64,000 nt of DNA from NCBI GenBank assembly GCA_043808325.1, contig JAZDEY010000048.1:1-64000 (forward strand), given 5' to 3'. Made by a program: the position numbers and the translations under genes. Shown piece after piece: positions 1 through 64,000 of the stretch (position 1 is the stretch's first letter; each line of letters starts with the position of its first letter). Source of the DNA: JAZDEY01 sp043808325 [NCBI: Candidatus Eiseniibacteriota bacterium] (GTDB lineage: Bacteria > Arandabacterota > Arandabacteria > Arandabacterales). The notes beneath the pieces were generated by a model. The model was not told where the DNA came from. It was given only the letters and a program-made list of their open reading frames with translations, and ran no database searches.

Positions 1-2
1 CC

Positions 3-53
3 CTGACGACCCAAGAAACCCTGGAGGATGTGGCTTATGCGGCTGTCTCCTAA
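3..53 (+). CDS. 3' end of an unidentified CDS (partial, left edge)
   Basis: A frame open from the window edge reads LTTQETLEDVAYAAVS and stops at TAA 51-53. Sixteen residues are too few to name a family. It could equally be a chance open frame, so this is only a possible gene end. The following 54-191 shows no convincing gene or terminator. Confidence 0.25.
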   Translation: MTTQETLEDVAYAAVS

Positions 54-191
54 CCCGCCCCGATCGGAATCATCTCAGATACATTTATTTGTGAGGCAAC
101 GAATACCCGTTCAGATACTTTTTTACTTGAGGCAACAGGGCCCCACCTCACCTTGTCTTGGGGTGCGGACTGGATTAGATTAAGCTCATCC

Positions 192-944
192 ATGAAGATC
201 GGCGAAATCACCGCAAGATCGATTCTCACGAAGACCGGAATACCCGGCGTCGATTACTGCCTGAACCCCTATGTCGGCTGCCATCACGGCTGCGTCTATT
301 GCTATGCAACCTTTATGAAGAAGTACTCGGGGCATACCGAGCCATGGGGTGAGTTCGTGGATGCCAAGGTCAATGCGCCCGAGCTTCTCAAGCGGGAATT
401 GCGAAGGCCGCGCGAGGGCGAGGTGATCGTGAGCTCCGTGACCGATTGCTATCAACCCGTGGAGGCGCGCTTCAAACTCACGCGGGCGTGCCTGGAGATC
501 CTGGCCATGACCGACTTGAGCGTGAGCATCCTCACGAAGTCTAACCTGGTCACACGGGATATCGATATCTTCAAGAAGATGCGGGCCGTCGACGTGGGCC
601 TCACGATCACCACCGACCGCGAGGACATCCGGCGGATCTTCGAACCTCACTCCTCAACCATCGAGTCGAGGATCGAGGCGCTCAAGACCCTCAAGGAACA
701 AGGCATTTCCACTCACGTCTTCGTTGGACCGATCCTCCCTATGGATGCCGAGAAACTTGCCCGGGCGGTCGCCCCCTACGCCGACCGGGTCCTGATCGAT
801 CGGATGAACTACCCCTGGAAAGCCCGTGAGGTCTATAGCCGGCACAATCTCGCGTGGGCGCTTGAGCCGGCCTACTTCAAGGAGGTTGAGGAGACTTTGC
901 GCAGGCTCTTCTCAGCCAGCGGCATTGAAGCCCTGACTGTGTAG
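192..944 (+). CDS. Radical SAM protein, spore-photoproduct-lyase-like / Rv2578c-like family
   Basis: The protein carries the radical SAM cluster motif CHHGCVYC (Cx3Cx2C) about 31 residues in, within the stretch LNPYVGCHHGCVYCYA typical of the SplB-related Rv2578c family. The three cysteines would bind the [4Fe-4S] cluster that cleaves S-adenosylmethionine. The frame is open from a TTG at 153, but the ATG at 192 is preferred because MKIGEITARSIL starts the conserved part; the ribosome site is weak either way. It is a lone plus-strand gene facing a minus-strand block, so context gives no substrate. Family assignment is firm and the reaction is unknown. Confidence 0.8.
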   Translation: MKIGEITARSILTKTGIPGVDYCLNPYVGCHHGCVYCYATFMKKYSGHTEPWGEFVDAKVNAPELLKRELRRPREGEVIVSSVTDCYQPVEARFKLTRACLEILAMTDLSVSILTKSNLVTRDIDIFKKMRAVDVGLTITTDREDIRRIFEPHSSTIESRIEALKTLKEQGISTHVFVGPILPMDAEKLARAVAPYADRVLIDRMNYPWKAREVYSRHNLAWALEPAYFKEVEETLRRLFSASGIEALTV

Positions 945-955
945 CGGACTGCCTC

Positions 956-1078
956 TTACTTCACGACCACCATCTTGATGAGGACACTGGCACCGCCCGC
1001 CGAGAGTTTGCAGAAATAGACGCCGGGAGCGACTGCAGTCTGATGATCTGACCGGCCGTCCCAATGGAAGCTGCCGCG
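956..1078 (-). pseudogene. Decayed fragment of a FlgD-like C-terminal sorting tail
   Basis: The minus strand encodes roughly RGSFHWDGRSDHQTAVAPGV, then YFCKL and a final KMVVVK before a TAA. This nearly matches the end of the secreted protein at 2187-3569, and the DNA of the two copies is visibly homologous. A TGA precedes the remnant in frame, and one base of frame change separates it from the end of the NHL-repeat gene just upstream. It is best read as a tail lost from the NHL gene, or a partial duplication of the tail at 2187-2300. Confidence 0.6.
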
Positions 1079-1094
1079 TCACATTGGAGCCTGG

Positions 1095-2138
1095 TCAGGG
1101 AACCGGACCAAACTTCTGGACTCGGTAGTTGTAGGATTCGACGACGTAGACGTTTGCGGCAGCGTCAACAGCCACACCGTAGGGCGTGTCAAGCTCGCCG
1201 GCCCCACTGCCGTAGGTGCCCCAAGAGGTGAGAAACTCGCCCGCGGACGTGAATTTCTCGATGCGTTCATTGTAGGTGTCGGCAACGTAGACGCTGCCCG
1301 CAGCATCTACCGCAACCCACCCCGGACCATCGAACTCGCCATCGCCGACGCCGTAGCCCCCCCACTTCGTGATGAAAGCGCCCGTGGATGTGAATTTCTC
1401 GATGCGGTAGTTATCGGAATCGGCGACATAGACATTGCCTGATCGGTCCGCGGCGACCGACCATGGATAAAGGAACTGACCGTCGCCCACGCCGTAGCTT
1501 CCCCATTTGGTGATGAACTCACCGGAAGACGTGAACTTCTGGATGCGGTAGTTGCCGCCATCCGCGACATAGACGCTGCCGGAAGCATCCGTGGCAACCG
1601 ACACAGGGTAGTCAAATTGGCCATTTCCAGTACCGAGGCTGCCCCACTTGGCAATGAAGCTACCCGAGGATGTGAACTTCTGAATGCGGTTATTTCTGGC
1701 ATCGGCCACGTAGACATTCCCTAAGGCATCGACCGCAATACCTATGGGCCGGTCGAACTGGCCGTTGCCCCGGCCGTAACTCCCCCATTTGGTGATGAAG
1801 GTTCCGGAGGAGGTGAATTTCTGAATGCGGTTATTCCCGTAATCGCTGACGTACACATTCCCGCAGGCATCCACGCAGACCCCGAGTGGCCACTTGAACT
1901 CGCCCGGGCCGGTTCCCGAGGCTCCCCAGGTGATCAGGGATGCATAGTTGCGGGCCTCCCAGTAATCCCAAATTGATCTCTCGCGAGGCGCCGAAAGAGA
2001 GATGTTGTCGCCCGGGTCCAGGTCCGCACCGCTCATGAGAGCATCGCCCGGAGCCAAAGGTGGCTCTTTCGCACAGGCGAGTACAAGGCATAGGAGGATC
2101 AACGCCAAGCCAGGTAGGGTTTCCACCACAGATCGCAT
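1095..2138 (-). CDS. NHL-repeat beta-propeller lipoprotein
   Basis: The 347-residue product starts with a lipoprotein signal (hydrophobic stretch, then LVLAC). About six NHL repeats of some 47 residues follow, each with the pattern VYVADxxNxRIQKFTSSG, FITKWGSYGxGxGQF and a VAVDAxGN turn. Such repeats fold as a beta-propeller and usually bind ligands or proteins at the cell surface. The repeats are close enough at DNA level to form a 141-bp tandem array. The gene ends without the FlgD-like tail seen in its neighbour, although a broken copy lies directly downstream. Function is otherwise unknown. Confidence 0.8.
   Translation of the reverse strand: MRSVVETLPGLALILLCLVLACAKEPPLAPGDALMSGADLDPGDNISLSAPRERSIWDYWEARNYASLITWGASGTGPGEFKWPLGVCVDACGNVYVSDYGNNRIQKFTSSGTFITKWGSYGRGNGQFDRPIGIAVDALGNVYVADARNNRIQKFTSSGSFIAKWGSLGTGNGQFDYPVSVATDASGSVYVADGGNYRIQKFTSSGEFITKWGSYGVGDGQFLYPWSVAADRSGNVYVADSDNYRIEKFTSTGAFITKWGGYGVGDGEFDGPGWVAVDAAGSVYVADTYNERIEKFTSAGEFLTSWGTYGSGAGELDTPYGVAVDAAANVYVVESYNYRVQKFGPVP
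1130..1950 (-). repeat. Tandem 141-bp coding repeats (NHL units)
   Basis: Inside the NHL gene, segments encoding the KFTSSG-FITKWGSYG-GQF module recur about every 141 bp, around six copies, with strong nucleotide similarity. Such arrays can expand or contract by recombination. Confidence 0.7.
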
Positions 2139-2186
2139 CTTCGCAGCCCTTCGTGCCCCAAGCCAGCTATCGATAGCAGCGTGGCC

Positions 2187-3569
2187 TTACTTCACGACCA
2201 CCATCTTGGTGAGGACGCTGGCGCCGCCGACCGAGAGTTTGCAGAAATAGACGCCCGGAGCCACAGCGGCTCCATGCGCGTCCCTGCCATCCCACATAAC
2301 CGAAGTTTCGCCGGAGCCCACGCCCACGGGGCCCGCAGCCAAGGTGCGTACCACCTGGCCGCTCGTGTTGTAAACAGCAACATCAGCGCTACTCGCGCCG
2401 CCGGGCACGCGGAACGATATCGTGGTGGCCGTGCTAAAGGGGTTCGGGAAGTTCGGGGTCAAAGCAAGCCGGCCCTCCGGCAAGGTCGGCGTCGGGACGC
2501 CGGCCACGGGCGGGTCGAACCAATCCAGCACCCGCGCGACGAGCTGGTTCTGATTGTTAGGATTAGGATCGCCGGTGCTCACGCCTTCAAACGGGAACGC
2601 GAGGAACACCACCTTGTGGCCGCCCTCGTCACTCTTAAGACCCTTGGTCCCCGTGCCGCAGAAGAACATCTCGTCGGACTCGCCCGTGAGCACCATGCTA
2701 TCGCTGCTATCCGCGGGGAAAGGCGTGCTCCCGAGCGGGAGTGACATACCATCGGAGACTTCGTCTCCGGTGACTCCCACCATTGGGGTGCCGCCGGTAT
2801 TGCCGGTCCAGGATGCGATGTTAAGATAGTCGGTGGTGAAGGCCGAGGGACCCATCCGGCTTGAGAGAAATCCCATGCTCGCCAGGAAGAGATTGCCCCC
2901 GTAGTCTAGGTAGCCGGCCATATCGGTCTCATCGGCGCTCGTAAGATAGGTGGCGTTGCCGGCAGCTGTGGTCCAGAAAACACCCCAGTAGGAATCAAGC
3001 TGCAAGATTCCGGGCCTCCCCAAGGTCGTGGTATTCCAGACCCGTGCCTTGTAGCCCGCATTCTGAATGGCGTTCAAGAGATAAGTCTGGTAGGCCTGGC
3101 CGGCATCGTCGTCCACCAGCATGATCGATGGGATATTGGCGAAGCCCGCAAAGGTCTCGCTGTGGGTCACCGAGGTCTGGCTCTGCATCGTGCCCTTGAG
3201 GGCGACGAGCCCCATATCATTGGTCGCACCCGTGAAGATGTCCACGAGGATTGTGTCGATCTGGCCGGGAGCAAAATAGAAGTACTTAAGCTTCGTTCCC
3301 AAATAACAGCCACCCCGCAGGCAGTAGTCGGCCGTCCAACCCGCCGGCAGGGTTTTCACCAGCTCAAGTCCTATGCTGTCGCCCTGGGTCCCAGTGTTCT
3401 CGAGCACGGTGTAGAAAGCCGCCGTGGAGAAGACGGCGGTCTGAGCTGCATAGACCTGGGTTCTAAACGTGAAGTCATAACTCGCCAGGGATTCACCCAC
3501 CAGGAAAGCCACTAAAATTGCCGGGCCGATAAGCACGAAAACAAACCTTGCTCGACTCAAACGCTCCAT
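2187..3569 (-). CDS. Secreted protein with FlgD-like C-terminal sorting domain
   Basis: The start is placed at ATG 3569 (MERLSRARF), which has AGGGGTGA just upstream; the frame is open 22 codons further. A signal peptide ends near ESLAS. The middle part, including IMLVDDDAGQAYQTYLLNAI and a following region about a possibly glutamine-amidotransferase-like fold, is of a type found in large secreted proteins. The last ~85 residues are a FlgD-like Ig tail: NFPNPFSTATTI, WDGRDAHG, GVYFCKLS, ending KMVVVK, which is thought to direct secretion or surface attachment in FCB-type bacteria. The enzymatic role is unknown. Confidence 0.7.
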   Translation of the reverse strand: MERLSRARFVFVLIGPAILVAFLVGESLASYDFTFRTQVYAAQTAVFSTAAFYTVLENTGTQGDSIGLELVKTLPAGWTADYCLRGGCYLGTKLKYFYFAPGQIDTILVDIFTGATNDMGLVALKGTMQSQTSVTHSETFAGFANIPSIMLVDDDAGQAYQTYLLNAIQNAGYKARVWNTTTLGRPGILQLDSYWGVFWTTAAGNATYLTSADETDMAGYLDYGGNLFLASMGFLSSRMGPSAFTTDYLNIASWTGNTGGTPMVGVTGDEVSDGMSLPLGSTPFPADSSDSMVLTGESDEMFFCGTGTKGLKSDEGGHKVVFLAFPFEGVSTGDPNPNNQNQLVARVLDWFDPPVAGVPTPTLPEGRLALTPNFPNPFSTATTISFRVPGGASSADVAVYNTSGQVVRTLAAGPVGVGSGETSVMWDGRDAHGAAVAPGVYFCKLSVGGASVLTKMVVVK

Positions 3570-3669
3570 GAAGTCACCCCTATTGCGGTATAGTTGTCCG
3601 ACCTGTATTATACCATTCTTGGTCAGGATTTTCAAGTGCAGTTTGGGCGCCTGCGCGGCCGCCGAACTC

Positions 3670-4776
3670 TCAGTGGCGCCTGAGGCGCGCCGACTGGATC
3701 ACTTCCCGCGTCACCGTATCCTGGACGAACGCAACCACGTCCATGTTGGCCGCGTTCCAGGTCTCGTCAACCGCGAATGCCCGCTCGACTCCTACCGAAT
3801 CGCCAATCGCCGCAACTGTCAGGGAATCGTCCGCAAGCAGATCCCGCGTGACGAAATCGAAAATGTCGGCATACCAACCGTTGTAGCGGACATCATCCTC
3901 GATCACAGCGAACCGCAGCACCAGTGGGTCCGATGTGAGCCGGCCCGTGACCTTGACGCCAACCGCCACATTCCCGCCACTCGTTTCGAGCTCGCCCTCA
4001 GTCGTGAGTCTTATGGGAGAGCCGGCCTCGATCCGCCGCGTGATCTCGACTCGGTAGTCGGCCCGCGCCTGGGCGACCGTCGGAGCGCGCTCCACGGTTC
4101 TCAGGCCGTCGAAAATCGCAATCGGCCACTCGTCCCCGGGGATGCCGGGATTCTTGGTGTACCAGTCGATCCGGGCAACGGTCTCATCGCTGGCAAGTCC
4201 GTCCGACTCGGTCATATCGTGATAAGCGACAACCGCAAGCCTGCCGGCCCCAATCTCGGCAAGCATGCTGTCCAGGGCCGCTTCAGCCTTGTCGCAGTTC
4301 TGGCAGATGTTGGTGGTGAAGAGTTCGACCAGCACCATCCTCTCGACTAGAACACCCTTGGCGAGCGCCGTGAAATTGCACTCGGCCGGGGTGGGATCGG
4401 CCTCACCTTCATCGTCACGGGCACGGACCTGGAACCGATGCTCGCCGGGGGTCACCGCCTCGACAACCGTGAAATCGTCTGTGGTGCTGACCCATGCAGT
4501 GTCGTCATAGCTCCACTCGAAGCCCGCCACGACGCCATCGACATCGCTCGCCGACCAAGTGAACCTGACGTCGGCGCCTTCGTCGATCTCCCCCAGTTGT
4601 CCGCACTCGGTAATAAGCACGGTCTCGGGGGGAAGATTAGCCTCGGGCTGAGGCTCAAACCAGTCGCAGCCACCGAAAGCCATGATCGCTATGAATGCGA
4701 CCGCGGCGGCCACGGCGACCCAGGTCCCGATCGCACCGTCAGCAATATGATGATTCGTTTGCTTCATTTGCTTCAT
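3670..4776 (-). CDS. Omp28-like thioredoxin-fold lipoprotein (CxxC)
   Basis: The start at ATG 4776 (MKQMKQTNHH) follows GGAGAG by 9 nt. A membrane segment ends in the lipobox FGGC. An Ig/fibronectin-like domain follows, then an Omp28-type thioredoxin fold with MVLVELFTTNICQNC, whose CQNC is the redox pair. It lines up directly with the three selenoproteins downstream (MVLVEDFTNSG-U-SGC in the first), so it is the cysteine counterpart of their UxxC site. It lacks the FlgD-like tail and is probably held in the membrane by lipid. Likely a periplasmic or surface thiol oxidoreductase; the substrate is unknown. Confidence 0.75.
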   Translation of the reverse strand: MKQMKQTNHHIADGAIGTWVAVAAAVAFIAIMAFGGCDWFEPQPEANLPPETVLITECGQLGEIDEGADVRFTWSASDVDGVVAGFEWSYDDTAWVSTTDDFTVVEAVTPGEHRFQVRARDDEGEADPTPAECNFTALAKGVLVERMVLVELFTTNICQNCDKAEAALDSMLAEIGAGRLAVVAYHDMTESDGLASDETVARIDWYTKNPGIPGDEWPIAIFDGLRTVERAPTVAQARADYRVEITRRIEAGSPIRLTTEGELETSGGNVAVGVKVTGRLTSDPLVLRFAVIEDDVRYNGWYADIFDFVTRDLLADDSLTVAAIGDSVGVERAFAVDETWNAANMDVVAFVQDTVTREVIQSARLRRH

Positions 4777-4821
4777 TGAGCAAGTCTCTCCACACGTCCT
4801 CAAAGCAGTCTCAAAGCAATC

Positions 4822-6366
4822 TCAGAACGATTTGGTCAATCTCAATCTCAGGCCCGCGAACTCGGGCTCGGTGTAGCAGACCCCGCCGCTGCATTTCTTG
4901 CCGCCGCGCTCGGTCCCAAAACCCAGGGCCACATCGAATCCCTCACCCAGGGCTGCCCCCACTTCTCCATAGAGCCAGCGATCGCGTTTCAAGTTCTTCT
5001 GGGTGCTGGTCTCCGCCACACCGGAGAGTGTGACGACTGAGGTCGGGTACCACGTCGCAGTCCCGAGGAAGTTGGCAAAAGCATCACCCGTAGGCTCTTC
5101 GATCCGCTGGCCTCCAAGGCTAAACTCCAACCCCACTCCGGTCTCGCCGGTAAGATCGGCCTCGCCCATCACCGTCATATACTCCGTGAATTTGCCTGAG
5201 ACATATTCGCGCGACCAGGAAGCTCCAAGAGATCCCGTACCCATACTTCCGAGCGGGCGCTCCACGGAGCCGAACATCTCCCAGTGAGCGAGATCGCCGT
5301 TAGCTGTGCGCGCCTCGGAGGCGCTACCCGTGATCGGCATGTCTTCGAATACCGTGAGCGTCCCTTCGACCAAGTACCCGCGCTCATCATCCAGATTGAC
5401 CTGGTGAGTCGTGCGATTCATCAAAGTCCAGATATGCTCCCGCACACAGGTCGGAGGGTTCACCAGCGCATTCTCGAAGCGCCTGTATTCCTTGTATTCC
5501 CCGAGGAGTGTGAGCCACGCGGTGCTCAAGTTCCCGGAGACATAGCCGCCATGCCCAGGGATTTCCCCGCGGGCCAGCGTGGGATAATAATCGCCTTCCC
5601 GGTAAGCATAGTCCGCCGCAAGATGCACCGACTTGATCCACAGTTCGGCTTCGCCGCCGATAATCGTATCGTCGAATTTCCTGAGACTCTCAGGCAGCGC
5701 GACCGTTCGGTCCAGCCGCTCAGTTGCCCGCTTGAGCCCGCTTGCCGCCAGGGAGAAGAGCCCTTCCCGGGCCATGACCACCCGTGCGCCACCAGCCCCG
5801 TGCTCGTCTTGGCGGGTGTCCGATATGCGCTCGGTCGTCTTGCCGGAGAGCGCGCTCACCTTGAGAGGTCCCACCTGGTATTCTCCGAGGATGCCGTCGA
5901 GGGCGGTATCGCGCTCGAGGTCGATATCTTCGAAGCTCCTTAGGGTGAGACCGCGGTCGAACGTGGCGAAGAAGTGTCCCGCTCGCAAGGCGAGACTCCC
6001 CAGCGCAAGATTCCCAATCCTGGGGAGGCTATCGAGTGCAAGCTCGGCGTAGCGATGCTTGATCTTGGGCTGCGGGACTTCGATCCTGCGCGGATTGTAG
6101 GTCTTGTCACTCAGGTGATAGGCGCGGTAGGCTCCGCCCAGCGTGAAAGCGCCGAACTGGGCCTCCGCATCAAGCCTGGCGTCAAGCACCGTGGCCCAGA
6201 GATCGGTATTGAGAAGATCGGTGGTCCTCAAGGCCCCTCGGACTTCACCCTCGCGGGCAAGCCCGGGCGCAACACCAGCCAGGCAACTGCACCAAGCGAT
6301 CGCTGCGGTGAGAACTAATCGGAGACCAATTCGGGAGGACGTGCCGGTCGGGGCATCACTGAACAA
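4822..6366 (-). CDS. Putative outer-membrane beta-barrel protein (DUF6029-like)
   Basis: A 514-residue protein with an N-terminal signal peptide (hydrophobic segment, then PGLARE). The body alternates aromatic and polar residues as in a porin-like barrel, includes RAGHFFATFDRGLTLRSF, and ends in a phenylalanine (RLRLTKSF), the usual C-terminal signal for barrel insertion. The apparent start is TTG 6366, inside the last codons of the tlpA-like gene, so translation is probably coupled. DUF6029 membership is from recall of that pattern. Function is not known; pairing with a thioredoxin suggests a secreted redox or nutrient-uptake unit. Confidence 0.65.
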   Translation of the reverse strand: MFSDAPTGTSSRIGLRLVLTAAIAWCSCLAGVAPGLAREGEVRGALRTTDLLNTDLWATVLDARLDAEAQFGAFTLGGAYRAYHLSDKTYNPRRIEVPQPKIKHRYAELALDSLPRIGNLALGSLALRAGHFFATFDRGLTLRSFEDIDLERDTALDGILGEYQVGPLKVSALSGKTTERISDTRQDEHGAGGARVVMAREGLFSLAASGLKRATERLDRTVALPESLRKFDDTIIGGEAELWIKSVHLAADYAYREGDYYPTLARGEIPGHGGYVSGNLSTAWLTLLGEYKEYRRFENALVNPPTCVREHIWTLMNRTTHQVNLDDERGYLVEGTLTVFEDMPITGSASEARTANGDLAHWEMFGSVERPLGSMGTGSLGASWSREYVSGKFTEYMTVMGEADLTGETGVGLEFSLGGQRIEEPTGDAFANFLGTATWYPTSVVTLSGVAETSTQKNLKRDRWLYGEVGAALGEGFDVALGFGTERGGKKCSGGVCYTEPEFAGLRLRLTKSF

Positions 6367-6916
6367 CCGGGCCCTCCCCGGCAGCCTTCTTGGGCAGGAC
6401 CGACTGCACGGCTTCGTCGAGCTGCTCTTCGTTGGTCGGGCGGTAGCCTACGGCGGTGTAGATGATCTCTCCCTTGGGGCTGATCAGCACCGTCCGCGGG
6501 ATCGCGACGGCGTTATACTTCTGCGCTACCTTTCCCTCAATATCGAGCAGCACCTCGAAGGTGTATTTCTGAGACTTGATGAAGGGGCTGACGCGAGACC
6601 GCGACTTGGGACTGTCGACCGAGACCGCAATCACGGTCAAGCCCTGCGCTTTGTACTTTTCGTGGATCTGCTGGAGAGCCGGGAAACCTTTGATGCAGGG
6701 CTTGCACCAGGTCGCCCAGAAGTCAAGCACCACCGGGCCCCGGCTCAGGAGTTCTGAGAGCTTGATATCTTTGCCGTCAAGATTGGGGAGCGCAAAGTCC
6801 GGCGCCTTGCTTTCTGCGGCAATCGCCGCGCCTGCGGCCAGAACGCCCGCGAGCGCGATCAAGACCAGGGTGATTCCCGCAAAGCCCTTGAAGCCGATTC
6901 TGCGTCCTACCACCAT
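6356..6916 (-). CDS. TlpA/ResA-like membrane-anchored or periplasmic thioredoxin
   Basis: ATG 6916 is chosen because GAGGAG lies 10 nt upstream; the frame runs open further to 7009. The product has a signal peptide or anchor ending around AIAAES, then a TlpA/AhpC-like fold with the active site WCKPC (Cys71 and Cys74) and the cis-proline segment AIPRTV. Proteins of this family reduce periplasmic disulfides, for example during cytochrome c maturation. The stop overlaps the start of the barrel protein gene. Confidence 0.85.
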   Translation of the reverse strand: MVVGRRIGFKGFAGITLVLIALAGVLAAGAAIAAESKAPDFALPNLDGKDIKLSELLSRGPVVLDFWATWCKPCIKGFPALQQIHEKYKAQGLTVIAVSVDSPKSRSRVSPFIKSQKYTFEVLLDIEGKVAQKYNAVAIPRTVLISPKGEIIYTAVGYRPTNEEQLDEAVQSVLPKKAAGEGPVVQ

Positions 6917-7046
6917 TGTGATAACGCTCCTCAACATAGAAGGTAAGCTACACCCGCCTGCTCTGATAGTCAAGCCACAGGCCGCATCACGTACGCTCAC
7001 CACGAACAAGAGCCGGGAGCACGAGCCCCCGGCTCATATCAGCCGC

Positions 7047-8165
7047 TTATTTCAGCAAGACCATACGCCCGTTGCGCGAGCCATTCGGTGTCTGGAGCCG
7101 GTAGTAATAGATTCCGCTCCCGACCTGGTTGCCGGCGCGGTCACGCCCGTTCCAGGCGACCGCATGCGAGCCCGGCTCGACATAGCCATCCACGAGATGA
7201 GTCACTAGCCTCCCCGTCGGCGTATAGACCGAGAGGCGCACATCGCCTGCCGCACTGAGCTGGTAGGCAATCTGCGTCTCGGCGGCAAACGGGTTCGGCC
7301 TATTCTGACCGAGCCACAGGTGGGCCGGTGTGTCGCCGGTCGTGACCGACGCCACATTGACCACTTTCTTGCTGTTGGTCTGAAGAACCCTGGGGTCATT
7401 CACTGCGACCACGGTGGTCTCCGGCGGGTCGCCATGCACCCACTCGACCATCAAGGTGTCGGTCACCTCGACGTAGACCGTGGTGAACAGCGGGTTGACC
7501 CATACGGGATCCACGGGATAGGCCGAATCGAAATGGAGCGAATCCCCCTGCTGGAGACTGATCGGGTAGCCGCTCACGTCCGGCACAAAATCCCTGAAGG
7601 CATACCACCACTTGGCGACCGGGTAGGGATATCGGTGATATTCCTCGGTCACCGCGACAAAGGCGGCCACGCCGATGGTGCGCGGCGTGTAGGCTATGGA
7701 ATCCACGGCAACCACGTCAAAACTCACATAGACTGAATCCCCATCCTGGCTGAGCATCTGATCCAGGTTGATTCGGACGGGGCTCGGAACGGCATACAGA
7801 CTCTCCACGGTGGCGCTGAAGAAACCGTACCAATCGTCCACGGTCGATGGGTCCTCGATATAGTGACCGTCAAACCGGAAACTCGGCACATACCCTACAT
7901 CGTAGTAGGCAACGCGGTTCTGGACATCCAGGGGATTGAACTGATAGAAGTTGTCCGGACCATAGGGCCACCAGGTGTGATAAGCAATCGGAGCAACCTG
8001 CCCCGCATAGACCACAAAGAGCGAATCCATCGCATCTTTGATCTGTTTGCAGCCGCTTCAACCAGAGTTGGTAAAGTCCTCAACGAGCACCATGCGCTGA
8101 ACCGCAAGCGCCGGGAGCGCGCTGAGGAGGACGAGCGCTAGAGCCACTATAGCCTTCCGCCGCAT
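7047..8165 (-). CDS. Secreted Omp28-like selenoprotein 1 (UxxC) with FlgD-like tail
   Basis: Translation from ATG 8165 (AAGGAGG upstream) gives a signal peptide MRRKAIVALALVLLSALPALA, split here as MRRKAIVALA and LVLLSALPALA, then MVLVEDFTNSG, an in-frame TGA at 8060-8058 (codon 36), then SGCKQIKDAMDSLF and a continuous frame to the stop. The TGA sits exactly where the Cys relative at 3670-4776 has the first Cys of CQNC, giving UxxC. A stem-loop of SECIS type follows. The C-terminal ~90 residues are a FlgD-like tail (NRPNPFAAETQIAY, WNGRDRAG, SGIYYYRL, MVLLK). With Sec inserted the protein is 372 residues. Probably a secreted thiol-disulfide or peroxide-handling oxidoreductase; substrate unknown. 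If Sec were not read, only a 35-residue stub would be made. Confidence 0.85.
8015..8040 (-). promoter_or_regulatory. SECIS-like hairpin of selenoprotein 1
   Basis: It begins 17 nt after the TGA. The outer arms are CAAAGA/UCUUUG, a single U is bulged, the inner arms are GCGA/UCGC and the loop is UGGAU. The loop starts 28 nt after the UGA, in the range for bacterial SECIS elements, and has a G near its 5' side. Confidence 0.8.
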
Positions 8166-8237
8166 CGACTGCCTCCTTAGGCCTCAAGCCCCTTCGCTTA
8201 TGCCACCAATGTACTTATGGCTATCAGAACACTGCTT

Positions 8238-8266
8238 ATGATATCACGTTTCGACTGCGAATTCAA
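8238..8266 (-). promoter_or_regulatory. Sigma-70-type promoter of selenoprotein 1
   Basis: Read on the minus strand, TTGAAT (8266-8261) and TATCAT (8243-8238) are 17 bp apart. The same block, including AAACGTGATATCATAA, occurs upstream of selenoprotein 3, which argues for shared control. Confidence 0.65.
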
Positions 8267-8348
8267 CGCCAAACCGACCGCTGCCCCCTGTCCGAGCCAC
8301 GCCCCAAGATCCCTATCCCCTTGCCAAAACGTAGGTTATGGCCGTACG

Positions 8349-9443
8349 CTATCTCAGAAGCACCATCCGGCCGGTGCGCGTCGCCCCCTCGGTCTCGAGC
8401 CGGTAGTAGTAAATGCCGCTTCCGGCCAGCCGGCCTGAGCGGTCACGGCCGTCCCAGGTCGCCGAGTGCGAGCCCGGCTCCACATAGGTATCCACAAGAT
8501 GGGTCACGAGCCTCCCGGTCGGCGTATAGACCGACAGGCGCACGTTGCCTCCACGGCTAACCTGGTAGGCAATCCGCGTCTCGCCTCCGAAAGGGTTGGG
8601 AGCATTGCGGCCGAGCCACACCAGGCTCGAACCACCACTGCCGAACACCGACGACTGATCCACGATCTTGGCGCTGGCCGCCTGGAGTACCACGTGGGTG
8701 CTGTCCATCGGGCCTTGGCCGCCCGCCGTGCCCGCGGTCTCCACAAAGATGGTGGTGATGATCTGGTCCTGGTTATAGATGGGATCGACCGGGTAGCTCC
8801 AATCGAAGTGGAGCGAATCCCCCTGCTCGAGCGCAAGCGGGTAGCCGTCGCCGTCCGGCACCATGTCCCTGAAGGCATAGTACCACTTGCCGACGGGAAC
8901 CGCGTAGCGATGGAACTCTTCAGAGACCGCGAGATAAAGCACGGGTGGCCCATAGACTGATTCCTGCGGCAGCGGATCGACCGCAACCACATCGAAGCTC
9001 ACGTAGACCGAGTCCCAATCTGCACTGGGGGCTTGATCCATGTTGATTCTGATCGGACTTGGGATAAGGAGCAGGCTGTCTACGATCTGCCGGAAGAACA
9101 TCATAAACTCCGGATAGGCCTTTGGGGTGCCGAAGAGATCCTCGATATAGACCCCATCGTAGCGGAACGTGGGCACGACCACTACCTGGTAGAAATCTGC
9201 CCGGGCAGCGATCTCGGTTTGATTGAACAAGAAGAACGGATCGTTGGGCCAGTAGTGATATTCGATCGGAGCGACCTGCCCCGCGTAGCTACCAAAGATC
9301 GCATCCAGCGAATCTTTGATATCCTTGCAGTAAAGTCAGCCGCTGCCGACGAATTCCTCAATGAGCACCGTGCGCTGAACGGCCAGCGCGGGCGCCACGG
9401 TAAGGAAAATAAGCACCAGCGACGCAAGAGCTTTCAAGCGCAT
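8349..9443 (-). CDS. Secreted Omp28-like selenoprotein 2 (UxxC) with FlgD-like tail
   Basis: From ATG 9443 (GGGGAG upstream) the frame encodes a signal peptide starting MRLKALASLVLIFLTV, then TVLIEEFVGSG, an in-frame TGA at 9338-9336 (codon 36), LYCKDIKDSLDAIF and a long Omp28-like domain. The tail is NAPNPFGGETRIAY, WDGRDRSG, SGIYYYRL and MVLLR. It is a diverged paralogue of the genes on both sides, and all three keep TGA at the same redox position while CQNC occurs in the lipoprotein relative. Role as for selenoprotein 1. With no clear promoter in the 97-bp gap it is probably cotranscribed with selenoprotein 3. Confidence 0.85.
9293..9318 (-). promoter_or_regulatory. SECIS-like hairpin of selenoprotein 2
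   Basis: It begins 17 nt after the TGA, with outer arms CAAAGA/UCUUUG, a bulged U, inner arms UCGC/GCGA and loop UGGAU. Compared with selenoprotein 1 the inner arms are swapped, so pairing is kept by compensatory change while loop and spacing are identical. Confidence 0.8.
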
Positions 9444-9478
9444 ACGCTCCCCTTTGCGCTTCCAGCCTCAGTTGTAGT

Positions 9479-9507
9479 CGAGCCGGCCCTGTATCAGCCG
9501 GCTCGAA
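9479..9507 (-). promoter_or_regulatory. GC-rich hairpin between selenoprotein genes 3 and 2
   Basis: The arms GAGCCGGC and GCCGGCTC enclose a 9-nt loop. No T-run follows on the minus strand, so it is more likely an mRNA-stabilising or processing hairpin than a strong terminator. Confidence 0.45.
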
Positions 9508-9540
9508 TCTATCCAAGCTCTATCTAAGCTCTTCCTTGCC

Positions 9541-10659
9541 CTATTTCAGGACAACCATTCTGCCTGAGCGCGATCCCTGCTCGGTATCGAGCCGGTAGTA
9601 ATAGATACCGCTGCCCACGCTCTTGCCGAAGCGGTCCTGCCCGTTCCAGTTGGCCGAATAAGCACCCGGCTCACGATAGGTATCCACGAGCTGGCTCACC
9701 AGCCGACCTGTCGGCGTGTAGACTGCCAGGCGCACCGTCCCCGCGCGGTTGAGTTCATAGGCAATGGTCGTCGTGCCGCTGAACGGATTGGGAGTATTCT
9801 GCCCGAGCCGCATCAAGGCCGGAAGGCGGCCGTCGCTAACTGACGCCACGCTGACTACCTTGGCGGTCACGGTCTGGAGCACCTTGTTGCGCTGCTTGCC
9901 CACGTGGACGCTGGTATCCGGATCGTTCTGGACCCAGAGGGTGGTGATTATGTCGTCCAGGTTGTAGATCGCATTGATGGGATACACCCAGTCAAAGTGG
10001 AGCGAATCCCCCTTCTGAATCGTGATCACCTGGCCGTCTATGCTGGGGATCATATCCCGGAAGGCGTACTTGCCGTCTATGTTGGCGACATGACCATGGC
10101 TTGGCGGATATACGTGATACTCTTCCGTCACCGCCAGGTAGACATCGGGCGTGGTATCGTAGATGATCGTATCCACGGCCACGATATCGAAACTCACATA
10201 GACCGAATCCCAGTCCTCGCTCGGGTACTGACTCATATTGATCCTGATGGGACTCGCAATCGCCTCAAGGCTATCCACGGCCGCGGCGAGCCACGCGAAG
10301 AACTCGGGGTAATTCGGACCTGTGCCGAAGAGATCGTTGATCTTCTTGCCGTCATAGCGGAAAGCCGGCGTGTAGTCCACGCCGTAGTAGTCGCTTACCC
10401 GCGTCTGGACGTCAAGAGTATTGAACAGATAGAAAGGATCTTGATTGTGAGGCCACCACGTATGCACCTCAACCGGAGCAACCTGCCCCGGGCGCGCATC
10501 AAAGAACGCATCAAGCGTTCCTTTGATTTGCTCGCAGTAGCCTCAACCACAGTTGGTGAAATACTCAATCAGCACGTTGCTACGCTGGACAGCAAGCACC
10601 GGTAGCGCGCTAATTAAGATAAGACCCAGAGCCAAAGCCACCATGGCGCATCTGCGCAT
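9541..10659 (-). CDS. Secreted Omp28-like selenoprotein 3 (UxxC) with FlgD-like tail
   Basis: From ATG 10659 (AGGAGGGA upstream) the frame encodes a signal peptide, then NVLIEYFTNCG, an in-frame TGA at 10545-10543 (codon 39), GYCEQIKGTLDAFF and the Omp28-like body. The tail has NTPNPFSGTTTIAY, WNGQDRFG, SGIYYYRL and MVVLK. It has an extra Cys two residues before Sec (C-G-U-G-Y-C), which the other two copies lack. It is first in transcription order. Function is inferred as a secreted selenol/thiol oxidoreductase; no substrate evidence is visible. Confidence 0.85.
10498..10527 (-). promoter_or_regulatory. SECIS-like hairpin of selenoprotein 3
   Basis: It begins 15 nt after the TGA: arms AUCAAA/UUUGAU, one bulged G, arms GAACGC/GCGUUC and loop UUGAU. 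The loop again starts 28 nt after UGA although the pairs differ from copies 1 and 2. Confidence 0.8.
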
Positions 10660-10767
10660 CGGTCCCTCCTTCTGGCCTCTCGGCCGCTATTCTTACACAG
10701 TTCGATTTTGCGCTGGTCGTATGCGCCTAACCTGTACTGAATCCTACACTTCGCCCTATGTTTGATT

Positions 10768-10796
10768 ATGATATCACGTTTGCCTTTGGAATTCAA
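10768..10796 (-). promoter_or_regulatory. Sigma-70-type promoter of selenoproteins 3 and 2
   Basis: On the minus strand TTGAAT (10796-10791) and TATCAT (10773-10768) are 17 bp apart. The block matches the promoter upstream of selenoprotein 1 (8238-8266), including AAACGTGA between the boxes. Confidence 0.65.
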
Positions 10797-10805
10797 CGTA
10801 AAACA

Positions 10806-10858
10806 GGGACACACCCCATTTTCCACCCGGATCTCGGGAGACATGGGGACACATCCCC
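10806..10858. repeat. Paired GGGACACAYCCCC motifs flanking a small inverted repeat
   Basis: GGGACACACCCC (10806-10817) and GGGGACACATCCCC (10845-10858, near-palindromic) flank CCCG/CGGG arms. The layout resembles the short palindromic debris often seen at REP-type or lost mobile-element sites; no transposase is present. Confidence 0.35.
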
Positions 10859-10887
10859 AATATGAGCGCGGATGGTAGAGATCTGAC

Positions 10888-11523
10888 CTACCACTCGGCG
10901 GGCTTGTGAATCCTCGTCCCATCGGGAAGGATGAAGGGATTAGGGAATTGGTGCTTGATGTATTGCACCCGCCCAATAGAGAAGGACATAGGTGCTATCT
11001 GTACAAGCTCCTTGTTCTTCCGGGCGTAAGGGAATGCGAAGAGGATATCATTCTGAGGAAACAATCGAGAACACACACGAACCAAGGGGCTGAAGTCCGT
11101 ATCGCCTGATACGATCACTAGTGCGTCGGCACGATCGTCAATGAACAATTCCATGGCACGCACCGCAATCGCCACATCCGTTTCCTTCTCCTCATGCTTG
11201 ATGATCCAGCTTTGGCAGCTGTCGCAGAACACCTCTTTCACCTTGAACCGGGCGAGCTCTACCTCGATCCCGGTAGTCCTGAGACAGCGCATGTATGTCT
11301 CGTGGCGTAAGACCTTGCCGGGATCTCTCGGACTAAGATAATGCGGGGGTGCTGAGAAGTAACGAACCCCAGCAAGGCATGCATCTTTGCCAAACATATA
11401 CAAATAGGATGTGCACAGAGATCCGACATTGAGCCACTTAGCACGCTGGCCGGTGTTGCGCTTGAGTTCTAGGGTCGAGTGGTAGAGATTGAATCCATCA
11501 ATTAGGAAGGCAACACGTCTCAT
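10888..11523 (-). CDS. NYN-domain ribonuclease-like protein
   Basis: The start at ATG 11523 gives MRRVAFLIDGFNLYHS, the N-terminal Asp-bearing strand of NYN/PIN-like nucleases. Further acidic residues lie in KETDVAIAVRAMELFIDD and VSGDTDFSPLVRV, completing the metal site. Two Cys pairs (CDSC) may bind zinc. NYN proteins of this type (LabA/DUF88-like) cut RNA or act in RNA turnover. The start codon directly follows a terminator-like hairpin and T-run, so expression may depend on read-through. Confidence 0.8.
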   Translation of the reverse strand: MRRVAFLIDGFNLYHSTLELKRNTGQRAKWLNVGSLCTSYLYMFGKDACLAGVRYFSAPPHYLSPRDPGKVLRHETYMRCLRTTGIEVELARFKVKEVFCDSCQSWIIKHEEKETDVAIAVRAMELFIDDRADALVIVSGDTDFSPLVRVCSRLFPQNDILFAFPYARKNKELVQIAPMSFSIGRVQYIKHQFPNPFILPDGTRIHKPAEW

Positions 11524-11556
11524 AAAAAAACCCCCGGATCGTAACCCAGGGGGGGC
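11524..11556 (-). terminator. Terminator-like hairpin with T7 run just 5' of the NYN start codon
   Basis: On the minus strand a run of C and a run of G pair around TGGGTTACGATC, and seven T residues follow and touch the ATG. A second hairpin (GCGAGC/GCTCGC, about 11562-11577) precedes it. With a promoter upstream this looks like an attenuator or the end of a small leader RNA of about 65 nt. Confidence 0.6.
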
Positions 11557-11594
11557 CGGCGAGCCGTAGCTCGCTGGGGATGATTTCTGCATAT

Positions 11595-11623
11595 ATTATC
11601 GACCCATCGCGCACCTCTGTCAA
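11595..11623 (-). promoter_or_regulatory. Strong sigma-70-type promoter of the NYN leader
   Basis: On the minus strand TTGACA (11623-11618) and GATAAT (11600-11595) are separated by exactly 17 bp. A start near 11588 would give a leader of about 65 nt before the NYN ATG. Confidence 0.75.
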
Positions 11624-11697
11624 GCGTTTTCTTGCGATCCCCTGGGATTAGGAAGGGACATCATGACCCGGGGGATGGGGGAAAGGGAGACCGAGTC

Positions 11698-12009
11698 TCA
11701 GCAGCAGGGCACCTTGGGCGAGTCCGGCCCACCGCCGCAGTCGCAGGTGGGTTCGGTGCCTCTAAGGGCACCCGTGATCACAGCGGCAGCGCATCCAACG
11801 CCTGCTGTGACTTCGATCGCGCCGGTGGCACAATTGCGTGCGCAGGCCCCGCACTCCATACACAGGTCCCTGTCGGTGACAACTGCCTTGCCGTCCCTCA
11901 CCTCGAAGACCCCGTGAGGGCAGACCATCTCGCAGAGGCCGCACCCGATGCACCTGGCGGGATCGAATCTCAACGAGGCAACATCCTTTAGATACTTCAG
12001 GCGTTCCAT
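11698..12009 (-). CDS. hgcB: HgcB, ferredoxin partner of mercury methylation
   Basis: The 103-residue protein has two [4Fe-4S] motifs, CIGCGLCEMVCP (20-31) and CMECGACARNC (50-60), a conserved Cys in AGVGCAA (Cys73), and the C-terminal vicinal pair PCC (102-103) that is characteristic of HgcB. It starts MERLKYLKDV, like known HgcB. It supplies electrons to the corrinoid of HgcA during methylation of Hg(II). It lies 11 bp after hgcA, as usual. Confidence 0.93.
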   Translation of the reverse strand: MERLKYLKDVASLRFDPARCIGCGLCEMVCPHGVFEVRDGKAVVTDRDLCMECGACARNCATGAIEVTAGVGCAAAVITGALRGTEPTCDCGGGPDSPKVPCC

Positions 12010-12020
12010 CTGGATACCCC

Positions 12021-13076
12021 CTACATCCCTCTGAATGAAACTGTTTGAACGAATCTAGACGCGAGCCAGATGCCCACCCCCACAAGACCTCCCGCGATCT
12101 GCAACGGGACTGCGATTCGCATCTCCCGCTTCACACCCGACAACGACGTGTAGGTCGAGGCACCTGTGAAGTTCATGGTCAAGAACGAGGCTATGGTCGG
12201 TATAAGCGCGGCCCATGCGACGACCTCAAGAAGATTGTGCCCCGCAAGGCCGGTCAGCAAGGAAACGACGAATATACCGAGGCCCGCCGCCAAACCCTTC
12301 AGCGAGAAGGCCCGCCCCGGCAGCCAGGGAAGGAGCACGGGGCCCACAAAGACACCGCCCAAATAGGCAAGCAGCAAGTTCCCCGCTGACCGAAAGCCGA
12401 CATCCAGAACCCGACTGCTTGCATATCCCCCCCTGCCAATGCCGGCCAACAAGAGGAATACGGCAGCAGCGATGACCAAGTACTTCAAGCTTACGACAAA
12501 TTCGACGCGGGTTTGCCGAAGCCGATCAATCGTGGCAAACCTTACGCGCCGCATATCGAGGGTCGCCACCATACCTGCATCGAGGAAAGGCCGCACGTCA
12601 CGGGCGCGCACGGGGCCGTAGGTCACTGAGAAGCCGGAGCCCTTCCTGACTTCGTGCGCCGCCACTCCGGGGGCTCCGAGCTGCGGAAGAATAAGCCTAC
12701 GATGGGTGATGACCTCGCCGAGGCGTGTGCGCTCGATGCGATCCAGTATTTCCTGAGTTCCAAAAGTGCCTTTTCCGGCAGCGCACCATACATTGATGCC
12801 CTTGGTATCGAGAACCATGATCCACGCGTCGAGCCCGGCGAGCTCACGCCTGAGACTATCGAAGCTCAACTTGTAGTTAGCCGTGACAAGTACGGGCGAG
12901 GTCCGGTCGGGATTGCCGACCGCGTATAGGCCAGGGGCAACCGTGTACTTCATGCGGCCGATGGACCAGTTTGCCTTGAGGCTTCCCCTTCTGTCGGCCC
13001 GGGTGAGGTCGGTCGCGACCTTTGGCACTCTCCCGACTGCGGTGTCTGTCCAACCTATGATGTATGCTGTGTCCAA
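12021..13076 (-). CDS. hgcA: HgcA, corrinoid protein of mercury methylation
   Basis: The N-terminal soluble domain contains the diagnostic cap-helix motif NVWCAAGKG, with Cys98 as the expected lower ligand to the cobalamin. About five transmembrane segments follow from residue ~195 (FVVSLKYLVIAAAVFLLLAG, LLLAYLGGVFVG, LAAGLGIFVVSLL and others). HgcA passes a methyl group from corrinoid to Hg(II), giving methylmercury. The likely start is TTG 13076 with GAGGG upstream. The 351-residue length fits the family. Confidence 0.93.
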   Translation of the reverse strand: MDTAYIIGWTDTAVGRVPKVATDLTRADRRGSLKANWSIGRMKYTVAPGLYAVGNPDRTSPVLVTANYKLSFDSLRRELAGLDAWIMVLDTKGINVWCAAGKGTFGTQEILDRIERTRLGEVITHRRLILPQLGAPGVAAHEVRKGSGFSVTYGPVRARDVRPFLDAGMVATLDMRRVRFATIDRLRQTRVEFVVSLKYLVIAAAVFLLLAGIGRGGYASSRVLDVGFRSAGNLLLAYLGGVFVGPVLLPWLPGRAFSLKGLAAGLGIFVVSLLTGLAGHNLLEVVAWAALIPTIASFLTMNFTGASTYTSLSGVKREMRIAVPLQIAGGLVGVGIWLASRFVQTVSFRGM

Positions 13077-13094
13077 TGCTGATTCCCTCTGAGT

Positions 13095-13765
13095 CTATGC
13101 ACGCACCAGGAAATAGAAGCCCACTCCCAGCATCAGCACGCCTGAAATGATCTTTAGGGCGGGCATTACCTTGGTCGCCCGCAGCGCCCACTTTCCAAGA
13201 CCGACGCCCAAGAGCACTCCTACCAGGGGAAGGCTGAAGCCCACACCGAACGCTGCCATCAGCAGCGCCCCCTTGATCGCCTGCCCCTGGAGGGCCACTA
13301 CCCCCAATATGCCAAGGAGGGCGGGGCTGCAACAGGATACGGCACAGGTGGCCGATGAGCCGCCCAGCGCGGAGCCCAAGACCAAAGCTCCCAGCACTCC
13401 TCTGGCACCCGTTGTTCCGGCCTTGCCTAGAGGACGGAAAGCCGGCAGCCTAAAGGGAGACAGCCCCAGGCTCATCAAGCCAAAGAGGATCAGCACGAAG
13501 CCGAGCACCAGCCTGCTATAACGGTTGAAGGTCTCACCGACAAGTTGGCCCGCGTATCCCATGGCGGCGCCGATCGCGGCCAACGCAAGAATAGAGCCCG
13601 CCGCGTGGTCTCGCCGGTCCCGACATACCCGGTGATCGCTCCGACCACAGGCAGGCTGCAGCAGGTCGAGGCAACTGCACTGAGCATCCCCAGGAGCACC
13701 AGGGCAGCCACCACTGTGATGCCTATTCCGGGGGCCTCAAGCGCTCGGTTTATCCATTCCTGCAT
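13095..13765 (-). pseudogene. CcdA/DsbD-like membrane thiol transporter, interrupted by a one-base frameshift
   Basis: One frame starts at ATG 13765 (MQEWINRALEAPGIGIT) and contains VASTCCSLPVVGAITGYVG. The next frame continues with AAIGAAMGYAGQLVGE and a second cysteine segment SATCAVSCCSPALLGILG. The frames join if one base is added at the GGG run near 13595. Together they give a six-helix CcdA-type protein with paired cysteines, which moves reducing power across the membrane. It may be a real disruption or an assembly indel. It sits directly before hgcA, so its reductant could serve the Cys-rich neighbour or HgcAB. Confidence 0.65.
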
Positions 13766-13803
13766 AAGGCTGTCGCCTCCATCAATCGGATGGCACTGTG
13801 GTG

Positions 13804-14517
13804 CTACTTCCCGGGGCAGCACCCTGACGCGCCGGCAGTGGTACCGCACGCGCCCGGCGCACATCCCACCGCACACGTCACGCGCACATAGTCTCTCAAG
13901 AGCGCGTCCTCGGTGATCTCTCCCTTGACCACGCTCGGGGCGCAGGTCTTCCCAAGCAGGACAACTGCGGGAAATCCATCGACGGCGAGAGCGCTCACAA
14001 GTTTCTTAAACCGAGGGTCATTCGGCTTCAGGATCAGCGCACCGGCCTGAACTCCCTTCCCACTCAGGGTCCCCGAGACCTGCTGGATCACCCGTGTGGC
14101 GGCCCCGGTTTCCTGGGCATCCGCTCCCGCCAGGAGCACGAAAGCGAAATCCTTCTCCGGCGCGAGGTCGGCAAGGCCGGGTGAAGTCGCGACGGCCACC
14201 GCGCGATCGGTCTCGATCGGCACCTCTGCAGCCTTCCGGTTCGCCCTAATCAGCGACCAAGCCGCAACCGCGATTGCTGCCGCTATGACCACGATAAAGA
14301 TGATTGACCTGAACCTGAATACTCCGCGCCACCCACACGGACTGCCCCCCGAGTCTGCCTGAGGTCCACAGCAGTCCGGACCGCACGAGCTGGGGCCGCT
14401 CGAGCTAGGTCCGCACGAGCAGGCCCCCTCAGGGCCGGTGCGAGGGGCCGGCCGACCACTTGATGCATCTGAGGAGCGATTTCCCTCATCACGATCTTGC
14501 TTATCTCTGGAACTCAT
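13804..14517 (-). CDS. Cys-rich membrane-anchored thioredoxin-like protein
   Basis: The ATG at 14517 (MSSRDKQDRDEG) has GGAGG upstream. A Cys/Gly/Ser/Pro-rich segment (ACSCGPSSSG, CGPDCCGPQ) precedes one transmembrane helix (IIFIVVIAAAIAVAAWSLI). A periplasmic thioredoxin-like domain follows, with FPAVVLLGKTC, and the C-terminus is again Cys-rich (CAVGCAPGACG, GCCPGK). It may bind soft metals such as Hg or Cu, or exchange thiols with the CcdA-like protein. No named family was recognised. Confidence 0.6.
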   Translation of the reverse strand: MSSRDKQDRDEGNRSSDASSGRPAPRTGPEGACSCGPSSSGPSSCGPDCCGPQADSGGSPCGWRGVFRFRSIIFIVVIAAAIAVAAWSLIRANRKAAEVPIETDRAVAVATSPGLADLAPEKDFAFVLLAGADAQETGAATRVIQQVSGTLSGKGVQAGALILKPNDPRFKKLVSALAVDGFPAVVLLGKTCAPSVVKGEITEDALLRDYVRVTCAVGCAPGACGTTAGASGCCPGK

Positions 14518-14545
14518 CTCTTCGCCTCCTGGTGTCTGAAGTAGT

Positions 14546-15010
14546 CTAAGGAGCACACTTGCACTTGTCGTCCCGTACCGTCTCAGTCGCATCGGCAAGC
14601 AGCCCGAGCGACGTCAGGACATCCTTCCTGCGTGCTGACGGTATCCGGCTGAGGATCTGTTTCGAGTAATCATCCGAGCAGCGCCCAAGCCGCCTGGCAA
14701 GATCGAGGCCCTTGTCGGTGAGCCCCACACAGACCCGCCTTCTATCCTCCGGGCTCGCCTCGCGCGCGACAACTCCGTCACGGACCAGGACGTCGATCAC
14801 GCGGGTCATCGTGCTTATGGTGACCCCCATCTCGTGACTCAGCGCCTTCATCGACAGCGTCCCTCTGCGCGCCAGAGTCTCGATCGTGTAGCATTGGGAC
14901 AGGGTGATCCCGCGGCAGACCTTCTGGTCGCGATCCAGCAGACTAAGGTTCCGGACCAGCCGTCCGATCAACCGTGAGAACTCTTTGCGGGCTCCACTCT
15001 CAGTCTTCAT
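14546..15010 (-). CDS. MarR-family transcriptional regulator
   Basis: A 154-residue winged-helix protein with the MarR pattern ITLSQCYTIETLARRG, MKALSHEMGVTISTMTRVID, and the wing SPEDRRRVCVGLTDKG. It ends with CKC, which could sense a metal or thiol oxidant. It is first in the apparent operon that leads to hgcAB, so it is a good candidate for their regulator. Operator-like repeats overlap its own promoter. Confidence 0.85.
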   Translation of the reverse strand: MKTESGARKEFSRLIGRLVRNLSLLDRDQKVCRGITLSQCYTIETLARRGTLSMKALSHEMGVTISTMTRVIDVLVRDGVVAREASPEDRRRVCVGLTDKGLDLARRLGRCSDDYSKQILSRIPSARRKDVLTSLGLLADATETVRDDKCKCAP

Positions 15011-15045
15011 AGCACCGCCATCCGATCTGCATTGCCATCGATCAG

Positions 15046-15092
15046 TACTTGTATCATGCAGTCATTGTAATATACAAGTAATGTTGTGTCAA
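15046..15092 (-). promoter_or_regulatory. Promoter and operator-like repeats upstream of marR-hgcAB
   Basis: On the minus strand TTGACA (15092-15087) and TACAAT (15069-15064) are 17 bp apart. A perfect TTGTA-ATA-TACAA palindrome (15065-15077) covers the -10 box, and TACTTGTAT (15046-15054) pairs with ATACAAGTA (15072-15080). This arrangement fits autorepression by the MarR protein. Confidence 0.75.
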
Positions 15093-15119
15093 GAGGATTT
15101 GCTGTCCATTGATAGGGTC

Positions 15120-15275
15120 GGGAACAGACATCGTGACCCCGGTCAGGGAGCTCGTCCCCATCTGACGCGGCCCGAAGAGGAAGTATGACTTCCGGTGCAC
15201 CATGGAGGAAAGATCCAGAGTGCGAGGGATGAATTCGGACGTGTCGGTATGTTGTCCTGTCGGAGCCATCGTCAC
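15120..15275 (-). pseudogene. Remnant of a DUF4143-type AAA ATPase
   Basis: The minus strand encodes IPRTLDLSSMVHRKSYFLFGPRQMGTSSL, written here as overlapping parts IPRTLDLSSM, RKSYFLFGPRQ and MGTSSL. This matches the N-terminus of AAA ATPases of the DUF4143 type, except that the Walker A Lys is gone (MGTSS for TGKSS). The frame soon loses similarity, so only a decayed start remains. It fills much of the 15011-15446 gap. Confidence 0.45.
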
Positions 15276-15382
15276 TTATCATGATATATGACGAAACTGC
15301 TGTCAGGACGAATTGTGCCGCAGCATCCTGCCGACACACGCAGCCAGAGTTTAGCCACAACGATCAGGTGGACAGGAAATGC

Positions 15383-15435
15383 TTGACGGGTGGCAGGATG
15401 TGGATTAGAATAGCTATGGTAATCCACATCGTGGA
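15383..15435 (+). promoter_or_regulatory. Promoter and operator-like repeats of the mazEF-type pair
   Basis: TTGACG (15383-15388) and TAGAAT (15406-15411) are 17 bp apart. GGATTA (15402-15407) and TAATCC (15420-15425) form an inverted repeat across the -10 box, and TCCAC/GTGGA (15423-15435) forms another. These fit autorepression by a ribbon-helix-helix antitoxin. Confidence 0.6.
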
Positions 15436-15446
15436 TGGAGGCGCAC

Positions 15447-15680
15447 ATGAAGACGGTTCAAATGACTCTGGACGAGGACTTGGTCAAAGCGGTGGATGAG
15501 GCCGCGAGACGATTGCGCACCACACGGTCGGCATTTACCCGGAGGGCCTTGCGCGAGGCGCTGAGCGCCTTGTCTGCTCGGGAGCTTGAACGTCAGCACC
15601 GGCGAGGATATGGCGCGCGCCCGGTGAAGCGCGGCGAATTCAGTGTCTGGGAGAAGGAACAAGAGTGGGGTGATGAATGA
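15447..15680 (+). CDS. Ribbon-helix-helix antitoxin (MazE-like)
   Basis: ATG 15447 has GGAGG upstream and gives MKTVQMTLDEDLVKAVDEAA, the beta strand and first helix of an RHH DNA-binding protein. A charged C-terminus (RGEFSVWEKEQEWGDE) would bind and block the toxin. Its stop overlaps the toxin start by four bases (ATGA), typical of toxin-antitoxin pairs. Confidence 0.85.
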   Translation: MKTVQMTLDEDLVKAVDEAARRLRTTRSAFTRRALREALSALSARELERQHRRGYGARPVKRGEFSVWEKEQEWGDE

Positions 15681-15988
15681 GGCGGGGGGAGATTCGGTGG
15701 TACGCGTTCAAGCGTCCGGACAAACCGCGTCCTGTGCTGATTCTCACGCGTGACTCGATACTGGAGTATCTGGGCGAGGTCACCGTGGCTCCCGTGACCT
15801 CAGCCGTTAGAGACATCCCTAGCGAGGTATTGCTTTCCAAAGTTGACGGGATGTCCGGGGACTGCGCAATCAACTGCGATCACATTCAGACGGTTTCCAA
15901 GGGGAAGATCGGGTCGGTCATCACGGTTGTCTCACCTTCGAAGATGGCGCAAGTGGCGAGAGCAATTCGGTTCGCCCTGGATCTCTGA
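15677..15988 (+). CDS. MazF/PemK-family endoribonuclease toxin
   Basis: A 103-residue protein with the MazF signature: MRRGEIRWYAF, KPRPVLILTRD, VTVAPVTSAVRDIPSEV, and SGDCAINCDHIQTV. MazF toxins cut mRNA at short motifs. It is partner to the preceding antitoxin. Length and motifs are complete, so it should be active. Confidence 0.9.
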   Translation: MRRGEIRWYAFKRPDKPRPVLILTRDSILEYLGEVTVAPVTSAVRDIPSEVLLSKVDGMSGDCAINCDHIQTVSKGKIGSVITVVSPSKMAQVARAIRFALDL

Positions 15989-16071
15989 GCCTGGCACAGG
16001 ATCTGGCCACGGTCCACCCTCCTGCTGTAATTATGCACTTGAAATGCACAATTGCAGGCGGACAATCACCT

Positions 16072-16665
16072 TCAAACTCTCCGGGCGACCAGGAGCCCAC
16101 TGCCGATGGGTACGACCTGGGCATCCACCCGCTTGTCCCGCAGAGCACGCTTGAGGAAGGGCGCCACATCGTCGCGGTGGCTTATGACGTTATCCGCAAC
16201 AAGCAGTCCCCCGGCCACCATCTTGGGGACCACGGCTTCGTAGCACTTGGTATAGAGCGGCTTCTCGAGATCAAGAAAACAGAAGGCGACCTTCTTGTAG
16301 CGCGGCAGGTGCTTGAGGGCATCGCCCACGACGAGACAGACCACGTCCTCGATGCCCGCCGCGGCAAGCGTTGCGCGGGCGAGCGTGGCCTTGGCCTCCG
16401 AGATCTCGAAGGTCATAATCTTCCGTCCCGCAGCCCGCGCTGCGAGCGAAAGCCAGAGGCTCGAGTAGCCGCCGCTCGTTCCAAGCTCGAGATAGGTTCC
16501 TTCGGGAGCGCTTGCCGCCAGGAGCGCCAGGAACTTCCCCGTGGCGGGAGGCACCTGGCGGAGCCGATCAAAATGAAACTTGGCCCCCTGCTTCCGGTGC
16601 TCGGCATCGAGGCGCTCGAGGTAGCGCATACGCTTCAAGACCCGGTCAGGTATGTTATGAAACAC
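16072..16665 (-). CDS. Class I SAM-dependent O-methyltransferase
   Basis: The 197-residue protein has the SAM-binding loop YLELGTSGGYSSLWL, the acidic strand IMTFEIS, and a DLEKPLYTKCYE segment like the catechol/caffeoyl O-methyltransferase class. The start appears to be GTG 16665, seven bases after the rubrerythrin stop, so the two are cotranscribed. Substrate is unknown. Confidence 0.8.
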   Translation of the reverse strand: MFHNIPDRVLKRMRYLERLDAEHRKQGAKFHFDRLRQVPPATGKFLALLAASAPEGTYLELGTSGGYSSLWLSLAARAAGRKIMTFEISEAKATLARATLAAAGIEDVVCLVVGDALKHLPRYKKVAFCFLDLEKPLYTKCYEAVVPKMVAGGLLVADNVISHRDDVAPFLKRALRDKRVDAQVVPIGSGLLVARRV

Positions 16666-16670
16666 TGCGC

Positions 16671-17168
16671 CTACTCAACCTTCTTAAACATACTGCCCTT
16701 GGCGCCGCACACCGGGCAGGTATCCGGAGCGTGCTTCTCGGCGGTATAGCCGCATACCGGGCACACGTAGTAGGGATACTCTTCCTGGCAGCTGCCGAGA
16801 TTGGAAAGCATATCGGTGTAAAGTTTGCCGTGAACTTTCTCCACTTCGAGCGCAAACCGGAATGACCGCTCGGCATCCTTGTGGCCTTCGGCCTTCGCGG
16901 CCTCGAGCATCTCGGGGTACATACTCTTGAACTCGTGGGTCTCCCCCGCGATCGCTTCCTTGAGGTTCTCGGGCGTGGCGTTTATGCCCTTCAGGGCCCG
17001 CAGGTGATTGTGGGCGTGGACCGTCTCGGCCTCGGCAGCCGCCATAAAGAGCCGGGCGACCTGAGGCTGGCCGTCGCGCTTGGCCTTGTCGGCGAACGCC
17101 AAGTACTTCCTGTTGGCCTGGGATTCACCTGCGAAAGCTTCCTTCAAATACTCTTCTGACTTTGCCAT
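16671..17168 (-). CDS. rbr: Rubrerythrin
   Basis: The start at ATG 17168 (MAKSEEYLKEAFAGESQANRKYL, given here as MAKSEEYLKEAFAGE) follows GGAGG. The ferritin-like domain has the EAFAGESQA and EAETVHAHNH di-iron residues and the second set GETHEFKSMYPEM. A rubredoxin domain ends the protein (CPVCG...CPVCG). It reduces H2O2 in anaerobes. The 165-residue length is on the short side but complete. Confidence 0.93.
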   Translation of the reverse strand: MAKSEEYLKEAFAGESQANRKYLAFADKAKRDGQPQVARLFMAAAEAETVHAHNHLRALKGINATPENLKEAIAGETHEFKSMYPEMLEAAKAEGHKDAERSFRFALEVEKVHGKLYTDMLSNLGSCQEEYPYYVCPVCGYTAEKHAPDTCPVCGAKGSMFKKVE

Positions 17169-17295
17169 CTCGAACCAGCCTCCTCTTCTGCACTCAGTCT
17201 CAATTCCAGCGTGACTTTTCACATTAAGACGCCGCTTGCCCCAAGAAGGTATCGGGAAACTTCCAGGTGCTGCCAGATTCTGCCGTCAAGTGCCG

Positions 17296-18621
17296 CTAGA
17301 TGCCGCTAAAATGGATGCCCTCGAACAGCATACTCGGCGTTCTCACACTCGAATACAGGAAGGGATCGTTCCCAGCCGCAGCCAGGCGGTCCAGCAGATC
17401 CCGAATATTGCCCGAGATATTCATCTCGTGGACCGGCGTCGTTCTCTCGCCGTTCTCTATGAGGACGCCGATCACGCCGACCGAGAAGTCGCCGGTTGTC
17501 GAATTGGAGTTGCCCCCGATGAAACCCTGAACCAGGATACCCTTCTCGACATCCTTGATGATCTCTTCGAGTGACTTGGAACCGCAATCAAATACGATGT
17601 TTGAAGGCCCGCCGGTGGTGGGTTCCACCCCGAGCTTCCTGCCATAATAGGTATCGATATAGTAGTTTCTGAGGAAGCCCTTCTCGATCAAGGGCCGCTT
17701 GCGGGCGGCAAGGCCCTCATCGTCGAAGAACCGCGAACCCAGCCCCTTCTCGAGCGTAGGATCGTCGATCGCCGTGAACACGGGTGAAGCGACCTGCTTG
17801 CCGATCATCCCGTCGAGGAAGGAGTTCTTCTGCTGAAGAGCCCGTCCGCTCAAGGGTTCCCTGAGCAGGAAGAAGAGCCTCCTGCCGGAACGATTCTCAA
17901 CGATGCAGTCATACTGGCCCGAGGCGATCTTCTTCTGGCCGATCCGGGCAACCGCCCGCGTTGCCGCGGTCTTGCCCAACTCGCTCGGCGGGGGAAGATC
18001 CCTGCGGAAGCGCGTATCCGCCCCTGCCCAGTCATCGGGGCGGCCCCCATCAGGATCGCCGACCGTCACATCGGCCTCAGCGCTAAAGGCGGTGCCGCGC
18101 GAGCCACCCACAAATCCATTGCTGTGGACCTGGATCGATTCAGATGATGTGTCCGAGTAGCTTGCGGTCGTCGAGATGATCTTATCGCTCTCGGCCATTG
18201 CCGCCGCCTCGATCTCCTCGGCGATTCTCACGCGGTCGCGCGCTTCGATCTTGTCGTAACCGGGATCGTAGATCTTGAGATCCCCTTCGGTCTTCTCGGG
18301 ATAGTACTTGGGATCGGGCAGTGACCGGTACTCGTCTCGAGTCAGGTACTTGGTCGCCGCAACCGCATCCTCTATGAACCTGGCAAGCGACTCCTTCCTC
18401 AAGTCATTGGTTGAATTGGCGGAGAACCGCCCGTCGACATAGACATCCAGGTTGAGCCGGCTCTGCTGGTATTCGCGGAGCTTATCGATCTTGCGGTCGC
18501 GGAACTCGACCTCGACATTGCGCTCGGAGCCGAGATGGACGGCCGCTTCGGTCGCGCCGCTCTTAAGAGCATGCTTCATCGCCCACTCGGCAAGATCCAG
18601 TCTGTCTTTCTCGTTCATCAT
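17296..18621 (-). CDS. TldE/PmbA-family protein
   Basis: A 441-residue protein of the TldD/PmbA (PF01523) family without the metal-binding HExxxH motif, hence the non-catalytic TldE half. The C-terminal part shows GGNSNSTTGDFSVGVIGVLIENGER. With TldD it forms a protease that degrades unfolded or leader peptides and matures modified peptides. It is 36 bp downstream of the tldD gene. Confidence 0.88.
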   Translation of the reverse strand: MMNEKDRLDLAEWAMKHALKSGATEAAVHLGSERNVEVEFRDRKIDKLREYQQSRLNLDVYVDGRFSANSTNDLRKESLARFIEDAVAATKYLTRDEYRSLPDPKYYPEKTEGDLKIYDPGYDKIEARDRVRIAEEIEAAAMAESDKIISTTASYSDTSSESIQVHSNGFVGGSRGTAFSAEADVTVGDPDGGRPDDWAGADTRFRRDLPPPSELGKTAATRAVARIGQKKIASGQYDCIVENRSGRRLFFLLREPLSGRALQQKNSFLDGMIGKQVASPVFTAIDDPTLEKGLGSRFFDDEGLAARKRPLIEKGFLRNYYIDTYYGRKLGVEPTTGGPSNIVFDCGSKSLEEIIKDVEKGILVQGFIGGNSNSTTGDFSVGVIGVLIENGERTTPVHEMNISGNIRDLLDRLAAAGNDPFLYSSVRTPSMLFEGIHFSGI

Positions 18622-18657
18622 CTCGTCCTCATTTCATCATTCGGTCACGACGCGAGG

Positions 18658-20208
18658 TCACGAATTCATTCCGCCGACTGTTATCTTGGAAACCTTGACC
18701 GTAGGGAGCCCCTGAGAGACCGGCACTCCCTGACCGCCCTTGCCGCAGGTCCAACCGCCCTCGGCCATCTTGGGGTCGTTGCCCACCATCACGATGTCTC
18801 GAAGCACCTGCGGGCCATTGCCTATGATGTTGACGTCCTTGACGGGCCGGGTGAGTTCGCCGCCCTCGATAAGCCTGCCGGACTTGACATAGAAGGAGAA
18901 ATCGCCCGCCCCTATCATAACCTGGCCGTTGGTGAACTCCTCGGCATAGAGCCCGTGGTTGACGCTCCGTATGATCTCCTTCGGGTCGTGAGGCCCCGCT
19001 AGCATATAGGTGTTTCGCATCCGCGGCTGCGGCGGGAAGCGGAAAGATTGCCGCCGGCCGCTGCCCGTGGGCCGCACGCCGTAGTATTGAGCGCTTATCC
19101 TGTCGTGGAGATAGCTTGTCATGATGCCGTCGGTGACGAGATAGGTCCGTTCGGTGTCGTTGGCTTCATCGTCGATGTTGAGGGTTCCTCGGATATTGGG
19201 ATTGGTCCCATCATCAACGATGGTTACGAAGGTCTCGGCCACAGGCTTGCCGATCTTGTCCGAGAAGATCGAGATCTGCTTGCGGTTGAAGTCGGCCTCC
19301 ATGCCGTGCCCGATGGCTTCGTGGAGGAGAATGCCTGAGCCACCGGGCCCGAGCACCACTTCCATCTCGCCGGCTTCGGGCTTCACCGCATCAAAGAGAG
19401 CGACGGTGCGGCGCACGGCTTCCTTGGCCAGCAGATCGACATTCTCCTGAGTCAGGAACTCAAGACCCTGTCGGCCGGTCAGGTCAAAACCGTTCTGCTC
19501 GCGACGGCCGTTCTGCTCGGCCGTGGCACTCACGGATACGCGAACCATCGGGCGATAATCGTGAACTGCCCGGCCCTCTGATGTCGCTATCAGGATGTAC
19601 GAGGTGGTGTTGGAAAAGCGCACCCGCGATTTGATGATGCGCGGATCGAGCGCACCCACCTGATCGTTTATGCTCAAGAGATAGGGAATCTTCTCGTCGA
19701 TCGAGACCTCTTCCCAGGGCATGGCGATGGGATAATAGTCGGGCGTCTTATGCAGACTGAGAGCCACGGGAGCCACGGTCTGGCCGGAGGACGCGATGTT
19801 GGCGGCCGTCCGCGCTGCGAGTTTCATCCCCTCGGGAGTAATGGCCTCGGTGAAGGAATAGCCAGTTTGATCGCCTTTCAAGACCCGGATGCCGACCCCG
19901 AAGTCAACATCGGTGACTGCCCGATTGACGTTCTTGTCCTCGAGCGCGACCTCGTTCGCAATCGTGTGCTCGAAGAAGAGATCGCAGTAGTCGCCGCCTT
20001 GGGACAAGGCCTCGGCCATAACCTGCTGAATCGTTTTCTCGTCGACCCCGAAGTGAATGTAGAAGTCCCACAGGGTCAGGTCTGTCGGCGCAACAACTGC
20101 GAAGGCCCGGTCCGCGGCCGGCCCGAGAAAAGCGGGCAGCACAGCCGCAGCCACTATGCCTTTGGAGGACTGCTTGAGGAACGTGCGTCGTGAGATTCCG
20201 GATTTCAC
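18658..20208 (-). CDS. TldD-family metalloprotease with Tat signal
   Basis: The protein starts at GTG 20208 (AAAGGAG upstream) with a twin-arginine signal SRRTFLKQSSKG, unusual because most TldD proteins are cytoplasmic. The metal motif is HEAIGHGMEADFNRK (HExxxH). The C-terminal beta region (GNDPKMAEGGWTCGKGGQ) is typical. It pairs with the TldE gene. A Tat-exported TldD next to a TldE without an evident signal is odd; the partner may be carried along. Confidence 0.88.
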   Translation of the reverse strand: MKSGISRRTFLKQSSKGIVAAAVLPAFLGPAADRAFAVVAPTDLTLWDFYIHFGVDEKTIQQVMAEALSQGGDYCDLFFEHTIANEVALEDKNVNRAVTDVDFGVGIRVLKGDQTGYSFTEAITPEGMKLAARTAANIASSGQTVAPVALSLHKTPDYYPIAMPWEEVSIDEKIPYLLSINDQVGALDPRIIKSRVRFSNTTSYILIATSEGRAVHDYRPMVRVSVSATAEQNGRREQNGFDLTGRQGLEFLTQENVDLLAKEAVRRTVALFDAVKPEAGEMEVVLGPGGSGILLHEAIGHGMEADFNRKQISIFSDKIGKPVAETFVTIVDDGTNPNIRGTLNIDDEANDTERTYLVTDGIMTSYLHDRISAQYYGVRPTGSGRRQSFRFPPQPRMRNTYMLAGPHDPKEIIRSVNHGLYAEEFTNGQVMIGAGDFSFYVKSGRLIEGGELTRPVKDVNIIGNGPQVLRDIVMVGNDPKMAEGGWTCGKGGQGVPVSQGLPTVKVSKITVGGMNS

Positions 20209-20213
20209 GGGAG

Positions 20214-20552
20214 CTCCTTTTGGTGCGTGACCTATTCGTTTCCGTCAGGGGTGAGCGTCCTGTGCACTATAGTCCTGCCAATTAAGGTACCCCAATCCGT
20301 GACTTTCGTCAATGCGCTACCGGGTCTGCGAACCCGAGCGAGCTTGTGGCGCCTCGGGGCGGAAGCCCTTCGCTCAGCAACTGATATTCGCTCCGGGCAA
20401 TCCGCCCCATCGGCAGGCCAGATAATTGGGCGCGGGAGGAGGGTTGATGCGGAGGCGAATGGGGTTCTGAGCCGGAGCACAACCCCCGACCGAGCGCAAC
20501 CATAGTGGCGCCCTTGACGAGGGCGGGGCACACGCGTATCGTCTAGTCAAGC
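20214..20552. other. Intergenic region between tldD and the nitroreductase
   Basis: No coding pattern is convincing here. On the minus strand TTGACG (20312-20307) and TACCTT (20289-20284) are 17 bp apart and may be the tldDE promoter, with only a moderate -10 box. Confidence 0.4.
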
Positions 20553-20615
20553 GTGATCCGGGCCAAAGGATCGAAGATCAAGTCGAGGATCAAGAGAGTC
20601 AACAGGAGGAGAGTG

Positions 20616-21278
20616 ATGACCGGAAGATTGCTTCGAATTCTGAGTGTGAGTTTGGCAGTGCTGTTCCTTGCATCGGTGGCGGGTTCCGCGAAGGACCTTG
20701 CGGTGATAAAGCTGCCCAAACCACAGATGGAAGGCGGCAAGCCCTTGATGCAGGCGTTGAAGGAGCGGCAGACCGGCCGCGACTTCAGCCCTGAGAAGCT
20801 GCCCCTGCAGGTGATCTCGAATCTCCTGTGGGCTGCCGATGGGATAAACCGTCCCGAGGCCGGCAAGCGCACGGCACCATCAGCGGTCAACTGGCAGGAG
20901 ATCGATATCTATGTAACGCTCGCCGAAGGAGCCTATCTTTACGATGCCAAGACCAACGAGCTCAAGCCGGTGCTGGCCGAAGACATCCGCGCCAAGACCG
21001 GCGGCCAGCCGTTCGTCGGGACGGCGCCCATGAATCTGGTCTACGTGGCGGATTACGCCAGGATGGGCGAGAAGTCGTCGCTCGAGGATAAGACCTTCTA
21101 TTCGGCATGCGACACCGGCTTCATCAGCCAGAATGTTTATCTCTACTGTGCCTCTGAGGGCCTGGCGACCGTAGTGCGCGGGTATGTGGACAAGGAAGCC
21201 CTTGCCAAGACCTTGAACCTCAGGCCGGATCAGAAGGTGACGCTCGCTCAGACGGTCGGATATCCTATAAAGAAGTAG
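20616..21278 (+). CDS. Secreted nitroreductase-family (SagB-type) oxidoreductase
   Basis: ATG 20616 has AGGAGGAG at good spacing and opens a signal peptide (LLRILSVSLAVLFLASVAG). The body is a nitroreductase fold: ERQTGRDFSPEKLPLQVISNLLWAADGINR, split as ERQTGRDFS and LPLQVISNLLWAADGIN, then a flavin-binding C-terminus. Exported members of this group are usually annotated as SagB/ThcOx or nitroreductase. FMN would be the cofactor and the substrate is unknown. Its 3' end overlaps the convergent amylase gene by 14 bp. Confidence 0.8.
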   Translation: MTGRLLRILSVSLAVLFLASVAGSAKDLAVIKLPKPQMEGGKPLMQALKERQTGRDFSPEKLPLQVISNLLWAADGINRPEAGKRTAPSAVNWQEIDIYVTLAEGAYLYDAKTNELKPVLAEDIRAKTGGQPFVGTAPMNLVYVADYARMGEKSSLEDKTFYSACDTGFISQNVYLYCASEGLATVVRGYVDKEALAKTLNLRPDQKVTLAQTVGYPIKK

Positions 21279-22638
21279 CGTAGACTCGGTAAGCCCAAGG
21301 CTTGAGCGTGAGCCAGGTGTCTTTGGCAAGCGTGCTTGGCTTGCCGGTCAGAGCATCGGTATAGGTGCCGGCAAACTTGCGGCCTCGGAGCTCGACCTTC
21401 TGAGTGCGTAGCGATAGATTCGCGATCACGAAGACCTTGGCCTCGCCCTCTTCGCGAACGAAGGCAAATACGGCGCCATCGTTGGAGGTGGGCACGCGCT
21501 CCATCCGGCCTCCCGCGCTTCCGTTCCATAGCGCGGGATTCTCCTGCTTGAGGTTAAGGATCGCCGCATAGAGCCTCGCAGCCTCGTGTTCTTTCCAGGC
21601 GATTGAGTCCTTGTCGAAGAAGGCCAGCCGTTTCGATAAGCCCGCTTCCTGGCCGCCATAGACCAGGGGGATGCCATCCACGGTCGCGGCAAGCGCGGCA
21701 AGGGCAGCAGCACCCTCGCCGAACATCTGCTGGGTGGTGCCGTTCCACGAGTTCTCATCGTGGTTCGAGGTGAAATACATGCGGTAGGCATCTTCGGGGT
21801 ACTCGGCTGCATCACGCTCGAAATAGGTCCACAGGTCGGCGGGGCCGCTCGCACCTTCGGCAACACGCCGCATAAGCTTGAAGAGCCCCCACCCGTAGGT
21901 GGCATCGAAGGCCCGCGCGTGGAGCGCCGGGGATTCGCCCTCGGCCAGCATGAAAACGGGCTTGATTCTATCCAGTTCGGTGCGCGCGGCTTCCCAGAAA
22001 TCGAGCGGCACCATCTCGGCCACGTCACACCTGAAGCCGTCGATATCGGTCTCACGGACCCAGAACTTCATCGCATCGATCATATAGGCGCGCAGCCCGG
22101 GATCGTCATAATTGAGGTCGATGACATCGGCCCAGTCGGGAACCGGCGGCGCGAAGTTGCCGGACGCGTCCCTGGTGTACCATTCGGGATGGTCGACCAT
22201 GAGAGGATTGTCCCAGGCGGTGTGGTTGGCAACCCAATCTATGATGACGTACATCCCCAGGTCGTGGACGTGCTTGACCAGAGCCTTGAAGTCCTCGAGC
22301 GTCCCGTATTCGGGATTGACCGCGAGATAGTCCCGGACCGAGTAATAGCTCCCGAGCGTACCCTTGCGATTCTTCTCCCCTATCGGGTGGATGGGCATCA
22401 GCCAAAGAAGCTTGACACCCATTGCCTTGAGCCGAGGCAGGTGCTGCTCGAACTCCTTGAAGCTGCCGCCGGACGAATACTGGCGAAGGTTGACCTCATA
22501 GATGGCGGCGTCGCGGCTCCACGCGGGGTGAACCACTTGACTCGCGGGGCGCTCGGCGAGCGCAAGCGAGGCCGCAAGTGCAACAAAGAGGATGCTGCCG
22601 ACAAGTGGTGATGCGCGCCCTCGACTCACTCTATCCAA
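21265..22638 (-). CDS. Secreted alpha-amylase-family glycoside hydrolase (GH13)
   Basis: The protein has a signal peptide ending ALAERP and the GH13 regions: DWVANHT (I), GFRCDVAE with the nucleophile Asp (II), AEGE with the acid/base Glu (III), and TSNHDENSW (IV). A small C-terminal beta domain follows. TTG 22638 is taken as start since AAGGGGG lies just upstream; the frame is open to 22656. It should hydrolyse alpha-1,4-glucans outside the cytoplasm. Confidence 0.88.
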   Translation of the reverse strand: MDRVSRGRASPLVGSILFVALAASLALAERPASQVVHPAWSRDAAIYEVNLRQYSSGGSFKEFEQHLPRLKAMGVKLLWLMPIHPIGEKNRKGTLGSYYSVRDYLAVNPEYGTLEDFKALVKHVHDLGMYVIIDWVANHTAWDNPLMVDHPEWYTRDASGNFAPPVPDWADVIDLNYDDPGLRAYMIDAMKFWVRETDIDGFRCDVAEMVPLDFWEAARTELDRIKPVFMLAEGESPALHARAFDATYGWGLFKLMRRVAEGASGPADLWTYFERDAAEYPEDAYRMYFTSNHDENSWNGTTQQMFGEGAAALAALAATVDGIPLVYGGQEAGLSKRLAFFDKDSIAWKEHEAARLYAAILNLKQENPALWNGSAGGRMERVPTSNDGAVFAFVREEGEAKVFVIANLSLRTQKVELRGRKFAGTYTDALTGKPSTLAKDTWLTLKPWAYRVYATSL

Positions 22639-22659
22639 CGTGCCCCCTTCGGCCAACCC

Positions 22660-23418
22660 CTAAGACCGCGAAGCCTTGATCCTGGCCCTCACCTTTCCCC
22701 AAGATGGCAACGCGAGGAAACTCCCGTCCATGTTTTCAACCATGTCGATGAACCTGGCCATCGGCACCGAGAATGCCAGATGATCGGGAGCAACGCAAGG
22801 CCGCGCCGACACGTCGAACATGCCGAGCACCGCCCGCGGGTGATCGGACTTGGACTCAAGATAGGAATAGTAGACCATCGAGGCGCAGCCCGAGGCCGAA
22901 GGGACGATGACCGCATTGACATCGGGCTGGTCGTAGTTGGCGAGTGAAAAGAGCCCCGAGAGCACGTCAGGCGGGGCGAAGAAGATCACGGCCAGTGGCT
23001 CCTCGTCGAGGTCAAGCATGTCCCATCTCTTAAAGACGATGAACCTGCCCGGCACCTCAAAGGTCGGCAGGCGCCGCAGCTGCTCCATCACCAGCTGCGG
23101 AGATTTCTTGTATCGCTCACCCTCCATCTTGCCGGGTATTCCTGTGGAAAGAAAGTACTCAAAGTCCGGCCGAAGCTTCTGGGCAAAACCCAGATAGCGT
23201 TTCCCTCCCCCACACTGGGTAGTCTCGACGTCCAGGGCAAGCGTCCCTCCCGCGCGCACCGCATCCAGGGCATCGACGACGCACTGGGTTACGGCGGCCG
23301 ACTTGGCGCGCTCTTCCCAACCCCGGTCATTGGTGTAGTAATAAGCGATCGGAAGCTCCGCTCCGGGAAAGTACTTCTCCCAGAGTTCCAGAAACTGCTG
23401 CTTGAATCTCACATCCAT
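22660..23418 (-). CDS. DUF169-family protein
   Basis: A 252-residue protein resembling DUF169: KYFPGAELPIAYYYT, a Cys cluster CGGGKRYLGF, and VIVPSASGCASMVYYSYLE. Family members lie near redox enzymes in anaerobes, but their function is unsettled. GGAGGAG precedes the ATG. Its end is 22 bp from the amylase start region. Confidence 0.75.
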   Translation of the reverse strand: MDVRFKQQFLELWEKYFPGAELPIAYYYTNDRGWEERAKSAAVTQCVVDALDAVRAGGTLALDVETTQCGGGKRYLGFAQKLRPDFEYFLSTGIPGKMEGERYKKSPQLVMEQLRRLPTFEVPGRFIVFKRWDMLDLDEEPLAVIFFAPPDVLSGLFSLANYDQPDVNAVIVPSASGCASMVYYSYLESKSDHPRAVLGMFDVSARPCVAPDHLAFSVPMARFIDMVENMDGSFLALPSWGKVRARIKASRS

Positions 23419-23452
23419 GTCGAATCTCCTCCGCTCGAGCCAGCCTGCCTCA

Positions 23453-26071
23453 TCAATCGATCTGGTCCTTGAAGTCCGGCTCGGGAATCACGGGCAGCAA
23501 AACATGCGACGGATGGTCCTTGTCGTGATAGATCCGCTGAACCGCGCTCATATACTTGGTCTCGGTCTCGTTGTGGCCCCCGGTATTGAGATTGCGCGAG
23601 AAGATCGGGAAGGAGGCCGAGCAGACCTCGACCCGGAGCCTGGCCCCCACGGGGACCGTGATCCCCGTTTGCCACATGTCGAGATGGTATTCATAGATTT
23701 CCCCGGGTGTGAGCATCTCGGGCTTGGAGAAGGAATTCCGGTACCTCGCGCGTATGACACCGTGGACCAGCGGGAAGACCCCGCCATCGGCATCCACTTG
23801 GGAGAGCCTCATAAACCAGTCGGTATCCTTGGCTGAGGAACCGGCATATAGCACTGCTGAGACCGGCCCGACAAGCGTCACGGGCTCCTCCCAGGGGCGG
23901 GTATCGTAGACAAGGATGTCGCTCCGATCGGAGTCCACTTTGGCGTAGTAGCCCATCATCCGCGCCCGCTCTTCCTCGACCGAGATCTCTTCCCCGGGTG
24001 CCCCTGGCTGGCCGCTGCCTTCACCCCCTTCAGCGCCCTCGCCGCCTTCGGCGCCCTTCACGGCGTTATCGGCCTGCTTCCCTGCGTCCTCAACGAGGTC
24101 CTTCGGATCGAAGTAAAAGCCCGGATCGGGTGTGGGATCGCCCGGATCATAGGTAAAGGTGTCGAACGCCATGCCGTCGGCAGGCGGAGAAGTATCCAGC
24201 CACCCATCGCCCGAAGAGGTATTGGCCTTCCCCTGGCTTGCCAGATAGAACTTGGTGAACTTGGTCTCGGGCAGCGGGTAGGTGTTGCCGGTCAACCACT
24301 TGTTGCTGCCCATGGCGAAGAGAGCAACCAAGGGCTCGCGATCGATCCCATTATCAATGCCCTTGAGCCACCGGTCGAGCCAGCGCACGTAACTGCGTTC
24401 AAGATCGACGATCGCCGAGGGGCCAAAATCGGTGACGCGCGGCCCCATGCGCGTAGCGCTCGCCGTGTGCCCCCACGGTCCCAGGACCAATTTCTGGTTG
24501 GCGTGTCCGTACTTGGTCATAGTGAGATAGTTTAGCTTCGAACCGATCCCATCGCCGTCGTACCAGCCCGATTGATGATAGACCGGGATATCGACCTTCG
24601 CCAGGCGCTCCAGGAAACTCGCGCGATCCCAGTAGGCGTCGTTATCCGGATGCTTGATCCAGTCGCGCCAGTAAGGGTTCGGCTTCCCCAGGACGATCTC
24701 ATCGAGATCGATAACGGGTAGATGCCGTAGCAGCCTGGCATACTTCTTATCCATTATGTCCTGGAGGGATTTGCCCGAGAGATCGGCGGTCGCTTCCTGC
24801 TCAAGCACGTCCGCCCACCAGATTGCACCGAACAGGAAAAAAGCCCCATATTCGTACGGGATGTTGTAGTAGGGATCGGGGGGAGACACGTTGGGAATGA
24901 TAGTCACGAGGTGCGGGGGCGCCTCGCGCGCGGCCCACCACTGGACCCAGCCGACATAAGAAGCTCCGATCATCCCCACCTTGCCGTTGGACCATGGCTG
25001 CGCTGCCAGCCACTCGATCGTGTCGTATCCGTCGGCGGGCTCGTTGAAGAAAGGCTCCCACTTGCCACCCGACGCGAAGCGCCCGCGACAGTCTTGGGCC
25101 GCATAAACGTAGCCGCGCCGGGCGAAGTACTTGGCCTGGAGCTCGTTCATCTCCTTCTTATAGGGCGTCCTCACGAGAATCACGGGAAACTTGCCGGCCG
25201 CAGTGGGCCGGTAGATATCGACCGAGAGATTGACGCCGTCCCTCATCGAAACTGCAACATCGTCATCCAAAGTCACCTCGTAGGTCGGCTGCGAGAGCGT
25301 CGAATCTGCAGTCTCGGCAAGCCTGAGCGTCTCATAGCCGTCACGCACGTAGGCCGCATGCTGGGCCGGGACATCGCCGAAACAGATCCGGTTCTGGTCG
25401 TCAACCCAGATGGTTACATCGACACCCGGCAGGCTGTAGCGGTAGAGCGTGAAGTTCTGGGTGCGGCCCGCGACCGTCCGCTCCAAGGTCTCAAGCCGCT
25501 CGAGCGAGGCATCCATCACGACTGCCGGAATGATGAAGAGCGGGAAGATCTGCTTGCCGCCTGCGACCTGGTCGTAGGCCACCACGGCCTGACTCATCAG
25601 GGATGGACTGAAGTTCTCAAAGATGCGCGTGCCGGGCCGAAGTTCGACCGTCGAGGTCTCGGTCCCATGGGTTATCTTGGCCTTACCACCCTCACGCACC
25701 ACCGCGGCGGGGCCCTGCGGAGTCTCGATCGACATCGCCGTCCAGTAACCTCTCTCGTCGACTGTGATGGCGAGCGAGGAGGAGATGGTCTGCCCTGCCA
25801 TTGATATGCTGTAATCACCCGAGAAACTGCCGTCCGGCATCCACTTCGACTGCGATCTCACGACCGGGTCTTCGTTGACGTAAAGCGTGAAGTGAGCATC
25901 ATCCTGAAGCACGTTCAGGGGATAGGTGAGTTCCTCCGAGGTGACCGGTTCCGCCGCACGGCATGAGACCGCGAGAAATACCGCCATGATTGCGGCAGCG
26001 GCGAATGCGACAGCCGTAGATGCAATCGGAGCAAACCAAGACGAGACCGTGTGCCCGTGGGAGCGATTCAC
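23453..26071 (-). CDS. CocE/NonD-family (X-Pro dipeptidyl-peptidase-like) hydrolase lipoprotein
   Basis: An 872-residue protein starting at GTG 26071 with GGAGGATAAG upstream and a lipobox (LAVSC). The N-terminal ~220 residues are of no recognised family. The catalytic alpha/beta hydrolase domain has MIGASYVGWVQWW with the nucleophile Ser, WGHTAS with the probable His, and a C-terminal jelly-roll (GARLRVEVCSASFP). A linker of G, E and A repeats (GAEGGEGAEGGEGSG) lies before the last domain. It likely cleaves peptides or esters at the cell surface. Confidence 0.85.
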   Translation of the reverse strand: MNRSHGHTVSSWFAPIASTAVAFAAAAIMAVFLAVSCRAAEPVTSEELTYPLNVLQDDAHFTLYVNEDPVVRSQSKWMPDGSFSGDYSISMAGQTISSSLAITVDERGYWTAMSIETPQGPAAVVREGGKAKITHGTETSTVELRPGTRIFENFSPSLMSQAVVAYDQVAGGKQIFPLFIIPAVVMDASLERLETLERTVAGRTQNFTLYRYSLPGVDVTIWVDDQNRICFGDVPAQHAAYVRDGYETLRLAETADSTLSQPTYEVTLDDDVAVSMRDGVNLSVDIYRPTAAGKFPVILVRTPYKKEMNELQAKYFARRGYVYAAQDCRGRFASGGKWEPFFNEPADGYDTIEWLAAQPWSNGKVGMIGASYVGWVQWWAAREAPPHLVTIIPNVSPPDPYYNIPYEYGAFFLFGAIWWADVLEQEATADLSGKSLQDIMDKKYARLLRHLPVIDLDEIVLGKPNPYWRDWIKHPDNDAYWDRASFLERLAKVDIPVYHQSGWYDGDGIGSKLNYLTMTKYGHANQKLVLGPWGHTASATRMGPRVTDFGPSAIVDLERSYVRWLDRWLKGIDNGIDREPLVALFAMGSNKWLTGNTYPLPETKFTKFYLASQGKANTSSGDGWLDTSPPADGMAFDTFTYDPGDPTPDPGFYFDPKDLVEDAGKQADNAVKGAEGGEGAEGGEGSGQPGAPGEEISVEEERARMMGYYAKVDSDRSDILVYDTRPWEEPVTLVGPVSAVLYAGSSAKDTDWFMRLSQVDADGGVFPLVHGVIRARYRNSFSKPEMLTPGEIYEYHLDMWQTGITVPVGARLRVEVCSASFPIFSRNLNTGGHNETETKYMSAVQRIYHDKDHPSHVLLPVIPEPDFKDQID

Positions 26072-26130
26072 GCTTATCCTCCTTGATCTGGAGCCCGGCC
26101 GGCCGGTGTTGCCGGCACCTCTTACCCTGC

Positions 26131-27342
26131 TTACGCGAGGACCTTCGCGATCCTCTCTACTGCCCAGTCGATCTCCTCGTGCGAGATCACAAGCGGCGGA
26201 GCAAACCTTATCACCTGGTGATGGGTCTCCTTGGCAAGAACACCCAGCGACATCAACCGCTCGCAGAAGGGCCGCGCGGTACCGGAGCTCTCCTTCACTT
26301 CGACTCCGATCAAGAGCCCTTTGCCTCGGATCTCTTTCACGTGTGGGGACCTGATTGCGGCAAGTTTATCCATGAAGTAGCAGCCGGCTTCGAGAGCGCG
26401 CTCCGGCAGGGCCTCATCCAGGATCACCCGGAGGGCCGCCGAGCCGATCGCACAGGCCAACGGGTTCCCTCCAAAGGTGCTGCCGTGATCTCCGGGCTTA
26501 AAGACGCCCATCACTTCCTTCGACGCGAGCATCCCTGAGACTGGATAGACTCCGCCGCCAAGCGCCTTGCCCACGATCAGGACGTCCGGCTTGATGCCGT
26601 CATATTCATAACAGAACATCTTGCCCGTCCTGCCGAGCCCGGTCTGAATCTCATCGAGCATGAGGAGGATATTGTTGGCCCAAACCAGTTTCGCCGCTTC
26701 CTTGAGGTAGCCTTCGCTCGGTACTAGTATGCCGGCCTCGCCCTGGATGGGCTCCACCAGGAAGCCGACGGTGTTGGGGGTTATGGCCTTTCGCAGGGCA
26801 TCGAGATTGTTGTAGGGAATCATCTTGAATCCCGGCCCGAAGGGACCGAAGCCTTCGCGGTACTGCGCCTCGGATGAGAAGCCCACAACCGTGGTGGTCC
26901 TGCCGTGGAAGTTGTTCTCGCAGACGATTATCTCGGCCTGGTCCCTGGGCACACCCTTCACGAGGTAGCCCCACTTGCGAGCTGCCTTGATCGCGGTCTC
27001 GACAGCCTCAGCGCCGGTATTCATAAGGAGGATGCTCTCCTGGTCGGCTATCGTACACGCCAACTCGCAGAAAGGTCCGAACTGATCGTTATGGAAGGCC
27101 CTCGAGGTGAGCGTGAGACTGTCCATCTGGCGCCGCGCAGCCTCGAGAATCCTCGGGTGGCGGTGGCCCTGGTTCAAGGCCGAATAGGAACTGAGCATGT
27201 CCATGTATTTGCGGCCTTCGACGTCCCATACCCAGACACCTTCACCGCGAGACAGCACCACCGGCAAAGGGTGATAGTTGTGAGCGGCATAATTGTCGGC
27301 GAGCTTTATAAGATCAGCCGATGATAGCTGGTTGGTTTTCAC
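26131..27342 (-). CDS. Ornithine--oxo-acid-type aminotransferase (class III PLP)
   Basis: GTG 27342 with GGAGGGAGG upstream is preferred over TTG 27363. The class III pattern is complete: MNTGAEAVETAIKAARKWGY, the FHGRTTTVVGFSS region, DEIQTGLGRTGK, and the PLP lysine in VGKALGGGVYPVS. The closest family is ornithine aminotransferase (rocD), which transfers the delta-amino group to 2-oxoglutarate. The substrate assignment is tentative. Confidence 0.85.
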   Translation of the reverse strand: MKTNQLSSADLIKLADNYAAHNYHPLPVVLSRGEGVWVWDVEGRKYMDMLSSYSALNQGHRHPRILEAARRQMDSLTLTSRAFHNDQFGPFCELACTIADQESILLMNTGAEAVETAIKAARKWGYLVKGVPRDQAEIIVCENNFHGRTTTVVGFSSEAQYREGFGPFGPGFKMIPYNNLDALRKAITPNTVGFLVEPIQGEAGILVPSEGYLKEAAKLVWANNILLMLDEIQTGLGRTGKMFCYEYDGIKPDVLIVGKALGGGVYPVSGMLASKEVMGVFKPGDHGSTFGGNPLACAIGSAALRVILDEALPERALEAGCYFMDKLAAIRSPHVKEIRGKGLLIGVEVKESSGTARPFCERLMSLGVLAKETHHQVIRFAPPLVISHEEIDWAVERIAKVLA

Positions 27343-27509
27343 GGTTGTCCTCCCTCCAAGCAAGGCCCTTCCCCGGAACGGTGAAATTCCAGAGCGGTCG
27401 TCACGCTGTCTCGATAGCTTAAGCGGTTACAGGATACTACTATTGAGGATAGCAAAAACGAGACTCGAAGGCAACGCTTTCGGCGGCGGTCTCACGCCGG
27501 CGGGCGCGG

Positions 27510-28562
27510 CTACGGCCGCTTCTCGACCTGCTTTAAGGTATCCTTGTACTGCTTGATGCCCGGAGCCAACTCCACCGCCCGGCGCAGCTCCACCACGGCC
27601 GAGTCCGGCTTACCCTCGCGATCATAGACCATGCCCAGCTGCCAGCGCGCCGCCGCCTCGTCGGGACCATCGGCGGCACCCCCCGCATCCAGGTATCGTT
27701 TGAAAGCCGATTCCGCCTCGTCAAGATTGGTATCAGCCGCGGCGTAAACCCGGCCCAGATGGAAGAGCGCGACGAGGTCATCGGGCCGATTGGTGAGAAT
27801 CTGCTTGAAGACCGTGCCCGCCTGGTCCGGTTTCTTGTTCCGGTCGTAGAAGTAGGCAAGCCCATAAAGCGCCGTGGAGGTCGATGAAGTATCCAGGCCG
27901 ACCGCACGGTTATACAGGGATTCCGCCCTGGCGATCTGCTGGTCCCGTTCCCAGTAGCTCGCCCAGGCGTAGGATCCGTAAAGGGGGTCCAGCGACTCCA
28001 GTACGGCTGCCTGCTCCTTGGCCTTCTCTTTGCTCCCGCCGAGCATGCCGGGAGCTATCAGATAGTACATGCACAGTTCGAACCGGGCCTCCTTGTTCGC
28101 GGAGTCAAGGGCGATCGCCTTCTCGTATTCCTGTCTGCCCTTGCGTGCCGCAAGCAAGGCCCCCACCATACCCGACTTCATGGTCTTGGCGACCGATGTC
28201 CGGGCAAGCCATAGGTGGTAATCCGAGACCGAATCGGCGAGTTTGACGGCGCGCTCGGCATGTTCGGCAGCCGTATTGTAGTCCTGCTCCCGCATGTAAA
28301 TTCTGGCAAGCATGATTTCGGCTTCGTCGTCGCGGGGATTCTGCTTCACCGCATCCAACAGGAGCGTCTTGGCTTCATCCCGCTTGCCCTCGGCCACAAG
28401 CTGTTTGGCTTGCAGGGCTGCGTCGCTGCCATAGAGGGCGCGGGGCAAAGCGAAAAGCGAGGTGCAGATAATCACCGAGACCAGGAGTGCCGCGACAACG
28501 GCCGGGGAAGGTCGGAAGGCGGACGCTCTCGACATCTTTGGGATCGGCTTGGAATGTGACAC
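27510..28562 (-). CDS. TPR-repeat protein with N-terminal membrane segment
   Basis: GTG 28562 with GGAGG upstream. A hydrophobic signal (VVAALLVSVIICTSLFALP) precedes some seven tetratricopeptide repeats (e.g. EAEIMLARIYMREQDYNTAAE, split at 20 or fewer as LARIYMREQDYNTAAEH, and LFHLGRVYAAADTNLDEAES). TPR arrays bind other proteins. The export signal puts it in the periplasm. No enzymatic domain is present. Confidence 0.8.
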   Translation of the reverse strand: MSHSKPIPKMSRASAFRPSPAVVAALLVSVIICTSLFALPRALYGSDAALQAKQLVAEGKRDEAKTLLLDAVKQNPRDDEAEIMLARIYMREQDYNTAAEHAERAVKLADSVSDYHLWLARTSVAKTMKSGMVGALLAARKGRQEYEKAIALDSANKEARFELCMYYLIAPGMLGGSKEKAKEQAAVLESLDPLYGSYAWASYWERDQQIARAESLYNRAVGLDTSSTSTALYGLAYFYDRNKKPDQAGTVFKQILTNRPDDLVALFHLGRVYAAADTNLDEAESAFKRYLDAGGAADGPDEAAARWQLGMVYDREGKPDSAVVELRRAVELAPGIKQYKDTLKQVEKRP

Positions 28563-28601
28563 TCGCGGACCTCCGTGTAGGCTCTCGCTCCCTGCTTCGG
28601 C

Positions 28602-29543
28602 TTACTGCGCGCCGCCCACGTGAGCCAGAGCGGGCACGTTATTTTTCAGTAGAAACTCCCTTACCAGGTTCAGGAAAAACCCGCGCTCTTCGAGAAAAGG
28701 GAAATGCCCGCTCTCGTTGAAGACCACGGCGCTCGCGTTCGTGATCCCATCGGTATAGGCCATCTGATCGCGCACTGGAACCGATAAATCATGTCTGCCG
28801 ACGATCACCAGGGTCGGCTGCGCGATCTCAGGAAGCACGGCGAAGAGATCGAGCGACTGCAGTTCCTCCCCCAGGCGCAAGCTGACCTCGGGTGCGTACT
28901 TGAGGCTCTCCAGTCGAATACCCTCCATCGCCTCCGGCCGGAAGAAGAGCGACGGCAGGATCGTTCGCATGATCGCGGCCTGCCTTTCAAACACCGACAG
29001 GCCCACGTTGTTGAGAATAGAAGTGATGTGATCTCGGGCATCGTCGGGAAGCCTATCCACGATGCTCTCGACCTTGGGCCCCGGCTGGAACGGGGAGATC
29101 GGGGTGATCAAGATCAGGGACTCAACGCGTGTCGGATGGGCGCGCGTGTACTCAAGCGCGATCACTGCGCCCCAACCGTGGGCTGCCAGCGACATCTTCT
29201 CCAGGCGGAGATAGCGCCTGAGGCTTTCCAGATCGCGCACGTTATCCTCGATCCCTGAGGGCGTTGTCGCCGCCAGAGGCTCGGACTTACCGCAGCCCCG
29301 CTGATCGTAATAGACCAGCCTGATGTCCGAGTGCAGGCCGTCAAAGCCTTTGTACATTATGGATTTCTCGTAGCCGGGACCGTCGTGAATCACGACCAGA
29401 GGTTTGCCCGTGCCGAGCGCCCGGTATGCGAGCCTTACGCCGTCGCCGTCGCCCATTCCGATGCGGACGTCAGGCGGAGAGCAGGATAGATAGCCCGCGG
29501 CTACCACCAGCAGAAGAAGCCACACCCATCTTTCTATCTTCAT
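28602..29543 (-). CDS. Alpha/beta-hydrolase lipoprotein lacking the nucleophile Ser
   Basis: A proline-iminopeptidase-like fold with a lipoprotein signal (AAGYLSC). It keeps the oxyanion region HDGPGYEKS, the YYDQRGCGKS strand, the Asp in VGRHDLSVP and the His in NESGHFPFLEE. The nucleophile elbow reads AAHGWGA, so the catalytic Ser of GHSxG is Gly123 (codon GGT). It is probably non-catalytic, or uses another residue. Whether this is a natural feature or a base error cannot be told. Confidence 0.75.
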   Translation of the reverse strand: MKIERWVWLLLLVVAAGYLSCSPPDVRIGMGDGDGVRLAYRALGTGKPLVVIHDGPGYEKSIMYKGFDGLHSDIRLVYYDQRGCGKSEPLAATTPSGIEDNVRDLESLRRYLRLEKMSLAAHGWGAVIALEYTRAHPTRVESLILITPISPFQPGPKVESIVDRLPDDARDHITSILNNVGLSVFERQAAIMRTILPSLFFRPEAMEGIRLESLKYAPEVSLRLGEELQSLDLFAVLPEIAQPTLVIVGRHDLSVPVRDQMAYTDGITNASAVVFNESGHFPFLEERGFFLNLVREFLLKNNVPALAHVGGAQ

Positions 29544-29597
29544 AGGGATCTCTGCGCTACCAGAACGTGTCTAGTTTCCCACGTACCGGCGAGAATG

Positions 29598-30800
29598 TCA
29601 ATTATCCCTGTCGGAGCGCAGGCTGGAGAGCTTGACCCACGGCCGCTCTTCCTCTCGGCCGAGGGCACTTAGCCTGGCGGCGGTCTCGGGATCGAGCTTG
29701 CCGCTTTCCACCAACTTCGCGAGATTCACGGGATTCAACACCGCAACCCGATCCCAAAGTCCCAATTCCCTGACCACGGTCTCAAGCTCCGCCCTGCCGG
29801 GTTCATCCTTGCTGGGGAAACCCAGACCCTTATAGAACCTCACCAAGACCTTGTGATCGCTTCCCCGCAGTTTCTCGACGCCGTGCTCGCGAGCATAGTG
29901 AATCAGGGCTTGTTTGAGCTGCTCGAGATCCGCCTCGACCTCAAGTTTCCGTCGATGCAGTTCCACATAGGTATTGACCAACTTCACTCCCGGCTCGGCA
30001 AGAAACTTGTTGGGCGGAAGGCTGGCCATCAGCGTTGCATGCTTCTTTGCCGGGCAGTGCTCAGGGTATGCGCACCAGTCACACAGCGCGCTCTCCTTCG
30101 GCCGGAACTCCCGGTCCTTCTCGATGGTATCGATCACCGCCATCACTTCCTGCTTCAAGGTCTTGAGCTCCTCCGGGGTTCGTCGGGATTTGAGCTCCTT
30201 GCCGAAAGCGAGATAATGCCAGACCAGATCGACGTCCTTGACATCGGGCCACATCCGCTCGAGGGCAAGATGATAAAGGGCGAGCTGCCGGTCCTTGTTC
30301 ACCTCTTCCTGGGTCTTAAGCCGGCTTGAGGTCTTGTAATCATGAATCTCATAGGTACCGTCTGCGGCAACCGCGAGCCTGTCGATCACGCCCCTTATCC
30401 AGTACTGCTCCGCCTGGTCCAGCGGGAAGGACACCAGGTACTCGAGAGCGAGCACGCGGGACGAGTCGAAGGGATAATGCTGGCTGTAGTAATCGGTGAT
30501 GCATCTGCGGCCCACTTCCCGGTAATTCTCAGCGGCGTAATCGGTTCGCACGATCGTGACGCCCGAGTGCCAGTTCTCTTCCCAGACCTTCTCGTAGTAA
30601 GCAAGCACGTCTTCCAGCGTGGGCAGCTGCGTCATCCGGACATCCCGGTAGAGCTTCTCGAGGGCCTCGTGGACGCGGCCGCCGAGGAAGGCCTCAACTG
30701 ACTCGGTCTCTTCAATCTCGACCTTGTCGATATACTGGAGCTTATACTGCCGAGGGCAGTTCCCGTAGGTCTCTAGTCGCGAATGTGAATAATTAGGCAT
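29598..30800 (-). CDS. PD-(D/E)XK nuclease-family protein (RecB/Cas4-like)
   Basis: ATG 30800 (AGGAGG upstream) gives MPNYSHSRLETYGNCPRQYK, the entry helix of the PDDEXK_1 fold. The catalytic segment has GVIDRLAV and EIHDYKTSS (D and K of the motif). Four Cys around CPRQYK and CDWCAYPEHCP may hold an Fe-S cluster, as in Cas4 and AddB. No helicase partner or CRISPR lies nearby. Likely role is DNA-end processing. Confidence 0.85.
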   Translation of the reverse strand: MPNYSHSRLETYGNCPRQYKLQYIDKVEIEETESVEAFLGGRVHEALEKLYRDVRMTQLPTLEDVLAYYEKVWEENWHSGVTIVRTDYAAENYREVGRRCITDYYSQHYPFDSSRVLALEYLVSFPLDQAEQYWIRGVIDRLAVAADGTYEIHDYKTSSRLKTQEEVNKDRQLALYHLALERMWPDVKDVDLVWHYLAFGKELKSRRTPEELKTLKQEVMAVIDTIEKDREFRPKESALCDWCAYPEHCPAKKHATLMASLPPNKFLAEPGVKLVNTYVELHRRKLEVEADLEQLKQALIHYAREHGVEKLRGSDHKVLVRFYKGLGFPSKDEPGRAELETVVRELGLWDRVAVLNPVNLAKLVESGKLDPETAARLSALGREEERPWVKLSSLRSDRDN

Positions 30801-30865
30801 GCTTACCTCCTGCCCAAGATGATACACCAAAAAGTGTCTATAGGGTATCCCAAAGGAGGCGGGTT

Positions 30866-32107
30866 CTACTTCCTCACAAGCTTCTGCGACATGCTGCCCG
30901 AGGGCCCCGATATTCGTATGAAGTAGACGCCCGCAGGCGCCCGGTGACGATCAAGCGATTGTCCGTCCCAGGTCAGGGTCGTCACGCTGCCGCCCGTTAG
31001 CGCCGGAAAGACGGTCACAAGCCGGCCCCGGACATCGAATATCTTGATTGCTACAGGACCCGTCTGGGCGATCCGGAATTTAAGCGTGGCTTCGTTGGAG
31101 AAGGGGTTGGGATAGATGCTCACGAAGCCGGGCTCATACACCGGCTCCACCCCGGAAGACCCCAGGCTGTAGATATCGCCGTTTATGGTGTATTGGCCGG
31201 GGGTAACGTCTATGGTGATATGCCCGTTGGCTACCTCACCTTCGCCCGAAGGGATCGTTCCCCCGGTGCCGAGCTCGGTCTGATAGATGTAGCTATCGAC
31301 CGCGACCAGCCGGTCGATTACGGCCTGGGTCGGGTGGCCGTAGGAGTTGCCGTTGCCCACATAGATCAGCGAGGCCTCAGGCAGGATGGCGTTCAGCAGA
31401 GTCGTGTTGGAGGCGCTGGCGCTGCCGTGATGATCGACCTTGTAAACATCGACATCGCCGACTTCGGCGGCGACCAGGGATTCGATATCGTGGTAGCTGC
31501 CCGTGTTGCTGCCCGGGAGGTCGCCCGCGAGCATCATTTCGAATTCACCGTAGTCCAGCAGCAGTACGACCGAGAGGTTGTTCTCATCGTACCTGTCGGC
31601 GTCATACGGCGCGGCGAGATGACCATGGCTGTTCAAGGCGACGCACTTCAAGGTCGCGCCGCCACCAAGGTCTATAACCTGGCCTTCGGTCAAGGTCTGG
31701 CGCTTACTCCCGGTGGCAGTGGCATACTGAGTGTAAGCCTGCGTGGTGTAAGACCAACCACGGTCGAAGCACGCCACCCTTATCGAGTCACGCGTGAGGG
31801 TGTTAATTACCTCATCCATGCCGCCGATGTGATCGACATGGTAGTGCGACGCAACGGTGTAGTCCAGCGCGTGAATGCCCTGGGACTGAAGATAAGGAAT
31901 CACGGTTCCGGTGCCCTTGCCGGTGTAGCCCGCATCGATGAGGACGGTCTTGCCCGTGGGCGAGATTATGAGCGTGCAGTCACCCTGGCCGACATCGAGC
32001 CCGACAATTCGGAGCCCGGCGTCCGATGTACCGGCAAGGCCCGCCAGCAAAACACAGCACAGAGAGAGAAAGACGAGATTCCTAAGGCCGAGGTGTCCAG
32101 TCTTCAT
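30866..32107 (-). CDS. Secreted ComEC-like metallo-beta-lactamase-fold protein with FlgD-like tail
   Basis: The start at ATG 32107 is followed by a signal peptide (LVFLSLCCVLLAGLAGTSDA). The catalytic domain resembles the C-terminal hydrolase of ComEC/Rec2: GLDVGQGDCTLI, SHYHVDHIGG (HxHxDH), MLAGDLPG and KVDHHGSASASN. A FlgD-like tail follows (YPNPFSNEATLKF, WDGQSLDRH, AGVYFIRIS). So this is a free, exported hydrolase, possibly acting on nucleic acids or phosphodiesters outside the cell. Zinc or manganese should bind at the histidines. Confidence 0.8.
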   Translation of the reverse strand: MKTGHLGLRNLVFLSLCCVLLAGLAGTSDAGLRIVGLDVGQGDCTLIISPTGKTVLIDAGYTGKGTGTVIPYLQSQGIHALDYTVASHYHVDHIGGMDEVINTLTRDSIRVACFDRGWSYTTQAYTQYATATGSKRQTLTEGQVIDLGGGATLKCVALNSHGHLAAPYDADRYDENNLSVVLLLDYGEFEMMLAGDLPGSNTGSYHDIESLVAAEVGDVDVYKVDHHGSASASNTTLLNAILPEASLIYVGNGNSYGHPTQAVIDRLVAVDSYIYQTELGTGGTIPSGEGEVANGHITIDVTPGQYTINGDIYSLGSSGVEPVYEPGFVSIYPNPFSNEATLKFRIAQTGPVAIKIFDVRGRLVTVFPALTGGSVTTLTWDGQSLDRHRAPAGVYFIRISGPSGSMSQKLVRK

Positions 32108-32254
32108 GATGTCTGCAATCACCCTTCGCTGTCTGATGCTCAATCTCCGGCGTGCCGATACGCGTCCAATCCGCTGGAATACTACTAGTCTACCACGTTT
32201 GAAGGCCGAAATCAAGCAGTTGCTGGCCGCTACCCGAGAACGGAGAAGGCGCGA

Positions 32255-32284
32255 AAGAAAGGGGAGTCTTCGAAAAGACTCCCC
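32255..32284 (-). terminator. Intrinsic terminator after the 169-residue secreted protein
   Basis: A perfect 10-bp hairpin with arms GGGGAGTCTT/AAGACTCCCC and a 4-nt loop lies at 32261-32284. On the minus strand it is followed by a T-rich stretch (TTTCTTTC). Confidence 0.8.
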
Positions 32285-32306
32285 ACGCAGTGCCCCTTAG
32301 GTGGAC

Positions 32307-32816
32307 CTACTCAATCGGCTCGATTACATCTACCGTAAGCGGCATTGTCTCGAGCAACTCGTATTCGATGCCCTCGAAGAAGTAGGCGGCAGAAGCTCCA
32401 CCGTCAAGCTCGTGCATAAGCTCGGCTTCGGTGAATTGATGCTTCCCCTTGGGATTGAATCCCGTGGTGACGGTCACCGTCAGCGTCGCGGTGCCTCCAG
32501 CCGGAATGTCGCCCACCTCCCACTTCACCATGGTGGCCCCCATCTTGCCCTTGCCCATCTTCGCGGCAGCGGCCATGCCCTGGCTGGGTGCGCCGACAAC
32601 TATCTCGTCAAGGTCAGCCCCCATACCGTCTTTGATCACGACACCGGTGACGTCCTGATCCGAGGTTGCCGTTATCGTAATGTCCCAGGCTGCCTCTTCT
32701 CCTACCATCACCGTTGCCGGCCCCGACAGACTTGTCGTAAGTGTCACGCCGCCAAGGACCGGGTTGGCTATCCCCAGCCCAATTACAAGTGCCCCACAGA
32801 TTGCCAATCTCTTCAT
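32307..32816 (-). CDS. Small secreted protein with DUF11-like Ig domain
   Basis: The 169-residue product has a signal peptide (MKRLAICGALVIGLGIANPV) and one Ig-like domain of the kind in DUF11 (LSGPATVMVGEEAAWDITIT, VKWEVGDIPAGGTATLTVTV). It has no FlgD-like tail. Its ribosome site AAGGAGGTGAT is a perfect complement of the 16S rRNA 3' end, and a strong terminator follows. So it is probably highly expressed. Function is unknown. Confidence 0.75.
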   Translation of the reverse strand: MKRLAICGALVIGLGIANPVLGGVTLTTSLSGPATVMVGEEAAWDITITATSDQDVTGVVIKDGMGADLDEIVVGAPSQGMAAAAKMGKGKMGATMVKWEVGDIPAGGTATLTVTVTTGFNPKGKHQFTEAELMHELDGGASAAYFFEGIEYELLETMPLTVDVIEPIE

Positions 32817-33141
32817 CTCGCTATCACCTCCTTCCCATCTTGGATTTCAAGAAAGCCGGGTTCTGAAGCCGACTTCCACTTGCTCTGTCGACTGCCGATC
32901 TGCCCGGATGACCGAGTTCAATCAGATCTGCCTTCGAGCAGCCGGAGAGACTTCTATGTGCAAGTCGTGTGCCTCGACAGGGGAGCAAGATGCGGGCAGG
33001 CATTTCCATTGGAGAGGCACAAGATAACTCGAAGGCCGGGTGTTGGATGCAGGATGCGACATACTTGGGGCAAGGCGCTGTGCATCGACAAGGTGGAATC
33101 AGTCAGGCACAATGCGTGGCGCGCACCGGTGACCACCCGGA
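32817..33141. other. Intergenic region upstream of the small secreted protein
   Basis: No coding signal or clear sigma-70 promoter was seen. It includes the strong ribosome site at about 32823-32837. Confidence 0.4.
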
Positions 33142-34092
33142 TCAGGGCCGCTGACTCGCAGGCTTCTGCACCTGGCCCCAGAGCTCGGTGCTCAGGTAGC
33201 GCTCACCGGTGTCGGGCAGCACGACCAGGATAAGTTTGTCCTTGCTGTCAGGCCTCCCGGCGATCTCGAGCGCGGCCCACATTGCCGCGCCGCAGGATAT
33301 GCCGCAGAAGATGCCTTCCTCGCGCGCGAGCCGCCGGGCCGTCTGGACGGCATCATCAAAGGTCACCTGGATTATCTCATCGATCACCTGCCGGTCCAGA
33401 ACCTCGGGCACAAAGCCGGCGCCGATACCCTGAATCTTGTGCTTCCCCGCTCGACCAGAAGAGAGCACCGGGGAATCGGATGGCTCGACCGCGACCATCC
33501 TGAGCGAGGGCTTCCTCGGCTTCAGGGCCCGGCCGACTCCGGTGATGGTGCCGCCGGTGCCGACTCCGCAGACCACGATGTCGACGCTGCCGTCGGTGTC
33601 GGCCCAGATCTCTTCGGCGGTGGTCCGCTGGTGAACCTCGGGATTCGCGGGGTTGTTGAATTGCATCGGGGCGAAGGAGTTGGGGGTCTTGCGGGCGATT
33701 TCCTCCGCAGCCTCGATCGCACCTTTCATGCCTTTGTCGCCCGGGGTCAAGACCAGTTCCGCGCCGAGAGCGACAAGCAGCGCTCTCCGTTCCATGCTCA
33801 TGGTCTCCGGCATCGTGAGCAGCAGCTTATAGCCCCGAGCCGCGCATACAAAGGCGAGGCCGATACCGGTATTCCCGCTTGTGGGCTCGACCACAAGGGT
33901 ATCGGCGTTGATCTTGCCGGCCTTCTCGCCGGTCTCGATCATGGCAAGCGCGATTCTGTCCTTGACGCTGGACATGGGGTTAAAGAACTCCAGCTTGGCC
34001 GCAACCTTCGCGGGAAGCCCGCGCGCCAGCTTCTTGATCCAGACCAGCGGTGTCCGTCCAATAAGTTGAGTTACGTCATCGGCGATTCTCAT
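33142..34092 (-). CDS. cysK: Cysteine synthase A
   Basis: ATG 34092 has GGAGGGGAGG six bases upstream; the open frame reaches to 34413 but overlaps cysE. The protein has the PLP lysine in [11 protein letters not shown] (Lys44), the substrate loop [10 protein letters not shown], and the phosphate loop [12 protein letters not shown]. It makes cysteine from O-acetylserine and sulfide. It is directly downstream of cysE. Confidence 0.95.
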
Positions 34093-34153
34093 GGTTGGCC
34101 TCCCCTCCGGCAGAGGGCCCTCCGACGGATGGCCCGACGGCGAGCCCTGCTCG

Positions 34154-35281
34154 TCAGCCGCGCTTCCTGGCTTTGGAAGGTCCGGCTGACCTACCCGGTC
34201 GCGCGGCCTTCTTGGATGCCCCACCGGCCGGCGTGCAGGTCCACTTGGGACGCATCTTGGAGCGCGTAGAGCTTGCGCCCTTACCAGCCGCCGGCGCCCA
34301 GCGACAGACCTCAACCGCTCTGCCCTGGGCCCGCTGGGCCGTCCTGGATACACCCGTGCCTTCCATAACGTGGCCCACCAGATCGGCCTTGAGGCTGAGC
34401 TCCGGGGGCTCAATCACAACCTTGGTTCGAGGAGCAACGCTGCGCGTTATCCAGACATTGCCGCCTACGGTCGAGCCTTCGCCGATCACGGTATCGCCCC
34501 CCAGCACAGTCGCTCCGGCATAGATTGTCACTCTGCTCTCGATTGTGGGGTGGCGTCTTACGCCGCGCAGCAGGTTGCCTTTCTCGTCCTTGGGGAAGCT
34601 CAGGGCGCCGAGTGTTACACCCTGGTAGATCTTAACATTGTCCCCGATCACCGTGGTCTCACCGATCACAACCCCCGTACCATGGTCGATGAAGAAATGC
34701 CGGCCGATCCTGGCCCCCGGATGGATGTCGATGCCGGTCAGGGCGTGCGCGTATTCGGACATTATCCGGGGCAGGAGCGGCACCCCCTGAAGGTAAAGCT
34801 CGTGGGCGATCCGGTGAACCATTATGGCTTTGATGCAGGGGTAACTGAAGATCACTTCGTCGAAGTTCTTGGCCGCGGGATCGCCGTCGAATGCGGCCTG
34901 TACGTCTCCCTCGAGCATCTTTCTCAGGGCGGGAATCTTCTCCATAAGCCTCAGGGCCTGATCCTCGCCGCGGCTCTGGCAGTTATCGCACACCCGATGT
35001 TCGCCTTCACATTCGTGCCGCAGGCTCTTGGCGACCTGACCCGAGAGCTGATCATAGAGCCGCGACATCAGGACGCTGAGATGCGACTCCAGCTCCCAGG
35101 CTGGAATGTTCTGCTTGCCGAAATAGCCTATGAAGAGAATCTCCTGGAAGAGCAAGAGTATCTCCTTCACCGACTCATCGGAAGGAACCGCGTACTTGCC
35201 CGCGCACCTGAAGAATTCGCTCTTTCGGCAAAGCCCCGCCAGTTGCTTTGATATCGCGCCTATTCGTTGCTTCCGTTCCAA
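34154..35281 (-). CDS. cysE: Serine O-acetyltransferase with basic C-terminal extension
   Basis: TTG 35281 with AGGAGG eight bases upstream is preferred to GTG 35290. The protein has the hexapeptide left-handed helix: [44 protein letters not shown]. It has a [10 protein letters not shown] insertion in the N-terminal half, seen in the EpsC-like branch. After ~residue 305 comes a ~65-residue tail rich in K, R, A, G ([19 protein letters not shown]) that is not part of the usual enzyme. It makes O-acetylserine for CysK. Confidence 0.88.
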
Positions 35282-35322
35282 GTGGAGCACCTCCTAAGGC
35301 CTGCCTATGTTCCCTGCCGGCA

Positions 35323-36690
35323 TCATTGCTTACGGCGCTTGGCCGGTCCGGTCGGCTCCTGCGGCTGGACTCCCAAATCCTCAGCAACGTAGCCGACGAT
35401 CTCTTCCATCATATTAAGTGAAGCCTTCTCGCGCGACTGAAGACTCTTGACGATGATCTTGGCGCGTATCCGCTTCGCGGGTGAGTCGGCGACGATAACG
35501 GGACCCCAGGCGGTCTTGAAAGCCTGAAGCCCCAGGTCGCGAAGGGCCTCAAAGAACCTGTCACGCCCGGCAAAGGAGAAAACCATCGACTCACTCCCCT
35601 TGACATACGCCGCAACTCCCTCGGCCGTCCTTGCAGTGTCGGGAATCTGGTCCCAGAAGATCTTTCGTAAGGCCTTGGCGTCGGCGACCGTCCTGTCGAT
35701 ATTGCTCACCAGTTCCTCAACCTCGATCGACTTGCCGTCCGAAACCCTGGGAATAAGGTAGGTAACCGCAGATGCTGCATATCCCCGGTCGTGGACCAGC
35801 TGCCCCAACTGAGAATCAAGCCGCCAGACGAAACCGAAGTTAAAGGCATCCTCTCCATTGCGACTGACAGTCAAGCCCACGGTCTCGATGTCCCGCGAGA
35901 CCAGGCGGTATGCGGGTAGCCCGTATATGGCTTGATGTGGGCCCGGCGAGCGCACATACTGCATTTCGCCCTCGGTGAGCCCATAGGTCAGCATCCCACC
36001 CTTGAGCATATCGATCCCTGTGGCAATTATTGATTTGTCCAAGCCCGTGTTTGCCTGCGGGCCTTCTCCGGTACCCCCAAGTATGAAGATGGGATTGATG
36101 GCCCAGCCCATCGGACTGGCCGTGGAGCCGCTCCATGCCGGAGGGATCGGGACCCGCGCATAGACGCTGTCCCGCAGGGCGCCTTGAAGATAGAAAACCC
36201 CGTCGCCAAAATCATAGCCCGTTATGAGGAAGAAACCGTGATAAGCGTCATTCTTAAGGAACGGGGCGATCATCGGACGGCCCCGGTCGATCTCGCGTTT
36301 GACTAGCTCTTTGACCTCCTCGATCGGCTTATCCAGCTCCCAATGGGCATCGGCGAAACCTGAGGCATTTGCGGCCATCTTGAGGACATCAAGGGGATAG
36401 AGGTCACGAAGAGGCTCGTAAGCCTCTGTGGTATCATAGACAAACTTGAAACCTGCGCCCGAGACCGCCACGAGCCGATCGTAGGTCGACCGCCGTCCAC
36501 TAAACTCGAGACACGTAGCCAGGGCATGCAGGGCCATCGAACCCGAGTCCAGATCAAGCGGAAAGGGTTTGACCCCGATTATTTGATTGGATCCGGTCGC
36601 CGGGCCGGCATCGGATCCGGACCCCGCAAGGACGCATGGCGCAAGAACCAGCAGCAGTATCGATATTCCCATGGGCCGAGACAATCCCAT
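35323..36690 (-). CDS. Secreted C39/BtrH-like protein of unknown function
   Basis: The 455-residue product starts after AAAGGAGGGA and has a signal peptide ending VLAGS. The region LATCLEFSGRRSTYDRLVAVSGAGFKFVYD (quoted as LATCLEFSGRRSTYDRL) resembles the Cys segment of BtrH-like/peptidase C39 folds, and YHGFFLITGYDFGDGVFYL carries the His. So a thiol peptidase or acyltransferase fold is plausible. The C-terminus is basic (PAKRRKQ). Substrate is unknown. Confidence 0.6.
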   Translation of the reverse strand: MGLSRPMGISILLLVLAPCVLAGSGSDAGPATGSNQIIGVKPFPLDLDSGSMALHALATCLEFSGRRSTYDRLVAVSGAGFKFVYDTTEAYEPLRDLYPLDVLKMAANASGFADAHWELDKPIEEVKELVKREIDRGRPMIAPFLKNDAYHGFFLITGYDFGDGVFYLQGALRDSVYARVPIPPAWSGSTASPMGWAINPIFILGGTGEGPQANTGLDKSIIATGIDMLKGGMLTYGLTEGEMQYVRSPGPHQAIYGLPAYRLVSRDIETVGLTVSRNGEDAFNFGFVWRLDSQLGQLVHDRGYAASAVTYLIPRVSDGKSIEVEELVSNIDRTVADAKALRKIFWDQIPDTARTAEGVAAYVKGSESMVFSFAGRDRFFEALRDLGLQAFKTAWGPVIVADSPAKRIRAKIIVKSLQSREKASLNMMEEIVGYVAEDLGVQPQEPTGPAKRRKQ

Positions 36691-36825
36691 TGGTCCCTCC
36701 TTTCAGTTCAGGTCAAGACGCGCCTGAGGGCGCACCCACATTCTAAAGAAAACCTTGACACCAATTCCACTACTAATATACTCACGGCTTAAGCACAGCA
36801 AAACCCTGCGAGAGGAGGTGAGATC

Positions 36826-37059
36826 ATGCCCGCGAAGAAGGCCAAGAAGAAAGCGAACCCTAAGAAGAAAGCCGAGAAGGTCGCGAAGAAGACCACCACG
36901 AAGAAGAAGGTCGTGAAGAAGGCCGCCGTTGTGAGGCCCTTGAAGCCGTCCGGGTCCCAGTATTCATGCGTACTCTGCGGAGTCGAAGTTGCAATGACCA
37001 GATCAGGACTCGGAATCAGCAGGCTTATGTGCTGCGGCCAGCCGATGACGCGCACGTAA
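36826..37059 (+). CDS. Desulforedoxin-like protein with Lys-rich N-terminus
   Basis: ATG 36826 has GAGGAGGTGAG upstream. The first 37 residues are mostly K and A (MPAKKAKKKANPKKKAEKVA...), resembling a histone H1-type tail. The last 35 hold YSCVLCG and LMCCGQPM, the CxxC...CC Fe-binding pattern of desulforedoxin. The combination suggests an iron protein that binds DNA or RNA or another acidic partner. No such architecture is known to me. Confidence 0.7.
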   Translation: MPAKKAKKKANPKKKAEKVAKKTTTKKKVVKKAAVVRPLKPSGSQYSCVLCGVEVAMTRSGLGISRLMCCGQPMTRT

Positions 37060-37150
37060 ACGGCGCCCCAAGACCCAATTGATGCTTGCCTGACCAAGAT
37101 GGGGGTTGTTTTTGCCTAAACTGAGGTGGTGTGAGAATACCGAGCGGTGG

Positions 37151-37771
37151 ATGAAGGAGATTGCCCGCTACAATACCCATTCGATGAACCTCACGAAGGG
37201 CGCGGCCTGCCTTATGGTCGTAGATATGCAGAACGAATTTCTCGACAAGGGTGGCGCCGTCTTCTTTCATTATGCCACCGAGATCGTTCCCAACATCAAG
37301 CGCATACTCCTGGCATCAAGGAAAGCCTCAATCCCGGCAGTGTTCACGGGGCACGTGCATGAAGACCCAAGCCGCGACGGAGGGCTTACAGCCCAATGGT
37401 GGCCGGAGATCAAGAGGGGAGAGTCCTTGATCAAGGGCACCAGAGGTGTTGAGGTATTCGACAAGGTCAGACCGCGCAAGGACGAGAAGATTGTCTGGAA
37501 ACACCGTTACAGCGCCTTCTACAATACGGATCTGGAGATCATCCTCAGAGGAATGCAGGTCAAGGACCTGATAATAACAGGCGTTCTCACCAACGTATGC
37601 TGCGAATCGACGGCACGCGACGCTTTCTTCCGGGACTTCCGGGTCTTCTTCGTCGCCGACGCTACGGCCACGACCGAGCCGGAGTTCCACATCGCCAGCC
37701 TGAAGAACCTTGCCTACGGGTTCGCCATGATACTTACCACCGAGGAGATGCTCAGACAAATCGGCAGGTAA
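37151..37771 (+). CDS. Isochorismatase-family cysteine hydrolase
   Basis: The catalytic triad is visible: Asp in LMVVDMQNEFLDKG, Lys in KIVWKHRYSAF, Cys in TGVLTNVCCESTARDA. The start is uncertain: ATG 37151 or ATG 37184, with no strong ribosome site at either. Such enzymes hydrolyse amides or enol ethers (nicotinamidase, ureidoacrylate). The exact substrate is unknown. Confidence 0.85.
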   Translation: MKEIARYNTHSMNLTKGAACLMVVDMQNEFLDKGGAVFFHYATEIVPNIKRILLASRKASIPAVFTGHVHEDPSRDGGLTAQWWPEIKRGESLIKGTRGVEVFDKVRPRKDEKIVWKHRYSAFYNTDLEIILRGMQVKDLIITGVLTNVCCESTARDAFFRDFRVFFVADATATTEPEFHIASLKNLAYGFAMILTTEEMLRQIGR

Positions 37772-37813
37772 GCGCCGCTCTACCCTCGTGATCGCATCAG
37801 GATGGGGTCGATC

Positions 37814-37927
37814 TTACCGCTTCGTCCCGCGTTTGGTCTGCTTCGATGCTTTCTTCTTGAGCCGCGTGACCCCGCTGGTGCCTCTCCAGATCTTGCCTCT
37901 TTTCGAGCGTCTGTCACCTTTTCCCAT
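37814..37927 (-). CDS. 30S ribosomal protein bTHX
   Basis: A 37-residue basic protein, MGKGDRRSKRGKIWRGTSGV followed by a Lys/Arg-rich end, matching bacterial ribosomal protein THX (MGKGDxKxxRGKIxRGxxG). It is too short for usual gene calling. A strong ribosome site (GGAGG) lies inside the last codons of the hydrogenase-like gene and the two overlap by 14 bp. In Thermus it sits in the 30S head. Finding it at the end of a redox operon is unusual. Confidence 0.88.
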   Translation of the reverse strand: MGKGDRRSKRGKIWRGTSGVTRLKKKASKQTKRGTKR

Positions 37928-39185
37928 TACTTATACCTCCGATCCAAATGCAGTCCTCAATCGTCGCCAGCCCGCGGACGATGTCGTCGGCCAGGGCCTC
38001 ACATGTCGGCGCGCCACAGCAGCCGCAGTCGATTTTTGGAAGGGCGCCGGTGATCGCTTCCTTCTTCTTTTTCTTATCGATCGCCACCGCGCGATCCGGA
38101 TCAAGCGGCCTCAGGGGCCGCGGCGCCAGATGTTGCTCAAGATCATAGTACCCGCTTCGGTATTTTGCAACAACTTCGTCCCGGCGTACGGAGGATCGTG
38201 ATGCGTACTTCGCCAGATGGTTCATGATGTTGCTCCGCCCGACGTACATGTTCTCCACTACCAGCGGGCCGCCGATACAGCCTCCCATGCAGGCCGACAC
38301 TTCGACATGATCGACGTCCCGCAGCTTCGAGTTCTCGATGTCGTCGAGGACCTTGACCACGTCGGTCAGGCCCGACACCGCTATCGATCGCTGTTCCCCG
38401 AGCAGGCGCGTCATCTCGCCGAGCATTTCCCAGCCCGCCGAGAAGGTGAAACGCCGCAAGATATCCGCATCCATTTCCTGATCCTTGACGTCCTTTAGCG
38501 CCGCGAGCAGCGGACCGTAAACGTCCCTCATCGATACGGCGCCATCCAGACACGATCTTGATTTCTCGGCCGGCTGCTTGATCGAAACCATCTTGGCCGG
38601 ACACGGAGTGATGTAGATCACGCCAATATCCTTGGGATCGACCCCGGTCTCCCGGGAGAGATCTTCCTTGAATTCCTTCGCTGCTATCTCCCGTGGTATG
38701 TCGATCGGCAGGACCAGCTCGGTGAGGTCGGGATACTTCACCTGGATCAGCCTCACCACGGTGGGGCAGAACGACGAGATAAGCGGCAATCTTCCCTTAT
38801 ATGAAGACATGAACTCGTCCGTCACGATTGCCACTTCTTCGCACGCCCTGGAGACGTCGCACACGTAATCGAAACCGATCCGCTTGATCGCCTGGACAAC
38901 GCGGCGGGGGTCCACGTCTGGCCGGAACTGGGAATAGAGCACCGGCGATGGGAGCGCCACCTTGTACCTGAAATCCAGGGATAGCGTGAAGGGATCGGTG
39001 ACCGGCTCGATCGCGCCCCGGGGACACGCCTGGATGCACTCGCCGCAATCGACGCACAGCTCCTCGTTGATCACTGCCTTTCCGGCGCGAACCCGGATTG
39101 CCTGAGTGGGGCAGACCCGCATGCACTTTCTTCTGCCGTCGCATTTCTCGCTCACGACTCTTATGGGGTGGTAGTACTTTGCCAT
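37914..39185 (-). CDS. Group-D-like [FeFe]-hydrogenase homologue (HsfB-type sensory)
   Basis: The N-terminus has two [4Fe-4S] motifs (CDGRRKCMRVCP, CVDCGECIQACP). The H-cluster domain follows with L1 SSFCPTV (Phe where TSCCP has the proton-transfer Cys), L2 TPCPAK, and L3 VEVSACMGGCIGG (CxxxC). The C-terminus has an extra Fe-S motif CGCCGAPTCEALADDIV. The four cluster cysteines remain, but loss of the first L1 Cys and other changes fit a sensory hydrogenase rather than a fast H2 enzyme. It lies with a HATPase and a DRTGG protein, as in known HsfB/HydS loci. Confidence 0.82.
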   Translation of the reverse strand: MAKYYHPIRVVSEKCDGRRKCMRVCPTQAIRVRAGKAVINEELCVDCGECIQACPRGAIEPVTDPFTLSLDFRYKVALPSPVLYSQFRPDVDPRRVVQAIKRIGFDYVCDVSRACEEVAIVTDEFMSSYKGRLPLISSFCPTVVRLIQVKYPDLTELVLPIDIPREIAAKEFKEDLSRETGVDPKDIGVIYITPCPAKMVSIKQPAEKSRSCLDGAVSMRDVYGPLLAALKDVKDQEMDADILRRFTFSAGWEMLGEMTRLLGEQRSIAVSGLTDVVKVLDDIENSKLRDVDHVEVSACMGGCIGGPLVVENMYVGRSNIMNHLAKYASRSSVRRDEVVAKYRSGYYDLEQHLAPRPLRPLDPDRAVAIDKKKKKEAITGALPKIDCGCCGAPTCEALADDIVRGLATIEDCIWIGGISNGKR

Positions 39186-39191
39186 GGCCGC

Positions 39192-39623
39192 CTATTCCGG
39201 GAATATGGTTATGTCGAGCTTGGTGCCCTTGCCCAATTCCGACGTTATCTCGAATACGTCCGAGTTCTTCTTTATGTTGGGCAGGCCCATCCCGGCGCCA
39301 AAACCCATCTCTCTCATCTGGTGAGTCGCAGTCGAGTAGCCCTCCTGCATCGCGAGCTCGATGTCCGGTATGCCACGTCCCTCATCCTCGAAGCTTATGT
39401 GGATCTTGTTAGGCGTGGCCGAAAGGCGCACCACCGCCCTGTCCGCATACATCACCACGTTCATCTCCGCCTCGTACGAGGCTATCGCCGCTCGCCGAAT
39501 TATGGGCGGTTCGAATCCGATCTCCTTGAGAATCGATTTTATCTGCGTGGATACCGTTCCGGCGTTGGAGAAATCCCTGCCAGAGATCGCGAATTCCTGA
39601 TGGAAGAGAATATCTTCGTTCAT
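39192..39623 (-). CDS. HATPase-domain protein (RsbW/anti-sigma-like)
   Basis: ATG 39623 overlaps the previous stop by four bases. The ~143-residue protein has the ATP lid of GHKL ATPases: ASYEAEMNVVMYAD (N box), EDEGRGIPDIE (G1), GFGAGMGLPNI (G2), and GTKLDI. It may phosphorylate a partner or bind ATP. It is encoded between the DRTGG protein and the HsfB-type hydrogenase, as in other group-D loci. Confidence 0.82.
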   Translation of the reverse strand: MNEDILFHQEFAISGRDFSNAGTVSTQIKSILKEIGFEPPIIRRAAIASYEAEMNVVMYADRAVVRLSATPNKIHISFEDEGRGIPDIELAMQEGYSTATHQMREMGFGAGMGLPNIKKNSDVFEITSELGKGTKLDITIFPE

Positions 39624-39979
39624 GGTTGGACCAGATCGTTCTCCGACCTCAAGCCCTTTTCGAAAAGGCGCCCGCACGCCGTGAACATGGAGAGCGGGCT
39701 CGTCAGTAGCGGTATGCCCTTCTGCTCTGCAAGCTTTATGGCATCCCGGCCGGGTTTCTTACCCCGAACGTATATTATGGCCTTCACTTCGGCCACGTGC
39801 GCCGTTACGACCGACTGAACGTTGGTGAGCCCCGTCAGGAGCACCGAACCGGGAGTCGTGAACGCCAGAACGTCGCTCATCAGGTCGGCCGCAAAGATCT
39901 CGTCAATGTCGTGATCCAGATGTTCCTTGCCCGCAACCACCTTGCCGTCGACGATCTTCATTATCTCCTGAAGCTGCAA
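39620..39979 (-). CDS. DRTGG-domain protein
   Basis: A 119-residue protein starting at TTG 39979 behind AAGGGGGGG. It has the DRTGG-type pattern: IFAADLMSDVLAFTTPGSVLLTG, the VVTAHVAEVKAIIYVRGK strand, and a CGRLFEKG end. It is a paralogue of the protein at 55069-55407. DRTGG domains are linked with sensing or allostery (as in Pta and CBS proteins) and occur in [FeFe]-hydrogenase loci. The role is not established. Confidence 0.8.
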   Translation of the reverse strand: MQLQEIMKIVDGKVVAGKEHLDHDIDEIFAADLMSDVLAFTTPGSVLLTGLTNVQSVVTAHVAEVKAIIYVRGKKPGRDAIKLAEQKGIPLLTSPLSMFTACGRLFEKGLRSENDLVQP

Positions 39980-40048
39980 TTCTGCCCCCCCTTACCTTCC
40001 GACCGTCTATCCGCGGCCCAGAGCGCGGGCCGCCCATTCATCAATCAT

Positions 40049-42451
40049 CTATCGTTCAAGATACCGGCATGCGGACCCGGCCGCGGCGATGCCGTCAAGG
40101 AAGGCTTCCTCGGCCGTGACCGGCGTTCGCGCGAATCCGCAAGCAAAGACCCCGTCAAGCGGAGTCGCAAAAGGATCGGTGTGAGGCTTGCGCATCTCAA
40201 AGAATCCGAGCCGGTCAAGCGGCACTCCGATCTTGCCGGCCAGGTCGCTCGCGGCCGCGCTTCGACCGTGCGCCAGCGAAAGCACCAGCAGGTCGCCTTC
40301 GAGATCGAGGCTCGTGCCGCTCACGAGATCCAAAGCAACTCGGACCGGGCCGCCGGTCCCCGCTATGCTCCCAGGGCCCCGGGGTCCTATCGTGGGCGGC
40401 CCGGCAATCTCAAGGAAACGCACACCCCGCTCAATCGCCTCAGTATAGAGCTCTTCGTCGGCGCCATACACCCTTATCCCTCTGTGCAAGATCGTGACCT
40501 CCGCCTCGGGGCGCACCTGCTTTACAGCCAGCGCATTCGTAAGAGCCTGCCTGCAACAGAACCGGCTGCAATAGGGATGTTCGGCATCCCGGGCACCCAC
40601 GCACTGGAGCATCACAACCTTGCCCCAGGGCGCCTCGCCTCGGGCCAGTCTAGCCCTTAAGGCATCCTGCGATATGATCGATTTGGCCTCGCTGGGCTCA
40701 AGATCGGCCGATTGGTACGCCTCCGAACCGGTCGCAACTATCAGGGCTCCCGCTTCGATCGCCTCATCACCCGCCGGAGTCGATACCCGCAGCCGGATCG
40801 CACCCGATAGCCTCTCGACGGAGGCAAGCTCGGCCGACTTCAGTATCCTCGCATCAGGACTTGCCTCGACCGCCTTCACAAAGTCCTCGATTACCTTAAG
40901 CTCAGCAGGCTCGGCGCCAGCCGGCGCTCGGACGAAGTTCGCACCTACAGTGTCGGACTTCTCAATTACCACGACCTTGACCCCTCGCCGCCCAAGCTCG
41001 CCGGCCGCGGCAAGCCCGGAAACCCCACCACCAAGAATGGCAACCACGCGCGGAGTGGCGGCATCCCCCGCCGATTCCAACGGTGCCGTCGATCCCGCAA
41101 CCGGCCTCGATTCGCTCAACCCATCGATGGCTGACCTCAACCTGGTCTTTATGTCCTCTATGTCGTCGGCAAGATCGCGCTGCCCGAGAATCACCACTCG
41201 GCCGGGGGGCAGACCGAGGATGCTTGCAAAAAGCCCTTCATGACTGCCGCTGTGGCAACCAAGCACGACCAGCCCTGCGGTCCCATTGAGTCTGCGCGCG
41301 AGCTCGTCCCGTCCACCCTTGTAACACAGGAAGGGATAAACGCCACCGATGTCGAAACCCTTGGCCTTGAGCTTGGCCACAAGCGATCCATCGCTGCCGG
41401 CCAGTTGGAGTCCATATTCGCAAGCGTATATAAGAGGATTGGCTCCGACGGCCCTCGTGCCGGATCTTGCGATCCCGCCCGCAGCGGAGAGTGCCTTTGA
41501 TGCTCCGGCAATTGCCTCGATTATGCTCTGGGCGCCCGTTTCGGGCCCGTGAATCGGGCCTGCGAAGGTGACACCCTCTTTACCGGCGATAAGGTTGGCC
41601 ATGGAGGGATCGACGAACCCGAACTTGTTGACCGCGACCCCACCCACCCGTGCGAACCGCCTGAAGTCCCGTGTGGCCTGCAGGCCCACCGCCAGCACCA
41701 CCAGGTCAAACGTATCCTCGGCTTCCTGCCCGTCCTTAAGATATCGGACCGCAACGGCCCCCGTCTTGGGATCCTCTTTGACCTCGGAGACGGCTACCTC
41801 GATGAAATCAATCCAGGCCTGGCCAAGGAGCCTTCGGAGCCCCAATTCGCCGGTCTTGCCGACAGGTCTCAAGCCCCTGTGAAAGACGCGGACCTCAACG
41901 TCCCCAATGGTTTCCTTCGCGCGCTCCGCCTGCAAGAGAGTTCTCGAACAGCACTCAGTCGAGCAGTAGTTGGCGCCTATCGCCTCCTCCCTCGATCCCA
42001 CGCACTGAATGAACGCGATCTTCCTCGGGATCTCCCCGTCAAACGGGCGCACGATCAGGCCGCCAAAAGGACCGGTGGGGCTGGTCAGGCGTTCAAGCTC
42101 GAGACTGGTGATTACATTGGCGGCCTCGCCGTAACTGAGCTCTCGCTTGCGGCCCGCGCTGAAGATCTCGCCATCTGAAGTGAAGATGACGGCATCGGCT
42201 TCGATTGTGACACTGCTTTCCTGCTCATCGTAGACGATTGCGCAGGCGTCGCACTCGGCAAGACACAGGCCGCAGCCGATGCAGCGCCGGCAGCTCAGGC
42301 ACCGCGCGGCCTCAGCCCTCGCCAGTTCCTCCGTGTACCCAAGTTCCACCTCGGCGAAATTGAGCTTGCGCTCCTCAAGCGGCAGCTCCGGCATTTTAGC
42401 CCGCTTGGCCGGTATGTCCGAGAACTCGGTGATGAATTTGGGCTTTTTCAT
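40049..42451 (-). CDS. Double HdrA-like flavoprotein
   Basis: An 800-residue protein with an N-terminal Cys segment (CLSCRRCIGCGLCLAECDAC) like the GltD/HdrA ferredoxin, then two HdrA-like halves. Each has an IxFIQCVGSR/VMLQCVGARD strand and a Cys cluster (YCSTECCSRT; YCSRFCCRQA). The second half has its own FAD-binding VAILGGGVSGLAAAGELG. It overlaps the previous stop by four bases. It probably relays electrons among flavin and Fe-S centres. The tandem-HdrA layout is unusual. Confidence 0.75.
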   Translation of the reverse strand: MKKPKFITEFSDIPAKRAKMPELPLEERKLNFAEVELGYTEELARAEAARCLSCRRCIGCGLCLAECDACAIVYDEQESSVTIEADAVIFTSDGEIFSAGRKRELSYGEAANVITSLELERLTSPTGPFGGLIVRPFDGEIPRKIAFIQCVGSREEAIGANYCSTECCSRTLLQAERAKETIGDVEVRVFHRGLRPVGKTGELGLRRLLGQAWIDFIEVAVSEVKEDPKTGAVAVRYLKDGQEAEDTFDLVVLAVGLQATRDFRRFARVGGVAVNKFGFVDPSMANLIAGKEGVTFAGPIHGPETGAQSIIEAIAGASKALSAAGGIARSGTRAVGANPLIYACEYGLQLAGSDGSLVAKLKAKGFDIGGVYPFLCYKGGRDELARRLNGTAGLVVLGCHSGSHEGLFASILGLPPGRVVILGQRDLADDIEDIKTRLRSAIDGLSESRPVAGSTAPLESAGDAATPRVVAILGGGVSGLAAAGELGRRGVKVVVIEKSDTVGANFVRAPAGAEPAELKVIEDFVKAVEASPDARILKSAELASVERLSGAIRLRVSTPAGDEAIEAGALIVATGSEAYQSADLEPSEAKSIISQDALRARLARGEAPWGKVVMLQCVGARDAEHPYCSRFCCRQALTNALAVKQVRPEAEVTILHRGIRVYGADEELYTEAIERGVRFLEIAGPPTIGPRGPGSIAGTGGPVRVALDLVSGTSLDLEGDLLVLSLAHGRSAAASDLAGKIGVPLDRLGFFEMRKPHTDPFATPLDGVFACGFARTPVTAEEAFLDGIAAAGSACRYLER

Positions 42452-44205
42452 ACCCTGCTCAGGTGTTCCTTGTCGGATACACTATCTTGAGAAGTCTCTG
42501 TCAGATACTTCCTGATCGAATCCGCCGCGATATGACCTGCCCTTATGGCCTCGATCACCGTGCCAGGCCCGGTAACGTCGTCGCCGCCCGCGAAAATACC
42601 GGGCCGATTCGTGGCCATCGTCCTCTCATCGACGACAAAGGAATTCCATCTGGATATTTCAAACCCATGGCCCTGGTTGAGGAAGGAAAGATCGGGTTCC
42701 TGACTTATGGCCGGGATCACCAGATCGGCCTCGACCTCGAACTCCGATCCCTCGACCGGCACGGGGCTTCGCCTCCCGCTGGCATCCAGCTTGCCGAGCT
42801 TCATCCTGGTGCAAACCATGCCCTCGACCTTGCCGTTCTTGCCCGTGATCCTCACCGGGGCGGCCAGGTAGTCGATCTTCACGCCTTCCCGCTCGGCCTC
42901 ATCGACTTCCCAGGGATTGGCAGGCATCTCGCGCCTCGAACGCCGGTAAAGGATAGTCACTTCTTCACAGCCCACCCTCAGGGCGGTGCGCGCCGAGTCG
43001 ATGGCCGAGTTGCCGCCACCAATCACCACCACCTTGTTGCCGGGCTTGGTCTTATCCCCAAGGTTGACCCTTCTGAGGAACTCGATGCAATCGACGAAAC
43101 CTGCGTAGTCGTCCTCGCCGGGGATCTTGAGTTTGAGCCCCTTGTGGGCGCCGACCCCGATGAACACCGCCTTGAAGCCCTGCTTGATAAGATCGTCTAC
43201 CGTAAGATCCTTTGAGATCGGCGTGTTGTACCTTATCTCGACACCCAGTTCTTCGATGAAGGCAACATCGTTGCGCAGCACGTCGCGCGGCAACCTGTAT
43301 TCGGGGATGCAGAGATAGAGCATGCCACCGGGCACCGGTGAGGCCTCAAAGATGGTCGGCCTGTAACCCTCGAGGGCAAGATCGTGGGCGACCGTGAGCC
43401 CGGCGGGGCCCGCGCCCACAACGGCAACTCTTATCTTCTTGTCCTTCTCTCGCGGCTTGGGCGGCGGGAGTTTGCCCTCTTTGCGCAGCGCGGTCTCGAA
43501 GGTCGCCGCAAACCGCTTCAAGGCGTCGATCGCGATCGGTTCATCCTGACGCCCACGGTTGCAGGCGGTCTCACAAGGATGATTGCACACCCTGCCGCAC
43601 ACCGCCGGCAAGGGGTTGTCTTCCCTGATGACCTTTATGGCTTCCTCGTACTCGCCGCCGGCAAGGAGCGCAACGTACCGACGGATGTCTATGTGGACCG
43701 GGCATCGCTCCTGGCATGCGGGTGTTTCCTTCTCGATGTTGTAGCGCCCGCCGAAGGCGCGCGGCCCCTCAAAGTCTATCGCGGTCCGGAGCATCAAGCC
43801 CTCGTTGTAGGCGTCGTAGGGTTTTATGGGGCAAACCAGCAGGCACGCTCCGCAGGCGTTGCACTTCTCGCTGACCCGCGCCGGAGCGCACTTGAGCCTG
43901 ACCTTGACCCTGGCTTCTTTCTTGGAGACGCTCTCGACGCTTGAATTGGTAAGGACTCTGATGTTGGGATGGCGGAGCACGCCGCCCACGAGCATCGATG
44001 AAAGGCAGATCGCAGGAAAGCCCTCGGGCGTAACCCTGTCCTGCTTGAGGAGGAGCCCTCCCAGGAAGGGGGATTCCTCAACCAGATAGACCTGGGCGCC
44101 CGCATCGGCGGCCTCGAGCGCAGCCTTGAGGCCCGCGATCCCACCACCCACGACCACTACGTCTCGTGTGCCGCGCTTCCCGCGCACTGCAGTCTGGTCA
44201 CTCAT
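42448..44205 (-). CDS. HdrA-N / GltD-like fused oxidoreductase
   Basis: The N-terminus is an HdrA-type FAD domain ([18 protein letters not shown]), in which the motif holding CSxC/U in HdrA reads FPAICLSSMLVGG, so the second position is lost. A [4Fe-4S] motif CNACGACLLVCP follows. The remainder is GltD-like: CQERCPVHIDIRRY, CGRVCNHPCETACNRG, the FAD loop VAVVGAGPAGLTVAHDLA and the NAD(P)H loop VVVIGGGNSAIDSARTA. It is thus likely an NAD(P)H-linked module feeding the Hdr system. Confidence 0.8.
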   Translation of the reverse strand: MSDQTAVRGKRGTRDVVVVGGGIAGLKAALEAADAGAQVYLVEESPFLGGLLLKQDRVTPEGFPAICLSSMLVGGVLRHPNIRVLTNSSVESVSKKEARVKVRLKCAPARVSEKCNACGACLLVCPIKPYDAYNEGLMLRTAIDFEGPRAFGGRYNIEKETPACQERCPVHIDIRRYVALLAGGEYEEAIKVIREDNPLPAVCGRVCNHPCETACNRGRQDEPIAIDALKRFAATFETALRKEGKLPPPKPREKDKKIRVAVVGAGPAGLTVAHDLALEGYRPTIFEASPVPGGMLYLCIPEYRLPRDVLRNDVAFIEELGVEIRYNTPISKDLTVDDLIKQGFKAVFIGVGAHKGLKLKIPGEDDYAGFVDCIEFLRRVNLGDKTKPGNKVVVIGGGNSAIDSARTALRVGCEEVTILYRRSRREMPANPWEVDEAEREGVKIDYLAAPVRITGKNGKVEGMVCTRMKLGKLDASGRRSPVPVEGSEFEVEADLVIPAISQEPDLSFLNQGHGFEISRWNSFVVDERTMATNRPGIFAGGDDVTGPGTVIEAIRAGHIAADSIRKYLTETSQDSVSDKEHLSRV

Positions 44206-44229
44206 TTCCGGTCCATTCCGGTCGACCCA

Positions 44230-45012
44230 TCACTCATACTTGGCACCAACTACAGCTCCCCACATCGGACTGTTACCTTCGACCTTCGCGACCTCGGCGA
44301 GGCCCATACGCTTGAGATCGGCCATCTGCCGCACGAGAATCCTCGGCGCCACACCCATAGCAGCGGCGAGCTCTCGGACCGAATGCGGCATCGTCCCAAG
44401 TCTTGTGAGAATCTCCCGCAACCTGTATTCATCCATGGCTACCTCGTCATAGAGCCTTCCGACCTCGTGGGCCGTGAAGCGCTCACCGTAGAGATTCCCC
44501 TTCTCTTTGAATTCGACGATCTTGCCCAACACCCATCTCAGTTTTCTTCCGCCAAGCGCCTGCTTCGCCGATTCGAGCTTGATCGCCAGGTCCGCAGGAC
44601 CGATGCCCTCGGCCTTGCCCAGAGCGCCTATCCGCGAGATATCGGCCTGAAATGCCGTCACGTGTTCCGCAAACTTGTTGCCCTCGGCGCTTGACATCCA
44701 GCGCAACACAAGCCGCTCCGGACTTATTCCCGCGAGCGCGAGAATCTTCCTGGTGAGGTCGATCTTGGCTTCGGCGTGAAGATTGCCGGTCGAGTAATGG
44801 CATTCGCCTCGTTTGCAGGCCCCCACAAATACGCCGTCCGCACCCGCGACGAACGCTTCCACGATCATCACGAGATCGACTCTGCCCGAGCACATCACCC
44901 GTATCACACGCACGTCGGGCGGATATTGAAGCCTCGCTACCCCGGCGAGGTCAGCTGCGCTGTATGCTCACCAGTTACAGCAGAAGGCTATTATGTTGGG
45001 TCGGTGGTCCAT
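44230..45012 (-). CDS. mvhD: MvhD-family iron-sulfur selenoprotein
   Basis: From ATG 45012 the frame gives MDHRPNIIAFCCNW, an in-frame TGA at 44970-44968 (codon 15), AYSAADLAGVARLQYPPDVR and onward. MvhD has CNWCSYAGADLAG here, so the TGA takes the second Cys of CxxC, as in known Sec forms (VhuD). The later Cys residues MCSGRVD, VGACKRGECHY hold the [2Fe-2S] site. It overlaps the HdrA stop by 22 bp. It passes electrons to HdrA. The C-terminal half adds a helix-turn-helix-like segment (LREILTRLGTMPHSVRELAA), which may be a DNA-binding or protein-binding extra. A normal gene call would start at an internal Met and lose the site. Confidence 0.88.
44932..44950 (-). promoter_or_regulatory. SECIS-like hairpin of the MvhD selenoprotein
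   Basis: It begins 17 nt after the TGA, with arms CCUCGC/GCGAGG and loop CGGGGUA. The loop starts 24 nt after UGA and holds G and GU as bacterial SECIS loops do. Confidence 0.7.
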
Positions 45013-46673
45013 GGTGCTCCTTCGAAGGCCGCTCGAATCTGGGCGGCCAGCTGCTCATCGGTATAGTGCTTCATCCTGATCGCTCGTCGGTAACAGGTTG
45101 AGCCGCAGGTCCCGCAACCCTTGCAGGCAACCTCGATGGTGTGGGCCCGTTTGCCACGCTCGGTGTCGACCAGTTCAATCGCGCCATAGGGACACAGTGC
45201 AACGCACAGGCCGCATCCCCTGCAGTCTTCAACCGATACAAATGAGACCGCGGGCTCGACCCTGACCCGACCCGCCGCAAGAAACGTCGATGCCCTGGCC
45301 GCGGCTCCGAGCGCTTGTTCCAGGCACTCCTCAACCGAGGCCGGCCAGCGCGCCGTGCCACAGAGGAAAATGCCGTCGGTCGCAAAATCCAAGGGTCTCA
45401 GTTTGATATGGGCCTCCAGGAAGAAACCATCCTCATCAACCGGGACTTTAAGAATGCGCGAGAGCTCGCCGTTGGTGTCCCGAGGAACAAGTGGTGTCGA
45501 AAGCACCACGAGATCCGACTTGATCGTAAAGTCCTCGCCCAGGATGTCGCTCGCGACCTTGACCGCGCCGCGCCCGACCTCGGGCGGCTTCTCGGCGGAA
45601 TACTTGATGAACCTCACCCCCGCGTCTTTGGCTTCCCGCAGGAGATTCTCGTTGGCGATTCCGTAACACATAAGGTCCCGATAAAGAACCGTCACCTCAC
45701 CCACGCGCTTCTTGCGGAGCAGGATCGCGTTCTTGAGCGAAGTCATGCAGCAAATCCGCGAGCAGTAGATGCGTTCGTGGGTCCTCGCCCCGGCGCATTC
45801 GACCATTACCACGTTCTTGGCGGCCACTCGCGGCCTCTTGAGGAGGCGCTCCAACTCGAACTGGGTTATCACCCGCTTGCCGTCATAGCTATACAGGCCT
45901 TCGCCGGAAAGCGGCACGGCACCCGTCGCCAGGATGATCACCCCGGCAACAATGGGCTCCACCTGCGAAGACACCGAGATCTGATAATTTCCGATGAAGC
46001 CCTTCACCTCGGTGACTTCGCTGGAGGTGAGCACTTTGATGCGCCGGCTCTTCGCCACCCGCGCGACCATCTCGGCGATATATTCGCCTGCCTTCTTCTT
46101 CCAGGGATAAACCGAATTAAGCTCACGCACCAGCCCGCCGAGCCGGGCCTCCTTCTCAACAAGCACCACCTCAAAACCCCGCGCCGCGAGCTCGAGCGCC
46201 GCGGTCATGCCTGAGATTCCGCCGCCTATCACCAGCGCAAGCCGCTTGACGTCGCCCTCAATAGGCTCCATCGGCTCGAGATAGGCCGACCGCGCCACTC
46301 CCATCCGGATCAGGTCCTTGGCCTTGGCGGTCGCGACCTCCCGCTCCTGCTTGTGCACCCACGAGCAATGCTCCCGGATGTTGACGAATTCGAAATAGTA
46401 GGGATTCAGCCCCGCCTCAGCGCACGCCGCGCGGAATGTGGGCTCGTGGGTTCTCGGCGTACAAGCGGCGACCACCACTCGCGTGAGGGCGTTCTCGCCG
46501 ATCGCTCGCCTTAGGTCATTGATGCCTGCCTCGGAACAGGAAAAGAGATTCTCTCGTACGAAGACCACGTTGGGGAGGCTCCGGGCATATTCAGCGATGC
46601 TCTTGGTATCGAGGAAACCCGCGATGTTGGAGCCGCAGTTGCAGACGAAGACTCCGACCCGGAGGTCGCCCAT
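44991..46673 (-). CDS. HdrA-like heterodisulfide reductase flavoprotein
   Basis: ATG 46673 follows GAGGG. The N-terminal HdrA domain (VGVFVCNCGSNIAG, FSCSEAGIND, ACTPRTHEPTF) is followed by the FAD domain (LALVIGGGISGMTAALELA), Cys motif YCSRICCMTS, and a C-terminal pair of [4Fe-4S] motifs (CRGCGLCVALCP, CKGCGTCGSTCYRR). It is the standard HdrA body without the CSxC/U insert, which the preceding gene carries instead. It overlaps the MvhD selenoprotein gene. It is expected to be the flavin-based electron-bifurcating or relay subunit. Confidence 0.85.
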   Translation of the reverse strand: MGDLRVGVFVCNCGSNIAGFLDTKSIAEYARSLPNVVFVRENLFSCSEAGINDLRRAIGENALTRVVVAACTPRTHEPTFRAACAEAGLNPYYFEFVNIREHCSWVHKQEREVATAKAKDLIRMGVARSAYLEPMEPIEGDVKRLALVIGGGISGMTAALELAARGFEVVLVEKEARLGGLVRELNSVYPWKKKAGEYIAEMVARVAKSRRIKVLTSSEVTEVKGFIGNYQISVSSQVEPIVAGVIILATGAVPLSGEGLYSYDGKRVITQFELERLLKRPRVAAKNVVMVECAGARTHERIYCSRICCMTSLKNAILLRKKRVGEVTVLYRDLMCYGIANENLLREAKDAGVRFIKYSAEKPPEVGRGAVKVASDILGEDFTIKSDLVVLSTPLVPRDTNGELSRILKVPVDEDGFFLEAHIKLRPLDFATDGIFLCGTARWPASVEECLEQALGAAARASTFLAAGRVRVEPAVSFVSVEDCRGCGLCVALCPYGAIELVDTERGKRAHTIEVACKGCGTCGSTCYRRAIRMKHYTDEQLAAQIRAAFEGAPWTTDPT

Positions 46674-46680
46674 TACGCCC

Positions 46681-47976
46681 TCATGCATGCACAACCTCGC
46701 TCACATAGGCCGCGGCCCTCTCGGCAGCGCCACTGGCACGGCTTACCGCTTCAGGAATGTCACACGGTCCTTTGCAGAAGCCGCACGCAAAGATACCCGG
46801 CACGTTGGTATCTGCCGGCTTACCCTCACGTGTCAGGACGAAACCGTAATCGTCGGTCGCAACTCCAAGAATCTTGGCGAGGCCCTTGGCGCCGGCGGCC
46901 GGCATCGCTGCCGTCGCGAGCACCGCCATTTCCACCTTGAGCGATTCGACCCTTCGTGTCGTAGTGTCCTCGTACCACAAGACGGGATTGGCCCCCTCAT
47001 CCTCGGCGATCTCGGCGACTCTTCCTCTCACGAAATTGACGTCGTACTCTTCACGCGCCCGCTTCTCATAGTTCTGGAACCACTTGCCGAAATTCCGGAG
47101 ATCGGTGTGGAACACGTAAGAGACCGCCTCCGGGTCGTGCTCCCGCGCGAGCATCGCGTCCTTGATGGAATACATGCAGCACACGCTCGAGCAGTAGCTA
47201 CAGTTGTTGAGGTCCCGCGAACCCACACACTGAACATAAGCGACCTTCTTGGCGAGCTTACCATCCGAAGGCCTCAGGAGATGGCCTCCTGTGGGCCCGG
47301 TGGCATTAATCAGTCGCTCGTACTGAAGCCCGGTGATCACGTTCTTGAACCTCCCGTAGCCATACTGGGTGAGCGCGGTGGGCTCCAGGATGTCGAGCCC
47401 CGTCGCCAGCACGATCGAGCCGACGTCGAGATCGAGCACGGTGTCCTGCATTTCAAAATCGATCGCGCCCTTCTCGCAGAATTTCTCGCAAGTGCGGCAC
47501 CGGCCCTTGGTGAAATAGATGCAGTGCTCCCGGTCAATGGTCATGACGGCCGGGATCCCCTGCGAGAAGTAAAGATAGATCGCTTTGCGTTTCCTGAGCC
47601 GCATGTCGAATTCATCCAGAGCGCTCCCCGGGCACTTAGCGACGCACGCGCCACAGGCATTGCACACGTCCTCTTTGACGTAGCGTGCCTTCCGTCTCAC
47701 CTTGAGCGAGAAGCCGCTCGCCGTCCGCTTCATGTCCTCGACGTCGCTATAGGCGAGAATCTTGATCTTGGGATGCCGACCGGCATCCAGCATCTTGGGC
47801 GCCAGAATTCATATCGAGCAATCATTGGTGGGGAAGGTCTTGTCGAGCCGCGCCATCACGCCCCCGATCGAAGGCTTCCTTTCAATGAGATAAACCTGAA
47901 TCCCCATCTCCGCCAGATCGAGTGCGGCCTGAATGCCGGCAATTCCCCCGCCAACCACTGCAACCTTAGCCTCCAC
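46681..47976 (-). CDS. HdrA/QmoA-like selenoprotein
   Basis: The GTG 47976 with GGGAGGTGGA upstream opens [18 protein letters not shown] (FAD). After [12 protein letters not shown] an in-frame TGA at 47811-47809 (codon 56) is followed by [15 protein letters not shown] and the rest of the frame. HdrA proteins have CSxC or CSxU at this spot, so the TGA takes a cluster cysteine. Further motifs are [20 protein letters not shown], and [10 protein letters not shown]. The 431-residue size is close to QmoA. It overlaps HdrCB by 11 bp. Ordinary calling would make an 84-residue stub and a separate protein. Confidence 0.88.
47771..47788 (-). promoter_or_regulatory. SECIS-like hairpin of the HdrA selenoprotein
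   Basis: It begins 20 nt after the TGA: arms GGAUGCC/GGCAUCC and loop GGUC, identical in loop core to the E. coli fdhF SECIS (GGUC). The loop starts 28 nt after the UGA. Confidence 0.8.
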
Positions 47977-49120
47977 GCTTTCCACCTCCCAGAGACTCGG
48001 CCAGAAGCGTGACCACATCGGTGAGTTCGACTTGACCCAGCCCGTCCTGGTCACGCAATGCACACCGTAGATGGATGTTGCACTTGGGGCAAGCCGTTAC
48101 AAGGGCCTCGGCCCCCGTTGCTATGGCCTCCCCAAGGCGTTCTATTTGGATCTTCTTGTTGACCCGCGAGCAGCTGACCCAACTGGATGAGCCGCAGCAC
48201 AGAGCCTCTTTGCCTGATCGTGTCATCTCGACCAACTCAAGCTCGGGTATCGCCCGCAGAACCTCGCGGGGTTCGTTGACGATGTTATCATATCGTACCA
48301 GCCGGCAAGGGTCCTGGTAGGTTACCTTGATCTTGAGGGGTGCAAGACCCGCGGCTCCAGGCCCCACCTTGGCCAACCTCTCCGCCACCAGATTCAAGAT
48401 ATAGACCGGCTCGATTGCCATATCTCCTACAAGCGTGGGGTAGACCCGCTTGAACATGTAGTAGCACTCGGGGCAGGAGAAAACCACGCGTTTGGCTCCG
48501 GTTCGCTTGATCGCCCTGAGGTTCCGCTCGGCGAAATCGCGGACGGAATCGGTCTCCCCGGTCCAGTAAGCATCGTGGCCGCAGCAGACTTCTCCCTCGC
48601 TTACCGCCGGGACGATTCCAAGGTGATTCAAGACGCTCACGCTTGCCCGCCCGATCCCGTTCCCCTTGAAGCCGATTTCGCGGAAGACGACCTCCAGGAA
48701 CGGCAGGCAGCCCCCGAAGTAGTAGGTATCGCTCTGCTTGCGGGTTCTTACGCCTCGGCCAAACCAGGATGTGGACTTGCGGTGCGTGGCAAGCGTCTGA
48801 AGCTCGAGGATCGCCGCGATCTTCTCGGTATGCGTGCACACACCCGTCTCACCCATCTCGCGCGCCTGCGCCCTTGCCGCCCGCACGAACGCCGTGTAGT
48901 CGACTTTCGAGGGACATCTCTGGTTGCACGTCCCACAGGTGAGACAGCTCCAGAGCTCCTTGTCGCAGAGCACGCTCGACTCTTTCATCAAGAGCGCCCT
49001 CTCGACCGTCAGGCGCGGCGAGTACTCGGGATCATACCGCGATACCGGGCAGCTTCCCGTACAGATCCCGCATTCAAGGCAATAGTGCGCTTTGGTCTTA
49101 ACGGCGGCTTCCCGAAGCAA
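47966..49120 (-). CDS. HdrC-HdrB fusion (CCG-domain heterodisulfide reductase subunit)
   Basis: The N-terminus is HdrC-like with two [4Fe-4S] motifs ([24 protein letters not shown]). It is fused to HdrB-like CCG domains: [12 protein letters not shown] with CPECYYM, and [13 protein letters not shown] with ACPKCNIHL. These cysteine sets hold the noncubane clusters that reduce disulfides. TTG 49120 with GGGAGGG upstream is the likely start and overlaps the MvhD-like gene. It is the probable substrate (disulfide) site of the complex. Confidence 0.88.
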
Positions 49121-49517
49121 CCCGCTTCCCTCCCATCTCGGTCGCTTTGAACCGCTTGAGATAATCCTTCAAAGCCTTCTCAAATTCCTGAGAAGTGCTG
49201 TCGGACACCTGATAGAACCCCAGCCTGTCCCTGGGGATACCCGAGAGCTCAAGAATCTCGCGGGTCTCCTCGACGATGTCCTTGCAGCGCTCCCCACCAT
49301 TGTAGTAGTGACAATCGCCTTCGGCGCAGCCCAGGACCAGCACGCCCTCCAGGCCCTTGGCAAAGAGCTTCAAGAGGAAGGCTGTGGTCACCACACCCGT
49401 GCACTTGACCGGCACCGGCACAATATCGGGATCATAGGAGAAGCCGTCCTTTGCGGCATTCTCCATTGCCGTCAGCGGATGCCACTTGCAGGCGACTATG
49501 GCTATGCGCGTCTTGAT
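49098..49517 (-). CDS. MvhD-like iron-sulfur protein (start uncertain)
   Basis: The conserved part is KCTGVVTTAFLLKLFAKGLEGVLVLGC and CHYYNGGERC, MvhD-like. The open frame reaches upstream through KTRIAIVACKWHPLTA, which looks like the family N-terminus with one Cys. There is no ATG or GTG before ATG 49466. A non-ATG start such as ATC 49517 or ATA is therefore likely, just at the previous stop. No TGA is present here, so this second copy is not a selenoprotein. Confidence 0.65.
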   Translation of the reverse strand: MKTRIAIVACKWHPLTAMENAAKDGFSYDPDIVPVPVKCTGVVTTAFLLKLFAKGLEGVLVLGCAEGDCHYYNGGERCKDIVEETREILELSGIPRDRLGFYQVSDSTSQEFEKALKDYLKRFKATEMGGKRVASGSRR

Positions 49518-49518
49518 C

Positions 49519-51177
49519 TCAAGCCCCCCTTATCGCAGCTATCACCCGATCTGTGTCAGATGATGTATAGGCAAGTGACGCCGCGCCCGACGGACATACC
49601 GAAACGCATACCCCGCAACCTGTGCACTGGATCGGGACGAGCTCGGCGCGCTTGAGACCGTCCTCCGCCGCCACGAGATCTATCGCCCCGTGCTGGCAAG
49701 CCTCGCTGCATCTTCCACACCCACGGCAGAGGTCCTTCTCCAGATTGGCGACCAAGGCCTCCCGCACAACGCGGCCGGCATGGATAAGATCGAAGGCTCT
49801 CGACGCCGCGCTATAGGCCTGAACGATGGACTCGTTGATGGTCGCGGGCCAGTGAGCGCAACCGGCAACGAAGATGCCCCGTGGTGCAAACTCTTCGGGT
49901 CTCACCTTGAGGTGCGGCTCGATCATGAAGCCGAACTTGTCGGTCGGCATCTTTAGCATTTGGGCGAGATTGGTCGTGGACTCCGATGGCACCATGGGCA
50001 CCGCAAGCACCACGAGATCATACGGGATGCGAGCTTCCATCTCGGAGATCTCATCATAGACCTCAACTGTCTTCTCACCCACCACGGGCGGGCGCTCGGG
50101 CTTGTACCTTATGATTTCCACTCCCATCTGGCGTGCCCGATCAAGATCGCCCGCGTACTCTGCAAAACCCCGCGAGAGCACCGTTATCTTGGCATTCGGG
50201 AACTTCTGTTTGATCACGATGGTATTGACGACCGAGGCCGTACAGCACACCCGCGAGCAATAGGGGTGCGCTTCGTTCCTCGAGCCCGCGCACTGGATCA
50301 TCACAATGTTCCGGCCAGGATCCTCACCGCGCCTCAAGACCCCCTCGAGATCCATCTGGGTGACGACGCGTTTGTTCACTTCGAAACCGAAAAGACCCTC
50401 GGGAATGAGGAGACTTGCGCCGGTGGCAACGACGATCGCCCCCGCCTTGACCTTGGCGCCACCCGCGAGCTCTATCTCAAAATCCCCAACGTGACCCCTT
50501 ACCGCGACGGGCTCGCTTCCGGTAAGGACGTCGACCCCGGCTGCCGCCAGGTCCCTGCGTTTGGCCTCGACGAATTCGGGCGAAGGCAGATACGCGGGAT
50601 AGACCACGTTGAGATCACCCACGAGCCCGCCCAGGCCTTCCCGCTTTTCAATCAGCACCACCTTCACCCCTCGCACCGCAAGCGCTATGGCCGCTGATAT
50701 TCCCGCCACTCCTCCGCCTATCACGGCGCACACCGGCAGGACTGCGGTCTCGATCCTGTCCACCATCGCGGCGCCGGCGAGGCGCGCCACCGCGGTAGCG
50801 ACAATTCGAGCCGCATTCTGGATTGCCGCGGCCCTGGATTTCTGACGGGCAACTCCACTCAAGTCCCTCATATCTGCAAAGTCCACGAGCGATGGGTGAA
50901 TACCGAAACGCGCGAGCTCGGCTCTATAGAATCTCCCGAACAGCCGTTCACTGCAGCCGGCGACCACCACGCGATCAATTTTGCGCCTGGCGAACGCAGC
51001 GCCGATCTTCTCGATGTCGGCCTTAGAGCCGGGATATGCCACCGTCGTGACCGGCCCGACATCCGGATTCGCTTTGACGCTCTCGACAAGGAGGTCCCCG
51101 CCACAACCACAAACGATCACCGCCACCTTGGAGGTCGCGTCCGGCTTACTGCATGCCTTCCTTTTTCCACGCACCAT
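49519..51177 (-). CDS. HdrA-like flavoprotein linked to the Nuo module
   Basis: A 552-residue protein with the HdrA N-domain (VAVIVCGCGGDLLVES, GCSERLFGRFYRAEL), FAD domain (CAVIGGGVAGISAAIALA), cluster motif YCSRVCCTAS, and C-terminal [4Fe-4S] motifs CRGCGRCSEACQ and CTGCGVCVSVCP. It has no CSxC/U insert. It is the nearest HdrA to the NuoEFG genes and could take electrons from NAD(P)H. Its stop overlaps the MvhD-like gene frame. Confidence 0.82.
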   Translation of the reverse strand: MVRGKRKACSKPDATSKVAVIVCGCGGDLLVESVKANPDVGPVTTVAYPGSKADIEKIGAAFARRKIDRVVVAGCSERLFGRFYRAELARFGIHPSLVDFADMRDLSGVARQKSRAAAIQNAARIVATAVARLAGAAMVDRIETAVLPVCAVIGGGVAGISAAIALAVRGVKVVLIEKREGLGGLVGDLNVVYPAYLPSPEFVEAKRRDLAAAGVDVLTGSEPVAVRGHVGDFEIELAGGAKVKAGAIVVATGASLLIPEGLFGFEVNKRVVTQMDLEGVLRRGEDPGRNIVMIQCAGSRNEAHPYCSRVCCTASVVNTIVIKQKFPNAKITVLSRGFAEYAGDLDRARQMGVEIIRYKPERPPVVGEKTVEVYDEISEMEARIPYDLVVLAVPMVPSESTTNLAQMLKMPTDKFGFMIEPHLKVRPEEFAPRGIFVAGCAHWPATINESIVQAYSAASRAFDLIHAGRVVREALVANLEKDLCRGCGRCSEACQHGAIDLVAAEDGLKRAELVPIQCTGCGVCVSVCPSGAASLAYTSSDTDRVIAAIRGA

Positions 51178-51215
51178 TACATCTACATCCTGTTGCTTTC
51201 TGTCTCTCCCGGTCG

Positions 51216-51866
51216 CTAGGTCCCGGTGTAGTGATCCTCACAGATGGTGCACCGCAGGGTCTCACGAGCACCGCCGATCCTGTGCATGCTCCGCCGCGCA
51301 AAGACCTTGGTAAGATCGAAAGTCCGCGCCGGACAAATGGTGGTGCACGTCCCGCACCCTATGCATACATTGGATTCTTGGCCGAAGGGCGGCTGTACCT
51401 CGCTCTTAGGACCACGATAGGCGACCCCGATCGCGCCCACACCGACGATCTCCACGCAGGCCCTGACGCACATGCCGCAGAGGAAGCAGTCTTCATCACC
51501 CTTGGGAAAAGGATTCGACTTCACGCCAAGATCCTTAGCCGTCCGCTTGATGATCTCAATATCGGGGCAGCGCGCCAACAGGAGACTCACGATCATCTTG
51601 CGGATTCCGGCGATCCTTGGGGTCTCGGTCTTGACCACCATTCCCTCTTCCGCAGGGGTGACGCACGATGCCATGGTTCGCGTTCTCCCACCGGCCGCAA
51701 CCTCAACTACACAAAGCCTGCAGGAGCCGACCGGCTCAAGGGCTTCGTGGTAGCACAGGGTTGGGATCTTGATTCCGCTTGCCCGCGCCGCCTCGAGCAC
51801 GCTTTCGCCCTTCTTGACCTTCCGCTTCCTGCCGTTAAGCACGAGCGTTAAGATGTCATCCGCCAT
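51216..51866 (-). CDS. NuoG-N/HoxU-like Fe-S subunit
   Basis: ATG 51866 with GGAGTGA upstream. It has the [2Fe-2S] set of Nqo3/HoxU (LCYHEALEPVGSCRLCVVEV, and C in MASCVTP), then C4 sets CFLCGMCVRACVEI and CIGCGTCTTICP. The catalytic [FeFe] or W/Mo part is absent, so it is a wire rather than an enzyme subunit. Three Cys at the end (CTICEDH) may hold another site. It lies 5 bp after the NuoF gene. Confidence 0.85.
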   Translation of the reverse strand: MADDILTLVLNGRKRKVKKGESVLEAARASGIKIPTLCYHEALEPVGSCRLCVVEVAAGGRTRTMASCVTPAEEGMVVKTETPRIAGIRKMIVSLLLARCPDIEIIKRTAKDLGVKSNPFPKGDEDCFLCGMCVRACVEIVGVGAIGVAYRGPKSEVQPPFGQESNVCIGCGTCTTICPARTFDLTKVFARRSMHRIGGARETLRCTICEDHYTGT

Positions 51867-51871
51867 AAGAC

Positions 51872-53710
51872 TCACTCCACGTAGATCGCGTCTCCCGCGA
51901 TCGCATCGAACTTGCAGACCTCGTAGCACGCGCCGCACTTGATGCACTTTGTCGGATCAAGATTGTGCGGCTGCGACCGCGGCCCCGCTATCGCCTGGAC
52001 GGGACAGGCCCGCACGCACCTCTGGCAGCCGGTGCATTTCTCGGCCACGACGCGATAGACTATCAGCGCTTTACAGACCTTGGCCGGACAGCGCTTCTTA
52101 TAGATATGGGCTTCATATTCGTCCCTGAAGTACTGGAGGGTCGTAAGCACGGGATTGGGTGAGGTTGCTCCGAGCCCGCAGAGCGAGGATTCCTTTATCA
52201 CGCTTCCGAGATTCTCTAAGAGTTCGATGTCACCGCGCCGGCCCTCGCCCTTGACGATCCTCCCCAGGATTTCCCGCATCCGGCGTATGCCCTCGCGACA
52301 AGGCGTGCACTTGCCGCAGGATTCCTCCTCCAGGAAACTCACAAAGTAGTGAGCTACGTCGACCATGCAGGTCTCGTCATCCATTACGATGAGCCCCCCG
52401 GAACCCATGATGGAACCTGCCTTCGAGAGTTCCTCATAATCAACCGGGAGATCCACGAGCGAAGCCGGGATGCAACCCCCCGACGGCCCACCGGTCTGCA
52501 CGGCTTTGAGCTGTCGGTCCTTAAAGACACCGCCGCCTATGTCGTAGACTATCTGTCGGAGCGTGGTCCCCATCTCCACCTCAATCAGGCCCGTATTCTT
52601 GACCTTGCCCACCAGCGAGAAGACCTTGGTGCCCTTGCTCTTCTCGGTACCCAACGACGCATACCAGTCGCCGCCATGAAGCACGATCGGCGACACGTTG
52701 GCCCAGGTCTCGACGTTATTGATGTTGGTGGGCTTGCCCCAGAGTCCCTTCTGGGCGGGGAAGGGCGGGCGCGGGCGCGGCCTCCCGTCCTTGCCTTCGA
52801 TCGAGGCCATAAGAGCCGTCTCCTCACCGCAGACGAACGCTCCGGCACCACGCACCACGTTTATGTCAAAGGAAAACTCCGTCCCCAGGATGCTCTCGCC
52901 CAGGAGGCCGCGCCCGCGCGCCGCCTCGATCGCCTTGGTCACCCTCTCAAGAGCGAGCGGGTACTCTTCGCGCACGTACACGTAGCCGCAGTCCGCGCCG
53001 ATCGCCCGCGCCCCGAGCGCCATACCTTCAACGACCGCATGAGGATCGGACTCAAGGAGACTCCGATCCATAAACGCACCAGGGTCGCCCTCGTCGGCGT
53101 TACAGATCACGTACTTGCCGCTCGGTCCCAGCGAGTTGCGGCAGATTTCCCACTTGACCCCTGTGGGGAAGCCCGCACCACCACGGCCCCGCAGGCCCGA
53201 GCGCTTGACCTCGCCAAGGATCTCCTCGGGCTTCATCTCGGTGAGCCCCTTGGCCAGGGCAAGATACCCATCGTTGGCTATGTAGTCGTCGATACTCTCG
53301 GCATCGATCCGCCCGCGGTTACGCATCGCAATCAGCACCTGGTTCTTGAAGAAGCCGCTCGCCGTGAGCGCGGGCAGGGAATCTACTCCGGGCATGTCCC
53401 GGACAACCAGCCGCTCGACGACCTGTCCCCCTACCACGTGCCTCTTCCAGATCTCCGCCGCGTCTTTGGCCGTGACCTTCCCATAGACCGTGCCCTCGGG
53501 CTCCACGATGACAATCGGGCCCAGATGGCACAAGGTGTTGCAGTCGCCCTTCGCGAGTGCGACCTTGGCCGGAACCCCAGTCCCACCCGAAGTCCCACTC
53601 CGCCCGCGGAGCGCCGCAAATGCCTCGAAGACTTCGCGCGCGCCACCCGAGACACACGCCGTCCCGTAGCACACGCGCACCTTGCGGTTCATCAATCCTG
53701 GCTCATTCAT
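51872..53710 (-). CDS. NuoF/HydB-type NAD(P)H:ferredoxin flavoprotein
   Basis: An N-terminal [2Fe-2S] thioredoxin-like domain (CYGTACVSGG, CNTLCHLGP), then GRGGAGFPTGVKWE (NADH/FMN loop), NADEGDPGAFMDR, the SLBB domain, ESCGKCTPCREG for a [4Fe-4S] cluster, and two C-terminal 4Fe-4S motifs (CTGCQRCVRACP, CIKCGACYEVCK). This is HndC/HydB organisation and binds NAD(P)H and FMN. The start is ATG 53710 or ATG 53692. It overlaps the NuoE gene by eight bases. Confidence 0.9.
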   Translation of the reverse strand: MNEPGLMNRKVRVCYGTACVSGGAREVFEAFAALRGRSGTSGGTGVPAKVALAKGDCNTLCHLGPIVIVEPEGTVYGKVTAKDAAEIWKRHVVGGQVVERLVVRDMPGVDSLPALTASGFFKNQVLIAMRNRGRIDAESIDDYIANDGYLALAKGLTEMKPEEILGEVKRSGLRGRGGAGFPTGVKWEICRNSLGPSGKYVICNADEGDPGAFMDRSLLESDPHAVVEGMALGARAIGADCGYVYVREEYPLALERVTKAIEAARGRGLLGESILGTEFSFDINVVRGAGAFVCGEETALMASIEGKDGRPRPRPPFPAQKGLWGKPTNINNVETWANVSPIVLHGGDWYASLGTEKSKGTKVFSLVGKVKNTGLIEVEMGTTLRQIVYDIGGGVFKDRQLKAVQTGGPSGGCIPASLVDLPVDYEELSKAGSIMGSGGLIVMDDETCMVDVAHYFVSFLEEESCGKCTPCREGIRRMREILGRIVKGEGRRGDIELLENLGSVIKESSLCGLGATSPNPVLTTLQYFRDEYEAHIYKKRCPAKVCKALIVYRVVAEKCTGCQRCVRACPVQAIAGPRSQPHNLDPTKCIKCGACYEVCKFDAIAGDAIYVE

Positions 53711-54584
53711 AACGGCTAACGACCTGCGGGATCTTCTCCTGGGTCATCTTCCCATAGAAGTGCCCATCGACGGTGAATACCGGGGCAAGCCCACAACACC
53801 CGACGCACCTTACGGATTCAAGCGAGAAACGATCGTCATAGGTGGTCTCGCCGGCGGGGATGCCGAGCAAGCGTTCGAAGCTCTCCAGGAGCTTCCCTCC
53901 GCCTCTCACGTGGCAGGCGGTCCCCAAGCACACGTGGACCATGTGCCGGCCCCTCGGGCGAAGGCTGAAGGCCTTGTAGAAAGTCGCGATCCCGTAGACC
54001 CGGGGCAGCGACACGTTGACCCGGCGTGCTACAAATCTCAAAGCATCCTGCGGCAGGTAGCGAAGGTCCTTCTGGATATCCTGGAGATAAGAGATAAGCA
54101 TCGAATCCGAATAGTGACCGCGTGAGAGAATCTCGTCGATCGCTGCAAGGCTTGACGCGTCGTCGAAGGTTCTGATCTTGCGCTCGCGGGCCTTCTGCCG
54201 GGTCTCGGCCTCCATGCGCTCCTTCTCGAGGGCGTGAGCGACCACATCCAGCAGGTGCGCGATCGGGCCATGCTTGGCGATGTAGTTATAGGCTCCGCGG
54301 CGCATCGCTTCAACTGCCCCTTCCACCGTAGGACTCATGGTTTCACCCACGATCGGAAGCCCCGGCGCGACGTCGTGCAAAGCCTTAAGCAGCGCCAGGC
54401 CCTCATTGTAGGGAAGATCGAGATCCAGGATCACCAGGTGAGGAGGCCGCGTGCTGACCTCATTGAGGAGGACGGTCCCTTCAGGCACGGCTCTTACGGC
54501 ATATCCCGCGCCGCGAAGCGCTGCTTCAAGCTCGGCGCCTCTCGCGATGCTCTTTTCGAACACTGAAATCGCAAGTTCGTTCAA
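53703..54584 (-). CDS. Receiver-domain / NuoE fusion protein
   Basis: TTG 54584. Residues 1 to about 120 form a response-regulator receiver-like domain with phospho-acceptor Asp in LVILDLDLPYNEG and the switch region RRGAYNYIAKHG, where Lys is present. The C-terminal part is NuoE: SLPRVYGIATFYKAFSLRP, CLGTACHVRGG, CVGCCGLAPVF. The [2Fe-2S] cysteines are complete. Fusion of a phosphorylation receiver to a NADH-dehydrogenase subunit suggests direct signal control of electron entry. Confidence 0.85.
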   Translation of the reverse strand: MNELAISVFEKSIARGAELEAALRGAGYAVRAVPEGTVLLNEVSTRPPHLVILDLDLPYNEGLALLKALHDVAPGLPIVGETMSPTVEGAVEAMRRGAYNYIAKHGPIAHLLDVVAHALEKERMEAETRQKARERKIRTFDDASSLAAIDEILSRGHYSDSMLISYLQDIQKDLRYLPQDALRFVARRVNVSLPRVYGIATFYKAFSLRPRGRHMVHVCLGTACHVRGGGKLLESFERLLGIPAGETTYDDRFSLESVRCVGCCGLAPVFTVDGHFYGKMTQEKIPQVVSRYE

Positions 54585-54612
54585 GGGGCAACCTTTCTAA
54601 GCTTGTAAGACC

Positions 54613-54981
54613 TCAATAGGTGCTCTCGCAACCGGCGCCAAGCGCGAATTCGCCGACGGGCTTGCCGCCAAGTACGTGCTCCGAATAGATCCGCCTCGCC
54701 TTGGCGGCATTAAGATCGGCGTACTTGACAGGCGGTGCGCCCGCCATCTCAACTGTCATCATAGGTTCGCGGGAACAGAAACCGGCACAGCCCGTGGTCT
54801 TTATCCTTACTCCGGATGAGCCTAACTCATTCGCAGCACTCACCACTGCATCAAGGACTTCCTGGGCGCCCGAGGCAATACCGCAGGTTCCCATGTGGAC
54901 AACGACGAGTGCCTTCTCGTGGGGGGCGTGCTTGAGGCTCGTGTGGAGAACCTTGAGGCTCTGGGCGTTCAGTTTGCTCAT
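54613..54981 (-). CDS. [2Fe-2S] thioredoxin-like ferredoxin (HydC-like)
   Basis: ATG 54981 (GGGTGAG upstream) gives a ~122-residue protein with VVVHMGTCGIASGAQEV and KTTGCAGFCSREP. The cysteines (C, C, C plus one near GCEST) fit a thioredoxin-like [2Fe-2S] fold, as in HndA/HydC. It likely delivers electrons to or from NuoEF. The first Cys set has only one clear residue (MGTCG), so the cluster is less certain than in NuoE. Confidence 0.75.
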   Translation of the reverse strand: MSKLNAQSLKVLHTSLKHAPHEKALVVVHMGTCGIASGAQEVLDAVVSAANELGSSGVRIKTTGCAGFCSREPMMTVEMAGAPPVKYADLNAAKARRIYSEHVLGGKPVGEFALGAGCESTY

Positions 54982-55068
54982 GGCGCTCACCCGCCCGGCT
55001 TGTGAGGGCAAGCCCGCTGCCCTCGGGATGTGAGCCTTCGGTCAAACGGGAGTTCCCTCTCGGCAACC

Positions 55069-55407
55069 CTATATAGTGGGCCGGACTCCGGCCTCGTAAA
55101 GCTTCACGGCGACCTGGAAAGTATCAAGGTCGGTTGTGAACAGGGTCAACTTGGCCCTGTCTGCCATGAGTATGGTGTCCTCGGGTACCTTCTTGCCTCT
55201 CACTATTATGACTGCGGAAACGTCCACCAGGTTCGCGGCCGCAGCAATGTTCTTGTGGGTCTGCACAGTGACCCAGACGTTGCCGGCCTTGGCGCCTGCC
55301 ATCACGTCGCTTACCATGTCCGATATGAAGGCACCGCTGATCTCCTTGTCATGCACCTCATTGAGAGGCTTAAGTTTTAGCTTGGTCTCCAGGTCCTTAA
55401 CAGTCAC
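55069..55407 (-). CDS. DRTGG-domain protein
   Basis: GTG 55407 with AAGGAGG upstream. The 112-residue protein has GAFISDMVSDVMAGAKAGNVWVT and VSAVIIVRGKKVPEDTILMAD, a DRTGG domain. It is a paralogue of 39620-39979, so the array carries one such protein near each end. Likely a regulator or ligand-binding partner of the complex. Confidence 0.78.
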   Translation of the reverse strand: MTVKDLETKLKLKPLNEVHDKEISGAFISDMVSDVMAGAKAGNVWVTVQTHKNIAAAANLVDVSAVIIVRGKKVPEDTILMADRAKLTLFTTDLDTFQVAVKLYEAGVRPTI

Positions 55408-55431
55408 CTTCGAGCCTCCTTGGATTGCGTT

Positions 55432-55965
55432 CTAGGTCTCCGGTGTAAGACTCAACATACCGACGTCTCTTAGGATCTCCCCCCGACAGGTCTCGGGGTT
55501 CTTCCTGAGCGAGCCGGGCAGCACCAGAATCTTCTTACCCGGCGTGCGCAGCCGCGACGTGAAGTACGACGTGAGCACATCCAGTTTCTCTGCCGGCAGA
55601 TCGATTTCGTTTCCGGACTTATAGGACAGCCCCGCATAGACCCAGATGTTCTGGCCTTCGCATATCTGGGATATGATGTTGATGTAGCAGTTGCCATCGC
55701 AGGCCATGCATTGCATCAGGCCCATCAGGTCTTCGAAGGACACAACCCTGCCGCACTTGCCGCACTTCATGTTGAACTTGATCGATTGGGCGCTCCCCGC
55801 ATAGTCCCAGTAGTGGTCCCCTTCCTTGTATTCTTCCTTGGGTGCGGTCTCTTCGTAAGAGAAGTAGATCCGCGAAAGATTGCAGTGGTAACACTTCTCG
55901 GTGACGATGAAGCCGTCCTTCACATCCGTCATCTTCCAGGTGTGCGGGCACTTGTCCTGAATCAT
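55432..55965 (-). CDS. Cys-rich (zinc-ribbon-like) protein of unknown function
   Basis: ATG 55965 with GAGG upstream. The ~177-residue protein holds several Cys pairs: CPHTW, CYHCN, CGKCG, CMACDGNCY. These suggest zinc ribbons or an Fe-S site. The rest is unlike anything I can name. It is first in the redox array, and its start is followed in transcription by the DRTGG gene 24 bp away. Confidence 0.6.
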   Translation of the reverse strand: MIQDKCPHTWKMTDVKDGFIVTEKCYHCNLSRIYFSYEETAPKEEYKEGDHYWDYAGSAQSIKFNMKCGKCGRVVSFEDLMGLMQCMACDGNCYINIISQICEGQNIWVYAGLSYKSGNEIDLPAEKLDVLTSYFTSRLRTPGKKILVLPGSLRKNPETCRGEILRDVGMLSLTPET

Positions 55966-56352
55966 GCTGATACCTCTGCTCGTCCCTGTATTCGATTGCC
56001 TTGACTTACTTAATTCACTCGGTCTGTCCAATCCGTTCGAGTCACTAAACTTGCCCGATTTAGGTAATTCAATTCCCTATCGGATGTACTCGATCTGGAT
56101 GTGTCCAGCCCCTCGCCTGACAGATTCAGTAAGAGATACAAGTCAAGCGTATCATAGTGAGAATAGTCGAGCTCGCGGGCAGTGTCAAGCTTCAAGCCGC
56201 GAAGGTGGGCCTGTGCCGAAACTCTGCGGAGCGATTGGCCATTCGACTCGGGCAGTATGGCTTCCCTGGCGGAACACCACTTGCAGGACAGGTGAGTATG
56301 CGATAGCATCCTGTTCGTGTGGATCGGCACAGTCCAAGGCGGTCGGTTGGAA
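55966..56352. other. Intergenic region upstream of the redox array
   Basis: No gene is convincing. It must contain the promoter of the array on the minus strand, but no clear sigma-70 boxes were seen. Confidence 0.35.
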
Positions 56353-56574
56353 ATGGAAAACCCCATCAAAGAACTCTGCTCACAGTCGGAAAAGCGCGGC
56401 CTGAAGGGCCGGGTGGTCTCCATCCGGCGTCTCGCTGACCTAAGGGATGAGATCGAAGGCCGTCACGCCCAGGGCCTCTTCGACGAGGGCTTTCCCCGGA
56501 AAGACAGGATAGGCTGCTACGCCACCGCTTTCCGGCAAGGCCGGATACGGACTGAGAGAGGAGATGAACTATGA
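56353..56574 (+). pseudogene. Truncated 5' piece of a 4Fe-4S (epoxyqueuosine reductase-like) gene
   Basis: MENPIKELCSQSEKRGLKGR and VSIRRLADLRDEIEGRHAQG with GLFDEGF resemble the N-terminus of QueG-like/4Fe-4S double-cluster proteins. The homology stops after about 50 residues and the frame ends soon after. The stop overlaps the following small gene by four bases (ATGA), so it may act as a leader ORF. Confidence 0.45.
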
Positions 56575-56717
56575 ACAGACGCGCACTGGGGCTTCTGGGA
56601 CTGTTTGGCATATTCGGAATGCTGGGAATGCTCGAAGGCCGCGAGGCCCTCTACGGTCTCTATGGGCTTTTCGGGCTCTTCGCCCTTTTTGGACTGCCGA
56701 GCCGCCCGGAGAAATAG
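56571..56717 (+). CDS. 48-residue Gly/Leu/Phe-rich hydrophobic protein
   Basis: ATG 56571 has AGGAG at good spacing. The product is MNRRALGLLGLFGIFGMLGM, then LEGREALYGLYGLFGLFALF, then GLPSRPEK: two hydrophobic segments with repeated GLFG/YGLFGLF units around a charged turn. It is likely a small membrane hairpin. The function is unknown; the strong ribosome site supports translation. Confidence 0.6.
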   Translation: MNRRALGLLGLFGIFGMLGMLEGREALYGLYGLFGLFALFGLPSRPEK

Positions 56718-56775
56718 GGAAGATGAGCCAGACATTCGAGATAGGCATTGTCTAGCCCGATGTCAAGAAGGAAGC

Positions 56776-57342
56776 ATGATTGAGAAAACTCCGATTCTGT
56801 TCCTTGTGCGGCCAAGTCCCTTCGGGGCCTTCGCCGTGCTTTGGGAGCGCGAGCGAGGCCGGCCAAGAATCAGCCGCGTAGTGCTATCGAAGCCCAAGCG
56901 CCCCGCTCCCCAGGCAGTCAAACAGGCCTTCCCTGGAGCGCAGTCATCCTCCTGCCCCGAGATCGACGACGTCGCCCGCCAGATCGAGGCTTTTCTCGAA
57001 GGAGACAGTATCCGTTTCTCTCTCACGCTCGCCCGGCTTGATCTGTGCTCGCCGTTCCAGCAGGCGGTCCTGCGCGCCGAACACGGAATCCCGCGGGGCT
57101 GCGTGAGCACCTACTTACGGATTGCCCGCCATTTGAGGAGGCCTTCGGGGGCACGCGCCGTGGGGATGGCTCTGGCGCGGAATCCCTTCCCCATCATAAT
57201 CCCGTGTCATCGGGCGATACGCACCGACGGAACCCTCGGCGGCTACCAGGGCGGGCTCGCTATGAAGCGCACGCTCCTGGAGATGGAACGCATCCAGTTC
57301 GACAGCGCCGGCCGCCTCACCACAGGCAAGTACTACTACTGA
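56776..57342 (+). CDS. ogt: Methylated-DNA--protein-cysteine methyltransferase
   Basis: ATG 56776 with AAGAAGGAAG upstream. The C-terminal active site is IIIPCHRAI, with the acceptor Cys, preceded by GAVGMAL-like (GARAVGMALARNP) and followed by LGGYQGG. The N-terminal domain is degenerate but of usual size. It removes alkyl groups from O6-guanine by suicide transfer. Confidence 0.9.
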   Translation: MIEKTPILFLVRPSPFGAFAVLWERERGRPRISRVVLSKPKRPAPQAVKQAFPGAQSSSCPEIDDVARQIEAFLEGDSIRFSLTLARLDLCSPFQQAVLRAEHGIPRGCVSTYLRIARHLRRPSGARAVGMALARNPFPIIIPCHRAIRTDGTLGGYQGGLAMKRTLLEMERIQFDSAGRLTTGKYYY

Positions 57343-57430
57343 CTTAAGAACATCTCCTCACAAATGGATTTCGAAGTTCGACGCCGTCCACTTTTTCACT
57401 GGAAAATCGGAGCGCGGGGCTGCAATATAA

Positions 57431-57958
57431 ATAGAATATGCAAGATTCGCAAGCGATGCGCTCAGCACAGTCAATAAGCCTCGTTTCGTCTACGATACCC
57501 TAGACGTATGCACGCGGCTTGCCAGGCACATCCTACAGGAGCTGGCGGGATCGCGCTCGAGGGCAAGCGGCCTCCTCGCTGCCCTGATCAGTCTCATAAT
57601 TCCCTTCCTCTTCCTGATGTTCACCAAGGATAAGGGCTATCTGGTGGCCTGGCCGATCTTCGGTACCAGTAACCAGCTACTTGCCAGTCTGATCCTGCTG
57701 GCACTCTCGGTATGGCTTATCAAATCCGGAAGGAATCCGATCTATACGCTCGTCCCGATGGTCTTCATGATGGTGATGACGGTGTGGTCTCTTGTGACCC
57801 TGACCACGCCCTTCTACAAGGCGCTTCCGAGCATCGCCGGCGGCGGGATCAGCTCCGACATAGTGATTTCGGGCATTTGCGGCAGTATCCTGCTCGGCCT
57901 GAGCCTTGCTCTGGTTTGGGAAGCGGCCAAGACACTGGTGCGCAGGCGCACCGCTTGA
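57431..57958 (+). pseudogene. cstA: 5'-truncated carbon starvation protein CstA fragment
   Basis: The open frame follows a TAA and has the CstA C-terminal part: NKPRFVYDTLDVCTRL, ILQELAGSRSRAS, WPIFGTSNQLLASLILLALS. CstA is about 600 residues, so the first three-quarters are gone. A gene of 113 residues beginning at ATG 57617 would miss part of the conserved segment. It is a remnant; the ends show no mobile element. Confidence 0.75.
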
Positions 57959-57966
57959 TCGTCCAA

Positions 57967-59250
57967 CTACCTGTATGCCTTGACGTACTGGCGGTAGCTG
58001 GTATTGAGGATCAGGAAGGGAAGCAGATAGCGGACCCTCGCCCCCAGGCCTAACAACCGCATCGCGCAACTCCCGACGGAGTAGAACTGGTCCTCAATCC
58101 ACCTGCGGCCTTCCTCCAACTCCTCAGGTGTCATCTTGGCAGGCTTGAAGACCGTGTGGGCGATGTCGTATTTCTCCCAATCGTGGTTTAGGATTCGGTT
58201 CTCTTGATTCAGCTTCTGGTAGAGCTTGGTGCCCGGAAACGGCGTCAAGATGCCGAACTGGGCGAAGTCGATCTTGGACTTGACGATGAAATCCAGCGTG
58301 CGCTTGAAGCAGTCCTTGTCGTCGTGGTCGAATCCGAATATGAAGGCTCCCTCGACCGAGATCCCGTGATCGTGGATCCTCTTGATGTGTTCCTTGAATT
58401 TGTCGACCACGTTGAAACCTTTGCCGACCTCCTTGAGGCAGTCGGGAACGATCGACTCAAAGCCTACGAAAACGCCTCGGCAGCCGGCCTTCCGCATCAG
58501 TCTCAAGAGCTCGAAATCCTTGCCTATGCTTATGGGAGCCTGGCATATCCATCTGATGTTCAAGGGCGCAAGCGCGGTGAAGAGCTGCTTGGCATGCGGG
58601 TGACTTCCCGCGATGTTGTCATCGACGAAGGCCACGAATTTCGAGGCCAGGGAGCGCACCTCTTCGACCACCGACTGGACCGACCGAAACCGGAACTTGG
58701 TACCGAAGAAACGCTGGACGCTACAGAAGTCGCATCCGAAGGGACATCCGCGTGACGTCTGGACCACCGCCTTCACAAAATACCCTTTGTGCTCGAAGAT
58801 GTCCCGCCTGGGCGCGAATATCTGGGAAGGATCGGGCTTAGCCCCCTTGTAGAATCGCTTCATCTTGCCGGCCTTGAAGTCCTCAAGCACCTGTCCCCAC
58901 GCGCCCTCGGCTTCACCCAGGACAACCGAGTCGGCATGTTGGATGGCCTCCAGGGGCAGAGCCGATGGGTGCATTCCACCAAGGACAACCCTCGCTCCTC
59001 GAGTCCGATAGTGCTGTGCTATCTCGTAGGCTCGCGGAGCGGAGGCGGTAAGACAAGTTATCCCGACAAGATCGGGCGCATCCGAAAAGTCGAGGTCATG
59101 CATGTTCTCATCCAAGAGATTGATGTCAATGTCGGGCGGCGTGAGCGATGCAAGCACCCCGAGCGAAAGCGGTGGGATCTGGAAAGCTCTTCCGGTGAGA
59201 CCCTGCTTCCCGCTCTTGCGCCTCGCGGGAGCAATAAGGGAAATCTCCAA
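57967..59250 (-). CDS. B12-binding radical SAM protein (BchE-like)
   Basis: TTG 59250 with AGGAGG upstream. An N-terminal cobalamin-binding-like domain (DLVGITCLTASAPRA, GGMHPSALP) precedes the radical SAM motif TSRGCPFGCDFCSV (CxxxCxxC). The C-terminus is a conserved extension with EELEEGRRWIEDQF. The group makes methyl or ring modifications of unknown substrates. The convergent cstA remnant ends eight bases away. Confidence 0.85.
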   Translation of the reverse strand: MEISLIAPARRKSGKQGLTGRAFQIPPLSLGVLASLTPPDIDINLLDENMHDLDFSDAPDLVGITCLTASAPRAYEIAQHYRTRGARVVLGGMHPSALPLEAIQHADSVVLGEAEGAWGQVLEDFKAGKMKRFYKGAKPDPSQIFAPRRDIFEHKGYFVKAVVQTSRGCPFGCDFCSVQRFFGTKFRFRSVQSVVEEVRSLASKFVAFVDDNIAGSHPHAKQLFTALAPLNIRWICQAPISIGKDFELLRLMRKAGCRGVFVGFESIVPDCLKEVGKGFNVVDKFKEHIKRIHDHGISVEGAFIFGFDHDDKDCFKRTLDFIVKSKIDFAQFGILTPFPGTKLYQKLNQENRILNHDWEKYDIAHTVFKPAKMTPEELEEGRRWIEDQFYSVGSCAMRLLGLGARVRYLLPFLILNTSYRQYVKAYR

Positions 59251-59353
59251 GCAGCCTCCTGCAGCCTCCTATCGATTCTCCGTTGCAGCCTAACAGGTCA
59301 AGTATGGGCAATCTGTGGGCGCGAGTCAAGGCCTTCGCGGTCGGGGACCGATT

Positions 59354-60607
59354 TCAGACGCTTGTCTCTTCGAGTGGTTTGTGGCGTCTGAAGCTCCAGT
59401 ACAGTAGCAAGTCATAAACGATCTTCAACCCACCTGAGAAAACGAAGGGCATACCCATCAACATCGGATTCGAAAGCAGGAGCCCGGTCAAGGCGGGCGA
59501 TATGGAGGCGCCCACCGAGCGCGCGATGGTCGTCACACCGGAGGCGGCCGAACGTTCGTCGGGAGCGACCACCGCCATGGTGTAAGATTGCCGAGTGGGC
59601 ACGTCCATTTGCGAGATGCTGAAACGAACCAGCAAAACGCCGATCGCAAGATGAAGGGTCGGCATAAAGGGAACCAGGCACAGCAGCACGTTGGATGGGA
59701 GATGCGTGAAAACCATGGTGTTGATCAAGCCTATCCGGGCTGCGATGCGCGCAGCGAGGAGGCCTGAGACTCCCGCAAGAACATTCGCACCGAAGAAGAT
59801 GCGGCCGAGTGTTCCAACGTCTACCCCGAATTTGATATGGAACCAATAGGCCATGATACTCTGCACCACGAATCCGCCGCCAAAGGCGTCCAGGGCAAAG
59901 AGGCCGCTGAGTCTCATCACTATGCCCCTCGAGCGGTGGAGGCCGAAGAGATGCCGGGTTGCCCTGCCGTCCCCCGGAGCACCCGGGGCCACGGGCTGGG
60001 TGCACCCTGCTTCGACCGATTGCGACAGGAACGTGAACATCAGTGCAAGAGCCACGCCACCGAGGGCGTAGCCGACCAGCAGAACCCGATATGAATCGAG
60101 AGCCGAGTACCCGGACTTCTGAAGAGCGTGAGCCAGCGCCCCACCGCTCAACGATCCAAGCGCCGTGGCAAAGGCGCCCACGAGGTTATACCACGCAAAT
60201 ACATGGGTGCGCCGCGTGCCGGGTAGGAGCTGCGACAGCGAGGCCTGCTCGATTGAAAGAAACGGTCCGATCTCATAGCCGCTTGGGCTTATGACGCCGA
60301 TGATCGCAGCGGCCATCAGTAGCACGGGATTGCGTGTCAGGACGAAAACCACGCCTCCCAGGACCATCAGGGCCGCGCCAAGAATCAGCATCCGCCGTCT
60401 GCCGATTCTGTCGGCGGAAGTGGTGATCGCAAGCGTGACCACCGCGTCGCCAAGCAGTGTAAGCGTAAAGAGCAGCCCGATCTGGGCGCCAGTCAGACCG
60501 ACTTCGGCGAGATACAGGGCCAGAGCTACTGCCAGAAAACCGTAGACAAACATGCGCGTGATGCGGGTGGCAAAGAGAAGGGATATATCAGGTCTTGAAT
60601 GCGCCAT
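59354..60607 (-). CDS. Major facilitator superfamily transporter
   Basis: A 417-residue protein with about 12 transmembrane helices and the MFS loop DRIGRRRMLILGA between helices 2 and 3. PTRQSYTMAVVAPDERSAASG in the second half is the pattern of efflux-type transporters. The substrate is unknown. It begins with MAHSRPDISLLF and shows no close ribosome site. Confidence 0.82.
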   Translation of the reverse strand: MAHSRPDISLLFATRITRMFVYGFLAVALALYLAEVGLTGAQIGLLFTLTLLGDAVVTLAITTSADRIGRRRMLILGAALMVLGGVVFVLTRNPVLLMAAAIIGVISPSGYEIGPFLSIEQASLSQLLPGTRRTHVFAWYNLVGAFATALGSLSGGALAHALQKSGYSALDSYRVLLVGYALGGVALALMFTFLSQSVEAGCTQPVAPGAPGDGRATRHLFGLHRSRGIVMRLSGLFALDAFGGGFVVQSIMAYWFHIKFGVDVGTLGRIFFGANVLAGVSGLLAARIAARIGLINTMVFTHLPSNVLLCLVPFMPTLHLAIGVLLVRFSISQMDVPTRQSYTMAVVAPDERSAASGVTTIARSVGASISPALTGLLLSNPMLMGMPFVFSGGLKIVYDLLLYWSFRRHKPLEETSV

Positions 60608-60691
60608 CGGGCCCGCCTCGTCCTATCTCAGGCGACCTGCCGGGCAATCCTTCGAATGATGCCGCTGCCCGCGAGGGGCGGCGAAGACCCG

Positions 60692-61861
60692 TCAGGCGTC
60701 GACTTTGCAGTTCTTCTTAAGGGCGGCGATATCTCTGACCGCTCCAAGCGCGGTGTCGATATGGTCTTGGGTGTTGAAGGGGCCGATACTGAGCCGAACG
60801 GTACCGTGGATCTTGTCGGTCCCATATTGCACATGCACCAGCGGGGCGCACTGGAGCCCGGTGCGACAGGCGATGTTGTAATCGACGTCCAGCATCGTCC
60901 CCACGTCCCCTGCCTCCCAACCTTTGATATTGAAGCTCAAGACCGCGATGTGATTCTCGACGGTGTCGGCACCATAGAGAGTCACTTTGTCGATCCGGCC
61001 GAGGCCCTCGCGCAGCCTCTTGAAGAGATCCATTTCCTGCCTGCGGATAGCGCCGATCCCGCGCTCAAGAATCCACTCAAGCCCGGCGCGCAGGCCGGCT
61101 ACGCCGACTATATTGAGCGTGCCGCATTCCATTCGGTAGGGGAACTCCTCCAGATGAAACGGATAGGCCGAACGCACGCCGGTACCGCCGAATCGCGTGC
61201 CGCGAATCGACACGCTCGGGTTTATGTACGAGCCTCCGATGCCGGTTGGGCCCATCAGGCACTTGTGCCCCGTGAAGGCCAAGAGGTCTATGTTCATTTC
61301 CTGAACATCGATTCTCTCAACGCCGGCGGTCTGGCTGGCATCGACAGCGAAATGGACCCCTGCCTCGCGGCAGATCCCTCCAATTGCTCCGATCGGCTGC
61401 ACCGTACCGATCACATTGGAGCCATGATTCACAATCACCATCTTGGTATTCTTCTCGATCGCCTTTCTGATATCGTCGGGATCGACGTAGCCCTTTTGGT
61501 TGAACGGCACGTAGGTCACCTCAATCACCCCGTCGTGTTTCAGATGATGGAGCGGTCTCAGGACCGAATTGTGCTCGAGGTTGGTGGTGATCACGTGATC
61601 ACCCTTTTCCAGCATGCCCTGAATGATCATATTGAGCGAGTCGCTGGCGTTGTAGCTGAAGGTCAGGTAGTTGGGATCGGTTCCGTTGAAGAACTCGGTC
61701 AGCATCTTCCGGGTACCGAGGACTATTCCCTCGGTCTCGAGGGCGGCATCGTATCCGGAGCGGCCGGGATTGACCCCATTTCTTTGATAGAACTCGTACA
61801 TGTAGTCGTAGACACTCTGAGGTTTCGGAAACGTGGTAGCCGCATTATCGAGATAGATCAT
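60692..61861 (-). CDS. Cysteine desulfurase-family class V aminotransferase (selenium-linked type)
   Basis: ATG 61861 (AGGAG close by). Class V features: IYLDNAATTFPKP, the PLP lysine in FTGHKCLMGPTG, and the probable acid Cys in NIACRTGLQCAP. It is like the EGC-type desulfurase family (TIGR01977) that often lies next to selD or yedF and may act as a selenocysteine lyase or sulfur donor. Given the five selenoproteins, a selenium role is attractive but unproven. Confidence 0.8.
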   Translation of the reverse strand: MIYLDNAATTFPKPQSVYDYMYEFYQRNGVNPGRSGYDAALETEGIVLGTRKMLTEFFNGTDPNYLTFSYNASDSLNMIIQGMLEKGDHVITTNLEHNSVLRPLHHLKHDGVIEVTYVPFNQKGYVDPDDIRKAIEKNTKMVIVNHGSNVIGTVQPIGAIGGICREAGVHFAVDASQTAGVERIDVQEMNIDLLAFTGHKCLMGPTGIGGSYINPSVSIRGTRFGGTGVRSAYPFHLEEFPYRMECGTLNIVGVAGLRAGLEWILERGIGAIRRQEMDLFKRLREGLGRIDKVTLYGADTVENHIAVLSFNIKGWEAGDVGTMLDVDYNIACRTGLQCAPLVHVQYGTDKIHGTVRLSIGPFNTQDHIDTALGAVRDIAALKKNCKVDA

Positions 61862-61902
61862 CTCTCCTATTGTATCTCCTCGTGGCACTTCATGGTAGTG
61901 AA

Positions 61903-63240
61903 TTATCGCTCGGAACTCTCGTGATCGCCAATCTTCCTGTCCTCCAGTACGAGGGCATCGGCTACGACCTCAGCGACTGTCTTGATCTCGACATTGAGTT
62001 TGTAAACTTGATTGAGTTCCATAAGCTGATCTACGCAATTGTGACAGGGGGTGACCACAACCCCGGCGCCGGTTCGGCGGATCTGCTCGGCCTTGATTTC
62101 ACCCACTCCGATGCGGCGGTCGCGGTATTCACTCATAGCGAGCTGTCCGCCTCCACCGCCACAACAGAAGTTGTCCGCGCGATTGGGCGTCATCTCAACG
62201 AAGTCGGTCACCGCCCTCTTGAGCACGAAGCGCTGCTCTTCGATCACCCCTCCGGCTCTGACCAGGTTGCAGGGATCGTGCAGGGTCACGCGCTTCTGGT
62301 TCCTCGAGGGGTCAAGGCGGATGCGACCGGTCCGGATGTACTCCGCTATCAACTCGACGACGGAGACCACCGGCTGAGGCGAGGCCTTCCCGATCCAGTT
62401 GGGCGCCTCCCACCTGGTCGCGCGATACCCATGGCCGCATTCAGCCAGAACCAGCGTCTCGGCCCGTAGCTTCGCCACCTCGGCATAAAGTCTCTGGGCC
62501 AGCTCCCGGGCCTCGTCGTCACTGCCGGAGAAATATGCATAATTGGTCACGTCGTAGCAGTCGGTAGAGATAGTCCAGGACTCTTGCGCCGCGTAGAAGA
62601 TCTTGGCCTGGGCGCTGATCGAAAGAGGAAAGAACTTCGGCTCTCGCGGATTGAGAGTATATAGAACGTGTCTCCCCGGTACATCAAGCGGGATCGCGGC
62701 CCTGTCGTCTCCCACCTCCAACCGCAGGTCCTCTTCCAGCCAGCGCAGCGTATCGATCAGCTCCTCACGGGGAATAGCCATGTTGTTGCCGGAGCTGATC
62801 GCGGCATCCACGGTCGACTGGAGGCCCTTGGGCACCAGGCCCAGCTCCAGGAGCATAGCCCGGGCCGTGCGCACCAGCAGGGGGATGTCCACGCCGATCG
62901 AACAGTGAAGCGAACAGCGGCCGCACATGCTGCAGCCGCCGAAAATGACATCCACCATCTCTTCGATCGCTTTGGCATCCAAGTCCCGGGCGCCGATCCA
63001 CCGAGGGGCGAGCCTGCCCAGGACCGTGTAATACCGGCGGTAGAGGCGCGCTACCTGGTCGGCTTTGTTGCCAGGAATGAACTTGGCCTCACGGTAGTGC
63101 AGGTAGTAAGTACAGGATTCGCCGCACAGCCCGCAGTGAACGCAGCTGCTGAGATGGGTACGGAGTCTGCCATTGAGCCTCTTCTCCAGCGCCTTCAGCG
63201 ATTTCCTCTGCCCGGCGGTTAGGTCCCTCATTGTCGCCAC
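61903..63240 (-). CDS. HdrD/DsrK-like Fe-S protein (CCG domains)
   Basis: GTG 63240 with AGGGGA upstream. It has two N-terminal [4Fe-4S] motifs (CVHCGLCGESC, CSMCGRCSLHC), then CCG-domain segments NFCCGGGGGQLAMSE and TPCHNCVDQL for the catalytic cluster. This is the DsrK/TmcB/HdrD type, which reduces a DsrC-linked or small-molecule disulfide. It overlaps the membrane subunit by 13 bp. Confidence 0.87.
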   Translation of the reverse strand: MATMRDLTAGQRKSLKALEKRLNGRLRTHLSSCVHCGLCGESCTYYLHYREAKFIPGNKADQVARLYRRYYTVLGRLAPRWIGARDLDAKAIEEMVDVIFGGCSMCGRCSLHCSIGVDIPLLVRTARAMLLELGLVPKGLQSTVDAAISSGNNMAIPREELIDTLRWLEEDLRLEVGDDRAAIPLDVPGRHVLYTLNPREPKFFPLSISAQAKIFYAAQESWTISTDCYDVTNYAYFSGSDDEARELAQRLYAEVAKLRAETLVLAECGHGYRATRWEAPNWIGKASPQPVVSVVELIAEYIRTGRIRLDPSRNQKRVTLHDPCNLVRAGGVIEEQRFVLKRAVTDFVEMTPNRADNFCCGGGGGQLAMSEYRDRRIGVGEIKAEQIRRTGAGVVVTPCHNCVDQLMELNQVYKLNVEIKTVAEVVADALVLEDRKIGDHESSER

Positions 63241-63857
63241 GATCTATCCCCTTTGACGGACCAGACTCCCCGCCGACCATAGAAAAGACCAAGATGAAAA
63301 CGGGCTGACGCGAAGTACAACGCATGCCGCAATTTTCCGACCGGAATGTAGAGTAGCAGAATGCCTCCGTACACGAACAATGCGGATGCCAGGCTCCGAT
63401 CGAGGAGCGCCGCCAGCGTGAGGGCCTGGAAGCCAGTGACCACGAGATTGCTGAAGTAGTCATCCGGGCTCGAGAAGTAACGCAATTTCGAATTGGTGAT
63501 GCGCCTGAGGAGGAGAACAACCCCGAACACACTGGTTAACCCCAAAAGACCCGCCGACGCCGAGGCTGCGATCGCCGGCAGATTCGCGGCAAAGAAGAGG
63601 GCGACCATCCAGAAGAAGCTCAGGAAGGTTCCGATGTGATACCCGACCCCAAGCAGGTATACGGCGGCGTGAAGGCGCGCGGATTCCTTTTTCCAGGGTA
63701 GCATCGCGCAGGTCAGCGAATAGAGGACAGCCGGCCGGCCCTTTGGGACCGCCAGGTCACCGACCCCACCGCCAAGAAGAGATCGGGCGATCATATACGC
63801 CGAAACCACTATGAAGACGGCGAAGCCGGCCAGGAGAAACCATTGAGCCGCAGACAC
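63228..63857 (-). CDS. NarI/TmcC/DsrM-like membrane subunit
   Basis: GTG 63857. A 209-residue protein with about five transmembrane helices (e.g. FLLAGFAVFIVVSAYMIA, LHAAVYLLGVGYHIGTFLSF) and conserved His in LHAAVY, GYHIG and LRHALYFASARFHLG, as haem b ligands in NarI-like quinol oxidases. It joins membrane quinone to the HdrD-like protein. It lies 13 bp from the end of dsrC. Confidence 0.83.
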   Translation of the reverse strand: MSAAQWFLLAGFAVFIVVSAYMIARSLLGGGVGDLAVPKGRPAVLYSLTCAMLPWKKESARLHAAVYLLGVGYHIGTFLSFFWMVALFFAANLPAIAASASAGLLGLTSVFGVVLLLRRITNSKLRYFSSPDDYFSNLVVTGFQALTLAALLDRSLASALFVYGGILLLYIPVGKLRHALYFASARFHLGLFYGRRGVWSVKGDRSWRQ

Positions 63858-63870
63858 GTGTCCTTTCCGC

Positions 63871-64000
63871 TCAGACGCAGCCGTCAGGCTTAGGAAGCCC
63901 CGCGATCTTGCATGCTCCTTTGGCCGGACCCAAGGGAAACATCTGATAGATCTCCGCCAGGCGAAGGCCGGTATGCTGGCAGATCTTGCGCACCATGGGA
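63871..64000 (-). CDS. dsrC: DsrC/TusE-family protein, 3' end (partial, right edge)
   Basis: The last ~42 residues are seen: PMVRKICQHTGLRLAEIY, QMFPLGPAKGACKIAGLPKP, DGCV. The two C-terminal cysteines (GACK and GCV) are those that form the DsrC trisulfide or disulfide. It precedes the membrane DsrM/K-like genes, an arrangement typical of DsrMK or Tmc complexes. The N-terminus lies outside the window. Confidence 0.9.
   Translation of the reverse strand, partial: PMVRKICQHTGLRLAEIYQMFPLGPAKGACKIAGLPKPDGCV

What the first reader, a model, noticed from the sequence alone, without database searches (positions are those of the whole stretch)
7047..10659. Tandem family of three secreted Omp28-like selenoproteins with a UxxC redox site and FlgD-like secretion tail
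Three adjacent paralogues each run from a good ribosome site and signal peptide, across an in-frame TGA at codon 36, 36 or 39, into a continuous Omp28/thioredoxin-like protein. The TGA always sits at the first Cys of the redox pair (U-SGC, U-LYC, U-GYC), while the neighbouring lipoprotein at 3670-4776 has CQNC there. The combination of exported selenoprotein, UxxC thioredoxin fold and FlgD/type IX-like tail is, to my knowledge, not described. Without Sec reading all three would be annotated with missing N-termini.
Basis: partly seen in the sequence, partly recalled or inferred. Interest (0 to 1): 0.95.

Follow-up and report, generated by a model that had tools for sequence, protein, structure and literature searches.

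The report
Three tandem secreted Omp28-like selenoprotein genes
An uncultured bacterium carries three neighbouring genes for exported proteins that very probably use selenium, as selenocysteine, in their reactive centre; they are divergent relatives of a known but uncharacterised selenoprotein family and sit beside a conserved set of redox and cell-surface genes.

Summary
On the minus strand, 7047-10659, three tandem genes each consist of a signal-peptide piece, an in-frame TGA, and a 328-336 aa piece in the same frame whose third codon is Cys (TGA-x-x-TGC). They look maintained: dN/dS after the TGA is 0.29-0.42.
Support for selenocysteine: five short-family homologues have TGA (2) or Cys (3) at exactly this codon. 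A hairpin 16 nt after the TGA pairs in 49 of 55 cells in the five TGA copies, 17 of 33 in the Cys copies. Eight related genomes carry tRNA-Sec (7), SelA (7), SelB (6) and SelD (8). In 67 stop-bearing homologues from two other groups, 66 have TGA-x-x-Cys. The window's own genome is not held.
Known part: this is the Omp28-related selenoprotein kind (NCBIfam NF045500, 'GOS_C' of 2008). New part: these copies score far below that model, carry T9SS-type tails, occur in tandem, and lie in a conserved cluster with a TlpA thioredoxin, a DUF6029 protein (conserved CSGGxC) and a CxxC Omp28-like lipoprotein. Best reading: a secreted Sec-based thiol-disulfide system; function, location and partners are inferred.

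The parts
10546..10659 (-). gene 3, piece before the TGA: signal peptide plus start of the mature domain
10543..10545 (-). gene 3, in-frame TGA, followed by GGC TAC TGC
9541..10542 (-). gene 3, piece after the TGA (333 aa, ends TAG)
9339..9443 (-). gene 2, piece before the TGA: signal peptide plus start of the mature domain
9336..9338 (-). gene 2, in-frame TGA, followed by CTT TAC TGC
8349..9335 (-). gene 2, piece after the TGA (328 aa, ends TAG)
8061..8165 (-). gene 1, piece before the TGA: signal peptide plus start of the mature domain
8058..8060 (-). gene 1, in-frame TGA, followed by AGC GGC TGC
7047..8057 (-). gene 1, piece after the TGA (336 aa, ends TAA)
10499..10526 (-). gene 3 SECIS-like hairpin (11 of 11 pairs)
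9292..9319 (-). gene 2 SECIS-like hairpin (11 of 11 pairs)
8014..8041 (-). gene 1 SECIS-like hairpin (9 of 11 pairs in the shared register)
9550..9795 (-). gene 3 T9SS type A sorting / FlgD_ig-like tail
   Evidence: TIGR04183 30.5 bits
8361..8600 (-). gene 2 T9SS type A sorting / FlgD_ig-like tail
   Evidence: TIGR04183 27.9 bits
7059..7298 (-). gene 1 T9SS type A sorting / FlgD_ig-like tail
   Evidence: TIGR04183 25.5 bits
10768..10796 (-). promoter-like site upstream of gene 3 (TTGAAT-17-TATCAT); overlaps the exact element AACGTGATATCATAA at 10766-10780
8238..8266 (-). promoter-like site upstream of gene 1, same hexamers and spacing; same exact element at 8236-8250
7010..7035 (-). terminator-like hairpin after gene 1 (11 pairs)
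6356..7009 (-). TlpA/ResA-like thioredoxin (WCKPC); start codon uncertain
   Evidence: Pfam AhpC-TSA 3.1e-30, over cut-off; NCBIfam ResA 4.5e-32, 111.3 bits, under its cut-off of 170
4822..6366 (-). DUF6029 protein (beta-barrel per PMC9603273) with C-terminal CSGGVC
   Evidence: Pfam PF19494 1.1e-18, paper passages
3670..4803 (-). intact Cys paralogue: Omp28-like lipoprotein with CQNC in place of U-x-x-C
2187..3635 (-). FlgD/T9SS-tailed protein with CLRGGC, end of the conserved cluster

Best explanation
The three genes are selenoprotein genes: the in-frame TGA is decoded as selenocysteine with the help of the hairpin just downstream (inferred; selenium itself was not observed). Each protein is exported by a Sec signal peptide (read from the sequence) and carries a C-terminal T9SS-type sorting tail, so it probably ends up at or outside the outer membrane (inferred). 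The mature N-terminus starts with a thioredoxin-like U-x-x-C; no further Cys follows in the long pieces, and gene 3 has one more Cys two residues before. The rest is a remote Omp28 relative. Most likely it is a cell-surface thiol-disulfide oxidoreductase. Reducing power or disulfide exchange would come from the TlpA/ResA-like thioredoxin (WCKPC) or the CxxC Omp28-like lipoprotein encoded next door; a plausible substrate is the conserved CSGG[VI]C of the neighbouring DUF6029 protein (inference). The tandem copies would give parallel enzymes with different substrates, or simply dosage. My odds are about 0.92 for selenocysteine and 0.7 for the whole statement; the draft's 0.8 was lowered because on rechecking the Cys pair of the FlgD-tailed protein proved less conserved than I had written.
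For: Sequence and frame. Purifying selection on the pieces after the TGA: dN/dS 0.29-0.42. TGA aligns without gaps to Cys in relatives: short family, window 3 TGA plus 2 TGA and 3 Cys among five relatives; long paralogue family 4 TGA and 2 Cys of six. The Cys paralogue in the same window has CQNC at this site; its clade aligns with two Cys relatives at hhalign E 3.9e-12 with the CxxC sites in register. Hairpin: 49 of 55 pair cells in five TGA copies against 17 of 33 in three Cys copies; 4 of 11 pairs with changes on both sides; slid controls 34.5-52.7% against 89.1%. Machinery in the 8 genomes held for the nearest phylum: tRNA-Sec over cut-off 7, 7 of 8 scanned loci read by ARAGORN as tRNA-Sec with anticodon tca; SelA 7; SelB over cut-off 6; SelD over cut-off 8. 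Wider: of 148 matches in 147 genomes of the phylum of a WOR-3-named MAG, 64 contain a stop, all with TGA and one with an added TAG, by my reading; with 3 more, 66 of 67 fetched stretches have TGA-x-x-Cys. T9SS: SprA over cut-off in 8 of 8; tails over cut-off in 3 of 3. Cluster: window, G002, G013, G014 and, in looser form, G027, G004, G111. DUF6029 CSGG[VI]C in 6 of 6 complete ends.
Against: The window's own genome is not held, so its Sec machinery is inferred from relatives and from two further Sec-type sites in the window. Gene 1's hairpin is weak by folding energy: z -0.65 at 50 nt, 57 of 200 shuffles as stable, 8 of 200 at 70 nt; 52 of 1000 synonymous nulls as stable, with 353 for G015a and 176 for G014a. 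28 of 66 TGA sites of the wider set are not in the top tenth for local stability. The Cys copy G001a still forms 7 of 11 pairs. Not all stops in the wider family are TGA: the NF045500 search lists one match with TAA (G086) in a capped list, and G100 has an added TAG. G016 of the long family has Cys at the site but no second Cys two codons on. A thioredoxin fold for the short family was not shown: single-sequence models had pLDDT 33 and 41, and the profile of two intact Cys relatives found no solved thioredoxin; its one match was a copper-sensitivity suppressor protein at E 1.7. Surface location, partners and substrates rest on neighbourhood only. The C-x4-C of the FlgD-tailed protein is in the window, G002 and G014 but not in G111, nor in the FlgD-tailed frames looked at in G004 and G027.
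Confidence: 0.7

Rival explanations
1. The TGAs are true stops: degenerating genes, or short signal-peptide ORFs followed by separately started proteins.
For: In the standard table each gene is two pieces; the mechanical ORF list gives 7047-8030, 8349-9230 and 9541-10467 as separate frames.
Against: The same site is hit in three paralogues and in many homologues: 66 of 67 fetched stop-bearing stretches have TGA-x-x-Cys; a TAA appears once. dN/dS after the TGA is 0.29-0.42. The downstream pieces would lack a signal peptide yet keep a secretion tail. Cys homologues are single open frames across the site.
Confidence: 0.03
2. TGA is decoded as another amino acid here (reassigned code such as TGA=Trp, or a Cys-inserting suppressor tRNA).
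For: Cys is the residue in the homologues, so Cys insertion would be functionally silent.
Against: TGA ends other genes in the window, for example the HdrA-like and FlpD-like genes. Relatives carry SelA, SelB, SelD and tRNA-Sec. The hairpin has fewer pairs when the codon is Cys.
Confidence: 0.05
3. Selenoprotein yes, but the function is not thiol exchange on neighbours: for example peroxide, metal or metalloid handling at the cell surface, or a part of polysaccharide export with the DUF6029 barrel.
For: PMC9603273 (passages read) ascribes a potential polysaccharide-secretion role to DUF6029. UxxC sites also occur in peroxiredoxin-like and arsenate-reductase families (table in PMC2398784).
Against: The repeated pairing with a TlpA/ResA-like reductase and an Omp28-like lipoprotein with CxxC points to thiol redox; no polysaccharide gene is among the cluster genes that I scanned.
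Confidence: 0.25

Closest known systems
Omp28-related selenoprotein, NCBIfam NF045500 (hypothetical protein GOS_C, Zhang and Gladyshev 2008, PMC2398784)
   Same: Sec in UxxC, Trx-like fold and Sec/Cys forms reported for GOS_C, with a SECIS-like element (passages).
   Different: Window pieces score 14.9, 13.7 and 18.5 bits against a cut-off of 200. No genome in either group is over the cut-off (0 of 8; 0 of 147). The T9SS tail, the tandem copies and the TlpA-DUF6029-lipoprotein cluster were not mentioned in the passages that I read.
Omp28 family (Pfam PF11551, NCBIfam NF033782)
   Same: The Cys lipoprotein 3670-4803 in the same cluster matches weakly (PF11551 30.3 bits, cut-off 34.9; NF033782 42.3, cut-off 150), and its clade aligns with two Cys relatives of the three genes.
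   Different: No PF11551 match for the three window pieces at E<=1; TGA instead of a Cys codon.
TlpA/ResA thioredoxins
   Same: Exported thiol-disulfide exchange through a two-residue-spaced active site (recalled); a TlpA is encoded next door.
   Different: Different domain, UxxC rather than WCKPC, and a C-terminal sorting tail.
DUF1223 / Atu2684 (PDB 2axo)
   Same: The profile of the intact lipoprotein clade matches it at E 9.7e-7 over the CxxC domain.
   Different: No match for the profile of two short-family Cys relatives; one of them alone gives E 0.18.

Membership tests
Bacterial selenoprotein | In-frame TGA aligned with Cys in homologues | tested here: met
   UxxC context in 66 of 67 further stretches
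Bacterial selenoprotein | SECIS-like hairpin close downstream of the TGA | tested here: met
   weak by energy alone for gene 1
Bacterial selenoprotein | Host carries selA, selB, selC, selD | tested here: inconclusive
   own genome not held; nearest phylum: tRNA-Sec 7 of 8, SelA 7 of 8, SelB 6 of 8, SelD 8 of 8 over cut-off
Bacterial selenoprotein | Selenium in the native protein | not testable with these tools
   needs mass spectrometry or labelling
NF045500 Omp28-related selenoprotein | Score over curated cut-off (200 bits) | tested here: not met
   14.9, 13.7, 18.5 bits for the pieces after the TGA; 0 of 8 and 0 of 147 genomes. The pieces lack the residues before the TGA, but intact Cys relatives also score only 23.3 and 19.6, and G001a, cut by its contig end, does not match
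NF045500 Omp28-related selenoprotein | UxxC motif | tested here: met
   (as TGA-x-x-TGC)
Pfam Omp28 PF11551 | Score over gathering cut-off (34.9) | tested here: not met
   no match for the three pieces at E<=1; intact Cys relatives G002a 13.0 and G013a 12.7 bits, none for G001a
T9SS type A sorting domain TIGR04183 | Score over cut-off (23) | tested here: met
   25.5, 27.9, 30.5 bits
T9SS cargo | Host has the SprA translocon | tested here: inconclusive
   8 of 8 genomes of the nearest phylum over cut-off, some by summed pieces; own genome not held
Thioredoxin fold | Predicted or solved fold | tested here: inconclusive
   models useless; lipoprotein clade profile to 2axo E 9.7e-7 and weakly to two thioredoxins, E 0.19 and 0.72; short family no thioredoxin hit

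The most novel reading that the evidence does not exclude
A selenium-based redox system on the outside of the outer membrane: T9SS-exported UxxC proteins, radiated into tandem copies in this lineage and abundant as a broader Omp28-like family in a WOR-3-named phylum, exchange disulfides with a TlpA, an Omp28-like lipoprotein and the CSGGxC site of a DUF6029 barrel, so that selenocysteine works at the cell surface.
Probability: 0.3. Interest if true: 0.75.

Novelty: new variant of a known kind. Interest (0 to 1): 0.55.

Why it matters
A standard ORF list splits these genes at the TGA, and NCBI's model for Omp28-related selenoproteins does not reach its cut-off on them or on any of 155 genomes searched. 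So a large set of exported selenoproteins in uncultured lineages is probably annotated as truncated hypotheticals: 63 TGA-x-x-Cys homologues among 148 matches in 147 genomes of one phylum. If the tails and the conserved cluster mean what they seem to, selenocysteine is used at the bacterial cell surface, with named candidate partners that can be examined.

Tried and rejected
The first genome-contig scan with the gene 2 piece and a viral-contig scan with the gene 3 piece found no relative; a conserved neighbour (26131-27363, named an ornithine-aminotransferase-like gene by eye) was then used to find related genomes. Energy-only folding was a poor test for gene 1 and the two TGA relatives; a fixed-register pair count with slid and positional controls was used as well. 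Structure prediction from single sequences gave nothing usable, so no fold search was run. DUF6029 was sought in seven genomes reached through other loci and found in one, G111, which also appears in the phylum list. TGA at 44232 was considered and dropped: a gene end followed by the next gene in the same frame. L204 is not a Sec site: its TGA is at codon 222. Paper searches: selenoprotein+Omp28, 0 papers; selenoprotein-family survey terms, 25 listed; Omp28+selenocysteine, 2; WOR-3+selenocysteine, 1; DUF6029, 1; selenoprotein+type IX secretion, 1; Omp28+thioredoxin, 9; selenoprotein with candidate-phyla/SECIS/MAG terms, 8. Those I judged off the point from title and abstract start only. Passages were read of PMC13188914, PMC12013277, PMC2398784 and PMC9603273; no paper was read whole. 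Haft and Tolstoy 2025 (PMC12013261) is not held, so its content is unknown to me.
Full report
What is there. Three tandem minus-strand genes occupy 10659-7047. Each starts with a hydrophobic signal peptide ending ALA or VLA before VQR (read by eye), runs 35-38 codons to an in-frame TGA in the context F-[TV]-[NG]-[SC]-G-(TGA)-x-x-C, and continues in the same frame for 328-336 codons to a TAA or TAG. The Cys three codons after the TGA is the only Cys of each downstream piece; gene 3 also has a Cys two codons before the TGA. The copies share 53-57% amino-acid identity after the TGA and 51-74% before it; dN/dS of the downstream pieces is 0.29-0.42 and dS 0.98-1.21. These look like maintained genes, not decaying ones, and not recent copies.

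Regulatory anatomy. Genes 3 and 1 each have the same promoter-like site (TTGAAT, 17 nt, TATCAT) overlapping an exact 15-nt element, AACGTGATATCATAA, which occurs without mismatch only at these two places in the window; with up to two mismatches 3 matches were found and 0.01 expected. A terminator-like hairpin follows gene 1 (7035-7010). These are consensus matches only: 3 promoter-like sites against 1.5 in shuffles, 8 terminator-like against 2.6. They suggest two transcription units, genes 3+2 and gene 1.

Why selenocysteine. (a) Homologues: the gene 2 piece found relatives in 8 of 8 genomes held for the nearest phylum. I looked at 12 non-window sites: five of the same short family (2 TGA, 3 Cys), six of a longer paralogous family (4 TGA, 2 Cys, one of which, G016, lacks the second Cys) and one further Cys protein (G017). 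In the short family the TGA and the Cys codon align without gaps. Two long-family genes (G014, G015) sit on end branches of 0.05 changes per column and differ TGA/Cys at this site; the Cys one still holds the two complementary stretches of the hairpin. (b) Structure: an 11-pair hairpin with one bulge and a 5-nt loop, pairing nt 17-44 after the TGA, forms 9, 11, 11, 10 and 8 pairs in the five TGA copies and 6, 4 and 7 in the three Cys copies. On the five TGA copies 89.1% of cells pair, against 34.5-52.7% when slid, and 4 of 11 pairs carry changes on both sides; the measure 'further pair types' is not unusual (202 of 500 shuffles). The register was chosen from these same sequences, which favours it. 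Folding energy is clear for genes 2 and 3 (z -3.32 and -2.62 at 50 nt) and not for gene 1 (z -0.65 at 50 nt; 8 of 200 shuffles at 70 nt) (one search likewise). (c) Machinery in the 8 related genomes: tRNA-Sec over cut-off 7, with 7 of 8 scanned loci read as tRNA-Sec, anticodon tca; SelA 7; SelB over cut-off 6; SelD over cut-off 8, itself with an in-frame TGA in six matches. (d) Scale: an intact Cys relative used as query matched 83 of 147 genomes of the phylum of a WOR-3-named MAG, 148 matches by my sum of the table; 64 contain a stop, always TGA, once with an added TAG. I fetched all 64 and the three stop-bearing of five matches in G004: 66 of 67 have a TGA followed by two codons and then a Cys codon; the 67th is an end-of-match TGA. 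The 48 nt after those 66 TGAs rank, at the median, in the most stable 8% of windows further down the same stretch; 38 of 66 are in the top tenth.

What family. Closest by name is NCBIfam NF045500, 'Omp28-related selenoprotein', which PMC13188914 (passages read) lists under the name GOS_C, the name used in PMC2398784 (passages read): 74 Sec and 312 Cys sequences in ocean data, UxxC, Trx-like fold, SECIS-like element. The window pieces score 14.9, 13.7 and 18.5 bits against its cut-off of 200, intact Cys relatives 23.3 and 19.6, long-family proteins 27.7 and 29.1. No genome among 8 and 147 passes, although 8 and 90 have sub-threshold matches. So this is a relative, not a member by that model. 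The tie to Omp28 runs through the CxxC lipoprotein in the same cluster: PF11551 gives 30.3 bits in the window, 34.0 in G014 and 13.0 in G013 against a cut-off of 34.9, and its clade aligns with two intact Cys relatives at hhalign 97.6%, E 3.9e-12, over 227 columns with the two CxxC sites in register. The lipoprotein profile matches the solved Atu2684 (2axo, E 9.7e-7) and, below significance, two thioredoxins at the CxxC; that 2axo has a thioredoxin-like fold is recalled, not from a call.

Tree. In a quick tree of 92 rows built on pieces after the site (75 U, 17 C), the three window copies group with the five short-family relatives (100*); the five others form a clade (97*), and the order among the three is unresolved. 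U/C needs 7 changes, at least 4 forced by starred branches, against 15.9 in shuffles. Row selection was not random: all 66 TGA sites are in, but only seven of the 84 matches without a stop, so the U:C ratio there means nothing. One row (L204) is mislabelled C and long-branched; it was left in.

Neighbourhood. The order short-family gene(s) - TlpA/ResA thioredoxin - DUF6029 - Omp28-like CxxC lipoprotein is conserved in the window and in G002, G013 and G014 with 45-68% identity of these neighbours; the FlgD-tailed protein follows in G002 and G014 (43 and 47%), and the G013 contig ends first. In the two other short-family loci (G015, G001) the contig ends before any neighbour on that side. Looser versions with TlpA and DUF6029 occur beside Omp28-like genes in G027, G004 and G111; in G093 a TlpA lies beside an Omp28-like gene, with two TGA-bearing ones further up and no DUF6029 match in the stretch fetched. 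These were picked loci, not a sample. DUF6029 carries CSGG[VI]C near its C-terminus in 6 of 6 proteins with a complete end; G004 was cut by my fetch. The FlgD-tailed protein carries C-x4-C in the window, G002 and G014 but not in G111, and none was seen in the G004 and G027 frames. T9SS SprA is over cut-off in 8 of 8 related genomes. From this I infer a surface thiol-disulfide system; partners and direction of electron flow are not shown. PMC9603273 (passages read) ascribes a potential polysaccharide-secretion role to DUF6029, a rival context.

Limits. No whole genome is held for the window; placement rests on one aminotransferase-like gene 80% identical to two unnamed MAGs, and how the phyla named here relate to each other was not tested. 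Reading across the TGA was barred in this job, so no whole-protein search or fold was made. Novelty: the kind is known; the subfamily, its T9SS tails, its tandem copies and its cluster were not found by the paper searches named in Tried and rejected, but a relevant 2025 paper is not held.

Noticed in passing
window 47809-47811 (-): In-frame TGA in an HdrA-like gene between pieces ending TNDCSI and starting ILAPKM; HdrA as a known selenoprotein type is recalled.
   Followed up: partly
window 44968-44970 (-): In-frame TGA in a FlpD/MvhD-like gene between pieces ending FCCNW and starting AYSAADLAG; FrhD (pfam02662) with CxxU is in the table of PMC2398784.
   Followed up: partly
window 13095-13876 (-): A DsbD_TM-like gene appears split over two frames: a frame shift or an assembly error. 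Described only.
   Followed up: partly
window 8236-8250 and 10766-10780 (-): Exact 15-nt element AACGTGATATCATAA overlapping promoter-like sites before genes 1 and 3.
   Followed up: partly
L088, L092, L093, L094, L096: A second, longer Omp28-like paralogue family; its four TGA copies have a 7-8-pair hairpin starting about 11 nt after the TGA; G014 (TGA) and G015 (Cys) are closely related.
   Followed up: partly
L173-L174, L178/L194, L159/L172: Neighbouring pairs of TGA-bearing Omp28-like genes also occur in genomes of the WOR-3-named phylum, e.g. G084 and G094.
   Followed up: partly
L072 / G111: A MAG titled Candidatus Latescibacterota lies in a genome that the genome search lists in the phylum of the WOR-3-named G003.
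   Followed up: no
window 10888-11592, 11698-12009, 12021-13076 (-): Upstream neighbours: NYN-domain protein, small 4Fe-4S ferredoxin-like protein, CdhD-like protein.
   Followed up: no
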